64,000 bases of DNA from Christensenella intestinihominis. Its GTDB lineage: Bacteria; Bacillota; Clostridia; Christensenellales; Christensenellaceae. Positions 1-64,000 of the stretch are shown piece after piece. The notes under the pieces are model-generated. The model did no database searches. It saw nothing but the letters and a program-made list of their open reading frames with translations, and was not told the DNA's origin. Each line of letters opens with the position of its first letter. Positions within the stretch are counted from its first letter, which is position 1. The stretch lies in the NCBI RefSeq assembly GCF_001678845.1, contig NZ_MAIQ01000002.1:124001-188000 (forward strand). Reading direction: 5' to 3'. The position numbers were made by a program, and so were the translations under genes.

Positions 1-82
1 AATCAGCGATTACGATGCGCCCGCAAGCGTCGACCCGCAGGTAACAGAGGACATTTCCTCCTGGATTTTTTCCGGAAATTAA
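1..82 (+). CDS. 3' end of a truncated upstream gene
   Basis: An open frame enters from the window edge (first full codon at base 2) and ends at TAA 80-82. It gives 26 residues ending ISSWIFSGN. There is no recognisable domain in so short a tail, so no function is proposed. The codon use looks like that of the neighbouring chromosomal genes. It ends 71 bases before the next start on the same strand. Confidence 0.4.
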   Translation, partial: ISDYDAPASVDPQVTEDISSWIFSGN

Positions 83-153
83 GCTGCTTTATTTCCGTAC
101 GCGTAAACTGTCCATACTATATTGACCATCAATAAAAACGAAAGGCCGGGACG

Positions 154-1797
154 ATGAAACAATCTGCCTCAAAAAAAATACGGTTCGCCGTTATCACCCT
201 TCTTGTGCTTTGTATCGTTTTTGTCCTTGCATATCAGGCAAATGCGCCCTCCCTGGTGCCATCCGGCTCCGACAGGGAGGTTTCCCTCGAAAACAGCTGG
301 ACCGTCTCACGGGACGGGGCGGTGGAAGAAAATCGTTCCCTTCCCATCTCCGTTTTTTCAGATGGACCCGGGCGTATTTCCATGTCCCGCGCTATTTCCG
401 CACAGCGGCCCGAAAACAGTGCGTTATGCATCTTTTTTTACACCGCGCCCTTCACGGTTTCCTTTCAGGGACAGCAAATTTATGAATATGGTTTGAAAGC
501 GGCGGCAGACGGCTACCAGAGTGTCGGAAGCGGCTTCCATATCATTGAGCTGCCGGACGGCGCGGGAGAGCTGCGCATTACCGCCGAGTTTACCGGCGGG
601 GCGCCCGGGGCAATCCTTTCGGAAGCGACCGTTATACCGGGCGCTGATTTTATCCGGCAATTCCTGTTCACACGTCTTTTCACAATCATCGCCGTGCTTA
701 TTCTATTTGCGGTTTTCCTCTATACGTTGGTTTCCGGCGGCTCCCGGATTGGGAAAACCGCGGGTGGCACGCAGGCCCTTGCCTTTCTTGCAATCACTGC
801 GGCGGTCTGGCTTTTGGCGCGTTCCGGGCTTCTCCAGCTTTTTACGAATAACCTGATCCTCTTAAACGGAATCGATTTCCTGTCTTTTTACCTGCTTCCG
901 GTTTTTGCGCTCCGCTTTGTGCAGCGCCGGCTCCTGCTGCCGGATAAACGCCTTCCGGGTTGCCTTACCGCCAACCTATTGTTCATAATCGGCGCCTGCA
1001 TTCTGCATATGCTCCGCATCGTCGACTTTACGCAAACCCTGTTCGTGTTCCACCTGCTGTTGTTTGTGGATATCGTCTGCGTTGTCCTCAGTGTTTTCCG
1101 CGCGGGCTCAAAACATATCCCGTACATGAACGCCCTCAGGGCGGGCGTCGTTATCCTCGCGGGCGGCGGCGTGCTTGAGCTTGTCACCTACTACCTTGTA
1201 TCCTTCCAGTTCCTGCGTTTTTCTTTTCTCGAGTGTGCGTTCCTGGCCTTTACGTTATGCATGCTGTACGTTTGGAACAGCGAATCAAAGGAAATCCGGG
1301 AACAGCTTGTACAGCAGTCCAAATTCCGTAAAATGGCTTACCACGACAAACTTACCGGCCTTTCAAACCGCGCCGCTTACGAGCGGGAGGCGGAGAAGCT
1401 GGTCCAGCCCGGCAGCGCTCCCTGTTATATATTTATGATTGACTTGAACGGCCTCAAGATGATTAATGACAGGGAAGGCCACGGCACCGGGGATCAATTT
1501 ATTATCAACAGCGCAGAGGTGCTGAAAAAAGCGGTAGGGTCTTCCGGAAAGCTGTTTCGCTTTGGCGGGGATGAATTTGTCGTCCTGCTGCCGGGTGGGG
1601 ATATGGAAGCGGCGGCTTTGTATAAAAAGCTCCTCCCGTATATCGTACCAAATTCCGGCACGGTGACACCCTCCTTCGCCGTAGGCTACGCAGTGTTCGA
1701 TTCCGGGGAAGGCGAGTCCCTCGACGCTGTGCTGCGCCGCGCAGATAAGCGCATGTATGCCTGCAAAAGCAAGCTGCATGCAAACAAAGAAATTTAG
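154..1797 (+). CDS. Membrane-bound GGDEF protein (probable diguanylate cyclase)
   Basis: Likely makes cyclic di-GMP from two GTP at the inner face of the membrane. The 547-residue protein starts with a membrane anchor (about residues 9-27). An extracytoplasmic region follows to about residue 165, then a run of about seven hydrophobic segments to about residue 385, in the manner of 7TM sensor receptors. The C-terminal GGDEF domain opens with YHDKLTGLSNR and carries an intact RFGGDEF signature near residue 470. The usual inhibitory RxxD site just before the signature is not seen, so product inhibition may be lost. No EAL domain is present. The start is preceded by a modest purine-rich ribosome site (AAAGGCCGG). 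The ligand of the sensor part cannot be inferred. It is convergent with the ClC gene. Confidence 0.88.
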   Translation: MKQSASKKIRFAVITLLVLCIVFVLAYQANAPSLVPSGSDREVSLENSWTVSRDGAVEENRSLPISVFSDGPGRISMSRAISAQRPENSALCIFFYTAPFTVSFQGQQIYEYGLKAAADGYQSVGSGFHIIELPDGAGELRITAEFTGGAPGAILSEATVIPGADFIRQFLFTRLFTIIAVLILFAVFLYTLVSGGSRIGKTAGGTQALAFLAITAAVWLLARSGLLQLFTNNLILLNGIDFLSFYLLPVFALRFVQRRLLLPDKRLPGCLTANLLFIIGACILHMLRIVDFTQTLFVFHLLLFVDIVCVVLSVFRAGSKHIPYMNALRAGVVILAGGGVLELVTYYLVSFQFLRFSFLECAFLAFTLCMLYVWNSESKEIREQLVQQSKFRKMAYHDKLTGLSNRAAYEREAEKLVQPGSAPCYIFMIDLNGLKMINDREGHGTGDQFIINSAEVLKKAVGSSGKLFRFGGDEFVVLLPGGDMEAAALYKKLLPYIVPNSGTVTPSFAVGYAVFDSGEGESLDAVLRRADKRMYACKSKLHANKEI

Positions 1798-1841
1798 CAG
1801 GGTCGAATATGGATTCTCCCCTCCGCTTCCACTGTATCCAT

Positions 1842-3404
1842 TTAAACCGTCTGGGCGAGTTCCACGAACCGCTCGTGCACTTCAAACGAATTTTTCTCAT
1901 TGCACAGGATAACCAGGATATCCCCCGGGCGGATGCGCACCGTTCCCTTGGGGATGATTTCGTGGTTTCCCCTCCGCACCGCAACGATCAGGCTGTTTTC
2001 CGGCCATTCCACCTGGCTGATTTTTTTCATACAGATCGGCGTTCCAAAATGCACGGGGATTTCGAGCAATATTTTGGTTTCTTCTTCCTTCTGCAATTCC
2101 TCGTCCTTGCCGCGGGTAATAAGCCGTTCCAGGAGCTGTTCATACACAGGCTGCGATTTCAACAGGTCCGCAATGACGTACGCGATCAGCGAAACGAGCG
2201 TCAGGGATAAAAGTTGGGTAAACGATCCGGTCATTTCACAAATCAGTATAATACCCGTGATGGGGGCGCGCACAATTGCCGCAAAGAAACTCGCCATGGC
2301 CAAAATGATAAAATTCTGCAGCAGGGCAGGCGGAACGCCGAACGCCCGGACCATAAGGGTGCCGATACCGCCGCCAAGCAGCGCGCCAAGCACAAGCAGG
2401 GGCAGGAAAATCCCCCCCGGCGCGCCCGAGCCAAAGCTGACCATTGAAAAAATAAATTTCACCGCAAATACGGCAAAAATCATCAGCACCGCAAACTCGC
2501 CGCCCACAAGCATGGGGATCAGTTTGTGGCCCCCGCCGAGAACCGCGGGAAAGGTAAACCCAAGGAACCCCGCGCATAAGAACGGGATCAACAGGCGCAC
2601 TTCCCGCTTCTTGATTTTCCCGTAAAGCTGCTGTGATTTTTTGATGCAGAAATTGTAAAACGCGCCGACCGCACCGAGGGCAAGCCCCAAAAGGATCACC
2701 ACCCAGTAAAGGTTCAGCGGGATATTCATGGTGATGTCAAAGCTGAATACAGGCGCGAGGCCGAACACATTGCGCGAGATGAAATCCGCCGTAACCGAGG
2801 CCGCCATGGTGGACAGGAGCACTTCCACGGAAAAGCTTTTGTGCAGCTCCTCCAGCGAAAACAGCACGCCCGCGAAGGGCGCGTTGAACGCGGCCGCAAG
2901 CCCGGCGGACGCGCCGCAGGTCATGAGCAGCTTTTCTTCGATTTTCACGCGCTTGGAAATGCGGGAAATTCCCTTCCCGGCCATTGCGCCAAGCTGGATG
3001 GACGGGCCTTCCCGGCCAAGCGACAGGCCCGCGCCGATGGAAAGCACGCCGCCCGCAAATTTTGCGACCAGCACCCGCCACCATTTCTGGCTGAATACGC
3101 CGTGAAGCTCCCCTTCCACCTGCGGGATGCCGCTTCCGCCGATCATCGGCTCCCACTTCACAAGGCGCGCCACAACCACTGCCAATACGGCGAGCGCCGC
3201 GAACCATATGACCTTGAAAATAACCTGCTGGTTCCCCGCGTCCAATATAAATTCCAGGAAATCGTCCGCGCGTTCGATTGCGAGGCGGAACAGCACGGAA
3301 ACGAGCCCCGCCGCCGCGCCGACAATAATGCCCTGTAAAATCAGTCCATATCTGAAATTTTGAAACCGCCTGAGCACGGTATGGGTATCGTTGCGTGATT
3401 CCAT
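1842..3404 (-). CDS. ClC-family chloride/proton exchanger with TrkA-C domain
   Basis: A 520-residue integral membrane protein moving chloride against protons. The three selectivity-filter signatures of the ClC family are visible: GSGIP (residues 91-95), GREGP (130-134, with the gating glutamate) and FNAPFAGVLFSLEEL (about 173-187, with the internal proton-transfer glutamate). Both glutamates present argues for an exchanger rather than a passive channel. After the last membrane helix the cytoplasmic tail (about 440-520) resembles a TrkA-C regulatory domain, ending ...GTVRIRPGDILVILC..., which may bind a nucleotide or ion. The start is chosen at an ATG preceded by GGAAGGAAGAGG, 21 bases downstream of a good promoter. 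Confidence 0.92.
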   Translation of the reverse strand: MESRNDTHTVLRRFQNFRYGLILQGIIVGAAAGLVSVLFRLAIERADDFLEFILDAGNQQVIFKVIWFAALAVLAVVVARLVKWEPMIGGSGIPQVEGELHGVFSQKWWRVLVAKFAGGVLSIGAGLSLGREGPSIQLGAMAGKGISRISKRVKIEEKLLMTCGASAGLAAAFNAPFAGVLFSLEELHKSFSVEVLLSTMAASVTADFISRNVFGLAPVFSFDITMNIPLNLYWVVILLGLALGAVGAFYNFCIKKSQQLYGKIKKREVRLLIPFLCAGFLGFTFPAVLGGGHKLIPMLVGGEFAVLMIFAVFAVKFIFSMVSFGSGAPGGIFLPLLVLGALLGGGIGTLMVRAFGVPPALLQNFIILAMASFFAAIVRAPITGIILICEMTGSFTQLLSLTLVSLIAYVIADLLKSQPVYEQLLERLITRGKDEELQKEEETKILLEIPVHFGTPICMKKISQVEWPENSLIVAVRRGNHEIIPKGTVRIRPGDILVILCNEKNSFEVHERFVELAQTV

Positions 3405-3424
3405 TTCCTCTTCCTTCCTGTTTT

Positions 3425-3453
3425 ATATTATCCCGACAGGTAACTTCTTTCAA
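3425..3453 (-). promoter_or_regulatory. sigma-70 promoter of the ClC gene
   Basis: Reading the minus strand: TTGAAA (3448-3453), 17-base spacer, TAATAT (3425-3430). It lies just upstream of the ClC start at 3404. Confidence 0.7.
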
Positions 3454-3546
3454 GGGCATTCGCCCGAATTTGGCACGAAAACAGGCCTTTCTCCCCAAAA
3501 TTTTCCGCTTCGCCCCCGCCTGCGCCGTTATTATTCGGGAAAACGC

Positions 3547-3577
3547 TTGACCTGGAGTCCACTCCATGTGATAAGCT
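3547..3577 (+). promoter_or_regulatory. MerR-type operator/promoter with no obvious gene of its own
   Basis: TTGACC (3547-3552) overlaps the dyad ACCTGGAGT-CC-ACTCCATGT (3550-3569), closely matching the operator in front of the merR gene at 8264 (ACTTGGAGT-GG-ACTCCAGGT). A 19-base spacer, typical of MerR-activated promoters, would put the -10 at TAAGCT (3572-3577), a poor box as expected for an activated promoter. The next plus-strand gene is moxR, about 200 bases downstream, which also has its own promoter. The MerR protein at 8264 may therefore also feed this operon. Confidence 0.6.
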
Positions 3578-3649
3578 TGGTTTATCCGGGATGCGCCGGA
3601 AAAGCCGCCCCAGGTTTTGTAAAGAAAATGTAACAAATCCCGACACCAC

Positions 3650-3678
3650 TTGACCCGGAGGGCGCATAGGTGTTTAAT
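3650..3678 (+). promoter_or_regulatory. sigma-70 promoter of the moxR operon
   Basis: TTGACC (3650-3655), 17-base spacer, TTTAAT (3673-3678), about 95 bases before the moxR start. Confidence 0.6.
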
Positions 3679-3773
3679 AACAGTAACATCGCTTTATCCG
3701 GCAACTTGCGGGAGTACGTTTTTTACAAATCCAAGCGGCGCTTATACCTATTATTGAACTGGAGGCACATTTT

Positions 3774-4739
3774 ATGCCAGAAACAGATACAAGGCTGAAT
3801 CATATGGAAATCAGCGACCTGATTGTCGGGGAGGTCGGCAAATCCTTCGTGGGAAACGACAGCGCCATCCGCAAAATATTTTTTACGCTGCTTGCGGGCG
3901 GGCACGTCCTGCTGGAGGACCTTCCGGGCGTGGGAAAGACCACGCTTGCCCTGGCTTTTTCAAAGGTGCTGAAGCTCTCCTGCAACCGTATCCAGTTCAC
4001 CCCGGACGTAATGCCCACGGATGTGACGGGCTTTACGATGCTGGGCCGCGACGCCCACGCCATGGAATACAGGCCGGGGGCTGTGATGTGCAATCTCCTC
4101 CTCGCCGATGAAATCAACCGCGCGTCCACGCGCACCCAATCGGCCCTTTTGGAGGCCATGGAGGAAAACGCTGTTACGGTAGACGGCGTGACGCATGCGC
4201 TGCCCCAGCCCTTTATGGTCATCGCCACGCAAAACCCCTCGGGTTCCTCGGGCACACAGCTTCTCCCGGAGTCCCAGACCGACCGTTTTATGACGCGCCT
4301 TTCCCTTGGCTATCCGGATGAACAGGCCGAATTGGAAATGCTGCTGAGGAAACACGGCGAGGATAAGACAGAGCCGATCGTCCGCATCACCAATGCGGCA
4401 GGGCTGCTTGAAATGCGCAGGCAGGTGGCGGAAATTTATGTTGCAAAAGCAATTTACCGGTATATCCTGCGGCTTGTGCGCGCCACACGCTCCCATGAGG
4501 CCATCGCCCAGGGCGCCAGCCCGCGCGGCAGCGTCGCGCTTACCGCCCTCGCGCAGGCGTCCGCATACGTCGCCGGGCGGGATTTTGTCATCCCCGAGGA
4601 TGTGCAAAGTATTTATGTCGACTGTATTGCGCACCGGCTGATCCTGACGGCACAGGCAAAACGCGACGGGGTCTCCCCGGAATCCGTGCTTGCCGATATC
4701 TTGAACTCAATTGAAGCGCCAAAGCTGAGGGTAAAATGA
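3774..4739 (+). CDS. MoxR-family AAA+ ATPase
   Basis: A 321-residue cytosolic AAA+ chaperone-like ATPase. Walker A reads GVGKTTLAL (about residue 50). Walker B and the following MoxR signature read DEINRASTRTQSALLEAMEE (about 113-132), and ATQNPSG gives sensor 1. Family members mature or remodel partner proteins and are usually encoded beside DUF58 and transglutaminase genes, exactly as here. It overlaps the next gene by 4 bases (ATGA), so translation is probably coupled. The start follows GAACTGGAGG with normal spacing. The client is unknown. Confidence 0.93.
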   Translation: MPETDTRLNHMEISDLIVGEVGKSFVGNDSAIRKIFFTLLAGGHVLLEDLPGVGKTTLALAFSKVLKLSCNRIQFTPDVMPTDVTGFTMLGRDAHAMEYRPGAVMCNLLLADEINRASTRTQSALLEAMEENAVTVDGVTHALPQPFMVIATQNPSGSSGTQLLPESQTDRFMTRLSLGYPDEQAELEMLLRKHGEDKTEPIVRITNAAGLLEMRRQVAEIYVAKAIYRYILRLVRATRSHEAIAQGASPRGSVALTALAQASAYVAGRDFVIPEDVQSIYVDCIAHRLILTAQAKRDGVSPESVLADILNSIEAPKLRVK

Positions 4740-5740
4740 TATTTTTCCGCAGGCTGCTTTACCTTCTGTTTTGTGCGGCGGCCTTTTTCTACTATATTTT
4801 CCATACCGGCTACCTGTCATGGATTTTACTTGCCGTAGCCATTTCCCTTCCCGTTTTAAGCATTGCGGCCACCTTGCTCATGCGCCGGGGTTTGCGCGTG
4901 CAGATACGGGCGGAGGTTCCGCATCCCGGCGGTTTTTCCGTGTCCTGGCAAATCACGCCCTCCCTGCCGTATACCACGGTGCGTCTGCGGCTGTGCTTTG
5001 AGAACCTGTTTACACAGGAAAAAACATATGAAGAAATCTTTGCCGCGCGCGAACACCTGCAGGAAGGAGCGGCCGACTTTTCTTACGAAATCGGTATGTG
5101 CGGGGTAATCCGCTGCAGCGTCAGGGGCGCGCATATGCTGGACCTTTTGGGGCTGTTCTTTCTTCCGCTCAAAAAGCCCGCCCCGCTCGAGGTCCTTTCC
5201 CTGCCAAAGGAAATTCCATTTTCCGGGGAAGGGCTGGATTTGCATGATCCTTCCGCCTCGCCTGCACAGTGCCAATGCGCCGCAGGCCTTGCGGGGGAAC
5301 GCGAGCTGCGCGACCTTCGCGATTACCGTCCGGGGGATTCCCTGCGCGACGTTCACTGGAAGCTTTCCGCCCGTACGGGCCGCCCCATTGTCCGGGAATA
5401 TGATTTTTTTGCGGATTCGGTGCGAACCGTCGCGATTCTCTGGTCCGGAATCCCGGAAAAGCTTGCGCCAGCGCTGGGCCGCTTCCTGGGCGTGTCCCGT
5501 TTCTTTTCCGGGCACGGCCCTTTTGCAGTCTTGTGGATGGAAAACGGCCGGGCGCGGCGTTATGTATCCCCGGATACGGAAACCCTGAAAGGGATTCTTT
5601 GGAATGCGCTTTCACAGCCGCCCGCCGAGCGCGGTGAGGCAATTCCTGATTTCCACGACACAGCGGAGCCGTTCCTCCTGGCCTGCCCGGAAGCGGTTTT
5701 CCTGTACGAGGACGGCATACGCGGGGAGGTGGTCTCATGA
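4736..5740 (+). CDS. DUF58 membrane-associated protein
   Basis: 334 residues. Two hydrophobic segments lie at the N-terminus (about 5-23 and 27-46). A beta-rich region follows, then the DUF58 signature ELRDLRDYRPGDSLRDVHWK (about 191-210) with SARTGRPIVREYD after it. In related loci the DUF58 protein has a von Willebrand A-like fold and works with the MoxR ATPase. It overlaps both neighbours by ATGA junctions, indicating one operon of three coupled genes. Its exact role is not established. Confidence 0.9.
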   Translation: MIFFRRLLYLLFCAAAFFYYIFHTGYLSWILLAVAISLPVLSIAATLLMRRGLRVQIRAEVPHPGGFSVSWQITPSLPYTTVRLRLCFENLFTQEKTYEEIFAAREHLQEGAADFSYEIGMCGVIRCSVRGAHMLDLLGLFFLPLKKPAPLEVLSLPKEIPFSGEGLDLHDPSASPAQCQCAAGLAGERELRDLRDYRPGDSLRDVHWKLSARTGRPIVREYDFFADSVRTVAILWSGIPEKLAPALGRFLGVSRFFSGHGPFAVLWMENGRARRYVSPDTETLKGILWNALSQPPAERGEAIPDFHDTAEPFLLACPEAVFLYEDGIRGEVVS

Positions 5741-8190
5741 AACGGCGGCTTTACAGCGGGCGGGGTAATGCGGCGGTACTGGTTGTTTTGCTTTTCCTGG
5801 GCCTCATTTCCATCCTTGCCATCTTTTTCGGGCAATCCGAATTCCCGGATTTTGGGTATATCCTGTTTATGGGCGCTGTTTTTGCCGCCCTGTTTTCCGC
5901 TGTTTTGTTGCTTTTCAACGGCCGGACAAGGACCTTTGTGCTGCTCGGTATCCTTGGCGTATGGCTGCTGGCCGGGATTTTTTCGCGCGAATATTTCTCC
6001 TACGGGGTCCAAATCGCCTCCGGGTATATCGCCCCCTACCTGTCGCAAATCACACACCTTGAATTTGCCGCGCTGCCGGATTCCTCGCCGGAAAGCTTGC
6101 AAGCCTGTGCGGACTTCTGCGTATACTGCGTTTTTCCCTATACGGGCGTTCTGGCATGGGCCGTGGTGCTCCGCAAGAGCGCGTTGCTTTCGCTTCTTTT
6201 AACGGTTCCCCTCTTCGCGCTTTCCTATGGGGGCCTCTCCCGCCCGGCGGGCGTTCCCCTCGCCCTGCTGTTTGTATTTTGGATCGCCATGATCCTCCAA
6301 TCGCGGGTGCTGCGCGAAAGCAAGGATGTGAAACCGGGATTCTCCCTGTTATGTATTGCGCTCGCGGCCGGGGTATTCTGCACCCTGTTCGCCGTGTTCC
6401 CGCAGGAAAATTACGTTGCTTCAACGGAAGCGGTCAACCTGCGCCTCGATATCACCAACGCGGCGATGGATTTCGGCTATTCAATCCGCGGCCTGCGCGG
6501 ATTCCCAAGCGGCACTCCGCTTTCGAGCTCCGACGGAACGGTCAGCCTCGATACGGCGGGCAGCGTGCAGTTTGCCGACCGGGAAATCATGCGTGTGCAC
6601 TGCGACCAACCCGCAAGCCTCTACCTGCGCGGATATTCCGCCTCCGTCTACACCGGCCACGAATGGCTCCAGCCGGACGAATCCGCCTTCGCAGAATCGG
6701 GCGCGGGGATCGAACCGCTGCAATACCTGGGAACGGAAAACCTCCTTTCCCCTGGCAGCGCGACCACCACCGTTACCGTCGAGCCCGACCGCACCGATTC
6801 CAATTTCCTGTTCACGCCTTACCTGCTCGTGGATATTACGTCCGCCGATCCGGCGCCGTCGTGGTACGGCGACGCATACCTCGCCGCGGACGGGCAGGCC
6901 TCCTATACCTTTGAAACCTACAACACCTACGGCGGCGATGCGTTTATTTCCGCCGACAACGCCAACAACCTGTGGCAGCTCAGCATGAACCTGCCCCAAT
7001 ACCGGGGCAGCATGGAGCTTAACGGCCATACCTTCCAATATGAAGTGTTTTCCGTCGGCGGCATCCTCTATCCGGAGGAAGACGACATCCCCCCCGCCAC
7101 GATGGAAGAGGCGCAAACGCTCCTTACGGATGTTTTCTTTATGGGCGGCATACCCCCGGACGGCGTTTTGCAGCCGCAGGAAAACCCTGACGACGCATAT
7201 TTTTCCTATATCCAAAATGAATATACCCAGCTTCCGGACGGCCTGCGGGAAACCCTTCTCAGCTGGTGGAACGGCCTCTACAGCGGGGAAGGCTTATCCG
7301 CCGAACTACAGCCGTTTTACGAGGCCTCCGGGGATATTCCCCCCCATTACTGGGAAACGGCGGCAAAGCTGGTGGCAAAGGAAATTTCAAGCGCCGGGGC
7401 CTATACGACAAACCCGGGACCCCAGCCCTTAAACCGTGATTTCGTGGAATATTTCCTCACCGAGGGAAAACAGGGATACTGCATCCACTACGCGAGCGCC
7501 GCTACCGCCATGCTGCGCGCGCTCGGGATTCCCGCCCGCTATGTGGAAGGCTATGTAGTCGGCAAAGACTCCTTCGGGGCCGACGGCTGGGCGTCCGTAT
7601 CGGCGAACCAGGCCCACTCGTGGACAGAAATCTGGATGCCGGGAATCGGCTGGATTCCGGTCGAGTCGACGCCGGGCGGGACGGCCGCCAGCGCGGTCGC
7701 CGCTCCATCGTCGGCGCAGGACGCCGCCCCGTCTCCATCCGCGGCAGTCACGCCTCCGCCAAGCGAACCGGCCGAAACGCCCACTCCCGCGCCCACTCCG
7801 CAAAGCCCGGGCGGCCCCGGCGGGGCGCGGCAGGCGGCAGGGACGGGCTATGCGGTGCTGATCGCCATCCTGGCGGCTGCGGCTATCCTGATCGGTATTC
7901 CGTTCATTTGCAGGCAGGCAGGGAAAAAGAAGCGCAGCCGCCTCATGGACGACCCCGACCCCAATCGGGCCGCACTCGGGATTTACACATATTTAAGCGA
8001 CCTCCGCGCGTTTGGCGGGGAATTTTCCCCGGAGGCGGAGGCAATTGCGCGCAGGGCAAAATTCAGCCGGAATGGCGTCACCGCAGAGGAACTCGCGTTC
8101 CTGCGCAATGAAGCGGCGGCGGAGCGGACCAGGGTTGCGGCCCGGCTTTCGCGCGGCAAACGGTTCCTGCTTTGGATAAAAGGCTTGTAA
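5737..8190 (+). CDS. Membrane-anchored transglutaminase-like protein
   Basis: 817 residues. About six membrane helices lie in the first 215 residues, followed by an extracytoplasmic region. The transglutaminase core lies near residues 560-645: GYCIHYASAATAMLRALGIPARY (catalytic Cys in GYC), then AHSWTEIW (catalytic His) and PVESTPG. A proline/alanine/serine/threonine-rich linker (about 650-700) leads to a further membrane helix (about 705-725) and a cytoplasmic C-terminal domain. Transglutaminase-fold enzymes of this type may act as proteases or cross-linkers. The substrate is unknown. It is the third gene of the moxR operon and starts inside the DUF58 stop codon region. Confidence 0.9.
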   Translation: MKRRLYSGRGNAAVLVVLLFLGLISILAIFFGQSEFPDFGYILFMGAVFAALFSAVLLLFNGRTRTFVLLGILGVWLLAGIFSREYFSYGVQIASGYIAPYLSQITHLEFAALPDSSPESLQACADFCVYCVFPYTGVLAWAVVLRKSALLSLLLTVPLFALSYGGLSRPAGVPLALLFVFWIAMILQSRVLRESKDVKPGFSLLCIALAAGVFCTLFAVFPQENYVASTEAVNLRLDITNAAMDFGYSIRGLRGFPSGTPLSSSDGTVSLDTAGSVQFADREIMRVHCDQPASLYLRGYSASVYTGHEWLQPDESAFAESGAGIEPLQYLGTENLLSPGSATTTVTVEPDRTDSNFLFTPYLLVDITSADPAPSWYGDAYLAADGQASYTFETYNTYGGDAFISADNANNLWQLSMNLPQYRGSMELNGHTFQYEVFSVGGILYPEEDDIPPATMEEAQTLLTDVFFMGGIPPDGVLQPQENPDDAYFSYIQNEYTQLPDGLRETLLSWWNGLYSGEGLSAELQPFYEASGDIPPHYWETAAKLVAKEISSAGAYTTNPGPQPLNRDFVEYFLTEGKQGYCIHYASAATAMLRALGIPARYVEGYVVGKDSFGADGWASVSANQAHSWTEIWMPGIGWIPVESTPGGTAASAVAAPSSAQDAAPSPSAAVTPPPSEPAETPTPAPTPQSPGGPGGARQAAGTGYAVLIAILAAAAILIGIPFICRQAGKKKRSRLMDDPDPNRAALGIYTYLSDLRAFGGEFSPEAEAIARRAKFSRNGVTAEELAFLRNEAAAERTRVAARLSRGKRFLLWIKGL

Positions 8191-8208
8191 TTTCCCGTAT
8201 AAAAATCC

Positions 8209-8239
8209 TTGACTTGGAGTGGACTCCAGGTGTTACAAT
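8209..8239 (+). promoter_or_regulatory. MerR-type promoter/operator of the merR gene
   Basis: TTGACT (8209-8214), 19-base spacer, TACAAT (8234-8239). The stretched spacer holds the dyad ACTTGGAGT-GG-ACTCCAGGT (8212-8231, one mismatch). A 19-base spacer with a central dyad is the hallmark of MerR-family control, here autoregulation. Confidence 0.85.
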
Positions 8240-8263
8240 AACGCTGTCAGGAGGCGGAGTGTT

Positions 8264-8647
8264 ATGACGATTGCGGAAGTAAGTAAAAAATATGGACTTT
8301 CGGCGGATACGCTGCGTTATTATGAGCGCATTGGGCTCATCCCCAGCGTGCGCCGCAAAGAGAATGGAATACGCGATTATTCCGGGACCGACTGCGGGTG
8401 GGTTGAGTTTATCAAGTGTATGCGCGGCGCGGGCATACAGGTAGAAGCGCTGATCGAGTATGTGGCCCTGTTCCAGCAGGGGGACGATACGCAGGCGGCC
8501 CGAAAACAGATTTTGCTGGAACAGCGTGAACAGCTTGCCGCCCGTATGGAAGAAATGCAGCAAACCCTTAAACGCCTGGATAAAAAGATCGCCCATTATG
8601 ACGAATGCCTGCGTTTTGCAGAGGATACGCTGAGAAAAAAAGACTGA
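8264..8647 (+). CDS. MerR-family regulator (AdhR/NmlR-like)
   Basis: 127 residues. An N-terminal winged helix reads MTIAEVSKKYGLSADTLRYY, with ERIGLIP after it. A C-terminal coiled coil runs over about residues 80-118. A Cys occurs in the stretch TDCGWVEFIKCMRGAG, as in AdhR-like regulators that sense aldehydes or electrophiles through a conserved cysteine. No metal-binding Cys cluster is seen at the C-terminus. The start at 8264 is preferred to upstream codons because AGGAGG (8249-8254) sits 9 bases before it and the promoter lies in between. The likely targets are its own promoter and the matching site at 3547. The inducer is inference from family resemblance. Confidence 0.88.
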   Translation: MTIAEVSKKYGLSADTLRYYERIGLIPSVRRKENGIRDYSGTDCGWVEFIKCMRGAGIQVEALIEYVALFQQGDDTQAARKQILLEQREQLAARMEEMQQTLKRLDKKIAHYDECLRFAEDTLRKKD

Positions 8648-8674
8648 CCGGGAAATTCCCGCCAGTCTTTTTTT
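8636..8674. terminator. Bidirectional terminator between merR and leuD
   Basis: Inverted arms AAAGACTG and CAGTCTTT enclose a second short dyad (CGGGAA/TTCCCG). A-runs on the left and T-runs on the right allow it to stop both the merR transcript and the convergent leuD transcript. Confidence 0.8.
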
Positions 8675-8742
8675 CTGCTTTTTAACAATCGTGTACATAC
8701 ACTAAATAAAATTTCTTCCGCGTACGCATCCTGGGTTCGCGT

Positions 8743-9234
8743 TTACAGCTTATTCTGTTTCACCGCCTCGATGAGGCCGCCCGACGCAATGATGTCCTGT
8801 ATGAATTCCGGAAAAGGCTGTGCCTGAAAGCTTTTGCCCGTGGTAAGGTCTTTGATATCGCCTGTGGAAAAGTCCACTTCCACTTCGTCGCCGTCCGCGA
8901 TGGCCTCCGCCGCTTCCGCACATTCGAGGATCGGCAGGCCGATATTGATGGCGTTGCGGTAGAAGATGCGCGCAAAGCTCGCCGCGATCACACAGCTGAT
9001 GCCCGATTCCTTGATGGCAATGGGCGCGTGCTCTCGCGAGGACCCGCATCCAAAATTCTTTACGCCCACCATAATATCGCCTTTTTTTACGTTCTTCACA
9101 AATTCGGTGTCAATATCTTCCATGCAGTGGGCCGCAAGCTCCTTTGAATCCGATGTATTGAGGTAACGCGCCGGGATGATGACATCCGTATCGATGTTGT
9201 CCCTATATTTAAAAACTCTGCCTTTTGCTTTCAT
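8743..9234 (-). CDS. leuD: 3-isopropylmalate dehydratase small subunit
   Basis: 163 residues. With LeuC it isomerises 2-isopropylmalate to 3-isopropylmalate. In the citramalate route it isomerises citramalate to methylmalate. The swivel-domain signature [16 protein letters not shown] is at the N-terminus, and [15 protein letters not shown] follows near residue 58. The start at 9234 is chosen because GAGGAGG lies just before it and a longer upstream reading would overlap leuC. Last gene of the ilv-leu operon. Confidence 0.95.
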
Positions 9235-9247
9235 TCGTATTTCCTCC

Positions 9248-10504
9248 TCAGATATCCATAGGCGAAGCGATTTTCCCTGCAATCGCGCTTGCCGCCGCCA
9301 CTTCCGGGCTTGCCAGGTACACTTCCGATTTCACGTGCCCCATCCGGCCCACAAAGTTCCTGTTTGTCGTCGCCACGGCACGCTCGCCCTCCGCAAGGAT
9401 GCCGCAGTGCCCGCCGAGGCAGGGCCCGCACGTAGGAGTCGACACCGCGCAGCCCGCTTCCACAAAGATTTTCAGGAGGCCTTCCTCCATTGCCTGCAAA
9501 TAGATTGACTGCGTCGCCGGAAAGATAATTGTACGGACGTTCGGCGCCACCTTGCGGCCCACCATGATTTCCGCCGCCGCCCGCAGGTCGCTGATCCTGC
9601 CGTTCGTGCACGAACCGATCACTACCTGGTCGATTTTTACGTCGCCCACCTCGTCGATGGTTTTGGTGTTTTCAGGCAGGTGCGGGAAGGAAACCGTGGA
9701 TTTGATTTCCGAAAGGTCGATGTCGATCACGCGTTCATACGCCGCATCCGGATCGGGAGCATATACCTTGAATTCACGGTCTGAATGCGCGCGGATATAT
9801 TCAACCGTCTGGTCGTCCACCTCGAAAATGCCATTTTTGCCGCCCGCTTCAATGGCCATGTTGGCAATACACAGGCGGTCGTCCATCGTGAGGGACGCGA
9901 GGCCTTCGCCGCCAAATTCCATGGACTGGTAAAGCGCGCCCGAAACGCCGATCATACCGATAATGTGCAGGATTACGTCCTTCCCGCTGACATATTTGCG
10001 GAGCTCGCCCCGCAGGTTGAAACGAATGGAGCCCGGCACCTTCAGCCACACCTTGCCCGTCGCCATGGCCGCGGCCATATCCGTCGAGCCCACACCCGTG
10101 GAAAACGCGCCCAGCGCGCCGTAGGTGCATGTGTGCGAATCCGCGCCGATCACCGCGTCGCCCGCGACCACGAGCCCCTTCTCAGGCAGCAGCGCGTGCT
10201 CGATTCCCATTTGGCCTACGTCGAAAAAGTTTACAATGCCGTGCTTTTGCGCAAATTCACGCACCAGCTTGCACTGCTCCGCTGCCTTGATGTCCTTGTT
10301 CGGCGTAAAGTGGTCCATCACAAGAGCAATTTTGTTCCTGTCAAAAACCTCTTTTCCGGTTTTGTTAAATTCCCGGACGGCAACCGGCGACGTGATGTCG
10401 TTTCCAAGAACCATGTCAAGGTTCACGGAAATGAGCTGTCCTGTCACCACACTCGGGAGGCCCGCATGCGCCGCCAGTATTTTTTGCGTCATTGTCATGC
10501 CCAT
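9248..10504 (-). CDS. leuC: 3-isopropylmalate dehydratase large subunit
   Basis: 418 residues, the usual length for the bacterial/archaeal-type LeuC of the aconitase superfamily. The iron-sulfur ligands are visible: Cys in IGSCTNGR, and the pair in [11 protein letters not shown]. It forms the active dehydratase with LeuD, 13 bases downstream. It likely serves both leucine synthesis and the citramalate route to isoleucine, as cimA is the neighbour upstream. Confidence 0.95.
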
Positions 10505-10537
10505 AAATACATATCTCCTTTAAAAATTATCATAAAT

Positions 10538-12115
10538 TTATTTGCTTTCATCAAGCGTCAGCTTATACTCGATCGAATCCGTGAGCGCGAGGAAGCTCGC
10601 CTCGATAATATCCGTCGATACGCCCACCGTGTTCCACGTATGCTTCCCGTCCGTCGATTCAATGAGGACGCGCACCTTGGCAGCCGTGGTGGCCGAGCTC
10701 TCGAGGACGCGCACCTTATAGTCCGCGAGGCGCATGGTTTCAAGCGCCGGATAAAAGCCCTTGAGCGCGTTCCGCAGCGCAAGGTCCAGCGCGTGCACCG
10801 GGCCGTCGCCCTCTGCGCCGGTAATGCGGGATTCGTCGCCCACCTTCACCTTAATGATCGCGGAGGACGGATATTCCTGCTCCTTTAAAGGCTGTTCGCC
10901 GATGATTTTAAAATACTCGAGTTCAAAATACTTTTTGTACTTGCCAAGCAGCCGGCGGATCACCAGTTCAAAGCTCTGTTCCGCCGCCTCGAATTGATAG
11001 CCCTCGAATTCAAGCTGCTTGAGTTTATCCACAAGCTGGCCCACCACAGGGTCTTTTACCGTCACCGACGGTTCAACCCGTTGTATTTTCTTAATCAGGG
11101 TCGCCTTGCCCGAAACCTCGCTCATCAGGAACCGGCGGCTGTTGCCCACCTTTTGCGGATCAACATGCTCAAAGCTCTCGCGGATTTTTTTCACGCCGTC
11201 GATATGCATGCCGCCCTTGTGCGCAAACGCGCTCGCCCCGACATAAGGACTCGAAGACGGCAGCCAGATATTTGAAATATCCGCGATTCGCCGGGCGGTT
11301 TCCGTAAGGTTCTTCAGGTTTTCCTTGCCCAGCACGTCATATCCGCGCTTCAGCTCCAAATCCGGGATGATAGTGGAAAGATTTGCGTTCCCGCACCGCT
11401 CCCCATAGCCAATGAACGTTCCCTGGACCTGCGTTGCGCCCGCGTCCACCGCGAACATCGTCTGCGCAACCGCCATTCCCGTATCATTGTGGCAGTGGAT
11501 GCCCACCTCCACGTCCGGGAACTCTTTCACCACCCGGCCCGTTATTTCGTAAATATCCGTCGGATAGGTCCCGCCGTTGGTATCGCACAGGCAAAGGACG
11601 TCCGCGCCGCCGTTCGCCGCCGCGCGGAGCGCTTCCATCGCATAGCCGGGGTTCGCCCGGTAGCCGTCGAAAAAATGCTCCGCATCGAATATCACATACT
11701 TGCCGCTTTGCTTCATATAGGCAATTGTGCTCCCGATCATCGCGAGGTTTTCCCCGGGCGTGGTATTGATTACCTTGAGGACGTGCAAATCCCAGCATTT
11801 TCCAAAGATCGAAACCGCAGGCGTTCCCGCTTCCATCAGGCTTTTTACATTGGAATCCTCCTCGGGCAGGATGTCTTTGCGCCGGGTACTGCCGAACGCA
11901 CACAACCTCGCGTGCTGCTGCGATTCTCCTTGCAGGCGGCGGAAAAATTCCAGGTCCTTCGGGTTGGAAGCGGGGTTCCCCGCCTCGATAAAGTCGATTC
12001 CAAGGGCGTCGAGGGCCCGGACAATGTTGAGCTTATCCTCCACGGAGAAGGCGATGCCTTCCCCCTGCATGCCGTCGCGCAGCGTGGAATCGAAGGTGTA
12101 AATTTTTTTACTCAT
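10538..12115 (-). CDS. cimA: (R)-citramalate synthase
   Basis: 525 residues from the ATG at 12115, chosen for the AAAAGGG ribosome site and because the conserved N-terminus begins MSKKIYTFDSTLRDGMQGEG. The family condenses acetyl-CoA with pyruvate to citramalate, giving 2-oxobutyrate for isoleucine without threonine deaminase. The DSTLRDGMQGEGIAFS motif and the long divergent C-terminal regulatory domain fit CimA rather than LeuA, which is a separate gene here. The HCHNDTGMAVAQ metal-binding motif is present. Isoleucine feedback on the C-terminal domain is family knowledge. Confidence 0.9.
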   Translation of the reverse strand: MSKKIYTFDSTLRDGMQGEGIAFSVEDKLNIVRALDALGIDFIEAGNPASNPKDLEFFRRLQGESQQHARLCAFGSTRRKDILPEEDSNVKSLMEAGTPAVSIFGKCWDLHVLKVINTTPGENLAMIGSTIAYMKQSGKYVIFDAEHFFDGYRANPGYAMEALRAAANGGADVLCLCDTNGGTYPTDIYEITGRVVKEFPDVEVGIHCHNDTGMAVAQTMFAVDAGATQVQGTFIGYGERCGNANLSTIIPDLELKRGYDVLGKENLKNLTETARRIADISNIWLPSSSPYVGASAFAHKGGMHIDGVKKIRESFEHVDPQKVGNSRRFLMSEVSGKATLIKKIQRVEPSVTVKDPVVGQLVDKLKQLEFEGYQFEAAEQSFELVIRRLLGKYKKYFELEYFKIIGEQPLKEQEYPSSAIIKVKVGDESRITGAEGDGPVHALDLALRNALKGFYPALETMRLADYKVRVLESSATTAAKVRVLIESTDGKHTWNTVGVSTDIIEASFLALTDSIEYKLTLDESK

Positions 12116-12159
12116 AAACATTTCCCTTTTCAGCTTATTCGCATAATGGAAGCATCTGC

Positions 12160-12284
12160 TGATTGTGCACAAGATGGATGCAGTTCAAGGCAAACCGAGC
12201 GACCCGCGGAGGCGTATTTTGACATACGCCGCACAAGGGGAGTCGAGCGTTTAACGCAGAAATGCGCCATATTGTGTGCAATCA
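12160..12284. mobile_element. MITE-like 125-bp element between leuA and cimA
   Basis: Imperfect terminal inverted repeats start TGATTGTGCACAAGATGG at the left and TGATTGCACACAATATGG at the right (read inward), 15 of 18 positions matching. The interior has a hairpin GGCGTAT...ATACGCC and no open frame. The right end begins exactly at the TGA stop codon of leuA, so the element supplies that stop. No transposase is present, so it must have moved in trans. Confidence 0.6.
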
Positions 12285-13787
12285 GGCCCCTAAGAGTTTG
12301 TTTACCGCGTTGATATACGCCAGCATCGACGCTTCGATAATGTCGGTCGAGAGGCCGCGGCCCGTGACCGTCCTGTTTCCCGACGACACCTTGACCACAA
12401 CCTCGCCGAGCGCGTCCTCGCCGTGCGATACCGCGTTGATCTTGTAGTTATCCAGCTTCAACGGCATCTGCACAATTTTTTCAATCGCCTGGTAGGCCGC
12501 GTCAATCGGGCCGTCGCCGAGCGCCACCTGCTCCTGCGCCGCGCCGCTCATATCTTCGAGCGTCACATTCGCCGTTGCCTGGATGGTATTGCCGCTGTTT
12601 ACAACAAACTGTTTCAGCCGGAAATGCTCCACAACCTTGGCAGCCTTCTGGGCGACCAGGGCTTCCACGTCATATTCCGTAACTTCCTTTTTCTTGTCGC
12701 ACAGGTCTTTAAACTGCGCAAACGCCGTATCGAGCTCCTCTTTTGTCAGGTTGTAACCCAGCTCTTTCAGGAAATCATCGAACGCATGGCGGCCGGAATG
12801 CTTTCCCAGAACCATTTTGTTTGTCGTGAGGCCGACCGATTCAGGCGTCATAATTTCATAGGTTTCCCGCTTTGCCAGCACGCCGTGCTGGTGGATGCCG
12901 CTTTCGTGCGCAAACGCGTTCGCCCCTACGATGGCCTTGTTTGGCGGGATTGAAACGCCGATAATTTTAGAGAGCAGCCGCGAGGTACGGTACAGCTGTT
13001 TGGTGTTGATGTTGGTGTCCGCGTCAAACAGCGCCCTGCGCGTATGGATCGCCATAACGATCTCCTCCAGCGATGCGTTGCCCGCGCGCTCGCCGATGCC
13101 GTTCACCGTGCATTCCACCTGCGTCGCGCCGGCGCCCACCGACGCCAGCGAATTCGCAACCGCCATTCCGAGGTCGTTATGGCAGTGCACCGCCAGGTCG
13201 ATCCCGTCCACCCCCTCGACATTCTGTTTCATGTACGTAATCATGTCATACATTTCCTGCGGCAGCACATAGCCGACCGTATCGGGCAGGTTGATAGTTT
13301 TTGCGCCCGCGTCGATCGCTGTTTTTACGGCCTTCGCCAAAAACTCCATATCGCTTCTCGAGGCGTCTTCCGCGGAAAATTCCACATCCGGAACCAAGGT
13401 CCGCGCATAGCTGACGGATTCCTTTATATGCTCGAGCACCTGTTCTTCCGTCATTTTCAGCTTATACTGCATGTGCAGCGGCGAGGTTGCCAAAAAAATG
13501 TGGATACGCGGCGCGGCGGCCTCCTTCAAGGCCTCATAGGAGGCGTCAATGTCTTTTTTGACCGCGCGGGAGAGGGAGGCGACGCTGCAATCCTTGATGG
13601 TCTTGGCAACGGTCTCCACACTCTTGAAGTCCCCGGGCGACGATACCGCAAAGCCCGCTTCGATGATGTCCACCTTCAGCAGCTCCAGCTGCTTCGCGAC
13701 CTCGATTTTTTCAGACAAATTCATGCTGCATCCGGGAGACTGCTCTCCGTCGCGCAGGGTTGTATCAAATATTTTAATGGTTTTCAT
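12282..13787 (-). CDS. leuA: 2-isopropylmalate synthase
   Basis: 501 residues. Condenses acetyl-CoA with 2-oxoisovalerate, the first step of leucine synthesis. N-terminal TIM barrel with FDTTLRDGEQSPG, then the metal ligands in HCHNDLGMAVANS and GERAGNA. The C-terminal allosteric domain (about 390-501) ends VNKLLGA. Feedback inhibition by leucine is family knowledge. The stop TGA is the outermost triplet of the adjoining MITE-like repeat. The start follows AAAAGGAG. Confidence 0.95.
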   Translation of the reverse strand: MKTIKIFDTTLRDGEQSPGCSMNLSEKIEVAKQLELLKVDIIEAGFAVSSPGDFKSVETVAKTIKDCSVASLSRAVKKDIDASYEALKEAAAPRIHIFLATSPLHMQYKLKMTEEQVLEHIKESVSYARTLVPDVEFSAEDASRSDMEFLAKAVKTAIDAGAKTINLPDTVGYVLPQEMYDMITYMKQNVEGVDGIDLAVHCHNDLGMAVANSLASVGAGATQVECTVNGIGERAGNASLEEIVMAIHTRRALFDADTNINTKQLYRTSRLLSKIIGVSIPPNKAIVGANAFAHESGIHQHGVLAKRETYEIMTPESVGLTTNKMVLGKHSGRHAFDDFLKELGYNLTKEELDTAFAQFKDLCDKKKEVTEYDVEALVAQKAAKVVEHFRLKQFVVNSGNTIQATANVTLEDMSGAAQEQVALGDGPIDAAYQAIEKIVQMPLKLDNYKINAVSHGEDALGEVVVKVSSGNRTVTGRGLSTDIIEASMLAYINAVNKLLGA

Positions 13788-13934
13788 AGCTTGTACTCCT
13801 TTTCTGTAAACGACTTATCATAACGTCAGGCCCGCTTTGCATCGCCCCGTTTATCTGTTAAAACAAATGCGCCCTGCACATACTCCGGGCAATGCAACGC
13901 CTGCTGTTATCCTGCCCGTTCCAGGCATACCTTT

Positions 13935-15584
13935 TTATTCCAGTACGGCACCCGTATCCGCACTGGTTACTAATCTTGCATATCTCGCAAGCCATCCCGC
14001 CTGAACTTTCGGCGGCATCAGCTGCGAGCCCGTAAGTCGTTTATTGAGTTCAGCCTCGTCGACCCTGAGGTTGATGGAGTATGCGTTGATATCGATTTCG
14101 ATTACGTCGCCCTCCTGCACATAGGCAATGGGACCGCCCGCCGCCGCTTCCGGCGATACGTGCCCGATGGCCGCCCCGCGCGACGCGCCGGAGAACCGGC
14201 CGTCCGTGATGAGCGCCACTTCCTTGTCTAGGCCCATCCCGGCAAGGTTTGAGGTTGGGGCAAGCATTTCGCGCATGCCCGGTCCGCCCTTCGGCCCTTC
14301 GTAGCGGATCACAACCACATCGCCCTTTTTAATTTTTCCGCCGAGGATCGCTTCGTTGGCTTCCTCCTCGCTGTTAAAAACCCGCGCAGTGCACGTGCTC
14401 TTCATCATTTCGGGCGCGACTGCCGCGCGCTTGACCACGCATCCGTTCAGGGCAAGGTTTCCGTACAGAATCGCAATGCCGCCGGTTTCCGAATAGGGGT
14501 TGTCTATCGTCCGGATTACGTCGCCGGTCCGCTTCGCGTTTTTGATCCGGTCCATAACGGTTCCGTCCACCGTCGTATTGTCTTCGAGCAGCCCTTTCTT
14601 ATTGATCTCCGCCATGACCGCGGGAATACCGCCGCATTCGTTGAGTTCCTCGATATAGTGGCGGCCCGCCGGGGCCAGGTGGCAGAGGTTCGGCGTTTTT
14701 TCGCTGATCCCGTTCACCTTGTGAAGGTCGATTTTAATTCCGCACTCGTGCGCGATTGCGGGCAGGTGCAGCATGCTGTTTGTGCTGCAGCCAAGGGCCA
14801 TATCCATGGTGATCGCGTTGCGGAACGCCTTTTCGTTCATGATGTCGCGCGGCCGCAAATCCTGCTCGACCAGTTTCATGACCTGCATGCCCGAATGCTT
14901 CCCAAGCGCAGTCCGCGCAGCCATTACTGCCGGAATCGTGCCGTTGCCCGGAAGCGCCATGCCAAGTACCTCGGAGAGGCAGTTCATGGAATTCGCCGTA
15001 TACATGCCGGAGCAGCTGCCGCAGCCCGGGCATGCTTTTTGCTCGAATTGTTCCAGCTCCCCATCCGACATGGTTCCGTTCGCATGCTGTCCGACTGCTT
15101 CAAACATGCTGGACAGGCTTGTCTTTTGACCGTCATACCGCCCTGCAAGCATCGGCCCGCCCGAACAGACGATTGCCGGGATATTTACCCGCGCCGCGGC
15201 CATCAGCATGCCGGGCACGACCTTGTCGCAGTTGGGGACCATCACGGCTCCGTCAAACGCATGGGCAATGAGCAGGGTTTCCACGCTGTCGGCGATCAGC
15301 TCACGCGAAGGCAGGGAGTAATGCATGCCCATATGGTTCATTGCAATACCGTCGCATACGCCGATTGCCGGAACTTCAATGGGAGTACCGCCCGCCATTC
15401 GGATGCCGTCTTTTACCGCACGCGCCACCGTATCAAGGTGCAGGTGCCCGGGAATCACTTCGCTTTGCGCATTCACCACCGCAATCAACGGCCGCGTGAG
15501 TTCCTCTTTTGTCAGCCCCAGCGCATACAGCAGGGACCGGTGCGGCGCACGCTGTGCGCCTTTTTTGATGTTATCGCTGTTCAT
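13935..15584 (-). CDS. ilvD: Dihydroxy-acid dehydratase
   Basis: 549 residues from the ATG at 15584 (GAGGAA ribosome site). A longer upstream reading lacks conservation. Dehydrates 2,3-dihydroxy acids to the 2-oxo acids of valine and isoleucine. Iron-sulfur cysteines are in CDKVVPGM and in [19 protein letters not shown]. It lies between ilvC and leuA on one strand, with 147 bases to leuA and about 130 to ilvC. Confidence 0.95.
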
Positions 15585-15644
15585 ATGTTCCTCATATTCT
15601 GTACAATGGTTTATTTTCCCAAACCGGGCATGCGCGGGACAGAT

Positions 15645-15692
15645 GCAGGCCGGTGATGCGGAAAGTCGATCCGCCGCCACGCGCCGGCCTGC
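15645..15692. promoter_or_regulatory. Intercistronic hairpin between ilvC and ilvD
   Basis: GCAGGCCGG (15645-15653) and CCGGCCTGC (15684-15692) form a perfect 9-base stem with a 30-base loop. There is no T-run, so an RNA-processing or stability element is more likely than a terminator. Confidence 0.45.
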
Positions 15693-15714
15693 GCCGTATC
15701 CATTGTGCGCGCCT

Positions 15715-16740
<1,026 letters not shown>

Positions 16741-16777
16741 TTAAGGCGCCCTCGGGGAGCGTCATGGTTCACATCAA

Positions 16778-17278
16778 TCAGTCCTCATGCATGGACGCCG
16801 AGCCCCGCTGCAGCGCCGTAATACCCGTGCGCGAAAGCTCGATAATCCCGTATTCACCGAGGAGTTTTAAAAGCGCGTCGTTCTTTTCGGGCGAACCCGC
16901 CATTTCGATAATCATGGTTTCCGCGCAGATATCCACAATCCTGGTGCGGAAGATGTCGCACAGCTCGATGATGCCCGCGCGCTTTTTCGCGTCCGCTTTC
17001 ACCTTCACCAGCACCAGCTCCTTATACACCGAGCTTTTTGACCGCAGGCCCGTAATTTTCAGCACTTCCACCAGCTTGGCCAGCTGTTTCTGTATTTGTT
17101 CCAGAATAGCTTCGTCCCCGATGAGCTCGATCGTGATACGGGATATCTTGGGGTCCTGCGTCTCCCCGACCGAGAGGGAACGGATGTTGTATCCCCGCCG
17201 GGAGAACAGTCCCGTGACCTTCGATAGGACGCCGGATGTATTTTTGACCAGTATGGATAATACGTATCTTCTAATCAT
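16778..17278 (-). CDS. ilvH: Acetolactate synthase regulatory (small) subunit
   Basis: 166 residues. An N-terminal ACT domain with VKNTSGVLSKVTGLFSRRG and YNIRSLSVG binds the feedback effector (valine in family members). A second ACT-like half completes the usual length. It stabilises and regulates IlvB, encoded immediately upstream with a gap of about 63 bases. The gene name ilvN would be equally acceptable. Confidence 0.95.
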   Translation of the reverse strand: MIRRYVLSILVKNTSGVLSKVTGLFSRRGYNIRSLSVGETQDPKISRITIELIGDEAILEQIQKQLAKLVEVLKITGLRSKSSVYKELVLVKVKADAKKRAGIIELCDIFRTRIVDICAETMIIEMAGSPEKNDALLKLLGEYGIIELSRTGITALQRGSASMHED

Positions 17279-17341
17279 TGTTTCTCTCCTTCGTTCCTGC
17301 TTTCCTACTTTATTATATAGCGTGTGAGATTACGCGTGCAA

Positions 17342-19006
17342 TTATTTTTCCAGATCGAGGATAATATCGTCGAGCGGTTTTCCGCCCGGCACCATGGGCA
17401 GCACGTTTTCGTCCTCGTGGATATCGCACTTCACGATCACCGGCCCCTTGTGGGCGAACGCTTTTTTAAAGGCGGCGTGCAAATCGCGCTCCTTGGAAAT
17501 ATCCACCCCGTATGCACCGAACGCCTCCGCCAGCTTCACATAATCCGTCGGATTGTTGAGCGTGGTCTGGGAATAGCGTTCCTCGTAAAACAGCTTCTGC
17601 CACTGGCGCACCATGCCGAGCACGTTATTGTTCAGGACCAGCACCATGACGGGCAATTGGTGCTTCACCGCGGTCACGATCTCCTGCAGGTTCATGTGGA
17701 AGCTGCCGTCCCCCGCGATATTCACGACCTGCCTGCCCGTGCCCACCGCCGCGCCGATTGCCGCGCCCATGCCAAAGCCCATCGTTCCGAGGCCGCCCGA
17801 GGAAATAAACTGGCGGGGACGGTCAATGCGCAGGAACTGGGCCGACCACATTTGGTGCTGTCCCACCTCGGTGGTAAACACCGTTCCTTCCGGCGCCTCG
17901 TCCTGCATGGCCTGCAGCACCTTTTTGGGGAAGCGCGCGTTCCGTGTCGCGCGGTCAAGCGGGTAGCTGCGCTTCCAATGGCGCACCTGCTCCATCCATG
18001 TGTCGTCCTGTTTCTCCTCCACCCCCGGCAGCAGGGCCGCGAGGACGTCTTTCGCGTTGCCCGTCACCTCGTAGTCCGCATTGATATTTTTATTGATTTC
18101 GGCAGGGTCCACATCGATATGCAGCACCTTGGCCTGTCTGGCAAATTTCGTCCGGTCCGAGGTCACCCGCTCGGAAAAGCGCGCGCCGATCGCAATCAGC
18201 AGGTCGCAGTGACTGGCGCACAGCGCCGACGTTTTTGTCCCGTGCATGCCGATCATGCCGGTATATTGCCCGTCATCCGCCGGAAAGGCCCCAAGCCCCA
18301 TCAGCGTCATGGTCACGGGGGCGTTCAGCTTTTTTGCCAACTCGTGCAGTTCTTTTTCCGCCCCGGCCGCAATCACGCCGCCGCCCGCGAAGATAAAAGG
18401 CTTTTTGCTTTCGTTGATGGCGCGCACCGCTTTGGCAATATCGTCTTCTCCAAATGCATTTTGATGCGCAACCTCCTTGGGTTTTCCGGGCTCGTAATCC
18501 CCTTCCATCATCGTAATATCTTTGGGAACGTCCACAAGCACCGGGCCGGGCCGCCCGCTTTGCGCGATATAGAAAGCCTCGCGAATTGCGTCCGCCAACT
18601 CGGATATTTCCTTTACGATCACATTGTGCTTCGTGATCGGGATCGTCACACCGGTGATGTCGATCTCCTGGAAACTGTCCTTCCCGAGATTCTTTTTTTC
18701 CACATTTCCGGTGATGGCCACCATGGGAATGGAATCCATGTAGGCCGTTGCGATCCCCGTTACAAGGTTTGTCGCCCCCGGGCCGCTGGTCGCAAATACG
18801 ACGCCCGGCTTTCCCGTCGCCCGCGCATAACCGTCTGCGGCATGGGCCGCGTGCTGCTCGTGGCACGTCAGGATATGATTGATTTCGGGATAATCATAGA
18901 GCGCGTTGTAAAGCGCGATGACGGTGCCGCCCGGAAACCCGAATACGGTATCGACATCCTGCTCTTTCAAACACTCCATAATAATTTGTGCTCCTGTTAA
19001 TTTCAC
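17342..19006 (-). CDS. ilvB: Acetolactate synthase catalytic (large) subunit
   Basis: 554 residues, a thiamine-diphosphate enzyme joining two pyruvates, or pyruvate with 2-oxobutyrate. It shows VFGFPGGTVIALYNAL, the catalytic glutamate in TCHEQHAAHAADGYAR (about residue 50), FATSGPGATN, and the ThDP-binding GDGSFHMNLQE...NNNVLGMVRQ. First structural gene of the operon, behind a leader-peptide attenuator. Confidence 0.96.
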   Translation of the reverse strand: MKLTGAQIIMECLKEQDVDTVFGFPGGTVIALYNALYDYPEINHILTCHEQHAAHAADGYARATGKPGVVFATSGPGATNLVTGIATAYMDSIPMVAITGNVEKKNLGKDSFQEIDITGVTIPITKHNVIVKEISELADAIREAFYIAQSGRPGPVLVDVPKDITMMEGDYEPGKPKEVAHQNAFGEDDIAKAVRAINESKKPFIFAGGGVIAAGAEKELHELAKKLNAPVTMTLMGLGAFPADDGQYTGMIGMHGTKTSALCASHCDLLIAIGARFSERVTSDRTKFARQAKVLHIDVDPAEINKNINADYEVTGNAKDVLAALLPGVEEKQDDTWMEQVRHWKRSYPLDRATRNARFPKKVLQAMQDEAPEGTVFTTEVGQHQMWSAQFLRIDRPRQFISSGGLGTMGFGMGAAIGAAVGTGRQVVNIAGDGSFHMNLQEIVTAVKHQLPVMVLVLNNNVLGMVRQWQKLFYEERYSQTTLNNPTDYVKLAEAFGAYGVDISKERDLHAAFKKAFAHKGPVIVKCDIHEDENVLPMVPGGKPLDDIILDLEK

Positions 19007-19046
19007 TGTGCTTTCCCTCTTTCTTTCAGACTTTTCTTCCCTTGTA

Positions 19047-19080
19047 ACAAAAAGGGCCTGCGCTCATCGCGCAGGCCCTT
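19047..19080 (-). terminator. Attenuator terminator ahead of ilvB
   Basis: A perfect 12-base stem (19052-19063 with 19069-19080, loop of 5) is followed on the minus strand by a run of five T. It lies between the leader peptide stop and the ilvB start, where an attenuator should be. The antiterminator pairing was not resolved by eye. Confidence 0.88.
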
Positions 19081-19104
19081 GAATTACTTTCTAATTCTTA
19101 GTCC

Positions 19105-19218
19105 TTATTGTGCCTCTCCGGCACAACCGCAACAAGCCTTATCCGCTCTGCCAATAATGACGAGGCTAATAAGGTTAATAAGGACTACGATAAAGTTGTG
19201 AGAAGTCGGTTTATTCAT
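19105..19218 (-). CDS. ilv operon leader peptide
   Basis: A 37-codon frame starts at ATG 19218 with ribosome site GAAGGAAGC. It encodes a run FIVVLINLISLVII of Ile, Val and Leu codons (residues 9-22), then a Cys-rich tail KACCGCAGEAQ. It ends 25 bases before the attenuator stem. The run of regulatory codons before a terminator is the classic arrangement of ribosome-mediated attenuation by isoleucine, valine and leucine supply. The segments 19177-19187 (within the regulatory codons) and 19099-19109 (at the stop codon) are perfectly complementary over 11 bases, giving a likely pause or switch hairpin. Confidence 0.82.
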   Translation of the reverse strand: MNKPTSHNFIVVLINLISLVIIGRADKACCGCAGEAQ

Positions 19219-19249
19219 TTTTTCTGCTTCCTTCGCTTTACTGGTATTT

Positions 19250-19278
19250 ATGATAAAGCGATTCTGCCTCAATGTCAA
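19250..19278 (-). promoter_or_regulatory. sigma-70 promoter of the ilv-leu operon
   Basis: Minus strand TTGACA (19273-19278), 17-base spacer, TATCAT (19250-19255), about 30 bases before the leader peptide start. Confidence 0.82.
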
Positions 19279-19306
19279 CATTTTTTTAAGTTTTCAAACA
19301 AAATAA

Positions 19307-19335
19307 TTGCAAATCATGTGCGTTTATATTAGAAT
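19307..19335 (+). promoter_or_regulatory. Promoter of the split tRNA-Arg gene
   Basis: TTGCAA (19307-19312), 17-base spacer, TAGAAT (19330-19335), 13 bases before the tRNA 5' half at 19348. Because of the insertion it now reads on into the island-borne tRNA at 19417. Confidence 0.65.
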
Positions 19336-19347
19336 TATATGCATGAT

Positions 19348-19387
19348 GCACCTATAGCTCAGTAGGATAGAGCGACCGTTTCCTAAG
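19348..19387 (+). pseudogene. 5' half of tRNA-Arg(CCT), split by island insertion (attL)
   Basis: The acceptor strand GCACCTA (19348-19354), D-arm GCTC...GAGC (19357-19373), 5' anticodon stem ACCGT (19375-19379) and loop TTCCTAA are all present. After TCCTAAG (19381-19387) the sequence stops being a tRNA: the 3' anticodon stem, T-arm and acceptor strand are missing. The missing half lies at 30513-30556. Confidence 0.88.
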
Positions 19388-19416
19388 AAAGTCAGGTGGA
19401 TTTACCAGTTTAATAT

Positions 19417-19492
19417 GCCCCGGTAGCTCAGGGGATAGAGCACTGCCCTCCTAAGGCAGGTGCCGGACGTTCGAATCGTCTCCGGGGCGCCA
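19417..19492 (+). tRNA. tRNA-Arg(CCT), intact, island-borne
   Basis: The acceptor stem GCCCCGG/CCGGGGC is perfect. D-arm GCTC/GAGC, anticodon stem CTGCC/GGCAG with loop CTCCTAA (anticodon CCT, reading AGG), T-arm GGACG/CGTCT with TTCGAAT, discriminator G and encoded CCA (19490-19492). Its stems differ from those of the split tRNA, so it is not a repaired copy. It lies just inside the left end of the island, downstream of the original tRNA promoter, and probably replaces the disrupted gene. Confidence 0.95.
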
Positions 19493-19525
19493 TGAAAACC
19501 GCATAACAGTGCGGGTTTAGAGAGA

Positions 19526-19566
19526 AATGCCAGCTTGTAATTCTCACATTACAGACTGGCATTTTT
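19526..19566 (+). terminator. Terminator after the island tRNA
   Basis: AATGCCAG (19526-19533) pairs with CTGGCATT (19556-19563), with an inner TGTAAT/ATTACA stem, followed by a run of T. From here to 19812 no gene is visible. The stretch is AT-rich and may hold integrase arm-binding sites. Confidence 0.75.
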
Positions 19567-19812
19567 CATCCAAAATAATGGTTTCTTACGCTAAGATTTT
19601 TCTAAAAAATACCAAATTTTGCTAATAAAACCACCCGCCAACTTGGTCTTTGCTCTATCCTAAAACGATATATTGTCCTTTGCTCATTAGCATTGTATAT
19701 CGAACCAAATACTCGTTTTCTCTTTACCCAAAGCTTATTGACAATCTCCTGGTTTTCAAAAGAATTTCAATTTTGTGTTGTTTTGCTAACGAAACACTAT
19801 TTTTGTTGAATT

Positions 19813-21231
19813 CTAAGCCCTGCTAACGTTTTGATCCCAAAAAGTTCTCAAAATTTCGTTTATCACTCCAGGATTTTCAACAATATAACTTAGCATTTTT
19901 TCTTTTTCAAGATCAGAATTTGGTTGTGTTATTTTTAAATAATCCTTCTCCATTTGCTGTACTATATACTCCTGATCTTCGTCGTAAGTTTTAGAATAAC
20001 GGATAACCATCTCAGGATCTGTCCAGCCCCCAGCAGCCATTACTGCTTTTATATTCCCACCGGAAAGTGCCAGTTTTTTTGTAGCGCTTGCTGCCCGCAC
20101 ACTATGGAACACAATCTCACCCAGACAATTTGCAGGGACACTGGAAAACTTAAAGCCAGCATCACACATTTCAAGTATTACATTCTTAAATTTTCGATTG
20201 AGTTGCTCAGGCATGAGTGGCCGCCCATTTGGCTGGCAGATAATAAGCTGGTTATCATAATAATGATTGCAAAAAATATTTGTAAGCATTTCTTGTTGCA
20301 TAACTTTTAGCCGTTCTAACTTCGCTATAAGTAAATCGCTAATTTTACAAAACCGGTCAGTGGCAGGCGTTTTCGGCGATTTAAGCACAATGGTAGTGGT
20401 GGCATCAATCGTCTGGTCGGGGAATGCATAGAAAATATTTACTTTGGGAAGATTAAGATGCTCTTTTTTAATACGCGATATCGTTTTGGAGACATGAAGC
20501 GTCTTACTATCGATATCAAGATCATTCCATTGGAGCGCACCAACCTCCCCTCCCCGTGTTGTGCAATAATACTGGATACACAATGCAGCATGGATAACAT
20601 ATTTTTCATAGTCATCGGGCTGATCCGTATAGACAAGGATTTTCTCAATTTCCTGTGGAGAAAAAGCAGGCCTTTCTACTGATTTATAAGTTGGAGTATC
20701 CGCATTACAGACAGGATTTGCAGCAATCAAACCCCGCCGCTTTGCATGGTTAAATGCTGTCTTCAATAGTTTGCCGATACTTTTCGTTTGAGCGGGGCTG
20801 ATATTATTCCTTTTCGGATTACCTGGACTGAATACAGGCTTACATTCAGTTAATAGAAAATCATAATAGTCATCTATCATCTGTGTTGTCACATCTGATA
20901 GCTTATAGTTCCCAAGATAAGGAATGATATAGTTATTGATTAAAGATTCATTTCCAGCATAATACGAAGGGCTCCAATGCTTATTTCCATATGATTTTAT
21001 AAACTGAGTCAAATAATCCTCCACCAATAATCTTGATGGAGGAATTTTCCCTTTTCGTTTTGCTCGTTCTTCTGCTTTTTGTTCTTGAGCATCCAAATTC
21101 TTCTTTTCTTTTAGGGCTAACGCTTCGTTCATTGTCAGGCCGGATTTCCAGATTTGCTTTCTGCATTTACCGCTGCCCTCATAATAGATTACCGTGTATC
21201 TTCCATTTCCTCTTGAAACAATACTTGCCAT
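19813..21231 (-). CDS. int: Tyrosine integrase of the island
   Basis: 472 residues. An N-terminal arm-binding domain (about 1-60) is followed by a core-binding SAM-like domain (about 70-190) and a catalytic domain. It has Arg I in TTRGGEVGALQWNDLD (about residue 230), HSVRAASATKKLALSGG with His/Arg II, GGWTDPEMVIRYSKTYDED with the usual second His replaced by Trp, and the nucleophile Tyr in IRYSKT. The set is complete enough for activity. It sits next to attL and its 3' end faces the tRNA. It presumably made the crossover at TCCTAAG. Confidence 0.92.
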   Translation of the reverse strand: MASIVSRGNGRYTVIYYEGSGKCRKQIWKSGLTMNEALALKEKKNLDAQEQKAEERAKRKGKIPPSRLLVEDYLTQFIKSYGNKHWSPSYYAGNESLINNYIIPYLGNYKLSDVTTQMIDDYYDFLLTECKPVFSPGNPKRNNISPAQTKSIGKLLKTAFNHAKRRGLIAANPVCNADTPTYKSVERPAFSPQEIEKILVYTDQPDDYEKYVIHAALCIQYYCTTRGGEVGALQWNDLDIDSKTLHVSKTISRIKKEHLNLPKVNIFYAFPDQTIDATTTIVLKSPKTPATDRFCKISDLLIAKLERLKVMQQEMLTNIFCNHYYDNQLIICQPNGRPLMPEQLNRKFKNVILEMCDAGFKFSSVPANCLGEIVFHSVRAASATKKLALSGGNIKAVMAAGGWTDPEMVIRYSKTYDEDQEYIVQQMEKDYLKITQPNSDLEKEKMLSYIVENPGVINEILRTFWDQNVSRA

Positions 21232-21326
21232 TCTTCATTACCTCCATTTTTGTTGTTTGATACAAGAGTCAATAAAATCTTTACAATATTGTTCTATATC
21301 GCGAGTGTTCTCTGATCTTAACCATA

Positions 21327-21361
21327 AAAACCCATCATTCGATAAATCAAAAGATGGGTTT
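21327..21361 (-). terminator. Terminator of the hsd operon
   Basis: AAACCCATC (21328-21336) and GATGGGTTT (21353-21361) form a perfect 9-base stem. On the minus strand it is followed by a T-run. It lies between the last hsd-operon gene and the integrase. Confidence 0.7.
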
Positions 21362-21502
21362 ATCACTTTCCGCTCACTCAATTACAACATCGGAAAAATA
21401 TTTATATTTGACCTCATACCATTATACAATAGAAGAAGTCATTTTTCTTATCAAAAATTTTCTATTTTGTTTCCAAATGATTCCTTGCATTTTTATTACT
21501 AA

Positions 21503-22228
21503 TTACAAACCATGCACTTCATCCTGATCAAGTACTTTTTTTCGAAACTTCCAATCGGGCATATAATTACTTAAAAAATCATGAAAAAGCTTGCTGTGGT
21601 TAGGATATAAAAAATGCACCAACTCGTGCAATACGACATATTCAATGCAAGCAGGATTAGCTTTTGTGAGATATTGGTTAAATGTAATAGTTCCCCTGTG
21701 CGGGCTGCAGCTTCCCCACAATGTTTTCATCTTCCTCAGCAGAACCGTCGGCCTTCTGATATTATACTTTTCAACGATTGGAAACAGCTTGTTAACCTGT
21801 GCATTAAGAATCCTCAAAGAGTCTTTCCTCCACCACCGGTCAAATTGCGCGAACAATTTTGTTTGGTTGTTGATATCAGCCCCTCCAATTAAAAGATTCT
21901 TCCCATCTATATATACTACTTGCTTATCGCTCTGAAAGACAGAAAAAATTAAATCTTCTCCTAAATATCGTATGGAAATGCCACTTCGGATTTCATCAGT
22001 TGCCGCATATCCTTTGGTCTGCTCAAAATTTTGTATTTTTGTACTTATCCACTGTTTTTTGCTGGTAAGATATTGTTCAATCCAGAGTTTCGGTGTGTTC
22101 TCTGGAACAGAAAACTTAATTGTTTTATCTGGAAAAACCTTTAATCGGCAGGTCTTCATTTTTTTGCGCTCTACCAAAACGGAAACCGTTATATTCAGTT
22201 TGGACAAGGGAACATCATACATTTCCAT
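21503..22228 (-). CDS. YgjP-like zinc metallopeptidase-fold protein
   Basis: 241 residues, member of the YgjP/DUF45 family. The zinc signature is HELVH in YVVLHELVHFLYPNHSKLFH (about residues 200-219), with a third ligand His in the same segment. The N-terminal part (beta-rich, KMKTCRLKVFPDKTIKFSVP) is typical of the family. Such genes are often the last gene of type I restriction operons, as here 2 bases after hsdR. The role is unknown. Confidence 0.85.
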   Translation of the reverse strand: MEMYDVPLSKLNITVSVLVERKKMKTCRLKVFPDKTIKFSVPENTPKLWIEQYLTSKKQWISTKIQNFEQTKGYAATDEIRSGISIRYLGEDLIFSVFQSDKQVVYIDGKNLLIGGADINNQTKLFAQFDRWWRKDSLRILNAQVNKLFPIVEKYNIRRPTVLLRKMKTLWGSCSPHRGTITFNQYLTKANPACIEYVVLHELVHFLYPNHSKLFHDFLSNYMPDWKFRKKVLDQDEVHGL

Positions 22229-22230
22229 GC

Positions 22231-25200
22231 TTAATACACCCTCTTTGCTACCATCATGATTTCATCGATCATGATATCAATAGCATCCAGTGGCCAACCG
22301 AGATTATGGCATTCAATGAAGTCAAATAGAGCATCGTCCAGATGTTTTTTGATGTTCCGATGTACAACCACATTGTCACGCCAATCGCGTTTAGCATTCT
22401 TGGCAACAATCGTCTTCACTTCAAGAGCCAATTGTCCCAGTGACTCCCTTAGGCTATTGTCCGGGGATGACCCCATTGCTTTTTTTATCCCGCTGTTGAT
22501 AGAGCCGTAAAACGTCTTGGCTGCGCCATCATCGGCTATAAGCTCCGGATAATCCATCGTGCTTCGGTCTTCTCGATAGTCTTCCGCCATCTTCTCCATC
22601 TCAGAAAGATATTTTTCACTGTCGCGCTCAGCCATGTAATCGCTGATTGTTTTATTGATGCGATCCATGAAAGTCATATATTGAATCGGATCATCATATC
22701 TTCTACTTTCAAGAACCTCCACTTGCCGGGTTTGTATGGCCTCAGCTTTTGCCTCTTTTGAACCTAAACGCGCAAGCTGTTCCTCCATCTTGTCCTTGTT
22801 CAGAATATCCAGTGGCTCAATAATAATCTTGGCATCTTCAGCATTAACATAGGTATTCAAAAGCTGACGAACACCGTCTTCGTATTTTGAGAAATCAATG
22901 CTGTCATTAAAGCGCAAAGAAACGCTGTCTTTCAACTTCTTAAAAAACAGATAATCCTTTCTGTACGTTTCGCTTTGTTTATATCCAACTGCCTCGAATA
23001 AATCATGGCTGGAGTATAAGAAATCCACCAGTTTTGCAAAGGCGCTAAGTTTTGTATAAAAATCCTTTCGTGTTTCATAATCTCTTAAATGTTCCTGCCA
23101 TACATTGGCGCTGGTCTCATTCTCATCAATACCATTGAATATTTGCCATAGCGCTTTATGGAAGTCTTCAAGTTTTGTTTGCTGTTCCGATACAGCGGAA
23201 ATAGCCGTTCCTATGTCCGTAATATCAAAACCATCCAAGCCAGACTTGTCATCACTATATAAATCCAACGCCGAATTGAGCTTTTTGAATATGCCGATGT
23301 AATCAACAATCAGCCCAAAATCTTTATTCTCATAAACACGGTTCACTCGTGCGATTGCCTGAAGCAGCGTATGATCTCTCAGCGGTTTATCAACATACAA
23401 AACCGATGCAATCGGTGCATCGAAACCGGTGAGCAATTTGTCCTTAACAATTAACAGATCAATATCGCCATCTTCTTCTACAAAAGCCCCAGTCACGGCA
23501 TCCTCGTAAGTTTCATAGTTGTTTTTATAAAGAGGATCTACCTCTTTTCGGAAGAAGTCGGCAATAATTTTCTCAGTCTCTTTTGTGTTTTCCTCGTCAT
23601 CACCTTCCTTTTGCGTGTTTGGTGTAATAACTACGGCTGGATTCATCCCGCCCAAGTTTTTCAATAGATAAAACATCTCAACCGCTGCTGCCCTGGAGGA
23701 ACATGTCAACATGGCTTTAAACCCCTTTGGTCTAACGTAACTAATGAAATGCTCATGCAAGTCAAACGCTACCATCCTCAATCGTTGTTGGGTTTGAGAA
23801 ATAGCAACAAAACGACTGTATTTTTGTTCTAAATCTTTTCGCTCATCTTCAGTCAAGCCAACAGTAATGTATTTGAGATGGGCATTGATCTGCTCGCTGG
23901 TGACTTTCTGAGGGATAACGCGCCCCTCATAAACAATAGGGACGGTTACCTTATCATCAATGGCATCTTGCAAACTGTATCTGTCAATCAACGGCCCAAA
24001 CTTGGCGTATGTGTTCTTTGCACTTTCAATAGTCTCTTGGCCACTGTTTCGTGCTTTCTTTAGAAGAGGTGTGCCTGTAAACGCAATCTTCACAGCGTTC
24101 GGCAACACTCTGCCCATGTAGGCGTTCAACTTACCATACTGTGTTCGGTGGCCCTCATCGATAAACAAAAATAAATTATCGCTCCCATTGCTATAGTTCT
24201 GCTTAATTGCAGCTTCAAACTTGTTTACGAGTGCTGTTATAACCGTATTCCCCTCATCGTCAAGCAACTCAATTAAGCCCTTTCCAGTTTTGGCGCGGTG
24301 GGGGCTCATTTTTGTGCTGATAAAGTTATCTCGTATTTGCTTATCTAAATTTATTCGGTCTGTCACCATGATGAAGCGTGGGTTGCGGATCATGCTGCCT
24401 TTACGGGCGCTCTCACGCAGAAGCATCTTTGTAAGCATAATCATAGTGAGTGTTTTACCCGAACCTTGGGTATGCCATATAACGCCGTTTCGGGTTCCTG
24501 CATCGTCTTGCAGCAAAATGCGATTCATACATTTCATAACAGCGAAATATTGTTTGTAACGTGCAATTTTCTTTGCATTGTTATCATAGATGATAAAATT
24601 ACGAATCAAATCCAGCAATCTTTCTGGATGGAGCAAGGAAACCAATGCGCGATCCTGCTCTTTGATTTGTCCATCTGGAGAACATTTGCGACACCAATCC
24701 TGCTGCCAATCTTTGCTGTCCTTATCCTCGTGCCAGGAAACGAAATATTTTGCCGCCGTGCCACAAGTGCCATACAGCACTTTATCAGGGTTCATTGCTA
24801 TAACAAGCTGGCTATATTGAAATAACTGTTGAATATATTCATTGCCCCAATTGCGGATGTTTTGTGTTACTCCCTCCATCACATCAACGCTGGATTTTTT
24901 GCACTCAATTACCACTAAAGGAATACCATTTACCAACACAACAATATCCGGACGAGTAAACTTCCCGTTTGGTCGCTCCACCTCAAATTCATCCGTCACT
25001 TGAAAAATGTTGTTCTCTGGATGTTCAAAGTCAATATAATCAATGTCAAAGGATTGCTTGGTGCTGTCCGGCAGGGCTTCTTCCAAACTCTTGCCGGAGC
25101 AAAGCATCTCATACACTTCTTTGTTGGCGGCATAAAGCCCGGCGGCATTCTGCACATTCATGGCGCGAATAGCTGTAGCGATAGAACCGCCAGAAAAATA

Positions 25201-25398
25201 ACGCTCTTCGCTACCATAAGGGTAGGTGCGTTTGCTTAAAAACGCCTCCAACTCGCTTTCAAACAGCACCGCTTTGCGCGAACCACGTTTTTGCTCCGCA
25301 TCGCCTCTCGATACTCGTGTATATCCCAGCTTCTCAAGCACTTGTAGTGCCCGCTCCTGCGATTCTGGTCGTTCATTGAATATTGTGTGGCTTGGCAT
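22231..25398 (-). CDS. hsdR: Type I restriction enzyme R subunit
   Basis: 1055 residues, the motor and nuclease subunit of a type I restriction complex. The N-terminal PD-ExK nuclease has Pro150-Asp151 and E165-C-K167 in RPDIVVLVNG...VIECKK. The SF2 motor has Walker A GSGKT (about 312-316), FIDEGHRTQYG (motif II, near 417), FTGTPLLKK (III) and VNRVYENKDFGLIVDY (VI). The C-terminal third is helical and presumably binds HsdM/HsdS. The frame is full length with no visible lesion. It cuts DNA lacking the methylation set by HsdM/HsdS. Confidence 0.96.
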   Translation of the reverse strand: MPSHTIFNERPESQERALQVLEKLGYTRVSRGDAEQKRGSRKAVLFESELEAFLSKRTYPYGSEERYFSGGSIATAIRAMNVQNAAGLYAANKEVYEMLCSGKSLEEALPDSTKQSFDIDYIDFEHPENNIFQVTDEFEVERPNGKFTRPDIVVLVNGIPLVVIECKKSSVDVMEGVTQNIRNWGNEYIQQLFQYSQLVIAMNPDKVLYGTCGTAAKYFVSWHEDKDSKDWQQDWCRKCSPDGQIKEQDRALVSLLHPERLLDLIRNFIIYDNNAKKIARYKQYFAVMKCMNRILLQDDAGTRNGVIWHTQGSGKTLTMIMLTKMLLRESARKGSMIRNPRFIMVTDRINLDKQIRDNFISTKMSPHRAKTGKGLIELLDDEGNTVITALVNKFEAAIKQNYSNGSDNLFLFIDEGHRTQYGKLNAYMGRVLPNAVKIAFTGTPLLKKARNSGQETIESAKNTYAKFGPLIDRYSLQDAIDDKVTVPIVYEGRVIPQKVTSEQINAHLKYITVGLTEDERKDLEQKYSRFVAISQTQQRLRMVAFDLHEHFISYVRPKGFKAMLTCSSRAAAVEMFYLLKNLGGMNPAVVITPNTQKEGDDEENTKETEKIIADFFRKEVDPLYKNNYETYEDAVTGAFVEEDGDIDLLIVKDKLLTGFDAPIASVLYVDKPLRDHTLLQAIARVNRVYENKDFGLIVDYIGIFKKLNSALDLYSDDKSGLDGFDITDIGTAISAVSEQQTKLEDFHKALWQIFNGIDENETSANVWQEHLRDYETRKDFYTKLSAFAKLVDFLYSSHDLFEAVGYKQSETYRKDYLFFKKLKDSVSLRFNDSIDFSKYEDGVRQLLNTYVNAEDAKIIIEPLDILNKDKMEEQLARLGSKEAKAEAIQTRQVEVLESRRYDDPIQYMTFMDRINKTISDYMAERDSEKYLSEMEKMAEDYREDRSTMDYPELIADDGAAKTFYGSINSGIKKAMGSSPDNSLRESLGQLALEVKTIVAKNAKRDWRDNVVVHRNIKKHLDDALFDFIECHNLGWPLDAIDIMIDEIMMVAKRVY

Positions 25399-25408
25399 GG
25401 CGGCCTCC

Positions 25409-26671
25409 TTAAACTGATACTCGCACGATTCCGGTTAACAATAGTTGCATCAAGGCTTTTTTCTTTTGCTGCCATTGAGCAAGTTCTTGTTCCAATAAAT
25501 CTAACTTTCTAGCCGAGGAAGATAATATGTCCGCAATTTGTTGCTGCTCCTCAAGCGGAGGCAAATAAACAACAATATTTTTGATTATATTTAAGTTCAG
25601 TCCACCCCTAGCACCGTCTCCCGAGGAAAGTATCCGCAATTCGGTATATCTGTTTTCCAAGTTCCAAAACAAATATTCTGTGTCAAAGTCTTTGCTGGGC
25701 AGAATGGCTGCAATCGATTGATTGGTGCATAGAGGAACATAATTGACCGCAACAGTTCCTCGGGTTTTTCCTTGCCCCGCCAAACCAACCAAAACGCATT
25801 TTTCAGGCAAGAGTTTGGTTCCTGAGTTTGACAAACCTCGTTCTGAAATGCGCCTTTCAACTTCATACACACGTTTGTAATTTAACTCTCCAGAACTCAT
25901 CCAGCGAATATCTCCACCCCAATAATCCTGAACTTTCGTTGATGGAGTGGCTCCTGTACACACTTCTGTTATGTTCCCAATTTTTACTTTTTTATATATT
26001 TGCTTATCACAGAGCAAAGTTTGCATCAACCACTTTTTGCAGTTGCGTTCTTCCTCTATAAGCTGTTGTTTTAGCTCAATAATCTTATCGCATTGGTTAA
26101 GAATTTCTACAATTTTACATTGTTCCTTGATAGATGGGAATGCAATTTTACCTTTTAGGACGTCTTCATTATTCACTTTCATATCATTCTTTGCCCCTTT
26201 TTTTACAAGTGGGTAAAGGTAATTATTTAGAAAGGTATCCATTTGAAAGTAATAGTTTAAATATCTGCCGACTATATTATTTTTGCAGTGATATACAGCA
26301 TATAAAGTCGATACAATTCCTGGCATACCTAAATTCAATTTGATTATCCCATATGGATTCGCTTTTAAAGGACTTTTTGTGTATACGATATCACCAATAT
26401 TAACAACATGATAATTATCTACCGATTCGCCCGCATATGATCGCCCTAACAACTCAATTTGATTAACAACACCAAAATCTCCAGACACAGATAATACGTC
26501 TTCTTTAGAAAAATGATTGTTATAATTTCGTTGACGGTTTTCGCTCAACTCGCTATTCAACTTTTTATATTTCCAATCATCCGGATATAAGCATCCCTTA
26601 GTCTTTGTGTAACCTTGCGGCATTTTGCCTTGAGCAACATCTGTAATGCGCTCTTTTATATCGCTACGCAT
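25409..26671 (-). CDS. hsdS: Type I restriction specificity subunit, two target domains
   Basis: 420 residues with two target-recognition domains, each followed by a conserved helical segment. TRD1 is about 20-170, with FPSIKEQCKIVEILNQCDKIIELKQQLIEEE as the central spacer. TRD2 is about 220-370, ending VYLPPLEEQQQIADILSS...LEQELAQWQQKKKALMQLLLTG. It directs both methylation and restriction. It lies 10 bases upstream of hsdR and directly downstream of the broken dinD. Confidence 0.93.
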   Translation of the reverse strand: MRSDIKERITDVAQGKMPQGYTKTKGCLYPDDWKYKKLNSELSENRQRNYNNHFSKEDVLSVSGDFGVVNQIELLGRSYAGESVDNYHVVNIGDIVYTKSPLKANPYGIIKLNLGMPGIVSTLYAVYHCKNNIVGRYLNYYFQMDTFLNNYLYPLVKKGAKNDMKVNNEDVLKGKIAFPSIKEQCKIVEILNQCDKIIELKQQLIEEERNCKKWLMQTLLCDKQIYKKVKIGNITEVCTGATPSTKVQDYWGGDIRWMSSGELNYKRVYEVERRISERGLSNSGTKLLPEKCVLVGLAGQGKTRGTVAVNYVPLCTNQSIAAILPSKDFDTEYLFWNLENRYTELRILSSGDGARGGLNLNIIKNIVVYLPPLEEQQQIADILSSSARKLDLLEQELAQWQQKKKALMQLLLTGIVRVSV

Positions 26672-26686
26672 ATTTTCACATCCATT

Positions 26687-27485
26687 TCAAATCCTACTTG
26701 TTAACTTCGGTAGTTTCCCATCAGTCAAACGCTTTTTCTCAGTTTCACGCTCTATCTGCTTAATGCTCTTTTCCGGTATAGGCAAATTCTCAGGTATGTT
26801 ACCGCCTAATTCATGTATCGTCTGGCGAACCTTGGCACCTACTTCATAATACGTTTCGTAAGCTGCCTGTTTGCCCGTAATATTTTCTCGCCGAAGTTTC
26901 TCATCCGTTTGCGTGGCGCGAAACAAATTTGCCGCCAACTCTGTGCTTCCCATATGGCCAAGAATCTTCTGGCCCTTCTTTAAGCCCTTACGGGCATGAA
27001 TCTCCCGGACATCAACCACCATGTAAACCCTGATAGCCCTTGTTTTGGAAAATCGCATATTACTGCTGCGTCTCTACCCCGGCCATTTGCGCCGCCTCGG
27101 CCAGTGACTTGTCATCAATCAACTCCTGCTGCCTGGTTTTCACAGCAAAGTAAATCTGCCCAACGGCAATGACTTCTTTGCGGGGATCGCCGTTCATGAC
27201 AATCAGGTAACCTGCATATCGGGAAAGCATGATATCGTCAATTTCACGCTCTGCGCCCGAGCCGATTTCAACCATTTTGTTGATATCAACAAAATGGTCT
27301 TCAATTTCAGCACCACTATTCGCGCAAGCTGTTTTTGCCTTGTTGATAATATTGTTAAAGTTTCGCCATTCAGTGTATTCGAGTATTTCTTGCAATTCTC
27401 TTGCAAACCAAAATTCCTCTCCCAGTTCATTGAAATGTTTGATGCTTTCAAAGGTTTGATCGCTGTATCTCGCAATATCACTCAT
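26687..27485 (-). pseudogene. dinD: Broken dinD (DNA-damage-inducible protein D)
   Basis: Two adjoining minus-strand frames together make a DinD-like protein. The first (27485-27060) gives EEFWFARELQEILEYTEWRNF and DHFVDINKMVEIGSGAEREI and stops at a TAA after VETQQ. Reading past that stop in the same frame gives YAIFQNKGYQGLHGG and then a second stop. The matching continuation, IHARKGLKKGQKILGHMGS and ELAANLFRATQTDEKL, is in another frame (27058-26687). So there is one in-frame stop and one frameshift. The stretch before AAQMAGV is also shorter than in E. coli DinD as I recall it. The first frame overlaps the hsdM stop by 4 bases. dinD-like genes are often found in type I loci. Sequencing error at one site is possible but two lesions make decay more likely. 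Confidence 0.82.
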
Positions 27486-29080
27486 AAGCCAAGCTCCTTC
27501 AAATATTCATCCATTTTCTTCTCTGCCTCTGTAATTTCTAATTTCAGTCTGGTTATATTTGTATTCACCTGTTCAATATCCACAAGTGGTTCTTCCTCGA
27601 AGGTATCCACATAACGAGGAATATTAAGGTTATACTCATTTTCTTTGATTTCTTCCAAAGGTGCTAAATGAGCAAATTTTTCAACGTCTTGGCGGTTGGT
27701 ATAGACAGTCAAAATATCCTGAATATGCTTTTCGGTCAGTTCATTTTGATTGGTGCCCTTCACATAACGGAAATTACCGTTTTCATCCTTCTTGCTCGCA
27801 TCAATAAACAGCACATCACTGTTTTTGCGATTCTTCTTAAATACCAAAATACAAGCCGGGATGCTTGTGCCATAAAACACATTCTCAGGCAAACCGATCA
27901 CTGCATCCAACAGATTCTCTTCAATTACTCTCTTTCTGATAAGCCCTTCCGACGCACCACGGAACAAAACGCCGTGTGGCGCAATAGCCGCTATTCTCCC
28001 ATTTACTGCGAGGCTATGGATCATATGCAGCAAAAATGCCCAGTCACCTTTACTGGCTGGAGGTACTCCCCAATCGAAACGATGAAATTTATCCAGCTTG
28101 GCTTCCATCTTAAACTCTTTCTTTGCTTTCCCGGTTTTCGGGTCTTTTCCTGTTGTATCGCCACCAGGGTTAAACCCGGCAGCCCACTTATCTTTGGAAA
28201 ATGGCATATTAGCAACAATGGCATCAAAGAGCATGAGATTACCATCATCATCCTTGAACATCGGGTTGGCCAGAGTGTCACCCCATGCCATTTTTGCGTC
28301 GCGGATTTCATGGATATACATATTCATACGCGCCATAGCTAGCGACGAACCATTGACCTCCTGCCCAAAAATCGAAACTGAACTGGTACCGGTTAGAGGA
28401 TCAATTTGTTTTTTTGCTGCCTTAATCAGTAATGAACCCGATCCACAGGTTGGGTCATATACTCGGTCACCCGGATGTACATCTACCAAACGCGCCATTA
28501 TTTCAGAAACAGCTGATGGGGTATAGAAACTGCCCGCCTTTTTCCCTGCCATACTTGCGAATTGGCCTATCATGTATTCATAAGCATCGCCAACCACATC
28601 AACGGGTACTTGTCCTTCTTCGGGTTCAATGCTTCTAGGTCTCATATCTAGAGAAATTAAATCTTCGAGCAGCGTACGAAGTAGCGCATTTTTGTGTTCT
28701 CTGGTGCCAAGGGCATTTTCACTGTTGTAGTCAACAGTACACAGCACCCCACCAAACTGCTGATTATTATCATTTTCGATCTGCCGCATTGCCTGATTGA
28801 TCTGCTGGCCGATGTTTTCGGCATGCCTCTGTTCGTACAATGTTTGAAAATTACTATCGGAAGCAATCGTAAATGGCAAGTAACGTTTTTGACGCTCAAG
28901 CCGCTCGCCAGAATACTCTTTTTTTAGGTCGTCCAAAGCCTCGTTATATGTGTCACTTAGGTACTTCACAAACATAAGTGGTAAAATATAGTCCTTATAG
29001 TTTGCTGCATCAATGGTGTCGCGCAAAGTATCCGCGCATTTCATCAAAGCATTTTCAATATCTTTTTTGGTTGTTCCCAT
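27482..29080 (-). CDS. hsdM: Type I restriction-modification methyltransferase subunit
   Basis: 532 residues. N-terminal helical domain, then an adenine methyltransferase with the AdoMet motif DPTCGSGSLL (about 209-218) and catalytic motif IV NMPFS (about 291-295) in place of the more common NPPF. The Met variant also occurs in this family and probably does not abolish activity. The C-terminal coiled segment pairs with HsdS. Encoded between the half hsdS (1-base gap) and dinD (4-base overlap). Confidence 0.95.
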   Translation of the reverse strand: MGTTKKDIENALMKCADTLRDTIDAANYKDYILPLMFVKYLSDTYNEALDDLKKEYSGERLERQKRYLPFTIASDSNFQTLYEQRHAENIGQQINQAMRQIENDNNQQFGGVLCTVDYNSENALGTREHKNALLRTLLEDLISLDMRPRSIEPEEGQVPVDVVGDAYEYMIGQFASMAGKKAGSFYTPSAVSEIMARLVDVHPGDRVYDPTCGSGSLLIKAAKKQIDPLTGTSSVSIFGQEVNGSSLAMARMNMYIHEIRDAKMAWGDTLANPMFKDDDGNLMLFDAIVANMPFSKDKWAAGFNPGGDTTGKDPKTGKAKKEFKMEAKLDKFHRFDWGVPPASKGDWAFLLHMIHSLAVNGRIAAIAPHGVLFRGASEGLIRKRVIEENLLDAVIGLPENVFYGTSIPACILVFKKNRKNSDVLFIDASKKDENGNFRYVKGTNQNELTEKHIQDILTVYTNRQDVEKFAHLAPLEEIKENEYNLNIPRYVDTFEEEPLVDIEQVNTNITRLKLEITEAEKKMDEYLKELGL

Positions 29081-29081
29081 G

Positions 29082-29678
29082 CTATTCTCCTCCGATGACG
29101 CTATTGATCACAGCATCCATTTTTAAGTCATATTGCTGTATGAGCTCTAAATGAAGTTGCTTTTGTTTTATATTCATCTCGCTATATGTTGCAATTGCCT
29201 TTTGCTTCTCCACAGGAGGCAATGGTATATTCAATTCCGATAGTGCCGATATTTTTATTCCGCCTGAAGTTTGGCCGCTTTCACGAATAGCCAGCACTTC
29301 CAAAATGTTACGATGAGCAAGATAGCAACATAAAAACTCAGGGAGAAGCACATCGTTTTGAAGCCGAATAATGGCAAATTGGGATGGCACCACGAAACCT
29401 GTTAACGTTTTTGTTATGAATACCGGGCAAAATGGCGGGAAAAGTCGAAGAATAATATCATTTATTCCGGTTATAAACTGTTCTTCAAGTTTTTCACTTG
29501 CAAGGTACCGATCCAATAGTTGTACGTTAATGCTACCGTCATCATTGATCGAACGCAAATTGAGATTTCTGTACTCGACAGCTAGAGTAGAATTGTTTTT
29601 AACTTCTTTTCTGCTCAAAACAAGCCCGCTTTGAATTTCTGCAAGTTCAGAAAGCTTTCGATACTTCGTGTTCGTCAC
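29082..29678 (-). CDS. Half-size type I specificity subunit (single target domain)
   Basis: 198 residues, about half of a normal HsdS. One target-recognition domain is visible, with the conserved segment ELNIPLPPVEKQKAIATYSEMNIKQKQLHLELIQQ at its end. It starts with GTG closely preceded by AAAAGGGG. Half subunits can dimerise to give a palindromic specificity, or this may be a donor or remnant of an alternative HsdS. The operon already holds a two-domain hsdS at 25409. Confidence 0.8.
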   Translation of the reverse strand: MTNTKYRKLSELAEIQSGLVLSRKEVKNNSTLAVEYRNLNLRSINDDGSINVQLLDRYLASEKLEEQFITGINDIILRLFPPFCPVFITKTLTGFVVPSQFAIIRLQNDVLLPEFLCCYLAHRNILEVLAIRESGQTSGGIKISALSELNIPLPPVEKQKAIATYSEMNIKQKQLHLELIQQYDLKMDAVINSVIGGE

Positions 29679-29692
29679 CCCCTTTTAGAACA

Positions 29693-29725
29693 AGAGACCC
29701 GCCCCCTAAGGGAAGGCGGGCCTCT
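29693..29725. terminator. Strong hairpin between the small gene and half hsdS
   Basis: AGAGACCCGCC and GGCGGGCCTCT form a long imperfect GC-rich stem (one internal mismatch). The T-richness after it on the minus strand is modest, so it may only partly reduce read-through from the small first gene into the hsd genes. Confidence 0.5.
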
Positions 29726-29737
29726 CATCACTTCTTT

Positions 29738-29941
29738 TTAGGAAGTATGTGTCTCCAAGCAGCAGTAGTAGCAGCCATTCACTTGGCTATAATACTTCTT
29801 TGCTTCCCGAACCGCATCTTGCGATGCGGCAAAGTCGCCTAGATATTGGCGATTCTCAGGTTCTGGGAGCCAGTTGCATATCGCGCGATGAACTTCATGA
29901 TCGCCATTGTTCTGGGCATTTTTGTTTACATAAAAACGCAT
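29738..29941 (-). CDS. Small conserved protein linked to type I RM loci
   Basis: 67 residues starting MRFYVNKNAQNNGDHEVHRAIC, with NRQYLGDFAASQDAVREAKKYY in the middle and a Cys-rich end GCYYCCLETH. GGAAGGAGG precedes the ATG. I recall similar small proteins of unknown function next to restriction-modification genes. The His and Cys residues (C22, the CYYCC group, H65) could form a metal site. First gene of the hsd operon. Confidence 0.78.
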   Translation of the reverse strand: MRFYVNKNAQNNGDHEVHRAICNWLPEPENRQYLGDFAASQDAVREAKKYYSQVNGCYYCCLETHTS

Positions 29942-29969
29942 TGATTTGTCCTCCTTCCCTTAAAGTGAC

Positions 29970-30080
29970 AGGCTCTCGTTGACAAATCAACCGCATCATG
30001 CGATAATTACTTAAACGAATAGTCTAACGAGAGAGCCCTCTTTAAACAGTTGTCGCTGTTAATGAGGGTTTTTCTTGTCC
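29970..30080 (-). promoter_or_regulatory. Structured 5' leader of the hsd operon
   Basis: Downstream of the promoter the minus-strand RNA can form two hairpins. One has CCCTC/GAGGG closing TTAACAG/CTGTTTAA (about 30037-30070). The other pairs GGCTCTCTCGTT with AACGAGAGCC (about 29971-30036), with the 11-base palindrome CGCATCATGCG in its loop (29992-30002). It matches no riboswitch class I know. Confidence 0.5.
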
Positions 30081-30087
30081 TAAACAA

Positions 30088-30116
30088 ATAGTAACATTAA
30101 AAATAGTGCGTGTCAA
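30088..30116 (-). promoter_or_regulatory. sigma-70 promoter of the hsd operon
   Basis: Minus strand TTGACA (30111-30116), 17-base spacer, TACTAT (30088-30093). It is followed by a leader of about 140 bases before the first gene. Confidence 0.8.
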
Positions 30117-30512
30117 TGCAAAAATACATATTATTTATGTCACTACCGTAACATGACAATAATATTGTGCGGGGTTTGGCCTTTCCAAGGACATTTTTAA
30201 TGGTTAGGTATAAATCGATCGTTCTTATAGTCTGTATCATAATCAATCACTTGCATTTGTCATACAAGATAATTTTCATTACAACAGGAGGAATCGCATA
30301 TAGTAAGATAACACATTATATGGAATCGAATGCTTAATCTCTTCTGCCACGCTGGCTAACAATGCTAACCCAAAAAAGTTAGCAAAAAAGGAATTACAAC
30401 GTACTTAATATAACTCCGTATCACTCCGACTATCCGATTATGTGATTAGCAAGGGAACTATGGTGCATTACAGACTACTTCATAATACCCGGTATCATTG
30501 GTAGTATAGTTC
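30117..30512. other. AT-rich right end of the island, no gene seen
   Basis: No open frame with a ribosome site, and no tRNA-like structure until the crossover point at 30513. Short repeats around TTAGCAA/GCTAAC (30355-30385) could be integrase arm sites. This is not established. Confidence 0.5.
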
Positions 30513-30556
30513 TCCTAAGCGGTAGGCCACAGGTTCAAATCCTGTTAGGTGCGCCA
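30513..30556 (+). pseudogene. 3' half of tRNA-Arg(CCT), split by island insertion (attR)
   Basis: From the core TCCTAAG the sequence continues with the 3' anticodon stem GCGGT (30519-30523), variable loop AGGCC, T-arm ACAGG-TTCAAAT-CCTGT (30529-30545), acceptor strand TAGGTGC (30546-30552), discriminator G and encoded CCA (30554-30556). Joined to the 5' half at 19348, the acceptor stem pairs 7 of 7 and the anticodon stem 5 of 5 (one G-U). Confidence 0.88.
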
Positions 30557-30584
30557 CGTCGCGGCAAATTCCGTGATTTCAAAA

Positions 30585-30608
30585 CCCTCGCGGAAGCGGG
30601 GGCTTTTT
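30585..30608 (+). terminator. Original terminator of the split tRNA-Arg
   Basis: CCCTCGC-GGAA-GCGGGGG (one U-G pair), then C and five T, 29 bases after the tRNA 3' end. Confidence 0.75.
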
Positions 30609-30640
30609 CTTGCTCCACTTCCGCAAACTATTTTCACGCC

Positions 30641-31639
30641 CTAAAGTCCAAAAATGCGTTCAACGGCCAGCCGCTTGCGTGATTCCGACGAGAATTCAAC
30701 AAACGGTTCATACCGCTTGCGCAATTTTGCTTCGCTGTCGATTCCCATAATTTCCGCAAGGTCGCTTAAATTCATACCGTTTTTGATTGCCTTGATCGCA
30801 TATGTATCCCTTAATATCCGCAGGCGCTTCGACGGAAGCTCCAATTTCTTTGCAATTTCCCAAAAAAGGCTTTGGACCGATTTTGGATCGCGCGGCTTCC
30901 CGTCCGCCTGCGAGAAGATCGGTTCATGGTCCTTCGCACGCATGTCATATTTGCGGTTCCTGAGAATATCCGCCAAATATGCGGGGACAGGCACATACCG
31001 GTCCTTTGCCCCCGTCAGTTCGCTGCAGGTCATCATTGTGCTGCTGCCCGATGTGCTTTTGGGATTAAAAATCCTCTGCGCCGTCCTGTGGACGTGCAGA
31101 TCGCATTCCCGGTAACGGAAATCCTCCCAATATAATCCGCAGCCCTCGCCCACGGAAATTCCTGTATCCCGCAGCACCAGGATGCAGAGCGCATATTCCC
31201 GTTCCGATTGAAGCACCGTTTCCTTAACCCTGCTGAATTGATTGTCGTCAAGCTGGCAAATACGGCTTTCCGGCAGCCTGGGAAGGTTCGCTCCATTACA
31301 GGGGTTGCTTTGGATCAATCCCTTTGCGCAGGCCTCCTCCATCACCCTCCTGATGATAATAACAAGTTTACGGGTCACGCTTGGCGACAGCCCTCCGGTA
31401 TGGTCAAGCCTTCCCGATGCAAGTTTTTCATCGATAAACGCATCGATTGTTTCCCGCGTTATCTCATCAACATAATATCCAACAAAATATGGCAGGATAT
31501 GCCGGTCAATGTCAAACGCATATGTAAAATATGTTTTTACCGTATATCCGTCTTCGCCCGACAGGGTGTTTGCTTCCATGCATTCATTGATCCAGTCGCA
31601 AAACAAAACCCTGTTTTCCGCCGCTCTCCGCTTTTCCAT
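30641..31639 (-). CDS. Tyrosine-recombinase-like protein with degenerate active site
   Basis: 332 residues with the fold of a phage-type integrase: core-binding domain (about 10-120) and a catalytic-like domain. At the Arg I position the sequence is RDTGISVGEGCGLYWED, where active enzymes have TGxRxGE, so Arg is replaced. The His/Arg II box reads RILRDTYAIKA: the His position is Arg, the Arg is kept. The GH box reads MGIDSEAKLRKRYEPF, losing His but keeping Tyr. Losing several catalytic residues argues against recombinase activity. It may be a DNA-binding regulator or a decaying integrase of an element once next to this tRNA. It lies 85 bases beyond the tRNA CCA end. Confidence 0.75.
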   Translation of the reverse strand: MEKRRAAENRVLFCDWINECMEANTLSGEDGYTVKTYFTYAFDIDRHILPYFVGYYVDEITRETIDAFIDEKLASGRLDHTGGLSPSVTRKLVIIIRRVMEEACAKGLIQSNPCNGANLPRLPESRICQLDDNQFSRVKETVLQSEREYALCILVLRDTGISVGEGCGLYWEDFRYRECDLHVHRTAQRIFNPKSTSGSSTMMTCSELTGAKDRYVPVPAYLADILRNRKYDMRAKDHEPIFSQADGKPRDPKSVQSLFWEIAKKLELPSKRLRILRDTYAIKAIKNGMNLSDLAEIMGIDSEAKLRKRYEPFVEFSSESRKRLAVERIFGL

Positions 31640-31715
31640 AAAATGTTGTACCCCTGCACTTTTCTCCCCGCCAACCGTCTTTTATGGCGCGCCTCTTTTT
31701 CCCGTCCCGGGGCTT

Positions 31716-32135
31716 TTAGATTGCAACCGGCTTTTCCTTACCCGCGGCCAGCCCGTTGAATAAATCCCGCAGCGTTGTCTTTTGCATCTCCGAAATCATC
31801 AGGGCTTCGATTTGGTCAAAGTATTCCTTTATCACAATTTCATCATCGCTGCCCGAATGCCGCTTATACAGCACAACTTCTCCCTCCACCGCAATAACGA
31901 TGTCAAACACCGTCATCTCGGACGCATCCCGGGCCAGCCGGTATCCGCCATAACGTCCCTGCAAAGATTCAATAATATTCGCGTTCCTCAGCGTCCCGAG
32001 AACCTTCATCATATACAAATAAGAGACGTCGACAATTTCCGATAAATCCGCCGCATTGACCGCCCGCCGGTCCTGTTTGTCCATATACTGTAAAATACGC
32101 AATGCGTAGCCTATCCTTAACGGTATTCTGATCAT
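31716..32135 (-). CDS. Rrf2-family transcription regulator
   Basis: 139 residues from ATG 32135 (GGAGAG ribosome site; the longer upstream reading is not conserved). A winged helix of Rrf2 type begins MIRIPLRIGYALRILQYMD and contains LSEIVDVSYLYMMKVLGTL and LQGRYGGYRLAR. No cysteine occurs in the protein, so it cannot hold the iron-sulfur cluster of IscR/NsrR-type members. The effector is unknown. It is the downstream end of the surface-locus strand, after the HD-GYP gene (gap of about 97 bases). Confidence 0.85.
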   Translation of the reverse strand: MIRIPLRIGYALRILQYMDKQDRRAVNAADLSEIVDVSYLYMMKVLGTLRNANIIESLQGRYGGYRLARDASEMTVFDIVIAVEGEVVLYKRHSGSDDEIVIKEYFDQIEALMISEMQKTTLRDLFNGLAAGKEKPVAI

Positions 32136-32232
32136 ATAACCATTCTCTCCATTTCCGCGCCTTTTGCGCGTTGCCCGGTTTCCGGTAATAGCTCCGGCCT
32201 TGCTTGTTTTGCAGCCCGGCATCCATACAGTT

Positions 32233-32928
32233 TTATTCTGGTTTTTCTTCCCGGTATATTTTTCGGTTTTTCATCATGTCGCAGCGGTCCTGCAGCTCAA
32301 CCAGCTGGTCTTCCATACTGCAAAAAATTTCGGCCAGGAAAGGATCGAACTGCGTTCCGGAACACCTGCGGATTTCAGCAAACGCATCTTTGCACAATAC
32401 CTTAGGCGAATAGCACCTGTCGTCCAGCATCGCGTCAAAGGAATCGGCAAGCGCCACAATCCTTGCAATCAGCGGAATGGTTTCCCCTTTCAAACCGCAC
32501 AGGTATCCGCTTCCATCCCATTTTTCATGATGATACCGGCAGGCATCCGCCGCCATATCCCAGAAGTATTTGTCCTTCTGCTTGTCCCGCATCCCGGAAA
32601 TAACGCCCGTCCCAATCAATACGTGCTGGCGTATGGCGTTCCATTCCTGCTCGGATAAAGGTTCCTCTTTCATATAAAGCCCGCTCGAAACCGTGTCCTT
32701 CCCAACGTCATGGAATATGGCGGCCCTGTACACAAAATCTGCATCCTCCTGTGTTTTTGCATAGCGGGCCTTTACGGCAAGCATCCGCGCATATACCCCC
32801 ACGCGCATGCTGTGCGCGCGCAGGAACGCCGGCATTTTCTTTAGCTGTACAATATCCGAAGGCTCCAGCCTCACTTCATCCCTGATCTTCATTTTCACCC
32901 ATCCGGCCCTTATCGCCTTGGCTTCCAA
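32233..32928 (-). CDS. HD-GYP domain protein (probable c-di-GMP phosphodiesterase)
   Basis: 231 residues. HD motif FHDVGKDTV (about residue 70) with the preceding His in RAHSMRVGVYARML, and the GYP motif HHEKWDGSGYLCGLKGETIP (about 132-151), with Leu in place of the usual Pro in GYP. The metal ligands look intact. It would hydrolyse cyclic di-GMP, the product made by GGDEF proteins such as the one at 154. The start is uncertain: TTG 32928 follows GGGAGAGAG, and internal GTG or ATG codons 10-12 codons later are alternatives. It lies 21 bases after the NlpC/P60 gene. Confidence 0.87.
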   Translation of the reverse strand: MEAKAIRAGWVKMKIRDEVRLEPSDIVQLKKMPAFLRAHSMRVGVYARMLAVKARYAKTQEDADFVYRAAIFHDVGKDTVSSGLYMKEEPLSEQEWNAIRQHVLIGTGVISGMRDKQKDKYFWDMAADACRYHHEKWDGSGYLCGLKGETIPLIARIVALADSFDAMLDDRCYSPKVLCKDAFAEIRRCSGTQFDPFLAEIFCSMEDQLVELQDRCDMMKNRKIYREEKPE

Positions 32929-32949
32929 CCGCTCTCTCCCGCCGCCGTT

Positions 32950-33747
32950 TCAGTCTCCCAGCCTGCCGAACGCATAGAAATGCGCCTGCCAGTAATCCGT
33001 TTCCATGCTGCTGTAGCCAATCGGCTTGCCCGCGTGCAGCATATACCCGTTCCCCACGTAAATCGCGACGTGCGTCACCGTGTTGGGCGTTTCGTACGTC
33101 CCCTGGAAAAACACCAGGTCGCCCGGGCGTGCCTCCTCGCGGGACACCTCCGTGCAGTGGTTATACAGGCTCTGCGCGTCCGTCCGCTCGATCTCGTATA
33201 CTCCCGAATGGTTGAGGCTCCAGCACACGAACCCGCTGCAATCAAACGACGTTTCAGGCGTTGAGCCGCCAAACACATAGGGAAACCCAATATATTTCTG
33301 CGCCTCATTGATCAGGCTCAAATAATCCTTGTCGTTATACGCCTCGCCCGGATATCCGTTTTCCCCGCCGTCGGTAATGTGGATGTCCGCCGGGTCGTCT
33401 TTGGAATAGGTCGGCGCGCTCACGGACACCGCCGCGCTGTGGATATACGCCATGTCTCCGTCCTCCGTCATGATGGCGTCCCATTGTCCGTTGACGTTGA
33501 CGGCGTGGACCTCAACCTCCTGGCCGATCTTTGCCTGCCCGATTGCGGGCGCCTGCATTTCCGGGAGCTTCCTTAACTGCGTGTCGCACAAAACAAAGCC
33601 CTTTTTGACCCCTGCCTGCTCCGGAACGGCTTCCCCCGTTTCGGCGGGCAGGCTCAGCGGTAAATCCGCCGCCAGCCCCGTCACCGGCAGCAGCGTCATG
33701 ATTCCAATAATGACCGCGGCCAGAAGCCGCCTTTTGTTTCTTTCCAT
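32950..33747 (-). CDS. Secreted NlpC/P60 peptidoglycan hydrolase with SH3 domain
   Basis: 265 residues. Signal peptide MERNKRRLLAAVIIGIMTLL (cleavage near residue 27), an SH3b-like wall-binding domain (about 48-112), then the NlpC/P60 domain. The catalytic Cys is in FDCSGFVCW (about 170), the His in THVAIYVGNGYMLHAG, with the third polar residue near HAGKP. It would cleave peptidoglycan stem peptides, fitting a role in surface-protein display or wall remodelling. Encoded 12 bases after the wall-anchored protein gene. Confidence 0.93.
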   Translation of the reverse strand: MERNKRRLLAAVIIGIMTLLPVTGLAADLPLSLPAETGEAVPEQAGVKKGFVLCDTQLRKLPEMQAPAIGQAKIGQEVEVHAVNVNGQWDAIMTEDGDMAYIHSAAVSVSAPTYSKDDPADIHITDGGENGYPGEAYNDKDYLSLINEAQKYIGFPYVFGGSTPETSFDCSGFVCWSLNHSGVYEIERTDAQSLYNHCTEVSREEARPGDLVFFQGTYETPNTVTHVAIYVGNGYMLHAGKPIGYSSMETDYWQAHFYAFGRLGD

Positions 33748-33759
33748 ATCTCTTCCCTG

Positions 33760-36700
33760 TTACCGGTTTCCGCCTGTTTTCTTCTTATTGCATAAGAGAT
33801 AGCCTGCGCATACCGCCAGCACAGCCAGCGCCGCCAGCCCCATCAGGTAATATTCCTCCATGCCCCGTTCATCCCCGGTTTTCGGCGTAGGATGATCCAT
33901 AGGCTTGTTGCCGTCCGCTTCCCCTGCCGCCGCTTTTGCCGCCTCTGTTTTAAGCGGGGTCATTGCGTTGCCCGCACGGTCCGCGGCATAAATGTAATAT
34001 GCTTTCCCGTCCATGGGGACCGAAAGCGCGTAGCTTCCCGGCCCGCTGCCCGGTATGGGGACAAGCGCCCCGCTGCCGTCCGCCGTTTCCCCATATTTCA
34101 CGCTCGCCTCGTCCACGCCGGAAACGTTGTCCGTAATTTGAAAGGAAATCACGCACATGCCATCCCCCGCGGTTTGGGCCAGCCCCGAAACAGCCGGGGG
34201 CGTATTATCAAAAACCGCTCCCTCGCTGCTGATGTAGGTCACGTTGCCTGCGCGGTCCGCCAGTTTTGCATAAACCACCCGCTTCGCGTTCGGATCGACG
34301 GGAATGGAGATATCCGTCGCGGGCGTATACGTTTTCCATTCCCAGTCCTTCGACGCTTCCATGAACCGCTCTTTCGGTTCGTTCAGCGTATCCGCGTCGG
34401 CCGCCGCCTCGCGCACATAATATTCGATGGAGGCCATTCCGCTCGCGCGGCCCTCCTGCGTTCCGGGTTCCTCCGCCTCAACCGTAAAGGTCGCGTCTTC
34501 CCTGTGGTATTGCCCGAAGGTGATGACATCGAGGAACCCCTGCCACGCATTCTTTCCCTCCTTGATGCTGCCCGACGGCGCGGATCGGTCGATGGAAACA
34601 TTCACCGTCTTTTCCGCGCCCATATTTCCCGCCTTGTCTATGGCGCGGAAATAATAGGTGTGAACCCCTTCCCCTGCCGGTGTGACGGTAACCGTGGCTG
34701 TCCCGTCCGCGTACGCCATTTCCGTCCCGTCCCCTTCGCGCGTGATCGGCTGTTCCGCATACAGCACCGCTTTTATCCCGCTTGCCGCATCCACAACGCC
34801 CGGTACGGTAAGCGTGACCTCGTCTTTGTTCGTCCATCCGCCGGGGTCGGCGTACGGCTGCCCGGTGTGCGGCGCGGCCGTATCCTTATAAATCGTCGTG
34901 CCGGCAGGCTCGCTGAAATTCCCGAATTCGTCCTCCGCCCATACATAATATGTCGTCGCGCCGTCCGGCGGCGTTACCGGGATCGTGCAGTCCGGTGAAT
35001 TCGCGGCATACTCCCGGACCGGCGCCGCCTTGCCCACGTCGTTTTCCGTCCCGTACCACACGCCCGTGACCGTTCCCGGCACGCCCGCTTCCTTCTCGTC
35101 TGAAATGCCCGAAACCTCGAGGATATAGTCCGTTTGGCTCAAATATCCTTCCTCCGTTGTCTCCGGCGTGTGCGAGACCTCCATCACCGTTGGCTTTGTA
35201 CTGTCGATCGTCGTGACCGTAAACATCTGTTCGCTCCGGTTGCCGACCCTGTCGGTGGCAACCAGGTAATACGTGCCGTTGCGGTCGACCTTCGCCTGGA
35301 ACGCCTGTCCGTCCAAATCCAGGCTCGCGCTGGCGGGAACGCTGTTTTCGTCCTCCGGCCCCGCATCCTTGTTTTCGCAGATAAATACGCTTCCGACGCC
35401 GCTCCCCGCCACAGTTTCGCCGGGAACGGGATATGTGAACAGCTTACCCCCGTCGTCAATCCCCGTTTTGGATTCCATCTTCACCGCGGAATCCGAAACA
35501 ACCGCGGAAACCGTCTTTTCCCGCGTCCATACGTCCTCCTGCCCTACCGCGAGGCTCTCTATGGCGGGCGGGACGGAATCGATCCTGTCCAATACAAAAC
35601 CCCTGTTCTGCCGCACGTTCGGCCCGCTCGCCGCCCCCGTGAAATCATGGTTGACCGCTCTGTCGTACGCCGTAACACTCATCTCCGCGTTCGTCGGCCA
35701 GATTCCGACGGTCACGCTCCACGTCCCGTCGCCGTTCTGCCGCGGCGCAAGGCCGTATGCGGAAAGGTTCGCGTTTGCCGACCCCGACGTTGTGTTGTGG
35801 ATATATACCTTCCCTTCGTCGAGCCCCAGCCCCGGCGTGCCGTCCGCAAGCTCCGGGTCGCCCAGGCGAAAGGTGACCGTGCGGCTTTTCGCCCAGCCGT
35901 CCGCCGTTTCGTTTTCCGCCGTATACGCAATATCCGTCGCAGCCGGCCCGCTGTTGTCCTGCACATAGCCCGGCGAGCTTACATAGGCCGCATTCCCCGC
36001 CTTGTCAAACGCCCGCGCATAGATAATCCACCGGCCCTCGCCGTCATTCTGGCCCACACCCGTTTCAAACGCGCGGACCGTTTTCCAGCCCGCCGCGGCT
36101 TCAAGCTGTTCCCGCGTGAGCGGCGTCCGGCTCAGCAAGTATTCAAAATACGGGGACTGCGTCCCGCCGAAATCCTTTTCCGCAAGGCCGCTTCCGCTGT
36201 CGCTCATAATAAGGCTGAAGCACGGCTGTTCACTGCGCGGGTAAACGATATCATAGGTGGTTTCGCCGGGCAAAGCCAGCCCGGCCGACCGGTAGCGGAC
36301 CCCGCCGTCCAGCAGGTTCCCGTCCTCGTCCCAGAAATATACGTCCTCCCGGAACGCCGGGTCATAACTCTCTACCCGGCGCAGTTCGGGATCATAAAAG
36401 TACGACATCACCAGCTCGATCTCCGGCGCGTCCGTATCTGTGGCGTTACCTGCGGAGGTATCGCCGCGTTCGAGCGTCAGGGGAAGGAAATCCGGGGCGG
36501 GCGACGGTTCCAAAGCCGCGGGGAACACCGGGTCAACCGCTTCCGGCTGCGTTGGTTCCAAACCGCCGTTTTCCGTTTCCGCCTGTTCCCCATTTCCGGC
36601 TTCCGGCTGCCCGGCGGTGGGTTCGGCCACGAGCCCGTCCGCAGCTTCCGTTTTTCCCGGCGCGTCCTCTCCGGGCGGCGCGGAGCTGTCCGGGGTTTCT

Positions 36701-36981
36701 TCCGGCGCGTCTGCCCCGCCGTTTTCCGCCTCCCCGGGCGGCATGCTCTCCTCCGGGCCGCTGGTGGCTTCCGGCTCCGGGTCGTCGTCTGGAACCTGCC
36801 CTGCTTCCCCGTCCTGCCCGGAACCGCCGTTTTCTTCCATTTCAATGAAGGCGGCTTCTTCCGCCGCGCCCTCCGGCGCTGTTTCATTCGCATAGGAAAG
36901 ACCGGCCATTGAAACGACAATAACCGCCGCGATTAAAAACGATATGATTTGTTTAAAATAGCGTTTCCTGCTTCCCGGCAT
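33760..36981 (-). CDS. Wall-anchored repeat protein with PxTG-type sorting signal
   Basis: 1073 residues. Signal peptide (about 1-31), an acidic Pro/Glu/Gly-rich stretch (about 33-165), then a series of Ig-like repeats carrying ...GNxxxVSxxxxVDNTPP..., DRAGN and YYxRAIDKAGN signatures. The end is a sorting signal: HPTPKTGDERG, a hydrophobic helix (YYLMGLAALAVLAVCAGYLL) and the basic tail CNKKKTGGNR. A sortase recognising PxTG should link it to peptidoglycan. No sortase gene lies in the window. It is the only one of the repeat proteins here with such an anchor. Confidence 0.9.
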   Translation of the reverse strand: MPGSRKRYFKQIISFLIAAVIVVSMAGLSYANETAPEGAAEEAAFIEMEENGGSGQDGEAGQVPDDDPEPEATSGPEESMPPGEAENGGADAPEETPDSSAPPGEDAPGKTEAADGLVAEPTAGQPEAGNGEQAETENGGLEPTQPEAVDPVFPAALEPSPAPDFLPLTLERGDTSAGNATDTDAPEIELVMSYFYDPELRRVESYDPAFREDVYFWDEDGNLLDGGVRYRSAGLALPGETTYDIVYPRSEQPCFSLIMSDSGSGLAEKDFGGTQSPYFEYLLSRTPLTREQLEAAAGWKTVRAFETGVGQNDGEGRWIIYARAFDKAGNAAYVSSPGYVQDNSGPAATDIAYTAENETADGWAKSRTVTFRLGDPELADGTPGLGLDEGKVYIHNTTSGSANANLSAYGLAPRQNGDGTWSVTVGIWPTNAEMSVTAYDRAVNHDFTGAASGPNVRQNRGFVLDRIDSVPPAIESLAVGQEDVWTREKTVSAVVSDSAVKMESKTGIDDGGKLFTYPVPGETVAGSGVGSVFICENKDAGPEDENSVPASASLDLDGQAFQAKVDRNGTYYLVATDRVGNRSEQMFTVTTIDSTKPTVMEVSHTPETTEEGYLSQTDYILEVSGISDEKEAGVPGTVTGVWYGTENDVGKAAPVREYAANSPDCTIPVTPPDGATTYYVWAEDEFGNFSEPAGTTIYKDTAAPHTGQPYADPGGWTNKDEVTLTVPGVVDAASGIKAVLYAEQPITREGDGTEMAYADGTATVTVTPAGEGVHTYYFRAIDKAGNMGAEKTVNVSIDRSAPSGSIKEGKNAWQGFLDVITFGQYHREDATFTVEAEEPGTQEGRASGMASIEYYVREAAADADTLNEPKERFMEASKDWEWKTYTPATDISIPVDPNAKRVVYAKLADRAGNVTYISSEGAVFDNTPPAVSGLAQTAGDGMCVISFQITDNVSGVDEASVKYGETADGSGALVPIPGSGPGSYALSVPMDGKAYYIYAADRAGNAMTPLKTEAAKAAAGEADGNKPMDHPTPKTGDERGMEEYYLMGLAALAVLAVCAGYLLCNKKKTGGNR

Positions 36982-36996
36982 TTCCTTTGCCCTTCC

Positions 36997-37275
36997 TCAG
37001 CGGTTCCGAATCTTTTCCCGCATGGTGTTGCTCTGCCGGAACGCGATATATTCCGATTCAGGAATCAAAATCGGCTCGTTGGTCCGCGGATTCACCCCGC
37101 GCCGTGCCTGCCGCTTGCGCATTTCAAATTTCCCGAACCCCGTGATAACCACGTCCCGTCCTTCATACAGCGTTTCTATCGTCACCTTGACAACATGGTC
37201 GACAACCTTTTCCACCTCGATCAGCGGATATCCCGTTTGTGCGGCAATCCTGCCGATTAATTCCCGTTTATTCAT
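36997..37275 (-). CDS. hup: HU-family DNA-binding protein
   Basis: 92 residues, full HU length. MNKRELIGRIAAQTG starts the helical dimer body. GFGKFEMRKRQARRGVNPRT is the beta-arm signature, with the Pro that inserts into DNA (NPRT). It bends and compacts DNA as a dimer. It sits inside an operon of exported proteins (15 bases before the wall-anchored gene), an unusual place for HU. It could assist the DNA inversion or repeat recombination proposed nearby, which is speculation. Confidence 0.94.
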   Translation of the reverse strand: MNKRELIGRIAAQTGYPLIEVEKVVDHVVKVTIETLYEGRDVVITGFGKFEMRKRQARRGVNPRTNEPILIPESEYIAFRQSNTMREKIRNR

Positions 37276-37318
37276 TTTCCTTCCTCATATTCTTTCGCAT
37301 CCATACCCGTCAAACTGT

Positions 37319-38281
37319 TCACGGTTTGAACCTGGTTCCCTTTTTCCTCTTCTTCGTTTCCGGCGCGGCCTTCCGCCCGGCACGGCCGCTTCTCGCTCCC
37401 GTTTCCAGCCGCATTTCCTTTGTTTTCCTGTGCTTCCTGCAATTCCTGGCGATCAGCACGATCACCACGATGATCGCCGCAACAAGCGCCGCGAGGATCA
37501 TAAGCAGCGTTTTTACCGACAGCCCCAGCCACGAAATACCGTTAAGGTCAAGGCCGCCCGCCGCCGTCTCCTGCGGCATGGGCTGCAAATCCTGTTCCTC
37601 GATCGGCCGCGAGGTCGCCCGCGCCGTTTGCGTGGCTTCCGGCTGGGCGGTTGGTTCCGCCGGGGCCGCCTCCGTTGGAGCAGGGGTTTCCGTAGGTACG
37701 GGCGGCGGGGTTGCCGCCTCCCCAAACGCCATACTGCCCAGCACGCCCTCCGCCTGCTGCAAATATGCCGCGTCGTCGTTCTTATAGATCACCGTCACGC
37801 AGACCACGCTTCCCTTGTTTTCAAAGGCCGTGATCCTCGTGCTGTAGCCCGGGTCCTTGGTGCTCGTCCCCTCGAGTACCTTTGCGGGCTGCCCGCCCGC
37901 TTCCGTATCCGCGGCGTCCGCAAAAAGGTATTCTTCCGCCTGCGCTTCGCGGATTCCTTCCAGCCTCGCGGCAAGCGGGTCTTCCCCTTCGGCGGCGGTC
38001 ACCTCCACCTTCATCGAATAACCGAGGACATTCTCCGCGTTGTATGCCCCGATCAAAAGCTTTGTATCCGCCGAGCCCGCCTGCGCGCTTTCCAGCAGCG
38101 CCCCCGTCATGTTTGTGTCCGTCGGGGTGTAATAATATATATTCGCCCCCTCCGGGATTTCGATGCTGAAACCGCCGTTTTCGTCCACATACGTTTTGGC
38201 GTAGGCCGTAAACGGGACAGACAGGATAAGCGCCAGCAGGACTGCGAAAAAAAGCCCCCGCACATGTTTTTTCTTACTCAT
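37319..38281 (-). CDS. Signal-peptide membrane protein with cytoplasmic basic tail
   Basis: 320 residues from ATG 38281, chosen because it overlaps the previous stop (ATGA) behind GGAGGATATGG and begins with a signal sequence MSKKKHVRGLFFAVLLALIL. An exported domain of about 190 residues (GGFSIEIPEGANIYYYTP...) is followed by a Pro/Thr/Ala-rich linker. A membrane helix (SVKTLLMILAALVAAIIVVI) and a strongly basic cytoplasmic tail (RKHRKTKEM...KKRKKGTRF) end the protein. No family recognised. It probably acts with the small membrane protein encoded upstream. Confidence 0.82.
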   Translation of the reverse strand: MSKKKHVRGLFFAVLLALILSVPFTAYAKTYVDENGGFSIEIPEGANIYYYTPTDTNMTGALLESAQAGSADTKLLIGAYNAENVLGYSMKVEVTAAEGEDPLAARLEGIREAQAEEYLFADAADTEAGGQPAKVLEGTSTKDPGYSTRITAFENKGSVVCVTVIYKNDDAAYLQQAEGVLGSMAFGEAATPPPVPTETPAPTEAAPAEPTAQPEATQTARATSRPIEEQDLQPMPQETAAGGLDLNGISWLGLSVKTLLMILAALVAAIIVVIVLIARNCRKHRKTKEMRLETGARSGRAGRKAAPETKKRKKGTRFKP

Positions 38282-38580
38282 TCCCGCTCCATATCCTCCT
38301 GCCCGGCCTGCCTTTGCTTCCTTCTCTCGCACCGGCTGATTGTTTTGTGGAGCAAATATCCGGTCAGGCAGGATAATACTGCCGCTAAGACGGCGGCAAT
38401 CCCCACATAAATACTGAATCCATAGTCCCGCGTATATAGGGTGATTACCAGCGCCGAAACGCCGCCCAGCAAAAAAGTCGCCAGCAGGCCCAGTTGCAAG
38501 GCCCGGTTTCCGCGGGCGGCAATTAACCCGACAATAACCGCCGCTGCCGTAACGGCCGCTGTCAGCCAAATTGCGTTCAT
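38278..38580 (-). CDS. Small three-helix membrane protein
   Basis: 100 residues with three hydrophobic segments (about 4-22, 28-50 and 54-78) and a charged C-terminus SRCERRKQRQAGQEDMERE. Both ends overlap neighbours by ATGA junctions (with divIVA upstream and the membrane protein downstream), so the three are translationally coupled. No family recognised. Confidence 0.8.
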   Translation of the reverse strand: MNAIWLTAAVTAAAVIVGLIAARGNRALQLGLLATFLLGGVSALVITLYTRDYGFSIYVGIAAVLAAVLSCLTGYLLHKTISRCERRKQRQAGQEDMERE

Positions 38581-39200
38581 CTGCTCTCCCCGCCGTCCTG
38601 CATGCTGCCGATCAGCGACGATACGTGCGGCACACGCTCCATTTCTTCATTGCGCAGCGTCCTTAAAAATTCGTCCGACCTGCTCATCGCCCGGTCGTAT
38701 TCAGATTTTGCTTCCTCCTGCTGGAATAACCCGGGCTTCTCGTCCTGGTCTGCCGTATACGCCCGCTCGATCTTCTGGTCAAAGAGTTCTATCTGGTCCT
38801 TGGTAAATTCATACAGCGTCAGCCGTAAATCCCGGATGCGCCTTTCACAGCGCCGCGCTTCCTCGCTCAATTCCTTCGCCCGGTTTTGCGCGCTTTCCAC
38901 AATCATCGTGGCGTTTGCCGTTGTTGCGCTCATAATTTCCTGCGCCCGCGCCTCCGCCTGTTCCACCAGCGCCGCCGCCTGCTTGCCGCCCAAGTTCAAA
39001 ACGTCGCCGAAATCCGGGCCCTGCGGCTTGTAGGTCTCCTTTTCGCCGCCCTCCCGGTATCTGGCAAGCTCCTGTTCCATATCCTCCATTGTTTTCAGGA
39101 TATCGTCCAAAAATTCGTCTACTTCCACCGGGTCGTAACCGTTGAACTTTTTGCTGAATGTTTTTTCCAGCACTTCCTGCGTTGTTACCCTGTCCTCCAT
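38577..39200 (-). CDS. DivIVA-domain protein
   Basis: 207 residues. The N-terminal DivIVA lipid-binding module contains FSKKFNGYDPVEVDEFLDDI (about 15-34). Coiled coils follow (about 35-60 and 70-200), with AKELSEEARRCERRIRDLRL. DivIVA proteins bind curved membrane at poles and septa and recruit partners. Coupled by ATGA to the small membrane protein, this one may place the surface machinery. Whether it is the organism's main DivIVA cannot be told. Confidence 0.9.
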   Translation of the reverse strand: MEDRVTTQEVLEKTFSKKFNGYDPVEVDEFLDDILKTMEDMEQELARYREGGEKETYKPQGPDFGDVLNLGGKQAAALVEQAEARAQEIMSATTANATMIVESAQNRAKELSEEARRCERRIRDLRLTLYEFTKDQIELFDQKIERAYTADQDEKPGLFQQEEAKSEYDRAMSRSDEFLRTLRNEEMERVPHVSSLIGSMQDGGESR

Positions 39201-39286
39201 TTTTCCTCTGCCTTTCTTTTGTTATTTTACCGATATGCCCTTCACGGGCCGCCGCCCCTGGCGGCTCCCCTGGAATCCATAGCGCC

Positions 39287-41434
39287 TCAGCCCCTCGAAA
39301 ACCGGAATACGCTCTTGCAGACCAGCTGTTCGTTCTTGTGGTACTGCACAAGCCCCTTGCCGTAATCTCCCTCGAAGGTGTAAAACATCCCTTCGCCGCC
39401 GTTCAAAGTCCCTATCACCAGCGGCGAACTCTCGCTTACCGCCGTGATGTCCGTCGGCAGGAACGTTACCGCTCCGCCGCTTCCCGCGGGCTTTACCAGC
39501 ACGCCGATGTCGCTGTCGTCCTTCACCGCGTCCATCGGGGCGAGGTTGATCGTTCCCGCGGGCGATTCCGGCTCGAACCCCGTGATCTCCACCTTCACCG
39601 GGGCCGTGAGGTTGTTGTTCACCACAAGGCTGGAAGGAGCCACAAAGTTCTTCTTTTCGCTGAAATTATCCCACGACGCGTACATCATCACGCTCATCGG
39701 CACCGTCACATCGATGATGTCGCTCTCCGGGGCGATCGCGTCCACCGTGCCGTCGCCGTCAATGTCCACCCCCGTTTTCGGTATCTCCCCGATGTAACCG
39801 TACGTCTCGATTCCCACTTCTCCGTCCTTAATGTCTTCGCCTGTCTCCCCGTCGTTCGTGTAAACTCCCGTATCCGTCACGTGCGGCAGCCACAGCCGCG
39901 GCACCTGCACAGGGACCATCGCGTTCCCCGCTTTGTCCGAAGCGAATATCCAGTAATCCGTCCCGTCAGCCGGGAGGATGAACGAATATTCGTTTTTCAA
40001 ACTGTTGTATGCAATCGCCGCCGTCCCCGGCCCTGCCGGGTCTGCGCCGTATTTCACTGTGTTGTTATCCACGCCCGTGTATGCGTCCTCGAGCATAAAA
40101 CTGACCTCAAACCCCTTGCTTGTATTCCTGCATTGGATTTTCGTCATCACCGGCGGGTCCCCGTCGAGGTCCTTGATTACGATTGCGCTTGAGCGCGTCC
40201 GGTTCCCCAGCTTGTCGTAAGCCACGATGTAGTACGTCCCTTCCACCGCCATCTCGATGCTGTATTTCCCGTCCGCGTCCTTCGTGAGCAAAAGCCCCTT
40301 GGTTTCATCCGTCTCATCTACGTTCGTTGTGAGGAACACCCGCGCGTCGTCCACGCCGATTCCCGCGTCTGTGATCTCCGCCTTGACCCATCTGCTCCCC
40401 ACAAACCCATCCGGCGGGTCGATTGCCACGTTTACGATCACCGGGGCTTTGTCGTCAATCTTATCCACCACGACCTTCTGCGCCGTTCCCCAGTTCCCCA
40501 GCGCGTCCTTCGCGCGGATGTAATACGTCCCGTTTGCCGTGATCTTGCCTGTCGAGGTATACACCCCGCTCGCCGCGCTGCCGCTTGTCCGGGTCATCGC
40601 GTTCCCGCTCGTCGCGCTCGAAGATGTCGACCAGATCACCTGCGATACCCCCGACTGGCTGTCCGCCGCTGTCGCGCTGATCGTCGTTTCCGTCGCCCAG
40701 TCCGTTGTATCCTGCTTACCCCCTGAAACCGTCGGCCCCGTGCGGTCAATGTTCGTGACCGACACGCTCGTCTGCGAGCGGTTGTTTCCCTTGTCGTACG
40801 CCACGATGTAGTACGTCCCCGCGCTTGTGAGCGAACCCGAGGTATATACCCCGCTTGCCGTGCTGCCGCTCGTGCGGCTCATGCTCGTGCCCGACGTCGC
40901 TCCGCTGCTTGTGGACCAGAACACCCGGTCTACGCCAATCCCGCTGTCCGCCACTGTCGCGCTGATTGTCTTGCTCGTCGCCCACGAACTCGTGTTCTGC
41001 CCCGCGCCGCTGATTGTGGGCGGTGTGTTGTCGTAGATAAGCTGGACGGAGGCGATGATGTTGCCCTGATTAACAAGTGTTAAATATTTGCCTTCATAGC
41101 TTTCGGGTAATTGAACACTTTTTATGTCCCTAAAAGCATATAATATTTCAGTATCTTTTCCTCCAGAGTAAGTGGATATATATGCGTAAACGCCGTAAAA
41201 TGCTGCTGTAGATGAATCTATCGTCAGTGTCTTCGAGCCGCCCGGCGTATACGAGTTCGGACTAAGAGTGATAGTATACTTATTCATACTGCCGGTACCC
41301 GACCACGTCTCCGCCCGTGCCGTTTTTGGGGCCACCACCATCACCGCGCCCACCGCGATCACCATTGCGAGGGCGGTGCATAAGGTCTTACGGAGAGTTC
41401 CCCCCCCCCCCGATTTTCCGCGTGGTTGAGCCAT
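39287..41434 (-). CDS. Surface repeat protein, paralog 1 (poly-G tract out of frame)
   Basis: The frame gives a signal peptide (TLRKTLCTALAMVIAVGAVM, cleaved after ...TARA), a unique N-terminal domain, then about four Ig-like repeats of about 90 residues (VSGGKQDTTDWATETTISAT...) and the shared C-terminal domain (IDVTVPMSVMMYASWDNF to the end). The paralog at 42042 starts from an ATG with AGAGGTAAC before it. The equivalent ATG here is at 41489 (AGAGGTAACCAAG before it), but the 12-G tract shifts it out of frame and it stops after 33 codons at NSP. The frame as given can begin only at ATG 41434, which has a poor ribosome site. So in this sequence the gene looks switched OFF or weakly expressed. 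Confidence 0.85.
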   Translation of the reverse strand: MAQPRGKSGGGGTLRKTLCTALAMVIAVGAVMVVAPKTARAETWSGTGSMNKYTITLSPNSYTPGGSKTLTIDSSTAAFYGVYAYISTYSGGKDTEILYAFRDIKSVQLPESYEGKYLTLVNQGNIIASVQLIYDNTPPTISGAGQNTSSWATSKTISATVADSGIGVDRVFWSTSSGATSGTSMSRTSGSTASGVYTSGSLTSAGTYYIVAYDKGNNRSQTSVSVTNIDRTGPTVSGGKQDTTDWATETTISATAADSQSGVSQVIWSTSSSATSGNAMTRTSGSAASGVYTSTGKITANGTYYIRAKDALGNWGTAQKVVVDKIDDKAPVIVNVAIDPPDGFVGSRWVKAEITDAGIGVDDARVFLTTNVDETDETKGLLLTKDADGKYSIEMAVEGTYYIVAYDKLGNRTRSSAIVIKDLDGDPPVMTKIQCRNTSKGFEVSFMLEDAYTGVDNNTVKYGADPAGPGTAAIAYNSLKNEYSFILPADGTDYWIFASDKAGNAMVPVQVPRLWLPHVTDTGVYTNDGETGEDIKDGEVGIETYGYIGEIPKTGVDIDGDGTVDAIAPESDIIDVTVPMSVMMYASWDNFSEKKNFVAPSSLVVNNNLTAPVKVEITGFEPESPAGTINLAPMDAVKDDSDIGVLVKPAGSGGAVTFLPTDITAVSESSPLVIGTLNGGEGMFYTFEGDYGKGLVQYHKNEQLVCKSVFRFSRG
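41400..41411 (-). repeat. Poly-G tract of 12 (coding strand) in paralog 1
   Basis: Twelve C on the plus strand. On the coding strand the tract follows ...ACGCGGAAAATC and precedes AACTCTCCG. Eleven G would join the start at 41489 to the signal peptide; twelve do not. It is a candidate for slipped-strand phase variation. Confidence 0.85.
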
Positions 41435-41583
41435 TTCTCAGGGGTTCGCGGTTATTGTTTACTGCCCGTTCTTTCCATTTTTCTCTCATCTTGGTTACCT
41501 CTTTGTTTGCGCTCCTGCCCTGCCGCGCTCTCTCCGTTCGCTTCCTTAAGGGGGAAACACGTTCCCCCTTAAGTGATCCCCTC

Positions 41584-41666
41584 GTTCAAAGTTGTTTTGC
41601 TTCGCGCATATTGGCGCTCGCAAAACCGATTGATATATCCGTTATTTAAGCGCCCCGATTTTCCGC
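41584..41666. repeat. 83-bp direct repeat, copy 1
   Basis: Begins GTTCAAAGTTGTTTTGCTTC. It matches 44482-44564 over 83 bases with two differences. Both copies abut a decapitated surface-gene 5' end. Confidence 0.88.
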
Positions 41667-41734
41667 GTGGTTGAGCCATTTCTCAGGGGTATGCGGTTAT
41701 TTCCTGCATTGTGTTTTACCCATTTTACTTTCAT
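41642..41734 (-). pseudogene. Decapitated 5' end of a lost surface paralog
   Basis: A 30-codon frame starts at ATG 41734 with GAGGTAGTGAA before it. It gives MKVKWVKHNAGNNRIPLRNG and then STTRKIGALK and a stop. The middle matches the leader codons of paralog 1 (PLRNGSTTRKIG), but where the intact gene has the G tract and signal peptide this one turns into GGGCGCT and stops. Confidence 0.65.
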
Positions 41735-41792
41735 TTCACTACCTCGTTCTATTCTTATGATCGTCCTATGGCGGCTGTTGTGTTCTATTTGC

Positions 41793-41893
41793 AGGCCGCA
41801 TACTATGCGGCCCCTACATCCGCTGGGGAAACATATGCGCTTATGACCGCGATTGCGTCCTGTTTGCGAGCGGCATATTATGCCGCCCCTACA
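41793..41893. repeat. REP-like palindromes, two copies
   Basis: GGCCGCATACTATGCGGCC followed by CCTACATCC (41794-41821), and AGCGGCATATTATGCCGCCC with CCTACA (41869-41893). A related copy is at 45331 and a partial one near 42006. Together they fill the non-coding stretch 41735-42041, in which I see no gene. Confidence 0.7.
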
Positions 41894-42041
41894 CCGCCCA
41901 CGGTATATTTACCGTTGAAGCCCCGGCGATACACCCGCCCCGGAACATTCACCGTAGGGGCCGCCCCCCAGGGGGCCTTCTTTCCCGCCTGCGGCGGAAT
42001 TCACCTTGCATAGTATGCGGCCCGTGGGTTTGTTCAGCTTC

Positions 42042-44306
42042 TTAAGCCCTCGAAAACCGGAATACGCTCTTGCAGACCAGCTGTTCGTTCTTGTGGTACT
42101 GCACAAGCCCCTTGCCGTAATCTCCCTCGAAGGTGTAAAACATCCCCTCGCCGCCGCCAAGCGTCCCTATTTGCAGGGCCGCGTCCGCGCTTACCGCCGT
42201 GATGTCCGTCGGCAGGAACGTTACCGCTCCGCCGCTCCCCGCGGGCTTCACCAGCACACCGATGTCACCGTCGCCCTTCATCGCGTCCATCGGGGCAAGA
42301 TTGATCGTCCCCGCGGGCGATTCCGGCTCAAACCCCGTAATCTCCACCTTCACCGGGGCCGTGAGGTTGTTGTTCACCACCATGCCCACCGGGGCCACAA
42401 AGTTTTTCTGCTCCGCGAAATTGTTCCACGACGCGTACATCATCACGCTCATCGGCACCGTCACGTCGATCATGTCGCTCTCCGGCGCGATCGCGTCCAC
42501 CGTGCCGTCGCCGTCGATGTCCACCCCCGTTTTCGGTATATCCCCGATGTACCCGTACGTCTCGATTCCCACTTCGCCGTCCTTGATGCCTTCTCCTGTC
42601 TCCCCATCGTTCGTGTAAACTCCCGTATCCGTCACGTGCGGCAACCACAGCCGCGGCACCTGCACCGGTGCCATCGCGTTCCCCGCTTTGTCCGAAGCGA
42701 ATATCCAGTAATCCGTCCCGTCCGCGGGCAGGATGAACGAATACTCGTTTTTCAAACTGTTGTATGTGATCGCCGCCGTCCCCGGCCCTGCCGGGTCCGC
42801 GCCGTATTTCACTGTATTGTTGTCAACGCCCGTGTATGCGTCCTCGAGCATGAAGCTGACCTCAAACCCCTTGCTTGTATTCCTGCACTGGATTTTTGTC
42901 ATCACCGGCGGGTCACCGTCGAGGTCCTTGACCACAATTGCGCTTGACCGCGCCCGGTTGCCGTATTTGTCATAGGCCACGATGTAATACGTCCCTTCCA
43001 CCGCCATTTCGATTCCGTATTTCCCGTCCGCGCCTTTCGTGAGCGGCAGTCCCTTGCTTTCGTCCGTCTCGTCTACATTCGCGGTAAGGAACACCCGCGC
43101 GTCGTCCACGCCGATTCCCGCGTCCGTGATCTCCACCTTGACCCATCTGCTCCCCACAAACCCATCCGGCGGGTCGATTGCCGCGTTTGCGATCACCGGG
43201 GCTTTGTTGTCAATCTTATCTACCACGACCTTCTGCGCCGTCCCCCAGTTTCCCACCGCGTCCTTCGCGCGGATGTAGTATGTGCCGTTCGCCGTGACCG
43301 TACCCGTCGAGGTATATGACCCGCTTGCCGCGCTGCCGCTTGTGCGGGTCATGGCGTTCCCGCTCGTCGCTGTGCTGCTCGTGGACCAAATCACCTGCGA
43401 TACCCCCGACTGGCTGTCCGCCGCTGTCGCGCTGAGCGTCGTTTCCGTCGCCCAATCGGTAACATCCTGCTTCCCGCCCGAGACCGTCGGCCCCGTGCGG
43501 TCGATGTTGTTGACCGTGATCGTTTTACTGCTTGTATAGCCTACCCCGTCCGTCGCGGTGATGGTATACGTGCCTGTCGCCGTCACCGTCGCCTGCCACA
43601 TGCCGCTCGATGAACTCCCGCTCACGCGGCTCATGCTCCCGCTCTGCGGCCCCGAATACCGCACGCTCGATACCCCGCTGCCGCTGTCCGAAGCCGTCAC
43701 GCTGATCGTCTTGCTCGAACCCCACACCCCCGACCCCGGGCTTTGACTCGGCGTTCCCAGCGTCGGCGACGTTGTGTCAAACGATAATTTTAGTGATGGA
43801 ACTACTATGGTTTCAGGCCGTACAGAATCCATTAGAAGCGTCAAATACTTTCCGTTATATGTGCTGCTGACCGTGCAGCTTACCGGACTTCCCTCCTTGA
43901 CATACTCACCGCTGTACTCGCTTCCCAGTAGTATCGCGACCAACCCCGCCGCCTTAACGTCCGCGCCATCCGTTACGGGATTATTCGTCACAACAACTTT
44001 CGCGTTTTGCGTCGAACCAATCGTATTAGTTTTTGTTACCGTTAAGGTTTTTGTTCCGCTCGGCGTATAGGAATCCGGGCTTAAGGTTACCTCATACTGA
44101 CCTAATCCTGCCGACACCTTCCACGACTCCGCCCTCGCCGTTTTGGGGGCCGCGACCATCACCGCGCCCGCCGCGATCACCATTGCGAGGGCCGTGCATA
44201 AGGTCTTACGGAGAGTACCCCCCCCCCCGATTTTTGGCTTCACTAAGCCATTTTTTAGGGGTCTGCGGTTATTTTTTACTGCCCGTTCTTTCCACTTTTC
44301 CTTCAT
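42042..44306 (-). CDS. Surface repeat protein, paralog 2 (poly-G tract in frame)
   Basis: 754 residues starting MKEKWKERAVKNNRRPLKNG behind AGAGGTAACGAG. The 11-G tract encodes GGGG at residues 27-30 and leads in frame into the signal peptide TLRKTLCTALAMVIAAGAVM. After cleavage near TARA there is a unique domain (about 62-185). Ig-like repeats follow (TPSQSPGSGVWGSSKTISVT..., VSGGKQDVTDWATETTLSAT..., IANAAIDPPDGFVGSRWVKV...), then the shared C-terminal domain with IDVTVPMSVMMYASWNNF. From the second repeat on it is nearly identical to paralog 1. No wall-sorting signal or membrane helix is present at the end, so attachment must be by another means. Confidence 0.9.
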   Translation of the reverse strand: MKEKWKERAVKNNRRPLKNGLVKPKIGGGGTLRKTLCTALAMVIAAGAVMVAAPKTARAESWKVSAGLGQYEVTLSPDSYTPSGTKTLTVTKTNTIGSTQNAKVVVTNNPVTDGADVKAAGLVAILLGSEYSGEYVKEGSPVSCTVSSTYNGKYLTLLMDSVRPETIVVPSLKLSFDTTSPTLGTPSQSPGSGVWGSSKTISVTASDSGSGVSSVRYSGPQSGSMSRVSGSSSSGMWQATVTATGTYTITATDGVGYTSSKTITVNNIDRTGPTVSGGKQDVTDWATETTLSATAADSQSGVSQVIWSTSSTATSGNAMTRTSGSAASGSYTSTGTVTANGTYYIRAKDAVGNWGTAQKVVVDKIDNKAPVIANAAIDPPDGFVGSRWVKVEITDAGIGVDDARVFLTANVDETDESKGLPLTKGADGKYGIEMAVEGTYYIVAYDKYGNRARSSAIVVKDLDGDPPVMTKIQCRNTSKGFEVSFMLEDAYTGVDNNTVKYGADPAGPGTAAITYNSLKNEYSFILPADGTDYWIFASDKAGNAMAPVQVPRLWLPHVTDTGVYTNDGETGEGIKDGEVGIETYGYIGDIPKTGVDIDGDGTVDAIAPESDMIDVTVPMSVMMYASWNNFAEQKNFVAPVGMVVNNNLTAPVKVEITGFEPESPAGTINLAPMDAMKGDGDIGVLVKPAGSGGAVTFLPTDITAVSADAALQIGTLGGGEGMFYTFEGDYGKGLVQYHKNEQLVCKSVFRFSRA
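44218..44228 (-). repeat. Poly-G tract of 11 (coding strand) in paralog 2
   Basis: Eleven C on the plus strand, following AAAATC and preceding TACTCTCCG on the coding strand, at the same place as the 12-G tract of paralog 1. This length keeps the gene in frame. Confidence 0.85.
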
Positions 44307-44481
44307 CTCGTTACCTCTTTGTTTGCGCTCCTACCCTGCCGCGCTCGCTTCGCTCACTTCCCCAGAGCATCTAATGAAGTTCTGTTTCCCTGCGGGAAAA
44401 GAACCGCTGCGCTATCACGATTCGCCTTTCGCTCCGCTCCGGCTTATCGGATATCGCATGCGCCCCTTTGGCTATCCCCCT

Positions 44482-44564
44482 GTTCAAAGTTGTTTTGCTT
44501 CGCGCATATTGGCGCTCGCAAAACCGATTTATATATCCGTTATTCAAGCGCCCCGATTTTCCGC
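44482..44564. repeat. 83-bp direct repeat, copy 2
   Basis: Matches 41584-41666 with two differences. Its end overlaps the tail of the remnant frame at 44540. Confidence 0.88.
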
Positions 44565-44743
44565 ATAACAGAGCCATTCGTCACAGGTGCCGCCGCTATT
44601 TCATTTCGCCTTTCAGGCAAAATTCCATCGCTTCGGCCCTGCTCCTCTGCCCCACGAAACCCACTTCGTTGGGCTTTCGCGGGGACCCCTTTTTGGGGTA
44701 TACGGTTATTTTTTGCTGCCCGTTCTTTCCACTTTTCCTTCAT
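44540..44743 (-). pseudogene. Second decapitated surface-gene 5' end
   Basis: A 67-codon frame starts at ATG 44743 behind AGAGGTGGCACA and overlaps the previous stop by ATGA. Its start MKEKWKERAAKNNRIPQKG matches paralog 2, and it ends VMRKIGALE and a stop, as in the remnant at 41642. No signal peptide follows. It is probably the leader of a surface gene whose body was lost or replaced. Confidence 0.6.
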
Positions 44744-45291
44744 TGTGCCACCTCTATTTGCAGCGCCGCCGCCGTCTTGCCGATCTCGTTTCCCGTCTTC
44801 CTGTCGTGCGCGTAAACTGTCGCCGTCGCCGCATACGTTCCCTTTGCAAGCTCCACGTCCAGCGCGTCACGCACGATGCCCTGCCCCGGGGCGATCAGCC
44901 CCGTCTCATATACCTTCTCGCCCGTGCCGTCCAGCGTGATAACGATGTGCATATCATAGGCGTTCACCACCGGGTTCTCGATGTACAGCGTTCCTTCCGC
45001 CTGCCCGTTTTCAAATTCGGGGTTGGAGTTGATCTTGAACGAAAAACTGCTTTCGTCCGCCTTTTTTTGCAGCTCGGCCAGCACGTCCTGCCGGTTTTGC
45101 CCGCTGTAGTCGATGTCCTCCGCGCGGTCGTCCGCCACAAATTGCGCGGGCCTTTCCGGGGTAAACGCCCCCATATACCACAGCCCGCAAACCACAACCG
45201 CGACCGCTATCACAACCGCGACCGCTATCACAACGATCAACAGGGGGAGCCACTTTTTCTTCTCTTTTTCTTTTGTCCTGCTGCCCGACAT
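44740..45291 (-). CDS. Membrane-anchored exported protein
   Basis: 183 residues: a short charged cytoplasmic start (SGSRTKEKEKKK), one membrane helix built on a VIAVAV repeat (about 13-40), then an exported domain (about 55-183) with WYMGAFTPERPAQFVADDRAED and a beta-rich end (GTYAATATVYAHDRKTGNEI). No family recognised. It lies between paralogs 2 and 3 on the same strand and may help assemble or anchor them. Confidence 0.8.
   Translation of the reverse strand: MSGSRTKEKEKKKWLPLLIVVIAVAVVIAVAVVVCGLWYMGAFTPERPAQFVADDRAEDIDYSGQNRQDVLAELQKKADESSFSFKINSNPEFENGQAEGTLYIENPVVNAYDMHIVITLDGTGEKVYETGLIAPGQGIVRDALDVELAKGTYAATATVYAHDRKTGNEIGKTAAALQIEVAQ
45193..45234. repeat. 18-bp tandem repeat coding the membrane helix
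   Basis: The unit CGCGACCGCTATCACAAC (plus strand) occurs twice with a partial third copy. Each unit encodes six residues of the helix (VIAVAV), so gain or loss of a unit keeps the frame and changes helix length. Confidence 0.75.
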
Positions 45292-45330
45292 ACCTCGCTC
45301 CTAATTTATGCTTGTGTTTCTTCCCTTGTA

Positions 45331-45376
45331 CAGGCGGCATACTATGCCGCCCCTACATCCATCGGGGAAACATATG
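45331..45376. repeat. REP-like palindrome, third copy
   Basis: GGCGGCATACTATGCCGCC with CCTACATCC and GGGGAAACATATG, the same elements as in the copy at 41793. Confidence 0.7.
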
Positions 45377-45408
45377 TCCCAAACGGATTCCATGACATAT
45401 GCGGTCTC

Positions 45409-47349
45409 TTACGCCCTTGAAAAGCGGAATACGCTTTTACAGGTCAGCTGTTCGTTTTTGTGGTACTGCACAAGCCCCTTGCCGTAATCCCCCTCAAAGG
45501 TGTACAGCACACCCTCGCCGCCCGCAAGCGTCCCCATTTGCAGGGCCGCGTCCGCGCTTACCGCCGTAATGTCCGTCGGCAGGAACTTCACCGCACCGCC
45601 GCTCCCCGCGGGCTTCACCAGCACACCGATGCCGCCGTCGCCCTTCTCCGCGTCCATCGGAAGCAGGCTGATCGTCCCCGCGGGCGATTCCGGCTCGAAC
45701 CCCGTGATCTCCACCTTCACCGGGGCCGTGAGGTTGTTGTTCACCACCATGCCCACCGGGGCCACAAAGTTCTTCTTTTCGCTGAAATTATCCCACGACG
45801 CATACATCATCACGCTCATCGGCACCGTCACGTCGATCATGTCGCTCTCCGGGGCAATCGCGTCCACCGTGCCGTCACCGTCGAGGTCCACCCCCGTTTT
45901 TGGCATTTCACCGATGTGGCCGTACGTCTCGATTCCCACTTCGCCGCTCTTAATATCCTCGCCCGTTGCCCCATCGTTCGTGTAATCCCCCGTGCCTGTC
46001 ACGTGCGGCAGCCACAAGCGCGGCACCTGCACCGGGGCCATCGCGTTCCCCACTTTGTCCGAAGCGAATATCCAGTAGTCGCTCCCGTCCGTGGGAAGAA
46101 GGAATGAATACTCCTTTTTCAGGCTGTTGTACGTGATTTCCACATCCCCCGGCCCTGCCGGGTCCGCGCCGTATTTCACTGTGTTGTTGTCCACGCCCGT
46201 GACGGCGTCCTCCAGTTTGAACGTGACCTCAAATCCCCTGCTCGTGTTTTTGCACCGGATGCCCGCCATCACCGGAGGGTCCCCGTCGATGTCCTTGACC
46301 ACGATGGCGCTCGAGCACGCCTTGTGGTTCATCTTGTCGTACGCCACGATGTAATACGTCCCTTCGGTCGCCATCTCGATGCTATACCGATCCCCGTCTT
46401 TTACGAGCGGAAGTCCTTTGGACGCGTCCGTCTCGTCCGGGTTCGTTGTGAGGAATATCCTGCTTTCATCAAGCCCGATATCCGCGTCTGTGATGTTTGC
46501 CTGGATCGTCCGGCTTCCCGCGAACCCATCCGCCGGATCGAGCGCCACATTTGCGATCACGGGTGGCGTGTTATCGATGTTCGTCACCGTTACCGTCGTC
46601 GTCGAGACGTTGCTTGCGTTATCTTGCACCTTTATGGTATACGTTCCTGCCTTCGTCACCGTCGCCTGCCATGTGCTTTCGCCGTATATACTTCCGCTTA
46701 CCAGGCGCAGCGACGGAGATTGCGGTCCGCTGGCAATTGCGCTGAGCGTCCCTGCGCAATTGGGATAAGTTGAATTTGGGTTATCCGATTCCCACGCCAC
46801 CACTGAAATCGTTTTGCTTTCCGCCCAATCATCCGTATTTTGTTTCGCATTCGAGAGCTTCGGCGGGGTCCGGTCAAATAAAATCTTGGTCCCCCAAACA
46901 AGGCCCATTACGCCGCCCGGTGCAGTGTTCATATATATTTCCATATAACTTTCACCGTTTACCACTCTTGGAAAATCTGATGCTTGGATTATTCTATACA
47001 GCCAGTCTCCTCTCGCCATCGTTCCGGAATGTACCAAAGTGCCTGTGCTCGTTCCCTTTTTACCGCTCCAGATTTCGTACTTCCCGTTCGCCTTTGTTCC
47101 CCTCTGCGAGAATTCCATTAGTCGGGCACCCACAGGGTAAGCAGCGCCCATGGGTAGTTTCACAGACCATTCGTATCCGGACGATCCGCCCTCCAGTTCA
47201 TCCGGGTGCGGGTCTGTCCACGCCCTCGCCGTTTTGGGGGCCGCCACCATCACCGCGCCCGCCGCGATTACCATTGCGAGGACGGTGCATAAGGCCTTGC
47301 GGAGAGCGCCCTGCTTTGTTTTCCGATTGTTTGTTTTCCCGTTTTCCAT
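45409..47349 (-). CDS. Surface repeat protein, paralog 3 (no poly-G tract)
   Basis: 646 residues from ATG 47349 (GAGGAAGAGC before it; an upstream extension overlaps the giant gene and is not credible). Leader MENGKTNNRKTKQGALRKAL, signal peptide to TARA, a unique N-terminal domain (about 50-155), Ig-like repeats (ISVVAWESDNPN..., IANVALDPADGFAGSRTIQA...) and the shared C-terminal domain with IDVTVPMSVMMYASWDNF. At the position of the poly-G tract it reads CAGGGCGCTCTC, so it is not phase-variable by slippage. It begins 16 bases after the giant gene and is probably cotranscribed. Confidence 0.9.
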   Translation of the reverse strand: MENGKTNNRKTKQGALRKALCTVLAMVIAAGAVMVAAPKTARAWTDPHPDELEGGSSGYEWSVKLPMGAAYPVGARLMEFSQRGTKANGKYEIWSGKKGTSTGTLVHSGTMARGDWLYRIIQASDFPRVVNGESYMEIYMNTAPGGVMGLVWGTKILFDRTPPKLSNAKQNTDDWAESKTISVVAWESDNPNSTYPNCAGTLSAIASGPQSPSLRLVSGSIYGESTWQATVTKAGTYTIKVQDNASNVSTTTVTVTNIDNTPPVIANVALDPADGFAGSRTIQANITDADIGLDESRIFLTTNPDETDASKGLPLVKDGDRYSIEMATEGTYYIVAYDKMNHKACSSAIVVKDIDGDPPVMAGIRCKNTSRGFEVTFKLEDAVTGVDNNTVKYGADPAGPGDVEITYNSLKKEYSFLLPTDGSDYWIFASDKVGNAMAPVQVPRLWLPHVTGTGDYTNDGATGEDIKSGEVGIETYGHIGEMPKTGVDLDGDGTVDAIAPESDMIDVTVPMSVMMYASWDNFSEKKNFVAPVGMVVNNNLTAPVKVEITGFEPESPAGTISLLPMDAEKGDGGIGVLVKPAGSGGAVKFLPTDITAVSADAALQMGTLAGGEGVLYTFEGDYGKGLVQYHKNEQLTCKSVFRFSRA

Positions 47350-47365
47350 CGCTCTTCCTCCGCCC

Positions 47366-50300
47366 TTATTCGCCGAAGCGTACGTTTTCAAACCGCAGCG
47401 TGGTCGTGAATTCACCCCGCAGCGTGGGCACGTTGCCCGGCGCGTAGCCGAACACGTCGCCCGCATAGGTAAACATGCCCCTGCTCGCCGGGTCGTCGCC
47501 CGTCGCAGGCTTCACCGCCAGCGTTCCCATCCTCTTCACGCCGCCGAAGTCCGCCCCCGGCATCAGGTTAAACTTGCCCATGGCGTTAAACGCCGTCGCC
47601 TTCTCGCTTTCCACGCCCTGCATATACAGCGTCAGCGTGTTGCTCGTGAGCGGCGTGCCCGGGGGCACAAGCGTGAAGGTGTTGTCCGGCTCCGCCTCGA
47701 AGTTCGAGACGGAAAGCCGCGTCTTCACAATATTGGAATTGTTCGTCACCGTATACGTGGGGGCCGTGAAATCCGCGCCCATCACGTTCGGGAACGAAGC
47801 GAACATCAGCTTCATCGGCACCGACACATTGATGACGTTCTTCTCGTCGTACATCTCGCGCACCGCGATGTTGCCGCTCCTGTCCGTCGCCTGCACATAA
47901 TGCGGCACGTTGTTCACGTCCGCCTCTACCTCAAAGTAATATCCGTTCTCCACATCCGGGTCTTTTGCCGCCGTGTTCGGGAAATCCGTTTTATTGCCGC
48001 TCCACAAAATCGCGGAATCTTCCACGCCCGAAACCGCGTCCGTCACCGTAAAGGCGATGCGCCACTTGCCCGAACCGAGGTCCGTGAAGGACACGTTGTC
48101 GATGAGCGGCGGGGTTTTGTCCGCGTCCACGCGCTGCTTGGCCGATACGTTGCCCACATTGTCCACCGCGAACACATAATACGGCTGTTCCGCAAGCTCC
48201 CCGGTCACAAACGTGCCCGGCGTTTCCGCGCTTTCTTCGATCTTCACGCAGCCGTCGAGCGCCGCCGCGTCGGTGATCGTTTCGGGCAGCGCGTCCGCGC
48301 TTTCCGAATAATATACGCCCGCATATTCGCGGAACGGCCCGTCCTGCTCGTCTGTTCCGCCCATGCCCGAAAGCGTATCTTCCACCGCCGCGGAAATTGT
48401 CATCGTATCCTTGTCGAACACGGGCTTTTGCACCGTCGGCGCGGAAGCGTCCACCTTTGTTACCAGCATCTCCTGCGCCGAACGGTTGCCCGCCGCATCA
48501 TAGCCGATGAAATAGAAGGCCTTGCCGTCCGCCCCAATATCCTCGCGCACCGGCGTTGCGGGCGCGTAAGCATAGGTTTTCAGCGCTTCGCCTTCCGGCG
48601 CGGTGAATACGTCCGTTCCGTTTTCGGCGGTTGCGTCCTTGTCGTCGCTCCAAAACAGCGTCTTGATGCCGCTTGAAATAAAGCGCGTGCCTTCCACCCA
48701 CTTGTCCTCTTCCGAAGCCGTGGCGCTGAGCAGCTTGCTTGCCGCCCAGTTTTCGGTTTCCTGCTTCATGTCCGTAAACGCGGGGCCTTCCTTATCCACA
48801 AGCACGGTTACTTCCACGCTCTTCGTGTAATCGTTCCAGTTGCCCGCATTGTCCACGGCGCGCAGGTAATATTTGGTGGTCGCGTCCGGCGGGGCAAAGG
48901 TTGCCGTATAGCTTCCGCTGCCGTCCTCCGTAAGCTCGTACGCCATGTCGTCCAGCATCACATCCGCGTAAACGTCGGGGCGGTTTTCCTTCATCAGGTA
49001 TACGCCCGCGATCCCGCTCGTAAAGCCGCCGGTGTCGACGTCTTTCACGTTCGCCGCCGTAACGGTCACCTCCGTGCAGGCGGCGTTCGCCCATGCCGGG
49101 GCAACCGTCGTGTCCGCCGCCGCGCCCACATCCGGCTTGGTGGCGTCCACGAGCAGCGTATCCGTGCCGATATAGCGGACGTTCCCCGCCGCGTCGTTGA
49201 TGCGGATATACACATAGTTCGCCACATCGGCGACCAGCTTGGCATTCATGGGGAACTTCCATCCCGTCGTCAGCGCCTTGAGCTCGTCCTCGGTGAGCGG
49301 CGTTTCGGATATCCTGTAGCGGAAATCCGAAATCTCGCTCATGTCGTCCTCCGTATATTCGAGGCTCACGCTCTCCGTTTTGTTGTAGTAATAATTTTTG
49401 TACGGCGGCGGCGGCATACTCGTCCATTCGTTGCTTTTGACCGTGATCTTGCCTTCGGGGGCCGTCCGGTCGCTCCTGATTACCACCGTTTTCTCCGGCC
49501 CGAGGTTGCCCGCGCTGTCCACCGCGCGGAAATAATACGTCAGCTCGCCCTGCGCCTCCGGCGTTTCATCCACCGTCGCCGTATAAACGCCGCTTACGTC
49601 CGTTTCGCTGAGCGTCATTTCCTGCGCCTCCGCCATGTTTTCCGGGGTGATCGCCGCGCTGCTGTAAAGCACCCTCGCAACGCCGCTCACAAATTCGCCC
49701 GCCTTGCTCGTATCCTCTTTAATATCCCCCACGGTAAACGTGAAGGTTTCCTGGTTCGTCCATTCCGTTTCGTCCGCCGCCGGTTTGCCGAGCGTAGGGC
49801 CGAGCGTATCCTTGTAAACATCCGTGGAAAGCGGATCGCTCACATTGCCCGCCTGGTCCTTCACCCACACGTAATACGTTGTTTTGCCGTCCACGGGCGT
49901 CACCGTAATGTCGCAGGTTTCATCGCCCGCCGTATAACCGTCCGCTTTCGTCGCTTTGGTTACATCGCCTTCCGTGCCGTACCACACTTCCGCCGCGCCC
50001 GAAAGCGCGTCGGTGATGCCGCTTGCCTGAAGCGTTACGTCCGCGCTGTTTGTATAGCTGTCCGCCGCAGAAAGCGGGTCGTGCGTCAGGCCGGTAAGCT
50101 CCGGCACAGCCGTATCGCGGTAGATGGTGGTGGTATATGCCTCGCTCGCGTTGCCCACCGTGTCCTTCACCCACACGTAATACGTCGTATCTTCGTCCTC
50201 CGTAACGGAAACGGGGATGTCGCACTTTGACGCGCCTGCCGTATAGGCCGCCTGCGTCGCCGTTTCGATCACATTTTCCGTGTTGTACCACACGGTATCC

Positions 50301-53300
50301 GCGCCGCTCTTGTCGTCCGCGATTTCCGTCAGCTTCAATGTGTAGTCCGTCCCGTTGTTATAATTGTCCGCCGCGGTTGCCGGGTCGTGCGCCAGCGCCG
50401 CCGTCGGCGATACGTCGTCTATTTTCAGCTCCACGGAATTCGCGCTCACCGCGCGGTTGCCCGCCGCGTCGACGGCGACCACCCACCATGCCGCATCATA
50501 TGTCCTGATATCCGCGGACTTATATGTATCCGTCAGCAGGTTTTTGGTCATAGTGACCGCGCCCGTGGGCAGGCTTCCGTCCGCGTTCAGCACCGCGTTT
50601 TTATCCTGCGTGGCGAATACGGCTTTGAGGTTGCTGCCGCCCGTATCCTTCACCGTCGCCGTCACCTTCTTGGTCCACGACCAGAGCACCGGCTCCTGCG
50701 CGATATCCGCGACGGTCGGCACCGTTTTATCGATCTGCACGGTAAAGGGCACGCGCTCCAGTGCGGGCCTGCCGTCCGAGCCCGTCGCGTTCACATAGTA
50801 TGTCTTATTCTGCGCCGCCGAAATTGTCGCCGTCGCCGTCACCTTCTGCCCGGTCACATAGCTCATGCTCGTGCCCGACGAAGCGGTTTCGCTCTCCGAG
50901 AAATACACGCCCGTAACCGCGACGCCATCCGGCACGCTGATTGTGGCGGTAACCTGCACGGACTGGTTCGTCCACCCCGTGGGTATGGCGGTAACCGATT
51001 CGATTATAATATTTCCCTTCGCGATCTTGTCGATCGTGACGGCCGTGCCTGCCGAAGTGATATTTCCGTCGTTATCCTCGGCGTACACATACCACGTCTT
51101 ATTCTCTTCAAAAATGCTTTCCGTCTCATACAGGCCGGTGCCTGCGTTCAGCGTCATCTCCGTATCCGTGCTGTAGGGCGCGTCCATCCACTCGCTGCTG
51201 TACCAGACGCGCTTCACGCCGCTCATGCCGTCGGTGACCTCCGCCACGATCTTCTTGCTTGCCGCGTAGCCCTCCGGGCTTTGCGACGCGCCCACCACCG
51301 GCGGGTCGGTATCCGTTTCCTTGATTACATATTTCGCGTCCGTGATGGTGCGGTTGCCCGCGTTGTCGTAGGCAATGATGTAATAGCCCATGTAATCCGC
51401 CTGCGCGATATCCCCCGTGCTCCATGTGTCCGTCAGCAGGCCCTTGGTCATTTCATAGGCGTAGAGGCCCGCCGCTTTATCCACCACCGGCTCCGTCGCC
51501 GCATAGTCTGTCGAGATAAACGCGCGCGCAACGCCTGTGCCCGGGTCCTTGATATCCGTATACAGCACCATCGTTTTCTCTGCCGACCCTTTTTTCAGCA
51601 TAGGCGGCACCGTGATTTCGGGCGGAACGGTATCGATCCCCACAACCTGCACCGCTTCCGAAACGGAACGGTTGCCCGCGTTGTCGTACGATACGGCTAC
51701 ATAAATGCCCTCTGTTCGGATTTCGCCCGACGTCCAGTCCTGCGTGTTCACGGCGCGCGTCATGTTAAATTCTTCGCTTGCCGCCTGCGTCGCGTTCGGG
51801 TCGGTCGTGAGGAACGCGCGCGCTACGCCGCTGCCCGTTTCGCCGTCCTGGATGTCCACCGTAACCGTCTTGAAGGCCGTCGTCCCTTCCTCGTTCACAT
51901 AGGGCGCTCCGCCAAACACGGGCGCAACCCGGTCGATCTGGATCACCGGGACAACGGCATGGCCGAATACGCCAAGGCTGTCCTTCGCGACAATCGTATA
52001 AGGCGTATTTTCCGTGACCGCGCCGGACACCCACAGCCCGTCCGCGTTTTTCGTTAAAATGATGTCCCCTGCCTGCGGGCCGGTGTCGTCATGGTCGGCA
52101 ACCAGCGTGAGGTATACCTGCACGATGGTGTTGCCCGCGTTCACCGACGTATCCGCCGTAATCTGGGCGTATACGGTTTTTTCGCGCGCCCATCCGTCGG
52201 GGGTGGAGCCCGCCACAATCGTCGGCTCTCCTGTCGCCCATGCCTCCGTAACGACGAAATACCCTGAAACGGAGCGGTTTCCCGCGTTGTCGTAGGCAAT
52301 CACATAGTAATATTCCCCGTCGGCTGTCGGCGCGATTCCGTCCCCGGTTTCATAGACGTTGCCGCTTCCGCTTGGGGCCATCACATATTGGGCTTCCGCC
52401 GCTTCCGTCGCGTTTTGGTCCTTGGAAATAAAGGCATGGGAAAGACCGCTGCCCGCGTCGCTGATTTCCGCGACCGCCGTCAGCCTTGGCGACCTCGACT
52501 GCATATAATTGGTAATTTCCGGGCCAATATCGTCGATCCGGGAAACTGCAACGGCTTCCGACACCGTGCGGTTCCCGACCTTGTCGTAGGCGATCACATA
52601 ATATGTCCCTTCCCGCGTGATTTTCCCGGCGGTTTTATAGATTCCGCTGTCTGCGTCCGCTTCCATGACGTACGCGCTTTCCTCCGGCGCTTCCGCCGTC
52701 TTGGACGCGGATACGAACACCGTGTCGATGCCGCTCCTGGTGTCCTCCACCGCCGCTTCGATTCCCTTGCCCGACGCCCATTCGCCGGGCGTCACTGTGC
52801 AGTTCGTTATGGCCGGGCCTTCCCTGTCAACCATGTCGATGACAACCTCGATGCCCTTACGGTTGCGGTAACCCCTTGCGTTTTCCGCGTAAACATAATA
52901 TGTGCCCGGCGTTGTGATCGCCGGTGAAATATATTCGTTTTCCGGCGGCGGGTTTCCAAACTCGTCCGCCGTTTTATTCAGGTACATGTTGGTGCCTTCC
53001 TTCGCGTCATTGGCAACTGTTGTGTAAAACACCTTGCTGATCGCGGAGGCTGCGTCCGTCACCTGGGCCTTGATCGTTTTCGACTGCGCCCACCCGGTGG
53101 GCTCCTGCCGCGCGTTAAACACCTCCGGCGCCGGAATATCCTGCACCACCACGTGCACCCATGTTCCGTTTTCCGTCCGGTTGCCCAGCATATCTACCGC
53201 ATAAATGTAATATTCGCCGGTTTCCGTGACGTCGGGCGCCTGGTAAAGCCCTTCGCCCGCAATCTCCATCTCAACCGCGCCCGCGTCGTCTTCCGTCGCC

Positions 53301-56300
53301 CCGGAAAGGACGTCCTTCACAATGTATACCTTATCGATCCCGATTCCCTTATCCACGACATTTGCGGTCACGACCGCCGACCCATAGGTGCTTTGCAGCT
53401 CGTCCTGCTTGGCGTTTGTGATCTCCGGCGCGTCATTATCGATCTGCGTTACCTCGAGTTTATAGCCGTCCGGCGTGGTGTTCCCGGCGCTGTCGACGGC
53501 ATAAATATAATAGGTATTCTCGCCCACCGGGCTATAGGTCTCATAGACGCTCGATGTGCCTGTTTTGCGCATCGGCACGCCTGTCAGCGCTCCGCTTTCC
53601 TGCGTGGACCAGAACACGGTATCCACATCGCTCGTAAGGTCGGTCACCGTCACGGTCAGCGTCTTTTCCTTCGCCCATCCGTCGGGCGTTACCACGCCAT
53701 CCTTGATTTCCGGCGGCGTGATATCTTCCACGGAAACCGAGGACGATTTTGTGATATTGCCCGCGTTATCCTCCGCATACACATAACAGGTGCGCGCGGA
53801 ACCGATCATATTTCCGGCCGATGTGAAAATTTTGTTTCCGTCAGCCGTTGTTTCGCCCGTATCCTTCAGGTTCGTGCCGGATGTCGCGCCCGTTTCACTG
53901 TTGGACCAAAATACCCGTTTCACTCCGCTCAGGGCGTCCTTTACTTCGACCTTGAACACAAGCTCCGCTCCCTGAACGGTCATATCCTGCGCGGCCGAAA
54001 TGATTTCCGGCGGGTCCACGTCAATTTTATCCACTGTGACAGAGAAGTTCTGTGATACATTGTTCACCTTGTCGACAGCGTAAACATGGTATTCGCCTTC
54101 CGTAACGCCGCTGATCGTATAGGTGTTCGAGGACGTCAGCTTCATTTCCAGCTCCGTCAAGGTTTCTTCGTTTACGCATACCACCTTCGCGACGCCGCTG
54201 CCCGAATCCGTCACCGTAGCGGAAATGGATTTTGCATTGCTCCATGTTGTCGGCACCTGCGTAACATTGGAAACGGTCGGCGCCGTCACGTCCACGGCCG
54301 ACCCGAGGCTGTTTGTAATCGTCCCGACGGTCTGGCTCGTTTCATCTTCGATCCATGAAAACACCTTATATCCCGATAAGCTGCTGGACACGCCGCTTGG
54401 CAGCGAAACCGTAACGCTGCCATTTGCACCGGTGATTTTCTGTACGCGGCCGACATATTTTTTCTTTGTCGAGGTATTGACGATCATCATGCCGATGTAA
54501 TTGTCGTCCCCGCCCTTAAGGCTGTTATACGTCACCTTGACGGTTCCATTGTTGTTGTTCGTAACAGCCATATTGGCGCTGAATCCCGCATCGCGTGTAA
54601 ATGCACGGAAAGTCGCTCCGCCTACGTCCGGGGTTGTCGACCATGTGGTCGGCGCCGTGCCGCCCGCGGCGGAAAGGGAAGTGCTCACGCCGGGCGCGCC
54701 GCCGCTTGATGAGGACGCAACAAACATCACCTTTCCCGGGATCAGGTTTACGCTCGGGCGCGCGCCGCCCTGTGAACGGATTTCTCCAAGTTCCGGGTCT
54801 ATCATCCAATGTGCAGTTGGAATGGCGCCCGACAGGCTCCCCGATGCTATGCTGGAGGTGCCTCTTTGCACAAGCTTCCCTTCATGGCGGTAATAGGTAA
54901 GGTAATCCACATACCGGTAGTAGCTTACCAGGGCCTCACCGGTAGATGAACCGTGCTTATCGCTGTAGCTTCCTTCCATATAATTATTCGTCGCCATCGG
55001 GGTGCCGATTGCCTTGCGCGAATCGTCGTTTGTGAAATACGCCGAATTCTGGAGGTCCTGGATACTCAGCGGGAACACCTTATCATAGAGCGTGTAGTTC
55101 GCACCGCTTCCATCCGCGTTGTCCGGCGTTGTAATCACAATCGGCGATGCAACAAGCAAACCCTGCTGTGTGGAACTAAATGCGTTCGTATACATCGGAT
55201 AATCCCAATCCACCGAGCATTTCGACGTAACTGTCGTGTCCAGGGCGCCGTCGCCCGGGCCGCTGTTCATCCAATAACGTGTGGCCGAGCTGGTGTTTTC
55301 GTACCCGCCGCCATGGATATTTTTGATGATATGGTATTGGGCGCTTCTGTATGAGTCAAACGACAGGAATGTGTGATGAAGCACATATTCCGATGTGAGG
55401 GTCACGACATCTCCATAGGTGCCCTGCCCGTCGCTCCTGATCGTCCTCCACAAAACGGGGCTTTTTGCGTTGCTGCCGGCCGTCTGCCAATATTCTCCAA
55501 ACCAAACCATCGCCCGGTTGGTATCGTTGCCCGATCCCTGGCCCATCCAGTACATCGGGTCGCCCTCGCCAATCGCTTTCAGGAGGCCGGTTACGTCGAC
55601 GGGCGTTCCGCTGGGGGTTATATTGCCCGCTTCGTCAATCGCGTAAATATAATACCTTCCGTCCGCCTTGATCGGGATGGAAGAGGTATAGGTCGATCCG
55701 GTCTGCAATGTCATCGGCGTGCCGGAGGTTGCCCCCGACGCGACAGACGAATAAAACACACTGGTAATGGAATTGCTGTTGTCCGTCACCGTGGCGGTCA
55801 GCGTTTTTTGTGCGGCAGCCCCCGTCGGGTTCTGGCTTGTACTTGTTACCACCGGGGGCGTATTATCTATTTTTTCTACCACAATCGCCGAAGACACGCC
55901 CCTGTTGTTTACAATGTCGTAGGCGACAATATAGTATGTCCCCAGGCCCAAAGGTTCTGTCTTGAAGATACTGCCCGACGCGGTCATCTTGGTGCCCGTG
56001 GTGGCTGCCGGGTCTGTTGTGAGGTATACACGGTCTTTATCGAGGCCCATTCCATAGTCGATTACGGTTGCCGAAATCGTTTTGTTGGATTTTGACCATC
56101 CCGGCGGGTCCTGCGAAATATTGCTGATCACCGGGCCTTCCTTATCGATGTTGGTAACTTTTACCGAGGCTTCCGAGCGCCTTCCATCCGAATTATAGGC
56201 AACAATATAATAGGTGCCATTGTTTGTAATATAGCCGCTTTCGTAGACGTCGCCTCCTTTATTCGTCATCAGGAAAGCATTGGATTCCGGCTCGGTTGCG

Positions 56301-59300
56301 CCGGATTTTGTAGAATAGAAAACCCTAGAAATGCTCCCGCCTCCCTGGTTCCTGACAGTAGCGGAAATCGTCTTTTGGATTGCGGGCGCGGTTGTATTTT
56401 GCTGCGCGTTTAAAATCAGCGGGAAGCTCGGAACCCGCACCGTCGATGCGGATACACTCCGGTGCTCAACCCCATCATAGGCGATTACATAATAATCCCC
56501 TGTCGTTGTAAACGCAGCCGTTTTCCAGATATTTCCCGAGGCCCGGCTCATATTAATGCCGGACGTCGCGTTTGCGTTTGTCGAAATAAAGGCGCGCGAA
56601 ATGCCGCTGCCCGCACCGTCGTCGAGGGTGGCATAGACAGCCATGTCATCCTCGTTATAATAATAGTCCGAGATTTTTGGGCTCTCACGGTCAATGCTGG
56701 TAACGTTAACCGAAACCTCCTTACGCTTCCCCTTGCCGTTATAGGCGACGATATAGTAGGTGCCTGTCTGTATGATTGTTCCCGAAGCATAAACGCCCCC
56801 GCCCTGGTGGGTCATTGCCGTTCCACTGCTCGCTCCCGACGTTTTGGAATAAAAAACCTTGGAGATTCCCGTTCCCGAATAGTCGGTTACATTGGCCAAT
56901 ATTTGTTTTTCCGTCGCCCAGCCCGACGGGGATTGCCTTTGGTTGGTTATAACGGGTAAATCACTCACGCCGGATATGGCGCTCGAAACCGTCCTGTTTC
57001 CCACATTGTCGTAAGCGATCACATAAAAATTTCCATTGTCGAAAAATTTATTGCTCGACCATGAATTGCCTCCCCGGTTATATAGGGTAATTCCGGAGGT
57101 TGCGGCGCTGTTTTTCGAGATAAACACCCGGTTTACGCCGCTTTGCCCGTCGGTAACGGTGGCGTACGCGGTCAGGCCTCCGTCGGTTGCGTCGGAGGTA
57201 AAGTAGACGTTGCTGACCGTAGGCGCGATCCGGTCAAAATTCTGCATGACGACCTGCCGTTCCGTCCTGCGCCCGGCTTTATCATATGCAACCAGGTACA
57301 TGGTTACCGAGGTTTGCTGTGACGTAATATTATCGATACGGTAGCTTCCGGTACTGGAAGACAGCCTGTTGCCCGTCGCCTGCCCGCTTTCATAAGACCA
57401 GAATACGTTGCTGATCCCGCTGCCCGTATAATCCTTTACGGTAAACGTCAGGGTTTTTGACGTTGTCCAGCCGCCGTTAAAGCTGATATTGCTGATTTCG
57501 GGCCCTCGCCATGTTACATCGGCGGAGGTCTTGGCAACTGCGGCGCTTGTCCTGTGGTTGGTTTCGCTTTCGTTCCACAGGTATAATTCCAAATTGCTGC
57601 CTTGCAGGGCTGTCGGCAGTGTTATGGTCGCCGAACCGGAAGCGGAAGTGATTTTCGCGACCCTGCCCGCCCATTTTTCGTGGGTATCCGTATTAACCAG
57701 CATTGCCCCCAGGTAATTGTTTCCGCTGTAAGAGGCCCCGGTGTAATGGACGGTATATACTTTTGCATTGCTGCCATCCGCTTGTTCAAGCGATTGGATG
57801 TTGATCGATTCTCCCCCGCGCGCAAACACCCGGTAACTCTGCGCGTTGCCCGCATAGGCATACATCCACTGGCTGTTTTTATCCCGCGACGCTCCGCTCG
57901 ATTTTGCCAGCGTTCCGTCTACCGACGGCGCGCCGCCCGTGTTGCCTGCCGCCACAAACGTGACCTTGGTCGCATCAAGGTTCATCACAGGGCGCGCCCC
58001 CACGCCAATGTCGTTCCACATAATTACCGGAACCTCAAGCTGGCCGTTATAGCCCGAACGGTACATAAATTCGTGATCCGCAGGCGTACGCGTATACCAT
58101 GAATCCCGATAGCTGCTGTGCAGGTAACTATCCGACGGTGCGGAATTCGTCGTGCCGATGGTCGTACGGGAAGCGGCCCCGTTGGGGAAATATCTCGTGT
58201 TTTGCAATTCCGCCAGCGTCAGGGTATATATCTGGTCCGATGTGCTTTTTCCCGTTTTCCCGCCCGATTCCAGGGATGCTTTTTCCGCTTCCAGCGTGGT
58301 CGGCAAAATCCATGAGCGCTCCGTGCTGTTAAAAGCGGACGGCAAATAACCCGTGGACGAATAGTCGACAGCCGCGCCATCCCATGTGCTGGCGCCGCCA
58401 ACCATCCACGCGCGCAGGTTGCTGCTGGTGCCGTCGCTCCTGTAATAATGGATGCTCTCCATGTCATAGCCGACGTTTTTCAGCATATATTCGCTCATCA
58501 GCATAATTTTGTTGTTATCGCTGTAAAGGACCCGGTTCAGCACCGGTTCAGGATTCGAGTCGCTGTATTGGTCAAAGCTGCCGAACCAAACCATGGCGCG
58601 GTTGCTTTCGTTTGTCGCCGTCCCGGTCCAGCCGTCCATGTAGAAATTCGGATTTGTCCCGGCATTGGCGGCGGCATAAAGCGACGCGTCCACCGTGAGG
58701 GTCGCCGCTTCCGAATAGACGGTATCCGCGCTTTCCGCCGCCAGCGCCTTGGTGGGCGCAAAAAGGTCGAACAGCGAGGCCGCCGGCGCTTCCCCGGCGG
58801 AGACGCGGCAGCGGTACTGGTAACCGTTCTGGGACTCGTCACCGGCCGTTTCAAACGTATACTCCGGCTCGGTCGCGCCCGCAATATCCTCCCATGTGCT
58901 TCCGCCGTCCGTGCTCACCTGCCACTGGTAAGCCGCACCCGGCAGGTCGCTTGCCGCAACATTAAACTCCGCTTTTTGGCCCGGCACAACCGCCTGGTCG
59001 CACGGGTTCATCGTAATTTCAAGGACGGATTTAAGATACAGGTTCTTGATCCGGCCATACGGCAGCGCGCCGCTTTCTTCCGGGCTGAACCCGCTGTGCA
59101 GCATCGCGTCGTTGGGAAGCTCCGAGTCGTCTTCCGCCGTGCCGCCCGTGCGCCACTCCGTCACTTCCCCGAACAATCCGTAATAGATTTGGTTCCTGTC
59201 TATTCCCGTATTGTTATTGAGGTCAATGGTATGGTCCTTTCCATCGAACGTGCCGCTAAACGGATTTTCCGCCGTGCCGATGGGCGTAAAATCCCCATCC

Positions 59301-60799
59301 TCCGCAATAATATCCGCTGAAAGCACATAATCCGCGTCCATTGTGTACGCGGCGTTATATTCCGTATTCCCGATGTTTTGGAACTGTTCCCATGTGGATA
59401 TTTCATTGACCGGGCCTGTCTCCACAAGCGGCACGGTCTCGGAAAGTATCGTGGGGAACACGTCGTCCACCGGCTCGAGCGGGACCACCTGTTCTATTTG
59501 CGTGGGAAACACCGGGTCCACCGGCTCGAGCTCCTTTTCCTCGTCGATCATCTGCGAAATAATGACCGGAATTGAAAATTGAACCTCCGTTTTCCTGCCG
59601 TCCGCCCACGCGCGTTCATAAACGGCGACCACGCTTGTCGCGCCCACCGTTTCCCCGGCCGTGACCGTTATGTCTTTGTCTGTTTTGGACGAAAGGGAGG
59701 CCATCGTTTCATCGGCGTTCCATTCCTTGAACGTAAGCCCGAAGGGTTCCCCCGTTTGCATATCCGCGGAAAGCACGCCGCTCTGCCCCGCCATCACCGC
59801 AAGGTATGACGGGCTTGGCTCGATTTTGAAAACGCCGTCCGAGCCATTGACCGGGCTGTCCACGCCAAACGCGCTGTCCTGCCCGTAGGCCGACGACCAC
59901 AGGTTGTTTTCGAACCTCTCCGCCGCAATGCCGTTGCTGCCGATAAACGCCCCGATTTGCTTGTTGGGTTCCGCGTCCGTCCCTGCTTCTTCGTTCCTGC
60001 GCTCGTCCGTATTCACGAAAGCCGCCGTGTTTTCAATTTTAACGGCGTCGCCCGCTTCCGCCGCGCCCGCAAGGCCGCCCGCGATGAACGCGGGAATCTT
60101 TTCCTTGTCCGTATCTTCCGGGAACCCGGACCGCACGATGCTGCCTATCATAAACAGGCCGCTTATTTGTGCGTTTGCGCCCAGCGCTCCGGCGAATATG
60201 CCCGCCGTATTTCCCGTCACTTCAATGTTCAGGAAGGATACGTCCTCCGCTTTTCCGTCGAAACGCGAAAAAAGCCCCGCATACGGCGCGAATACGTCTT
60301 CATTTTTGATTTGGATATTTGCAATGATATGCCCGCCGCCATAAAACGTGCCGGTAAAAGGCGCGTCGGCGGAGCCGATGGGCGCGATCACCGTTTTCGT
60401 CCCGTCGGCCTGCGTGCCGTCTATGTCACCCGAAAGGAGGTAAGACCCGTCGAGGGGATAGGCCGGGTCGACGCCGATTTTTTGGATATCCGCGAGGGTC
60501 GCGATCGGGATATCCGCCGGGGCCGGTTCCGTGGGCGTGGGCTCCGCGGCGGCTTCCGGCGTTTGCACTGCCGTAGGCTCCGCGCTTGTTTGCGGCGTGC
60601 CGGGGGCTTGCGTGCCTTCGGCCTCTTCGCTTTCTTCACCCGGCGAAGGTTCTGGCGTCCGGCTGGAAGTGGCGGACTGCGATGGCCCGGGCGCAATTGT
60701 GCCCGGAAGCTCATCTGCCGCCGCAAACGCACTTGTTCCAATCGATAATATTGTAAGAATTGCCAACAGGACGGATAGTGCCTTATAAATCCTTCGCAT
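47366..60799 (-). CDS. Giant 4477-residue surface repeat protein
   Basis: Signal peptide MRRIYKALSVLLAILTILSI (cut near residue 27) and a Pro/Thr/Glu-rich stalk (about 30-95). GLUG-like beta segments follow (GTFYGGGHIIANIQI; GTFDGKDHTIDL), then an Ig-like domain (YQWQVSTDGGSTWEDIAG, near 630). Two DUF6273-like domains (near 720-960 and 1640-1990) contain AMVWFGSFDQ...LLMSEYML-type and AMVWFGEYWQ...TLTSEYVL signatures. More than 25 Ig-like repeats of about 85-110 residues share WATEKQILANVTDYSGTGI...YYIVAYN-like motifs. The last about 170 residues (INVSVPMKLMFASFPNVMG...) are the C-terminal domain shared with the paralogs. There is no sorting signal. The start follows GGGGTTACGTT, a weak ribosome site. 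It is likely an adhesin or surface layer filament. The invertible segment lies just upstream. Confidence 0.93.
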   Translation of the reverse strand: MRRIYKALSVLLAILTILSIGTSAFAAADELPGTIAPGPSQSATSSRTPEPSPGEESEEAEGTQAPGTPQTSAEPTAVQTPEAAAEPTPTEPAPADIPIATLADIQKIGVDPAYPLDGSYLLSGDIDGTQADGTKTVIAPIGSADAPFTGTFYGGGHIIANIQIKNEDVFAPYAGLFSRFDGKAEDVSFLNIEVTGNTAGIFAGALGANAQISGLFMIGSIVRSGFPEDTDKEKIPAFIAGGLAGAAEAGDAVKIENTAAFVNTDERRNEEAGTDAEPNKQIGAFIGSNGIAAERFENNLWSSAYGQDSAFGVDSPVNGSDGVFKIEPSPSYLAVMAGQSGVLSADMQTGEPFGLTFKEWNADETMASLSSKTDKDITVTAGETVGATSVVAVYERAWADGRKTEVQFSIPVIISQMIDEEKELEPVDPVFPTQIEQVVPLEPVDDVFPTILSETVPLVETGPVNEISTWEQFQNIGNTEYNAAYTMDADYVLSADIIAEDGDFTPIGTAENPFSGTFDGKDHTIDLNNNTGIDRNQIYYGLFGEVTEWRTGGTAEDDSELPNDAMLHSGFSPEESGALPYGRIKNLYLKSVLEITMNPCDQAVVPGQKAEFNVAASDLPGAAYQWQVSTDGGSTWEDIAGATEPEYTFETAGDESQNGYQYRCRVSAGEAPAASLFDLFAPTKALAAESADTVYSEAATLTVDASLYAAANAGTNPNFYMDGWTGTATNESNRAMVWFGSFDQYSDSNPEPVLNRVLYSDNNKIMLMSEYMLKNVGYDMESIHYYRSDGTSSNLRAWMVGGASTWDGAAVDYSSTGYLPSAFNSTERSWILPTTLEAEKASLESGGKTGKSTSDQIYTLTLAELQNTRYFPNGAASRTTIGTTNSAPSDSYLHSSYRDSWYTRTPADHEFMYRSGYNGQLEVPVIMWNDIGVGARPVMNLDATKVTFVAAGNTGGAPSVDGTLAKSSGASRDKNSQWMYAYAGNAQSYRVFARGGESINIQSLEQADGSNAKVYTVHYTGASYSGNNYLGAMLVNTDTHEKWAGRVAKITSASGSATITLPTALQGSNLELYLWNESETNHRTSAAVAKTSADVTWRGPEISNISFNGGWTTSKTLTFTVKDYTGSGISNVFWSYESGQATGNRLSSSTGSYRIDNITSQQTSVTMYLVAYDKAGRRTERQVVMQNFDRIAPTVSNVYFTSDATDGGLTAYATVTDGQSGVNRVFISKNSAATSGITLYNRGGNSWSSNKFFDNGNFYVIAYDNVGNRTVSSAISGVSDLPVITNQRQSPSGWATEKQILANVTDYSGTGISKVFYSKTSGASSGTAMTHQGGGVYASGTIIQTGTYYIVAYNGKGKRKEVSVNVTSIDRESPKISDYYYNEDDMAVYATLDDGAGSGISRAFISTNANATSGINMSRASGNIWKTAAFTTTGDYYVIAYDGVEHRSVSASTVRVPSFPLILNAQQNTTAPAIQKTISATVRNQGGGSISRVFYSTKSGATEPESNAFLMTNKGGDVYESGYITNNGTYYIVAYNSDGRRSEASVKVTNIDKEGPVISNISQDPPGWSKSNKTISATVIDYGMGLDKDRVYLTTDPAATTGTKMTASGSIFKTEPLGLGTYYIVAYDIVNNRGVSSAIVVEKIDNTPPVVTSTSQNPTGAAAQKTLTATVTDNSNSITSVFYSSVASGATSGTPMTLQTGSTYTSSIPIKADGRYYIYAIDEAGNITPSGTPVDVTGLLKAIGEGDPMYWMGQGSGNDTNRAMVWFGEYWQTAGSNAKSPVLWRTIRSDGQGTYGDVVTLTSEYVLHHTFLSFDSYRSAQYHIIKNIHGGGYENTSSATRYWMNSGPGDGALDTTVTSKCSVDWDYPMYTNAFSSTQQGLLVASPIVITTPDNADGSGANYTLYDKVFPLSIQDLQNSAYFTNDDSRKAIGTPMATNNYMEGSYSDKHGSSTGEALVSYYRYVDYLTYYRHEGKLVQRGTSSIASGSLSGAIPTAHWMIDPELGEIRSQGGARPSVNLIPGKVMFVASSSSGGAPGVSTSLSAAGGTAPTTWSTTPDVGGATFRAFTRDAGFSANMAVTNNNNGTVKVTYNSLKGGDDNYIGMMIVNTSTKKKYVGRVQKITGANGSVTVSLPSGVSSSLSGYKVFSWIEDETSQTVGTITNSLGSAVDVTAPTVSNVTQVPTTWSNAKSISATVTDSGSGVAKVVCVNEETLTELEMKLTSSNTYTISGVTEGEYHVYAVDKVNNVSQNFSVTVDKIDVDPPEIISAAQDMTVQGAELVFKVEVKDALSGVKRVFWSNSETGATSGTNLKDTGETTADGNKIFTSAGNMIGSARTCYVYAEDNAGNITKSSSVSVEDITPPEIKDGVVTPDGWAKEKTLTVTVTDLTSDVDTVFWSTQESGALTGVPMRKTGTSSVYETYSPVGENTYYIYAVDSAGNTTPDGYKLEVTQIDNDAPEITNAKQDELQSTYGSAVVTANVVDKGIGIDKVYIVKDVLSGATEDDAGAVEMEIAGEGLYQAPDVTETGEYYIYAVDMLGNRTENGTWVHVVVQDIPAPEVFNARQEPTGWAQSKTIKAQVTDAASAISKVFYTTVANDAKEGTNMYLNKTADEFGNPPPENEYISPAITTPGTYYVYAENARGYRNRKGIEVVIDMVDREGPAITNCTVTPGEWASGKGIEAAVEDTRSGIDTVFVSASKTAEAPEESAYVMEADADSGIYKTAGKITREGTYYVIAYDKVGNRTVSEAVAVSRIDDIGPEITNYMQSRSPRLTAVAEISDAGSGLSHAFISKDQNATEAAEAQYVMAPSGSGNVYETGDGIAPTADGEYYYVIAYDNAGNRSVSGYFVVTEAWATGEPTIVAGSTPDGWAREKTVYAQITADTSVNAGNTIVQVYLTLVADHDDTGPQAGDIILTKNADGLWVSGAVTENTPYTIVAKDSLGVFGHAVVPVIQIDRVAPVFGGAPYVNEEGTTAFKTVTVDIQDGETGSGVARAFLTTDPNATQAASEEFNMTRAVNTQDWTSGEIRTEGIYVAVSYDNAGNRSVSEAVQVVGIDTVPPEITVPPMLKKGSAEKTMVLYTDIKDPGTGVARAFISTDYAATEPVVDKAAGLYAYEMTKGLLTDTWSTGDIAQADYMGYYIIAYDNAGNRTITDAKYVIKETDTDPPVVGASQSPEGYAASKKIVAEVTDGMSGVKRVWYSSEWMDAPYSTDTEMTLNAGTGLYETESIFEENKTWYVYAEDNDGNITSAGTAVTIDKIAKGNIIIESVTAIPTGWTNQSVQVTATISVPDGVAVTGVYFSESETASSGTSMSYVTGQKVTATATISAAQNKTYYVNATGSDGRPALERVPFTVQIDKTVPTVADIAQEPVLWSWTKKVTATVKDTGGSNLKAVFATQDKNAVLNADGSLPTGAVTMTKNLLTDTYKSADIRTYDAAWWVVAVDAAGNRAVSANSVELKIDDVSPTAALAHDPATAADNYNNGTDYTLKLTEIADDKSGADTVWYNTENVIETATQAAYTAGASKCDIPVSVTEDEDTTYYVWVKDTVGNASEAYTTTIYRDTAVPELTGLTHDPLSAADSYTNSADVTLQASGITDALSGAAEVWYGTEGDVTKATKADGYTAGDETCDITVTPVDGKTTYYVWVKDQAGNVSDPLSTDVYKDTLGPTLGKPAADETEWTNQETFTFTVGDIKEDTSKAGEFVSGVARVLYSSAAITPENMAEAQEMTLSETDVSGVYTATVDETPEAQGELTYYFRAVDSAGNLGPEKTVVIRSDRTAPEGKITVKSNEWTSMPPPPYKNYYYNKTESVSLEYTEDDMSEISDFRYRISETPLTEDELKALTTGWKFPMNAKLVADVANYVYIRINDAAGNVRYIGTDTLLVDATKPDVGAAADTTVAPAWANAACTEVTVTAANVKDVDTGGFTSGIAGVYLMKENRPDVYADVMLDDMAYELTEDGSGSYTATFAPPDATTKYYLRAVDNAGNWNDYTKSVEVTVLVDKEGPAFTDMKQETENWAASKLLSATASEEDKWVEGTRFISSGIKTLFWSDDKDATAENGTDVFTAPEGEALKTYAYAPATPVREDIGADGKAFYFIGYDAAGNRSAQEMLVTKVDASAPTVQKPVFDKDTMTISAAVEDTLSGMGGTDEQDGPFREYAGVYYSESADALPETITDAAALDGCVKIEESAETPGTFVTGELAEQPYYVFAVDNVGNVSAKQRVDADKTPPLIDNVSFTDLGSGKWRIAFTVTDAVSGVEDSAILWSGNKTDFPNTAAKDPDVENGYYFEVEADVNNVPHYVQATDRSGNIAVREMYDEKNVINVSVPMKLMFASFPNVMGADFTAPTYTVTNNSNIVKTRLSVSNFEAEPDNTFTLVPPGTPLTSNTLTLYMQGVESEKATAFNAMGKFNLMPGADFGGVKRMGTLAVKPATGDDPASRGMFTYAGDVFGYAPGNVPTLRGEFTTTLRFENVRFGE

Positions 60800-61027
60800 A
60801 ACGTAACCCCATATTAAATACTTAAAAAACCTGCAACTTTAATGCTCCTGACCGCCTTTTTGTGGTATTCTGGTGCTACTGAACGGCTCAATGGTCAGCA
60901 TCGGAATCCATATGATACGCCTGTCATTCCACGCCTCGAAATGTGACATGACAGTGTGGTATCCCGGATATTCCTTAAGGCTTGCGTATAGACACGCGAA
61001 CCGCCTGCCTTTCAACTTTGAAAGGCG
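60800..61027 (-). promoter_or_regulatory. Leader region of the giant gene, no gene seen
   Basis: No convincing promoter reads toward the giant gene here. A perfect 9-base dyad GCCTTTCAA/TTGAAAGGC lies at about 61008-61027 without a T-run on the minus strand, so it is not a terminator. This would be the 5' untranslated region if the promoter at 62406 is inverted. Confidence 0.55.
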
Positions 61028-61049
61028 ATTCGTAAAACAAACAGTTTTA
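61028..61049 (-). repeat. Left 22-bp inverted repeat (IRL)
   Basis: Its reverse complement is identical over 22 bases to 62479-62500. Each copy is itself a dyad with arms of about 8 bases (GTTTTACG side and TAAAAC side) around TGTTT, as expected for a tyrosine recombinase core site. Confidence 0.9.
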
Positions 61050-61124
61050 TACAGCCCCCCCGCTTATTGCGGTTTTATTCAGTTTTCAAGGTGCGCCGCC
61101 GACGGATTATGACGGCTCATTTTT

Positions 61125-62243
61125 TCAGCACGCGATTCGGTTAAGCCGCCTGATCGATTTGATTTTGTTCTCGCGTGTGCAGTGCGCATAATATTGAATC
61201 GTAATCTGGGGCGTGCTGTGCCCCAGAAGCTCGCTTAGGGTCTCGATTCCAATTCGTTTTTCAAGGCAGCGTGTCGCAAACGTATGGCGCAGCGTATGGA
61301 AATGTGCGCCCCGGACCTTAAGCTTTTTAAATTTCTTTTTCAGCCGTTCCTGAAGCGTGCGCGGGTCGAGGCAGCCGCCCCTCGGGCTTTGGAAAACAAA
61401 ATCTGTTTCCCTGCCGTTTTCACGCGCCATTTTTTCCTTTAGCTGCCATGCAAGAAATGCCGGGATTGGCATTTCGCGCCGGGAATTTTCTGTTTTCGGC
61501 GTATCGAGGATCAGTTTTGTTTTAGCTCCGCCCTCCTTGCAGGGAACCCTTTTCAGCGTATGGTTTACATACAGCATTTTCTCTTCAAAGTCGATATCCT
61601 CCCACCGAAGGGCGCATACCTCCCCCAGCCGCAGCCCCGCATACAGGCACACGATATATTCCAGTTCCCCGGTTTGGGCAACGTCCCGTTCCAGCCGCAG
61701 CTGCTCGGAACAGGCCAGAACCCGCGGCCTTTTCACCTTGTTCTGCGGTTTCCTTACTTTCCCGAACGGTATTTCCCCGATCAGGTTTTTGTCCCTCGCG
61801 GCTACAAAAATAGATTTTAAAAGCCTGCATACGTTGTGCACCATGCTGGGCGCAAGCCCCTTTTTGATTTCGTTGACAAAATCCTGGACGTCGTCCTGCC
61901 TGATTTCGCCAACCTGCAATCCCCCGATTCGCGGAATAATATGCTTTTCCGCCTGGCTCTTATAAATCCGGTATGTCGAAATGTCCACATATGGTTTTGT
62001 CATTGCTTCCAGCCAGTAATCCACCCATGCTTCCAGCGTTCCGTTGCGATAGGCCTCAAGCACAGGCGCGGGATTTTTAGCGGCTTTCGCCTTGAGAATC
62101 GTCAGGGTTCGCTTTACCTCGATATACTGCCTGCCATATACATATCCGAACCTTGGCTTTCCATTTTGTTTCCGGCCGATGATGTACCGGCCCTCCCACC
62201 TTCCGTCTTTCCGGTGATAGATGTTTTCTCCTCTTCTTGCCAT
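61125..62243 (-). CDS. Tyrosine recombinase (putative DNA invertase)
   Basis: 372 residues from ATG 62243 (GAGAGGAT before it). N-terminal AP2-like arm-binding domain (MARRGENIYHRKDGRWEGRY), core-binding domain (about 70-165), and a catalytic domain with all key residues: Arg I in YAGLRLGEVCALRWEDID, HTLRHTFATRC (His and Arg II), LLGHSTPQITIQYYAH (second His and nucleophile Tyr). It resembles Tn916-type integrases. Lying between inverted repeats with no other mobile-element genes, it is more likely to invert its own segment than to move an island. Confidence 0.92.
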   Translation of the reverse strand: MARRGENIYHRKDGRWEGRYIIGRKQNGKPRFGYVYGRQYIEVKRTLTILKAKAAKNPAPVLEAYRNGTLEAWVDYWLEAMTKPYVDISTYRIYKSQAEKHIIPRIGGLQVGEIRQDDVQDFVNEIKKGLAPSMVHNVCRLLKSIFVAARDKNLIGEIPFGKVRKPQNKVKRPRVLACSEQLRLERDVAQTGELEYIVCLYAGLRLGEVCALRWEDIDFEEKMLYVNHTLKRVPCKEGGAKTKLILDTPKTENSRREMPIPAFLAWQLKEKMARENGRETDFVFQSPRGGCLDPRTLQERLKKKFKKLKVRGAHFHTLRHTFATRCLEKRIGIETLSELLGHSTPQITIQYYAHCTRENKIKSIRRLNRIAC

Positions 62244-62313
62244 TGCAATTATCCTCTCATTTCGTAAGATCGTTGCTGACGGCTCGTTTGACGGCTTACC
62301 GGGTAAACCGTTT

Positions 62314-62329
62314 AAATTCAATTGAATTT
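62314..62329. promoter_or_regulatory. Perfect 16-bp palindrome upstream of the recombinase
   Basis: AAATTCAATTGAATTT reads the same on both strands, about 70 bases before the recombinase start. A likely operator or arm-binding site. The region 62244-62478 holds no gene. Confidence 0.5.
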
Positions 62330-62405
62330 TTACTGAATTTACCCATTTTCCCTGCCTGAAATCACCCGCAATGCTTAAAAATGGCTTTGGAACCGCATAT
62401 ATGTA

Positions 62406-62434
62406 TTGACAGGTCAGGATTATTTTGTTATTCT
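62406..62434 (+). promoter_or_regulatory. Outward-facing sigma-70 promoter inside the invertible segment
   Basis: TTGACA (62406-62411), 17-base spacer, TATTCT (62429-62434). It fires rightward across the right repeat at 62479. Confidence 0.78.
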
Positions 62435-62478
62435 TTATTAAAGAATATATCGTTTTAGTGCTTTTGACCGCCTTATCG

Positions 62479-62500
62479 TAAAACTGTTTGTTTTACGAAT
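62479..62500 (+). repeat. Right 22-bp inverted repeat (IRR)
   Basis: Arms CGTAAAAC (62477-62484) and GTTTTACG (62490-62497) flank TGTTT. 62479-62500 is the exact reverse complement of 61028-61049. Confidence 0.9.
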
Positions 62501-62505
62501 TATGC

Positions 62506-62528
62506 GTCCCGGAATCCGGGGCTTTTTT
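62506..62528 (+). terminator. Terminator immediately outside the right inverted repeat
   Basis: GTCCCGG-AAT-CCGGGGC (one U-G pair), then six T. It would stop transcripts from the promoter at 62406 after about 90 bases in the present orientation. Confidence 0.78.
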
Positions 62529-62932
62529 ATTTCATGGAACCGCCATCAAACTGCCAGCTTCATGAGAGCTCTCGATCTATATTTAGCTTTTTTGACGTCA
62601 GGAAATACACCCGGAAACAAATTTGCGTTTCCGAGGCTGTTTTGTTTGTGATACTTTTTTAAACACGTTAACGGTTTGGGGGGGCGCCGCCGAATTTTGC
62701 GGCCAATATATTTTATTTTATCATCTTTTGCAATTCACCTTATTCAACTTATATCATACCTTACAAGTCATATTATATGCATTGCAGAGCCAATTTCAAG
62801 CGTTTTTCACCAATGACCAGTCTCGTTGTGTGAATGACCATTTTTCCCGGAATTTAATGCAGGATTCGCCGGATTTTAATCCGGGAAACACGCCCGCATG
62901 ATACAATAAAGGCAATCGAGTAAAAAGAAAAA
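62529..62932 (+). promoter_or_regulatory. Upstream region of the LytTR gene with direct repeats
   Basis: No credible gene. AATGACCA occurs at 62812-62819 and 62833-62840, 21 bases apart (two helical turns), the usual geometry of LytTR-domain binding sites, so autoregulation is likely. Confidence 0.5.
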
Positions 62933-63766
62933 ATGGCGATGTATAAAACTCAAACAAAAAGCTGGTGGAAAAATGCCGCATTGTGGACCCGTCAAATTAT
63001 GGAGGACCATTATGCGCGCAATCTCAATGCCGTTATGGAATGGATGGCCGACCATGTCATGTGGATCGGCCCGGTCCACAGCCAATTTGTTTTTGGAAAA
63101 AACGAAGTGCGGCGAATCCTTGGAAAAGAGCAGGACGTCGTTTGTATGATTCCGGATTCTTCCTATGAAATTATTTACGGCGACGAAAATATCTGTATTA
63201 CAGTAGGCCGGCTGGTTCCCCATACGGCGGATAACTCCGAAATTCTGCTGAGCGCCGTCCAGCGTGTTACCTTTGTATTCACGCGAATCGAAGGCCGTCC
63301 GCAGGTTATCCATATGCATGTATCCAATGACTGGGAAGGCATAGAGGAAGATGAAACCTTTCCATATAAAGCGGGCCGCGAAGCATTTTTGCACATGCAA
63401 AAACGGCTCGCCCAGCAGAACGACAAAGCCCCCAAATTTTCGGCCCGCGATATCTACCGCAAATGGCATTATATTGCAAACCGCGATATCATATATATTT
63501 CTGCCGATAATTACCGTTCCGTCATCCATACGGTCCACGGCAGCATAACCGTGCCTCTTCAATTATCCCAGGTCGAAAAAAAACTTCCGGAGCAATTTGT
63601 GCGCGTGCACCGGTCTTATATCGTCAATACGGACTATGTCATCCAAATCAAACGCTATTCCGTATATCTTTATAACGGCATCAAAATTCCGATTCCCCAA
63701 AAAAAATATGAAAAAGTAAAACGCCTGCTCCTGGCCGGTACAAACGGCCTGGTCTATATTTACTGA
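62933..63766 (+). CDS. LytTR-domain regulator with N-terminal SnoaL/NTF2-like domain
   Basis: 277 residues. An N-terminal domain (about 15-140, NLNAVMEWMADHVMWIGPVH...) resembles SnoaL/NTF2-like or PAS-like small-molecule domains. A C-terminal LytTR DNA-binding domain (about 180-275) shows IIYISADNYRSVIHTVHG, FVRVHRSYIVNTDYV and the usual IPIPQKKYEKVKRLL end. No receiver domain is present, so it is not a classical two-component regulator. Ribosome site weak; ATG 62939 is an alternative start. LytTR regulators often control surface or virulence genes. A role in the neighbouring surface locus is inference. Confidence 0.87.
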   Translation: MAMYKTQTKSWWKNAALWTRQIMEDHYARNLNAVMEWMADHVMWIGPVHSQFVFGKNEVRRILGKEQDVVCMIPDSSYEIIYGDENICITVGRLVPHTADNSEILLSAVQRVTFVFTRIEGRPQVIHMHVSNDWEGIEEDETFPYKAGREAFLHMQKRLAQQNDKAPKFSARDIYRKWHYIANRDIIYISADNYRSVIHTVHGSITVPLQLSQVEKKLPEQFVRVHRSYIVNTDYVIQIKRYSVYLYNGIKIPIPQKKYEKVKRLLLAGTNGLVYIY

Positions 63767-63902
63767 CCCTCCTTGCGCGGCAGCCCTTCCCTCCGCCATA
63801 CGCCGGGCCCGGAATATTTTCATTTGCTTCTGCAGATTGCTTGCATAAAAAGAGTGTTCCGGGGTATTATTAAGTTAAATCATACATTTTAAGGAGACAG
63901 GT

Positions 63903-64000
63903 ATGGCGATTGCTTCCATTATCGTAAGCCTCATCGGCTTTGTCCTGAGTTTCATCCTAGGCTTTCCGCTCAGTTATTTTATCGGCCCGTTTATCGGCCT
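63903..64000 (+). CDS. Start of a membrane protein, cut by the window end
   Basis: AAGGAGACAGGT precedes ATG 63903. The 32 complete codons encode two hydrophobic stretches, MAIASIIVSLIGFVLSFILG followed by FPLSYFIGPFIG, consistent with a polytopic membrane protein. The remainder is outside the window. Confidence 0.7.
   Translation, partial: MAIASIIVSLIGFVLSFILGFPLSYFIGPFIG

Follow-up and report, generated by a model that had tools for sequence, protein, structure and literature searches.

A probable self-contained invertible promoter cassette with a built-in tyrosine recombinase in front of a giant surface protein gene

Positions 61028-62500 of the window, by which we mean the whole stretch of 64,000 nucleotides that was analysed, very probably constitute a self-contained invertible promoter cassette that carries its own tyrosine recombinase and is located in front of a giant surface protein gene. 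We infer the flipping of this segment from strong comparative evidence. An invertible switch had been put forward in the original prediction, and this reading is now supported by the inverted repeats of related loci, by a conserved outward promoter and by the terminator of a paralogous cassette in the same genome. The following features are relevant.

61028-61049, no strand: left inverted repeat (IRL), the target-proximal putative recombination core site; 22 nt, 100% complementary to 62479-62500
62479-62500, no strand: right inverted repeat (IRR); full dyad CGTAAAAC-TGTTT-GTTTTACG at about 62477-62497
61125-62243, minus strand: tyrosine recombinase of 372 aa (ATG at 62243, stop at 61125) with a predicted N-terminal beta-beta-beta-alpha domain of the arm-binding type, a core-binding domain and a catalytic domain
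62277-62295, minus strand: GCCGTCA pair, 12 bp apart, upstream of the ribosome-binding region of the recombinase gene; probable arm-type sites
61100-61116, minus strand: GCCGTCA / TCCGTCG pair right after the recombinase stop codon; probable arm-type sites
62406-62434, plus strand: outward sigma-70 promoter TTGACA-17-TATTCT with an extended -10 and 10/12 matches, from a promoter scan; conserved in the family
62506-62531, plus strand: intrinsic terminator outside IRR; GC-rich hairpin GTCCCGGAATCCGGGGC-TTTTTTATTT at 62506-62522 plus a T-run tail
62454-62474, minus strand: AAGGCGGTCAAAAGCACTAAA element directly inside IRR
60838-60858, minus strand: AAGGCGGTCAGGAGCATTAAA element, the other copy, which lies 39-59 nt before the ATG within the giant gene leader
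62933-63766, plus strand: divergent gene past the terminator for a LytTR-domain regulator with a SnoaL-like domain; a paralogue occupies the equivalent place at the C29 cassette
47366-60799, minus strand: target gene for a 4,477-aa secreted repeat protein with a signal peptide, DUF6273 and OmpL47/DUF7743-type repeats
45409-47349, minus strand: next gene, for a secreted protein similar to the 42042-44306 product (open reading frame listed to 47466; likely ATG at about 47349, which leaves 17 bp to the end of the giant gene)

A complete tyrosine recombinase gene between perfect 22-bp inverted repeats had been predicted, and the gene is indeed intact. The dyad with a TGTTT centre expected in each repeat is likewise present. 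The dyad of IRL has a 6+5+6 structure (TAAAAC-AAACA-GTTTTA), and its inner half ends in TA where IRR has CG. A pair of 22-nt repeats of this quality would arise in the region with a chance of about 1e-7, according to a rough estimate. The spacing between IRL and IRR is 1,429 nt, and the enclosed unit of 1.47 kb is bounded by short matched inverted repeats, as in an inverton, with the recombinase gene sitting between them as in a self-contained switch of the Hin type. A perfect 9-bp hairpin (GCCTTTCAA/TTGAAAGGC) without a T-run abuts IRL on its outer side at 61007-61026. A search of the region from 60 to 64 kb against Rfam gave no match.

The recombinase belongs to PF00589 (E 4e-25) and is therefore of the tyrosine type rather than the serine resolvase/invertase type. 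Its R-K-H-R-H/W-Y active site is present (R205, K250, H316, R319, H342 and Y352) and conserved across the family. An AlphaFold2 model with a mean pLDDT of 84.6 predicts the N-terminal beta-beta-beta-alpha domain, and the best structural matches of this model are 6EN2 and 6EMY. The remainder of the model, with the core-binding and catalytic fold, matches Tn1549 Int over 291 residues (Z 24.1, rmsd 4.2). Full-length lambda Int aligns to the model from residue 1 with a large rmsd, which is to be expected if the domains are rotated relative to each other.

Closer examination of the sequences flanking the recombinase genes of 56 cassettes revealed a strongly directional motif, CCGTCA. Upstream of the gene it occurs 58 times in the forward and 3 times in the reverse direction, versus 0.44 expected, and downstream 57 times forward and twice reverse, versus 1.14 expected. 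The sites are usually paired, with an upstream spacing of 12 bp in 19 cases, and they are nearly absent from control integrases (n=16). By analogy with lambda, these directional sites are probably arm-type binding sites for the N-terminal domain of the recombinase. They are new in that they go beyond what the original prediction had described. The direct repeats with the sequence AAGGCGGYC were also considered as recombinase sites. As these repeats are present at two cassettes only, CCGTCA is the better assignment for family-wide arm sites.

The source genome (3.03 Mb in 29 contigs) encodes two paralogues of the recombinase, with 53% and 48% identity. Further relatives were found within the genus (one other genome), within the order and the class, on Oscillospiraceae and Enterococcus contigs, and on plasmids. 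The layout of 61028-62500 recurs in about 55 relatives, with cassette units of 1.4-1.7 kb, and these cassettes of like design make the segment look like a portable ON/OFF switch. Inverted repeats with a score of at least 15 surround the gene at 49 of the 58 subfamily loci from Clostridia and Enterococcus, some of which are near relatives and thus not independent, versus 1 of 20 other integrases; flanks of 600 nt were searched for the former and 900 nt for the latter. Matching direct repeats occur at 6 of the 58. The repeats detected at weak members (e.g. L133, L137, L140, L145 and L146) may be partial true sites. Inverted repeats were not detected at L041, L049 and L055, which have GENIYHRKDGRWE-type recombinases, nor at L142 and L155, which lie inside the cassette clade. 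In the tree of the cassette-borne recombinases 6 label changes were counted, 2 being forced, which is compatible with a single origin as well as with several. The repeat sequences vary between cassettes and agree within each pair, and such matched repeats are a prerequisite for site-specific inversion.

The promoter is conserved as well. When the interval from the start codon of the recombinase gene to the closest repeat was scored for outward sigma-70 sites, the best one had a median percentile of 1.00 relative to shuffled sequences, and 67% of the loci exceeded 0.95. Many of the outward promoters in the family are a perfect TTGACA-17-TATAAT. Since the outward promoter outperforms shuffles across the loci, the promoter at 62406-62434 can be regarded as a family feature. 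An inward promoter for the recombinase, searched for in the same interval, was not above chance (median shuffle percentile of 0.54).

Regarding the state of the switch, the original prediction placed an outward-pointing sigma-70 promoter inside the segment by the right repeat, an intrinsic terminator just outside that repeat, and beyond the left repeat a giant surface gene without a convincing promoter of its own. These elements were all located. The terminator hairpin starts 5 bp beyond IRR, and a transcript from about 62441 would therefore stop after about 90 nt, the dead end that had been anticipated. The giant gene starts at 60799, 229 bp beyond IRL, and the minus strand of 60800-61027 contains no promoter-like site with 9/12 or more matches. 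The promoter is so placed that in one orientation it would read out across a repeat toward the gene. Indeed, inverting the coordinates of 61028-62500 brings it to 61094-61122 on the minus strand, facing the giant gene, at the position that had been proposed for the ON state. The OFF state that was read from this sequence is thus well supported by the positions of promoter and terminator. The C29 cassette (L063), which carries one of the paralogues, also has an extended -10 promoter, and its terminator lies 5 bp beyond the repeat on the promoter side. Family-wide, under a stricter rule, terminators were found outside the promoter-side arm in 9 of 54 cases versus 2 of 55 outside the other arm.

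The gene at 45409-47349 is likely to be co-transcribed with the giant gene as part of a presumed operon. The smaller secreted proteins encoded behind the giant gene at 42042-44306 and 45409-47349 have a long C-terminal sequence in common, and the C-terminus of the giant protein resembles theirs by eye.

The present target of the promoter could also lie on the other side: the cassette would then toggle between the LytTR regulator gene and the surface protein gene. This view draws on the recurrence of LytTR-type regulators past the promoter-side repeat, namely at 62933-63766 in the window and at L063 (545-1363), both with a SnoaL-like domain, and at the G001 loci L065 (10173-10931) and L066 (9324-10058, by sequence). 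We nevertheless consider it unlikely, because terminators separate the promoter from the regulator gene at the window and C29 cassettes, and because the neighbouring genes differ outside the genus. The recurring regulators may instead control the outward promoter.

It is less probable still that the present orientation is the ON state, in which transcripts from the recombinase gene would run on into the giant gene and inversion would silence the latter. The two genes are co-directional, an arrangement that dominates in the family, and a search of the minus strand from the recombinase stop codon to the giant gene gave no terminator. Weak read-through is therefore possible in the present orientation, and the OFF state may leak. 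However, the recombinase promoter does not exceed chance, and the strong conserved promoter points the opposite way, into a terminator at both the window and C29 cassettes. The present orientation is most likely OFF.

The genes next to the related cassettes were classified by a simple signal-peptide rule; some of the 5' calls are spurious, and the loci are not fully independent. Secreted-protein genes directed away from the cassette lie on the 3' side of the recombinase gene only at 25 loci, on the 5' side only at 6, on both sides at 5 and on neither at 10. The conserved promoter is directed away from the 3' side, which is therefore the OFF side. The targets include proteins of 2,800, 2,515 and 2,241 aa as well as WxL clusters. 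The C29 cassette of the source genome stands in front of a second secreted-protein cluster, and the cassette on C1 (L064, C1:230000-247000) in front of CheC/CheD, CheA and further chemotaxis and flagellar genes. The L064 region is syntenic with that of the G001 cassette L065 (C24:8000-26000), so that the chemotaxis/flagella operon is preceded by a cassette in two species, which suggests switchable motility genes. L152 is a clear ON-like member: across the repeat, its promoter faces a gene for a surface protein of about 1,200 aa. At L024 (3316-5652), the cassette has a surface-protein gene on either side; the two products have a signal peptide of 24 aa in common and are about 25% identical beyond it. 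L154 resembles L024 in having divergent surface-protein genes on both sides with the same or a similar leader and signal peptide. L024 and L154 look like toggles between an A and a B protein.

As a check on the switch, the opposite orientation was to be sought in related genomes. No flipped pair was detected in an all-against-all comparison of the cassette loci, among the plasmid records of E. raffinosus and E. faecalis, or among contig-break partners. The syntenic loci, which formed seven groups and covered three strains of E. raffinosus, showed a single orientation within each group. With no syntenic pair in opposite orientations, the switch continues to be something that we infer. The consistent agreement of syntenic loci makes free 50:50 switching in the sequenced populations unlikely. 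It also speaks for the view that the orientation is effectively fixed, in the sense that the cassette inverted once, or does so too rarely to act as a switch, and that the recombinase is kept for another reason. The skew of secreted-protein genes toward the 3' side points in the same direction, as it is unlike free flipping. On the other hand, catalytic residues, matched repeats, arm-type sites and the outward promoter have been kept over about 55 divergent loci, this promoter would be useless unless it faced a gene at some time, and both the ON-like L152 and the two-target loci L024 and L154 exist. A fixed orientation consequently appears improbable, to much the same degree as a present ON state. 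Within the preferred reading of an invertible cassette, a strong OFF bias, rare switching or conditional expression of the recombinase fits the orientation data better than free 50:50 flipping. The records of L028, L032, L066 and L131 end at most 10 bp from a cassette repeat. These ends could stem from a mixture of orientations in the populations that were sequenced, or from plain repeat-induced breaks.

In two of the cassettes a further element may come into play after inversion. A genome search with the degenerate pattern AAGGCRGYCRRRRRCAYTAAA was performed for the leader element, and AAGGCGGYCRRRRRCAYTAAA is matched perfectly at exactly four places, namely next to the promoter-side repeat on its cassette side and in the target leader, at both the window and C29 cassettes. 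The C29 copies of this AAGGCGGYC...CAYTAAA element are at 1764-1784 and 3284-3304 of L063. At present the copies are direct repeats, and they are complementary only in the inverted (ON) transcript, where modelling predicts that they would fold into a long stem closing the leader. The predicted stem of the window cassette has a free energy of -101.5 kcal/mol and a z of -6.0 according to the folding tool; by a rougher shuffle, z is about -4.4 for the window and about -3.3 for C29. One position differs in a compensating way between the window and C29 cassettes. Among 8 u/d differences in the AAGGCGGYC repeats, 6 keep the RNA pairing and 2 break it, which is too few to prove a functional stem.

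In the mechanism that we propose, the core-binding and catalytic domains of the recombinase would bind the two dyad core sites, and its N-terminal arm-binding domain would bind the paired GCCGTCA sites on both sides of the recombinase gene. The identical AAACA spacer would be the place of strand exchange, leading to inversion of the 1.47-kb segment. In the OFF state, the strong promoter would fire away from the giant gene and its transcript would end at the terminator by IRR. In the ON state, the promoter at 61094-61122 would read over IRL into the giant gene and probably the related genes behind it, and the recombinase gene would face the terminator.

Cassettes with alike recombinases sit at unrelated sites, which is compatible with transfer. 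Together with the structural kinship of the recombinase to the integrase of the conjugative transposon Tn1549, this might speak for a small insertion-sequence-like mobile element with terminal repeats as transposition ends, but that explanation is very improbable, since the members stand before secreted-protein or motility genes, the outward promoter is positioned to serve the flanking gene, and the core sites are inverted rather than direct, for which this class of enzyme predicts inversion and not excision. A search of IMG/VR returned distant integrases only (26-27% identity), and phage records gave one 60-base match. The IMG/VR result leaves the cassette without a sign of being phage-borne.

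Hin is a serine recombinase that acts at hix sites with a Fis enhancer, unlike the enzyme of 61028-62500, which is a tyrosine recombinase with probable arm-type sites. The Salmonella Hin/fljBA flagellar switch is nonetheless alike in having both the recombinase gene and an outward promoter within the invertible segment, and it has been named as a case of the occasional location of recombinases inside such segments (PMC5903667). The RecV switches of C. difficile (cwpV, flagellar and cmrRST) share a tyrosine recombinase, inverted repeats and the inversion of a promoter or leader before surface or motility genes in a gut member of the Bacillota (PMC5903667, PMC2784873, PMC7446863), but RecV acts in trans on several short switches, whereas here each cassette has its own recombinase. 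In E. coli, the promoters of the fimS, hyxS and ipuS switches before surface-structure genes are also flipped by tyrosine recombinases; these switches are short (260 bp for ipuS), and their recombinase genes lie outside or overlap one repeat only (PMC6083910). The clostridial inverton group 139, which shows orientation shifts in reads from hCom2, has been tied to a tyrosine-type recombinase (invertase group 35). It is likened here by description, and in the two examples given with coordinates the repeats are about 200 bp apart, too close to enclose a recombinase gene (PMC11892184). The Tn1549/Tn916 and lambda integrases are the best structural match, the predicted beta-beta-beta-alpha domain being placed like the arm-binding domain of lambda. 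However, these enzymes integrate and excise at direct core sites, whereas the cores are inverted here and the gene does not resemble the integrase of an element.

Taken further, portable promoter cassettes that flip themselves could be widespread in Bacillota and make up a class that has apparently not been described, a proposal that we regard as evenly balanced. An integrase of the lambda/Tn1549 type with paired arm sites would have been recruited to invert promoters, and the resulting units inserted ahead of motility operons, WxL clusters or genes for giant surface proteins. The site specificity would be particular to each cassette, and the OFF orientation would be strongly favoured, possibly because the arm sites impose a direction on recombination. 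Within this genus, the leader of the target would form a long-range RNA stem specific to the ON state. A family of tyrosine recombinases with promoter, recombinase and arm sites in one cassette was not found in the literature searched; subscription papers lay mostly outside this search and the novelty is unproven.

Cell-to-cell variation in gut bacteria stems to a large extent from invertible promoters, and it is often not known which enzyme flips a given one. Since one unit of 1.4-1.7 kb combines the promoter with the enzyme, its core sites and its probable arm sites, and the target lies next to it, transfer of a single DNA segment to a laboratory strain could put cause and effect to a direct test. 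We suspect that methods tuned to short invertons may overlook units of this size. If the arm sites and the OFF bias are real, nature would provide in these cassettes a DNA switch with a built-in bias, together with many pairs of recombinase and site that are compatible with one another. Elsewhere in the window, no inverted repeats of at least 22 nt with a 14-nt exact seed were detected across 19000-37200, where, over 22231-29080, 19813-21231 and 30641-31639, the type I restriction genes hsdR, hsdS and hsdM are located between two further tyrosine recombinase genes.
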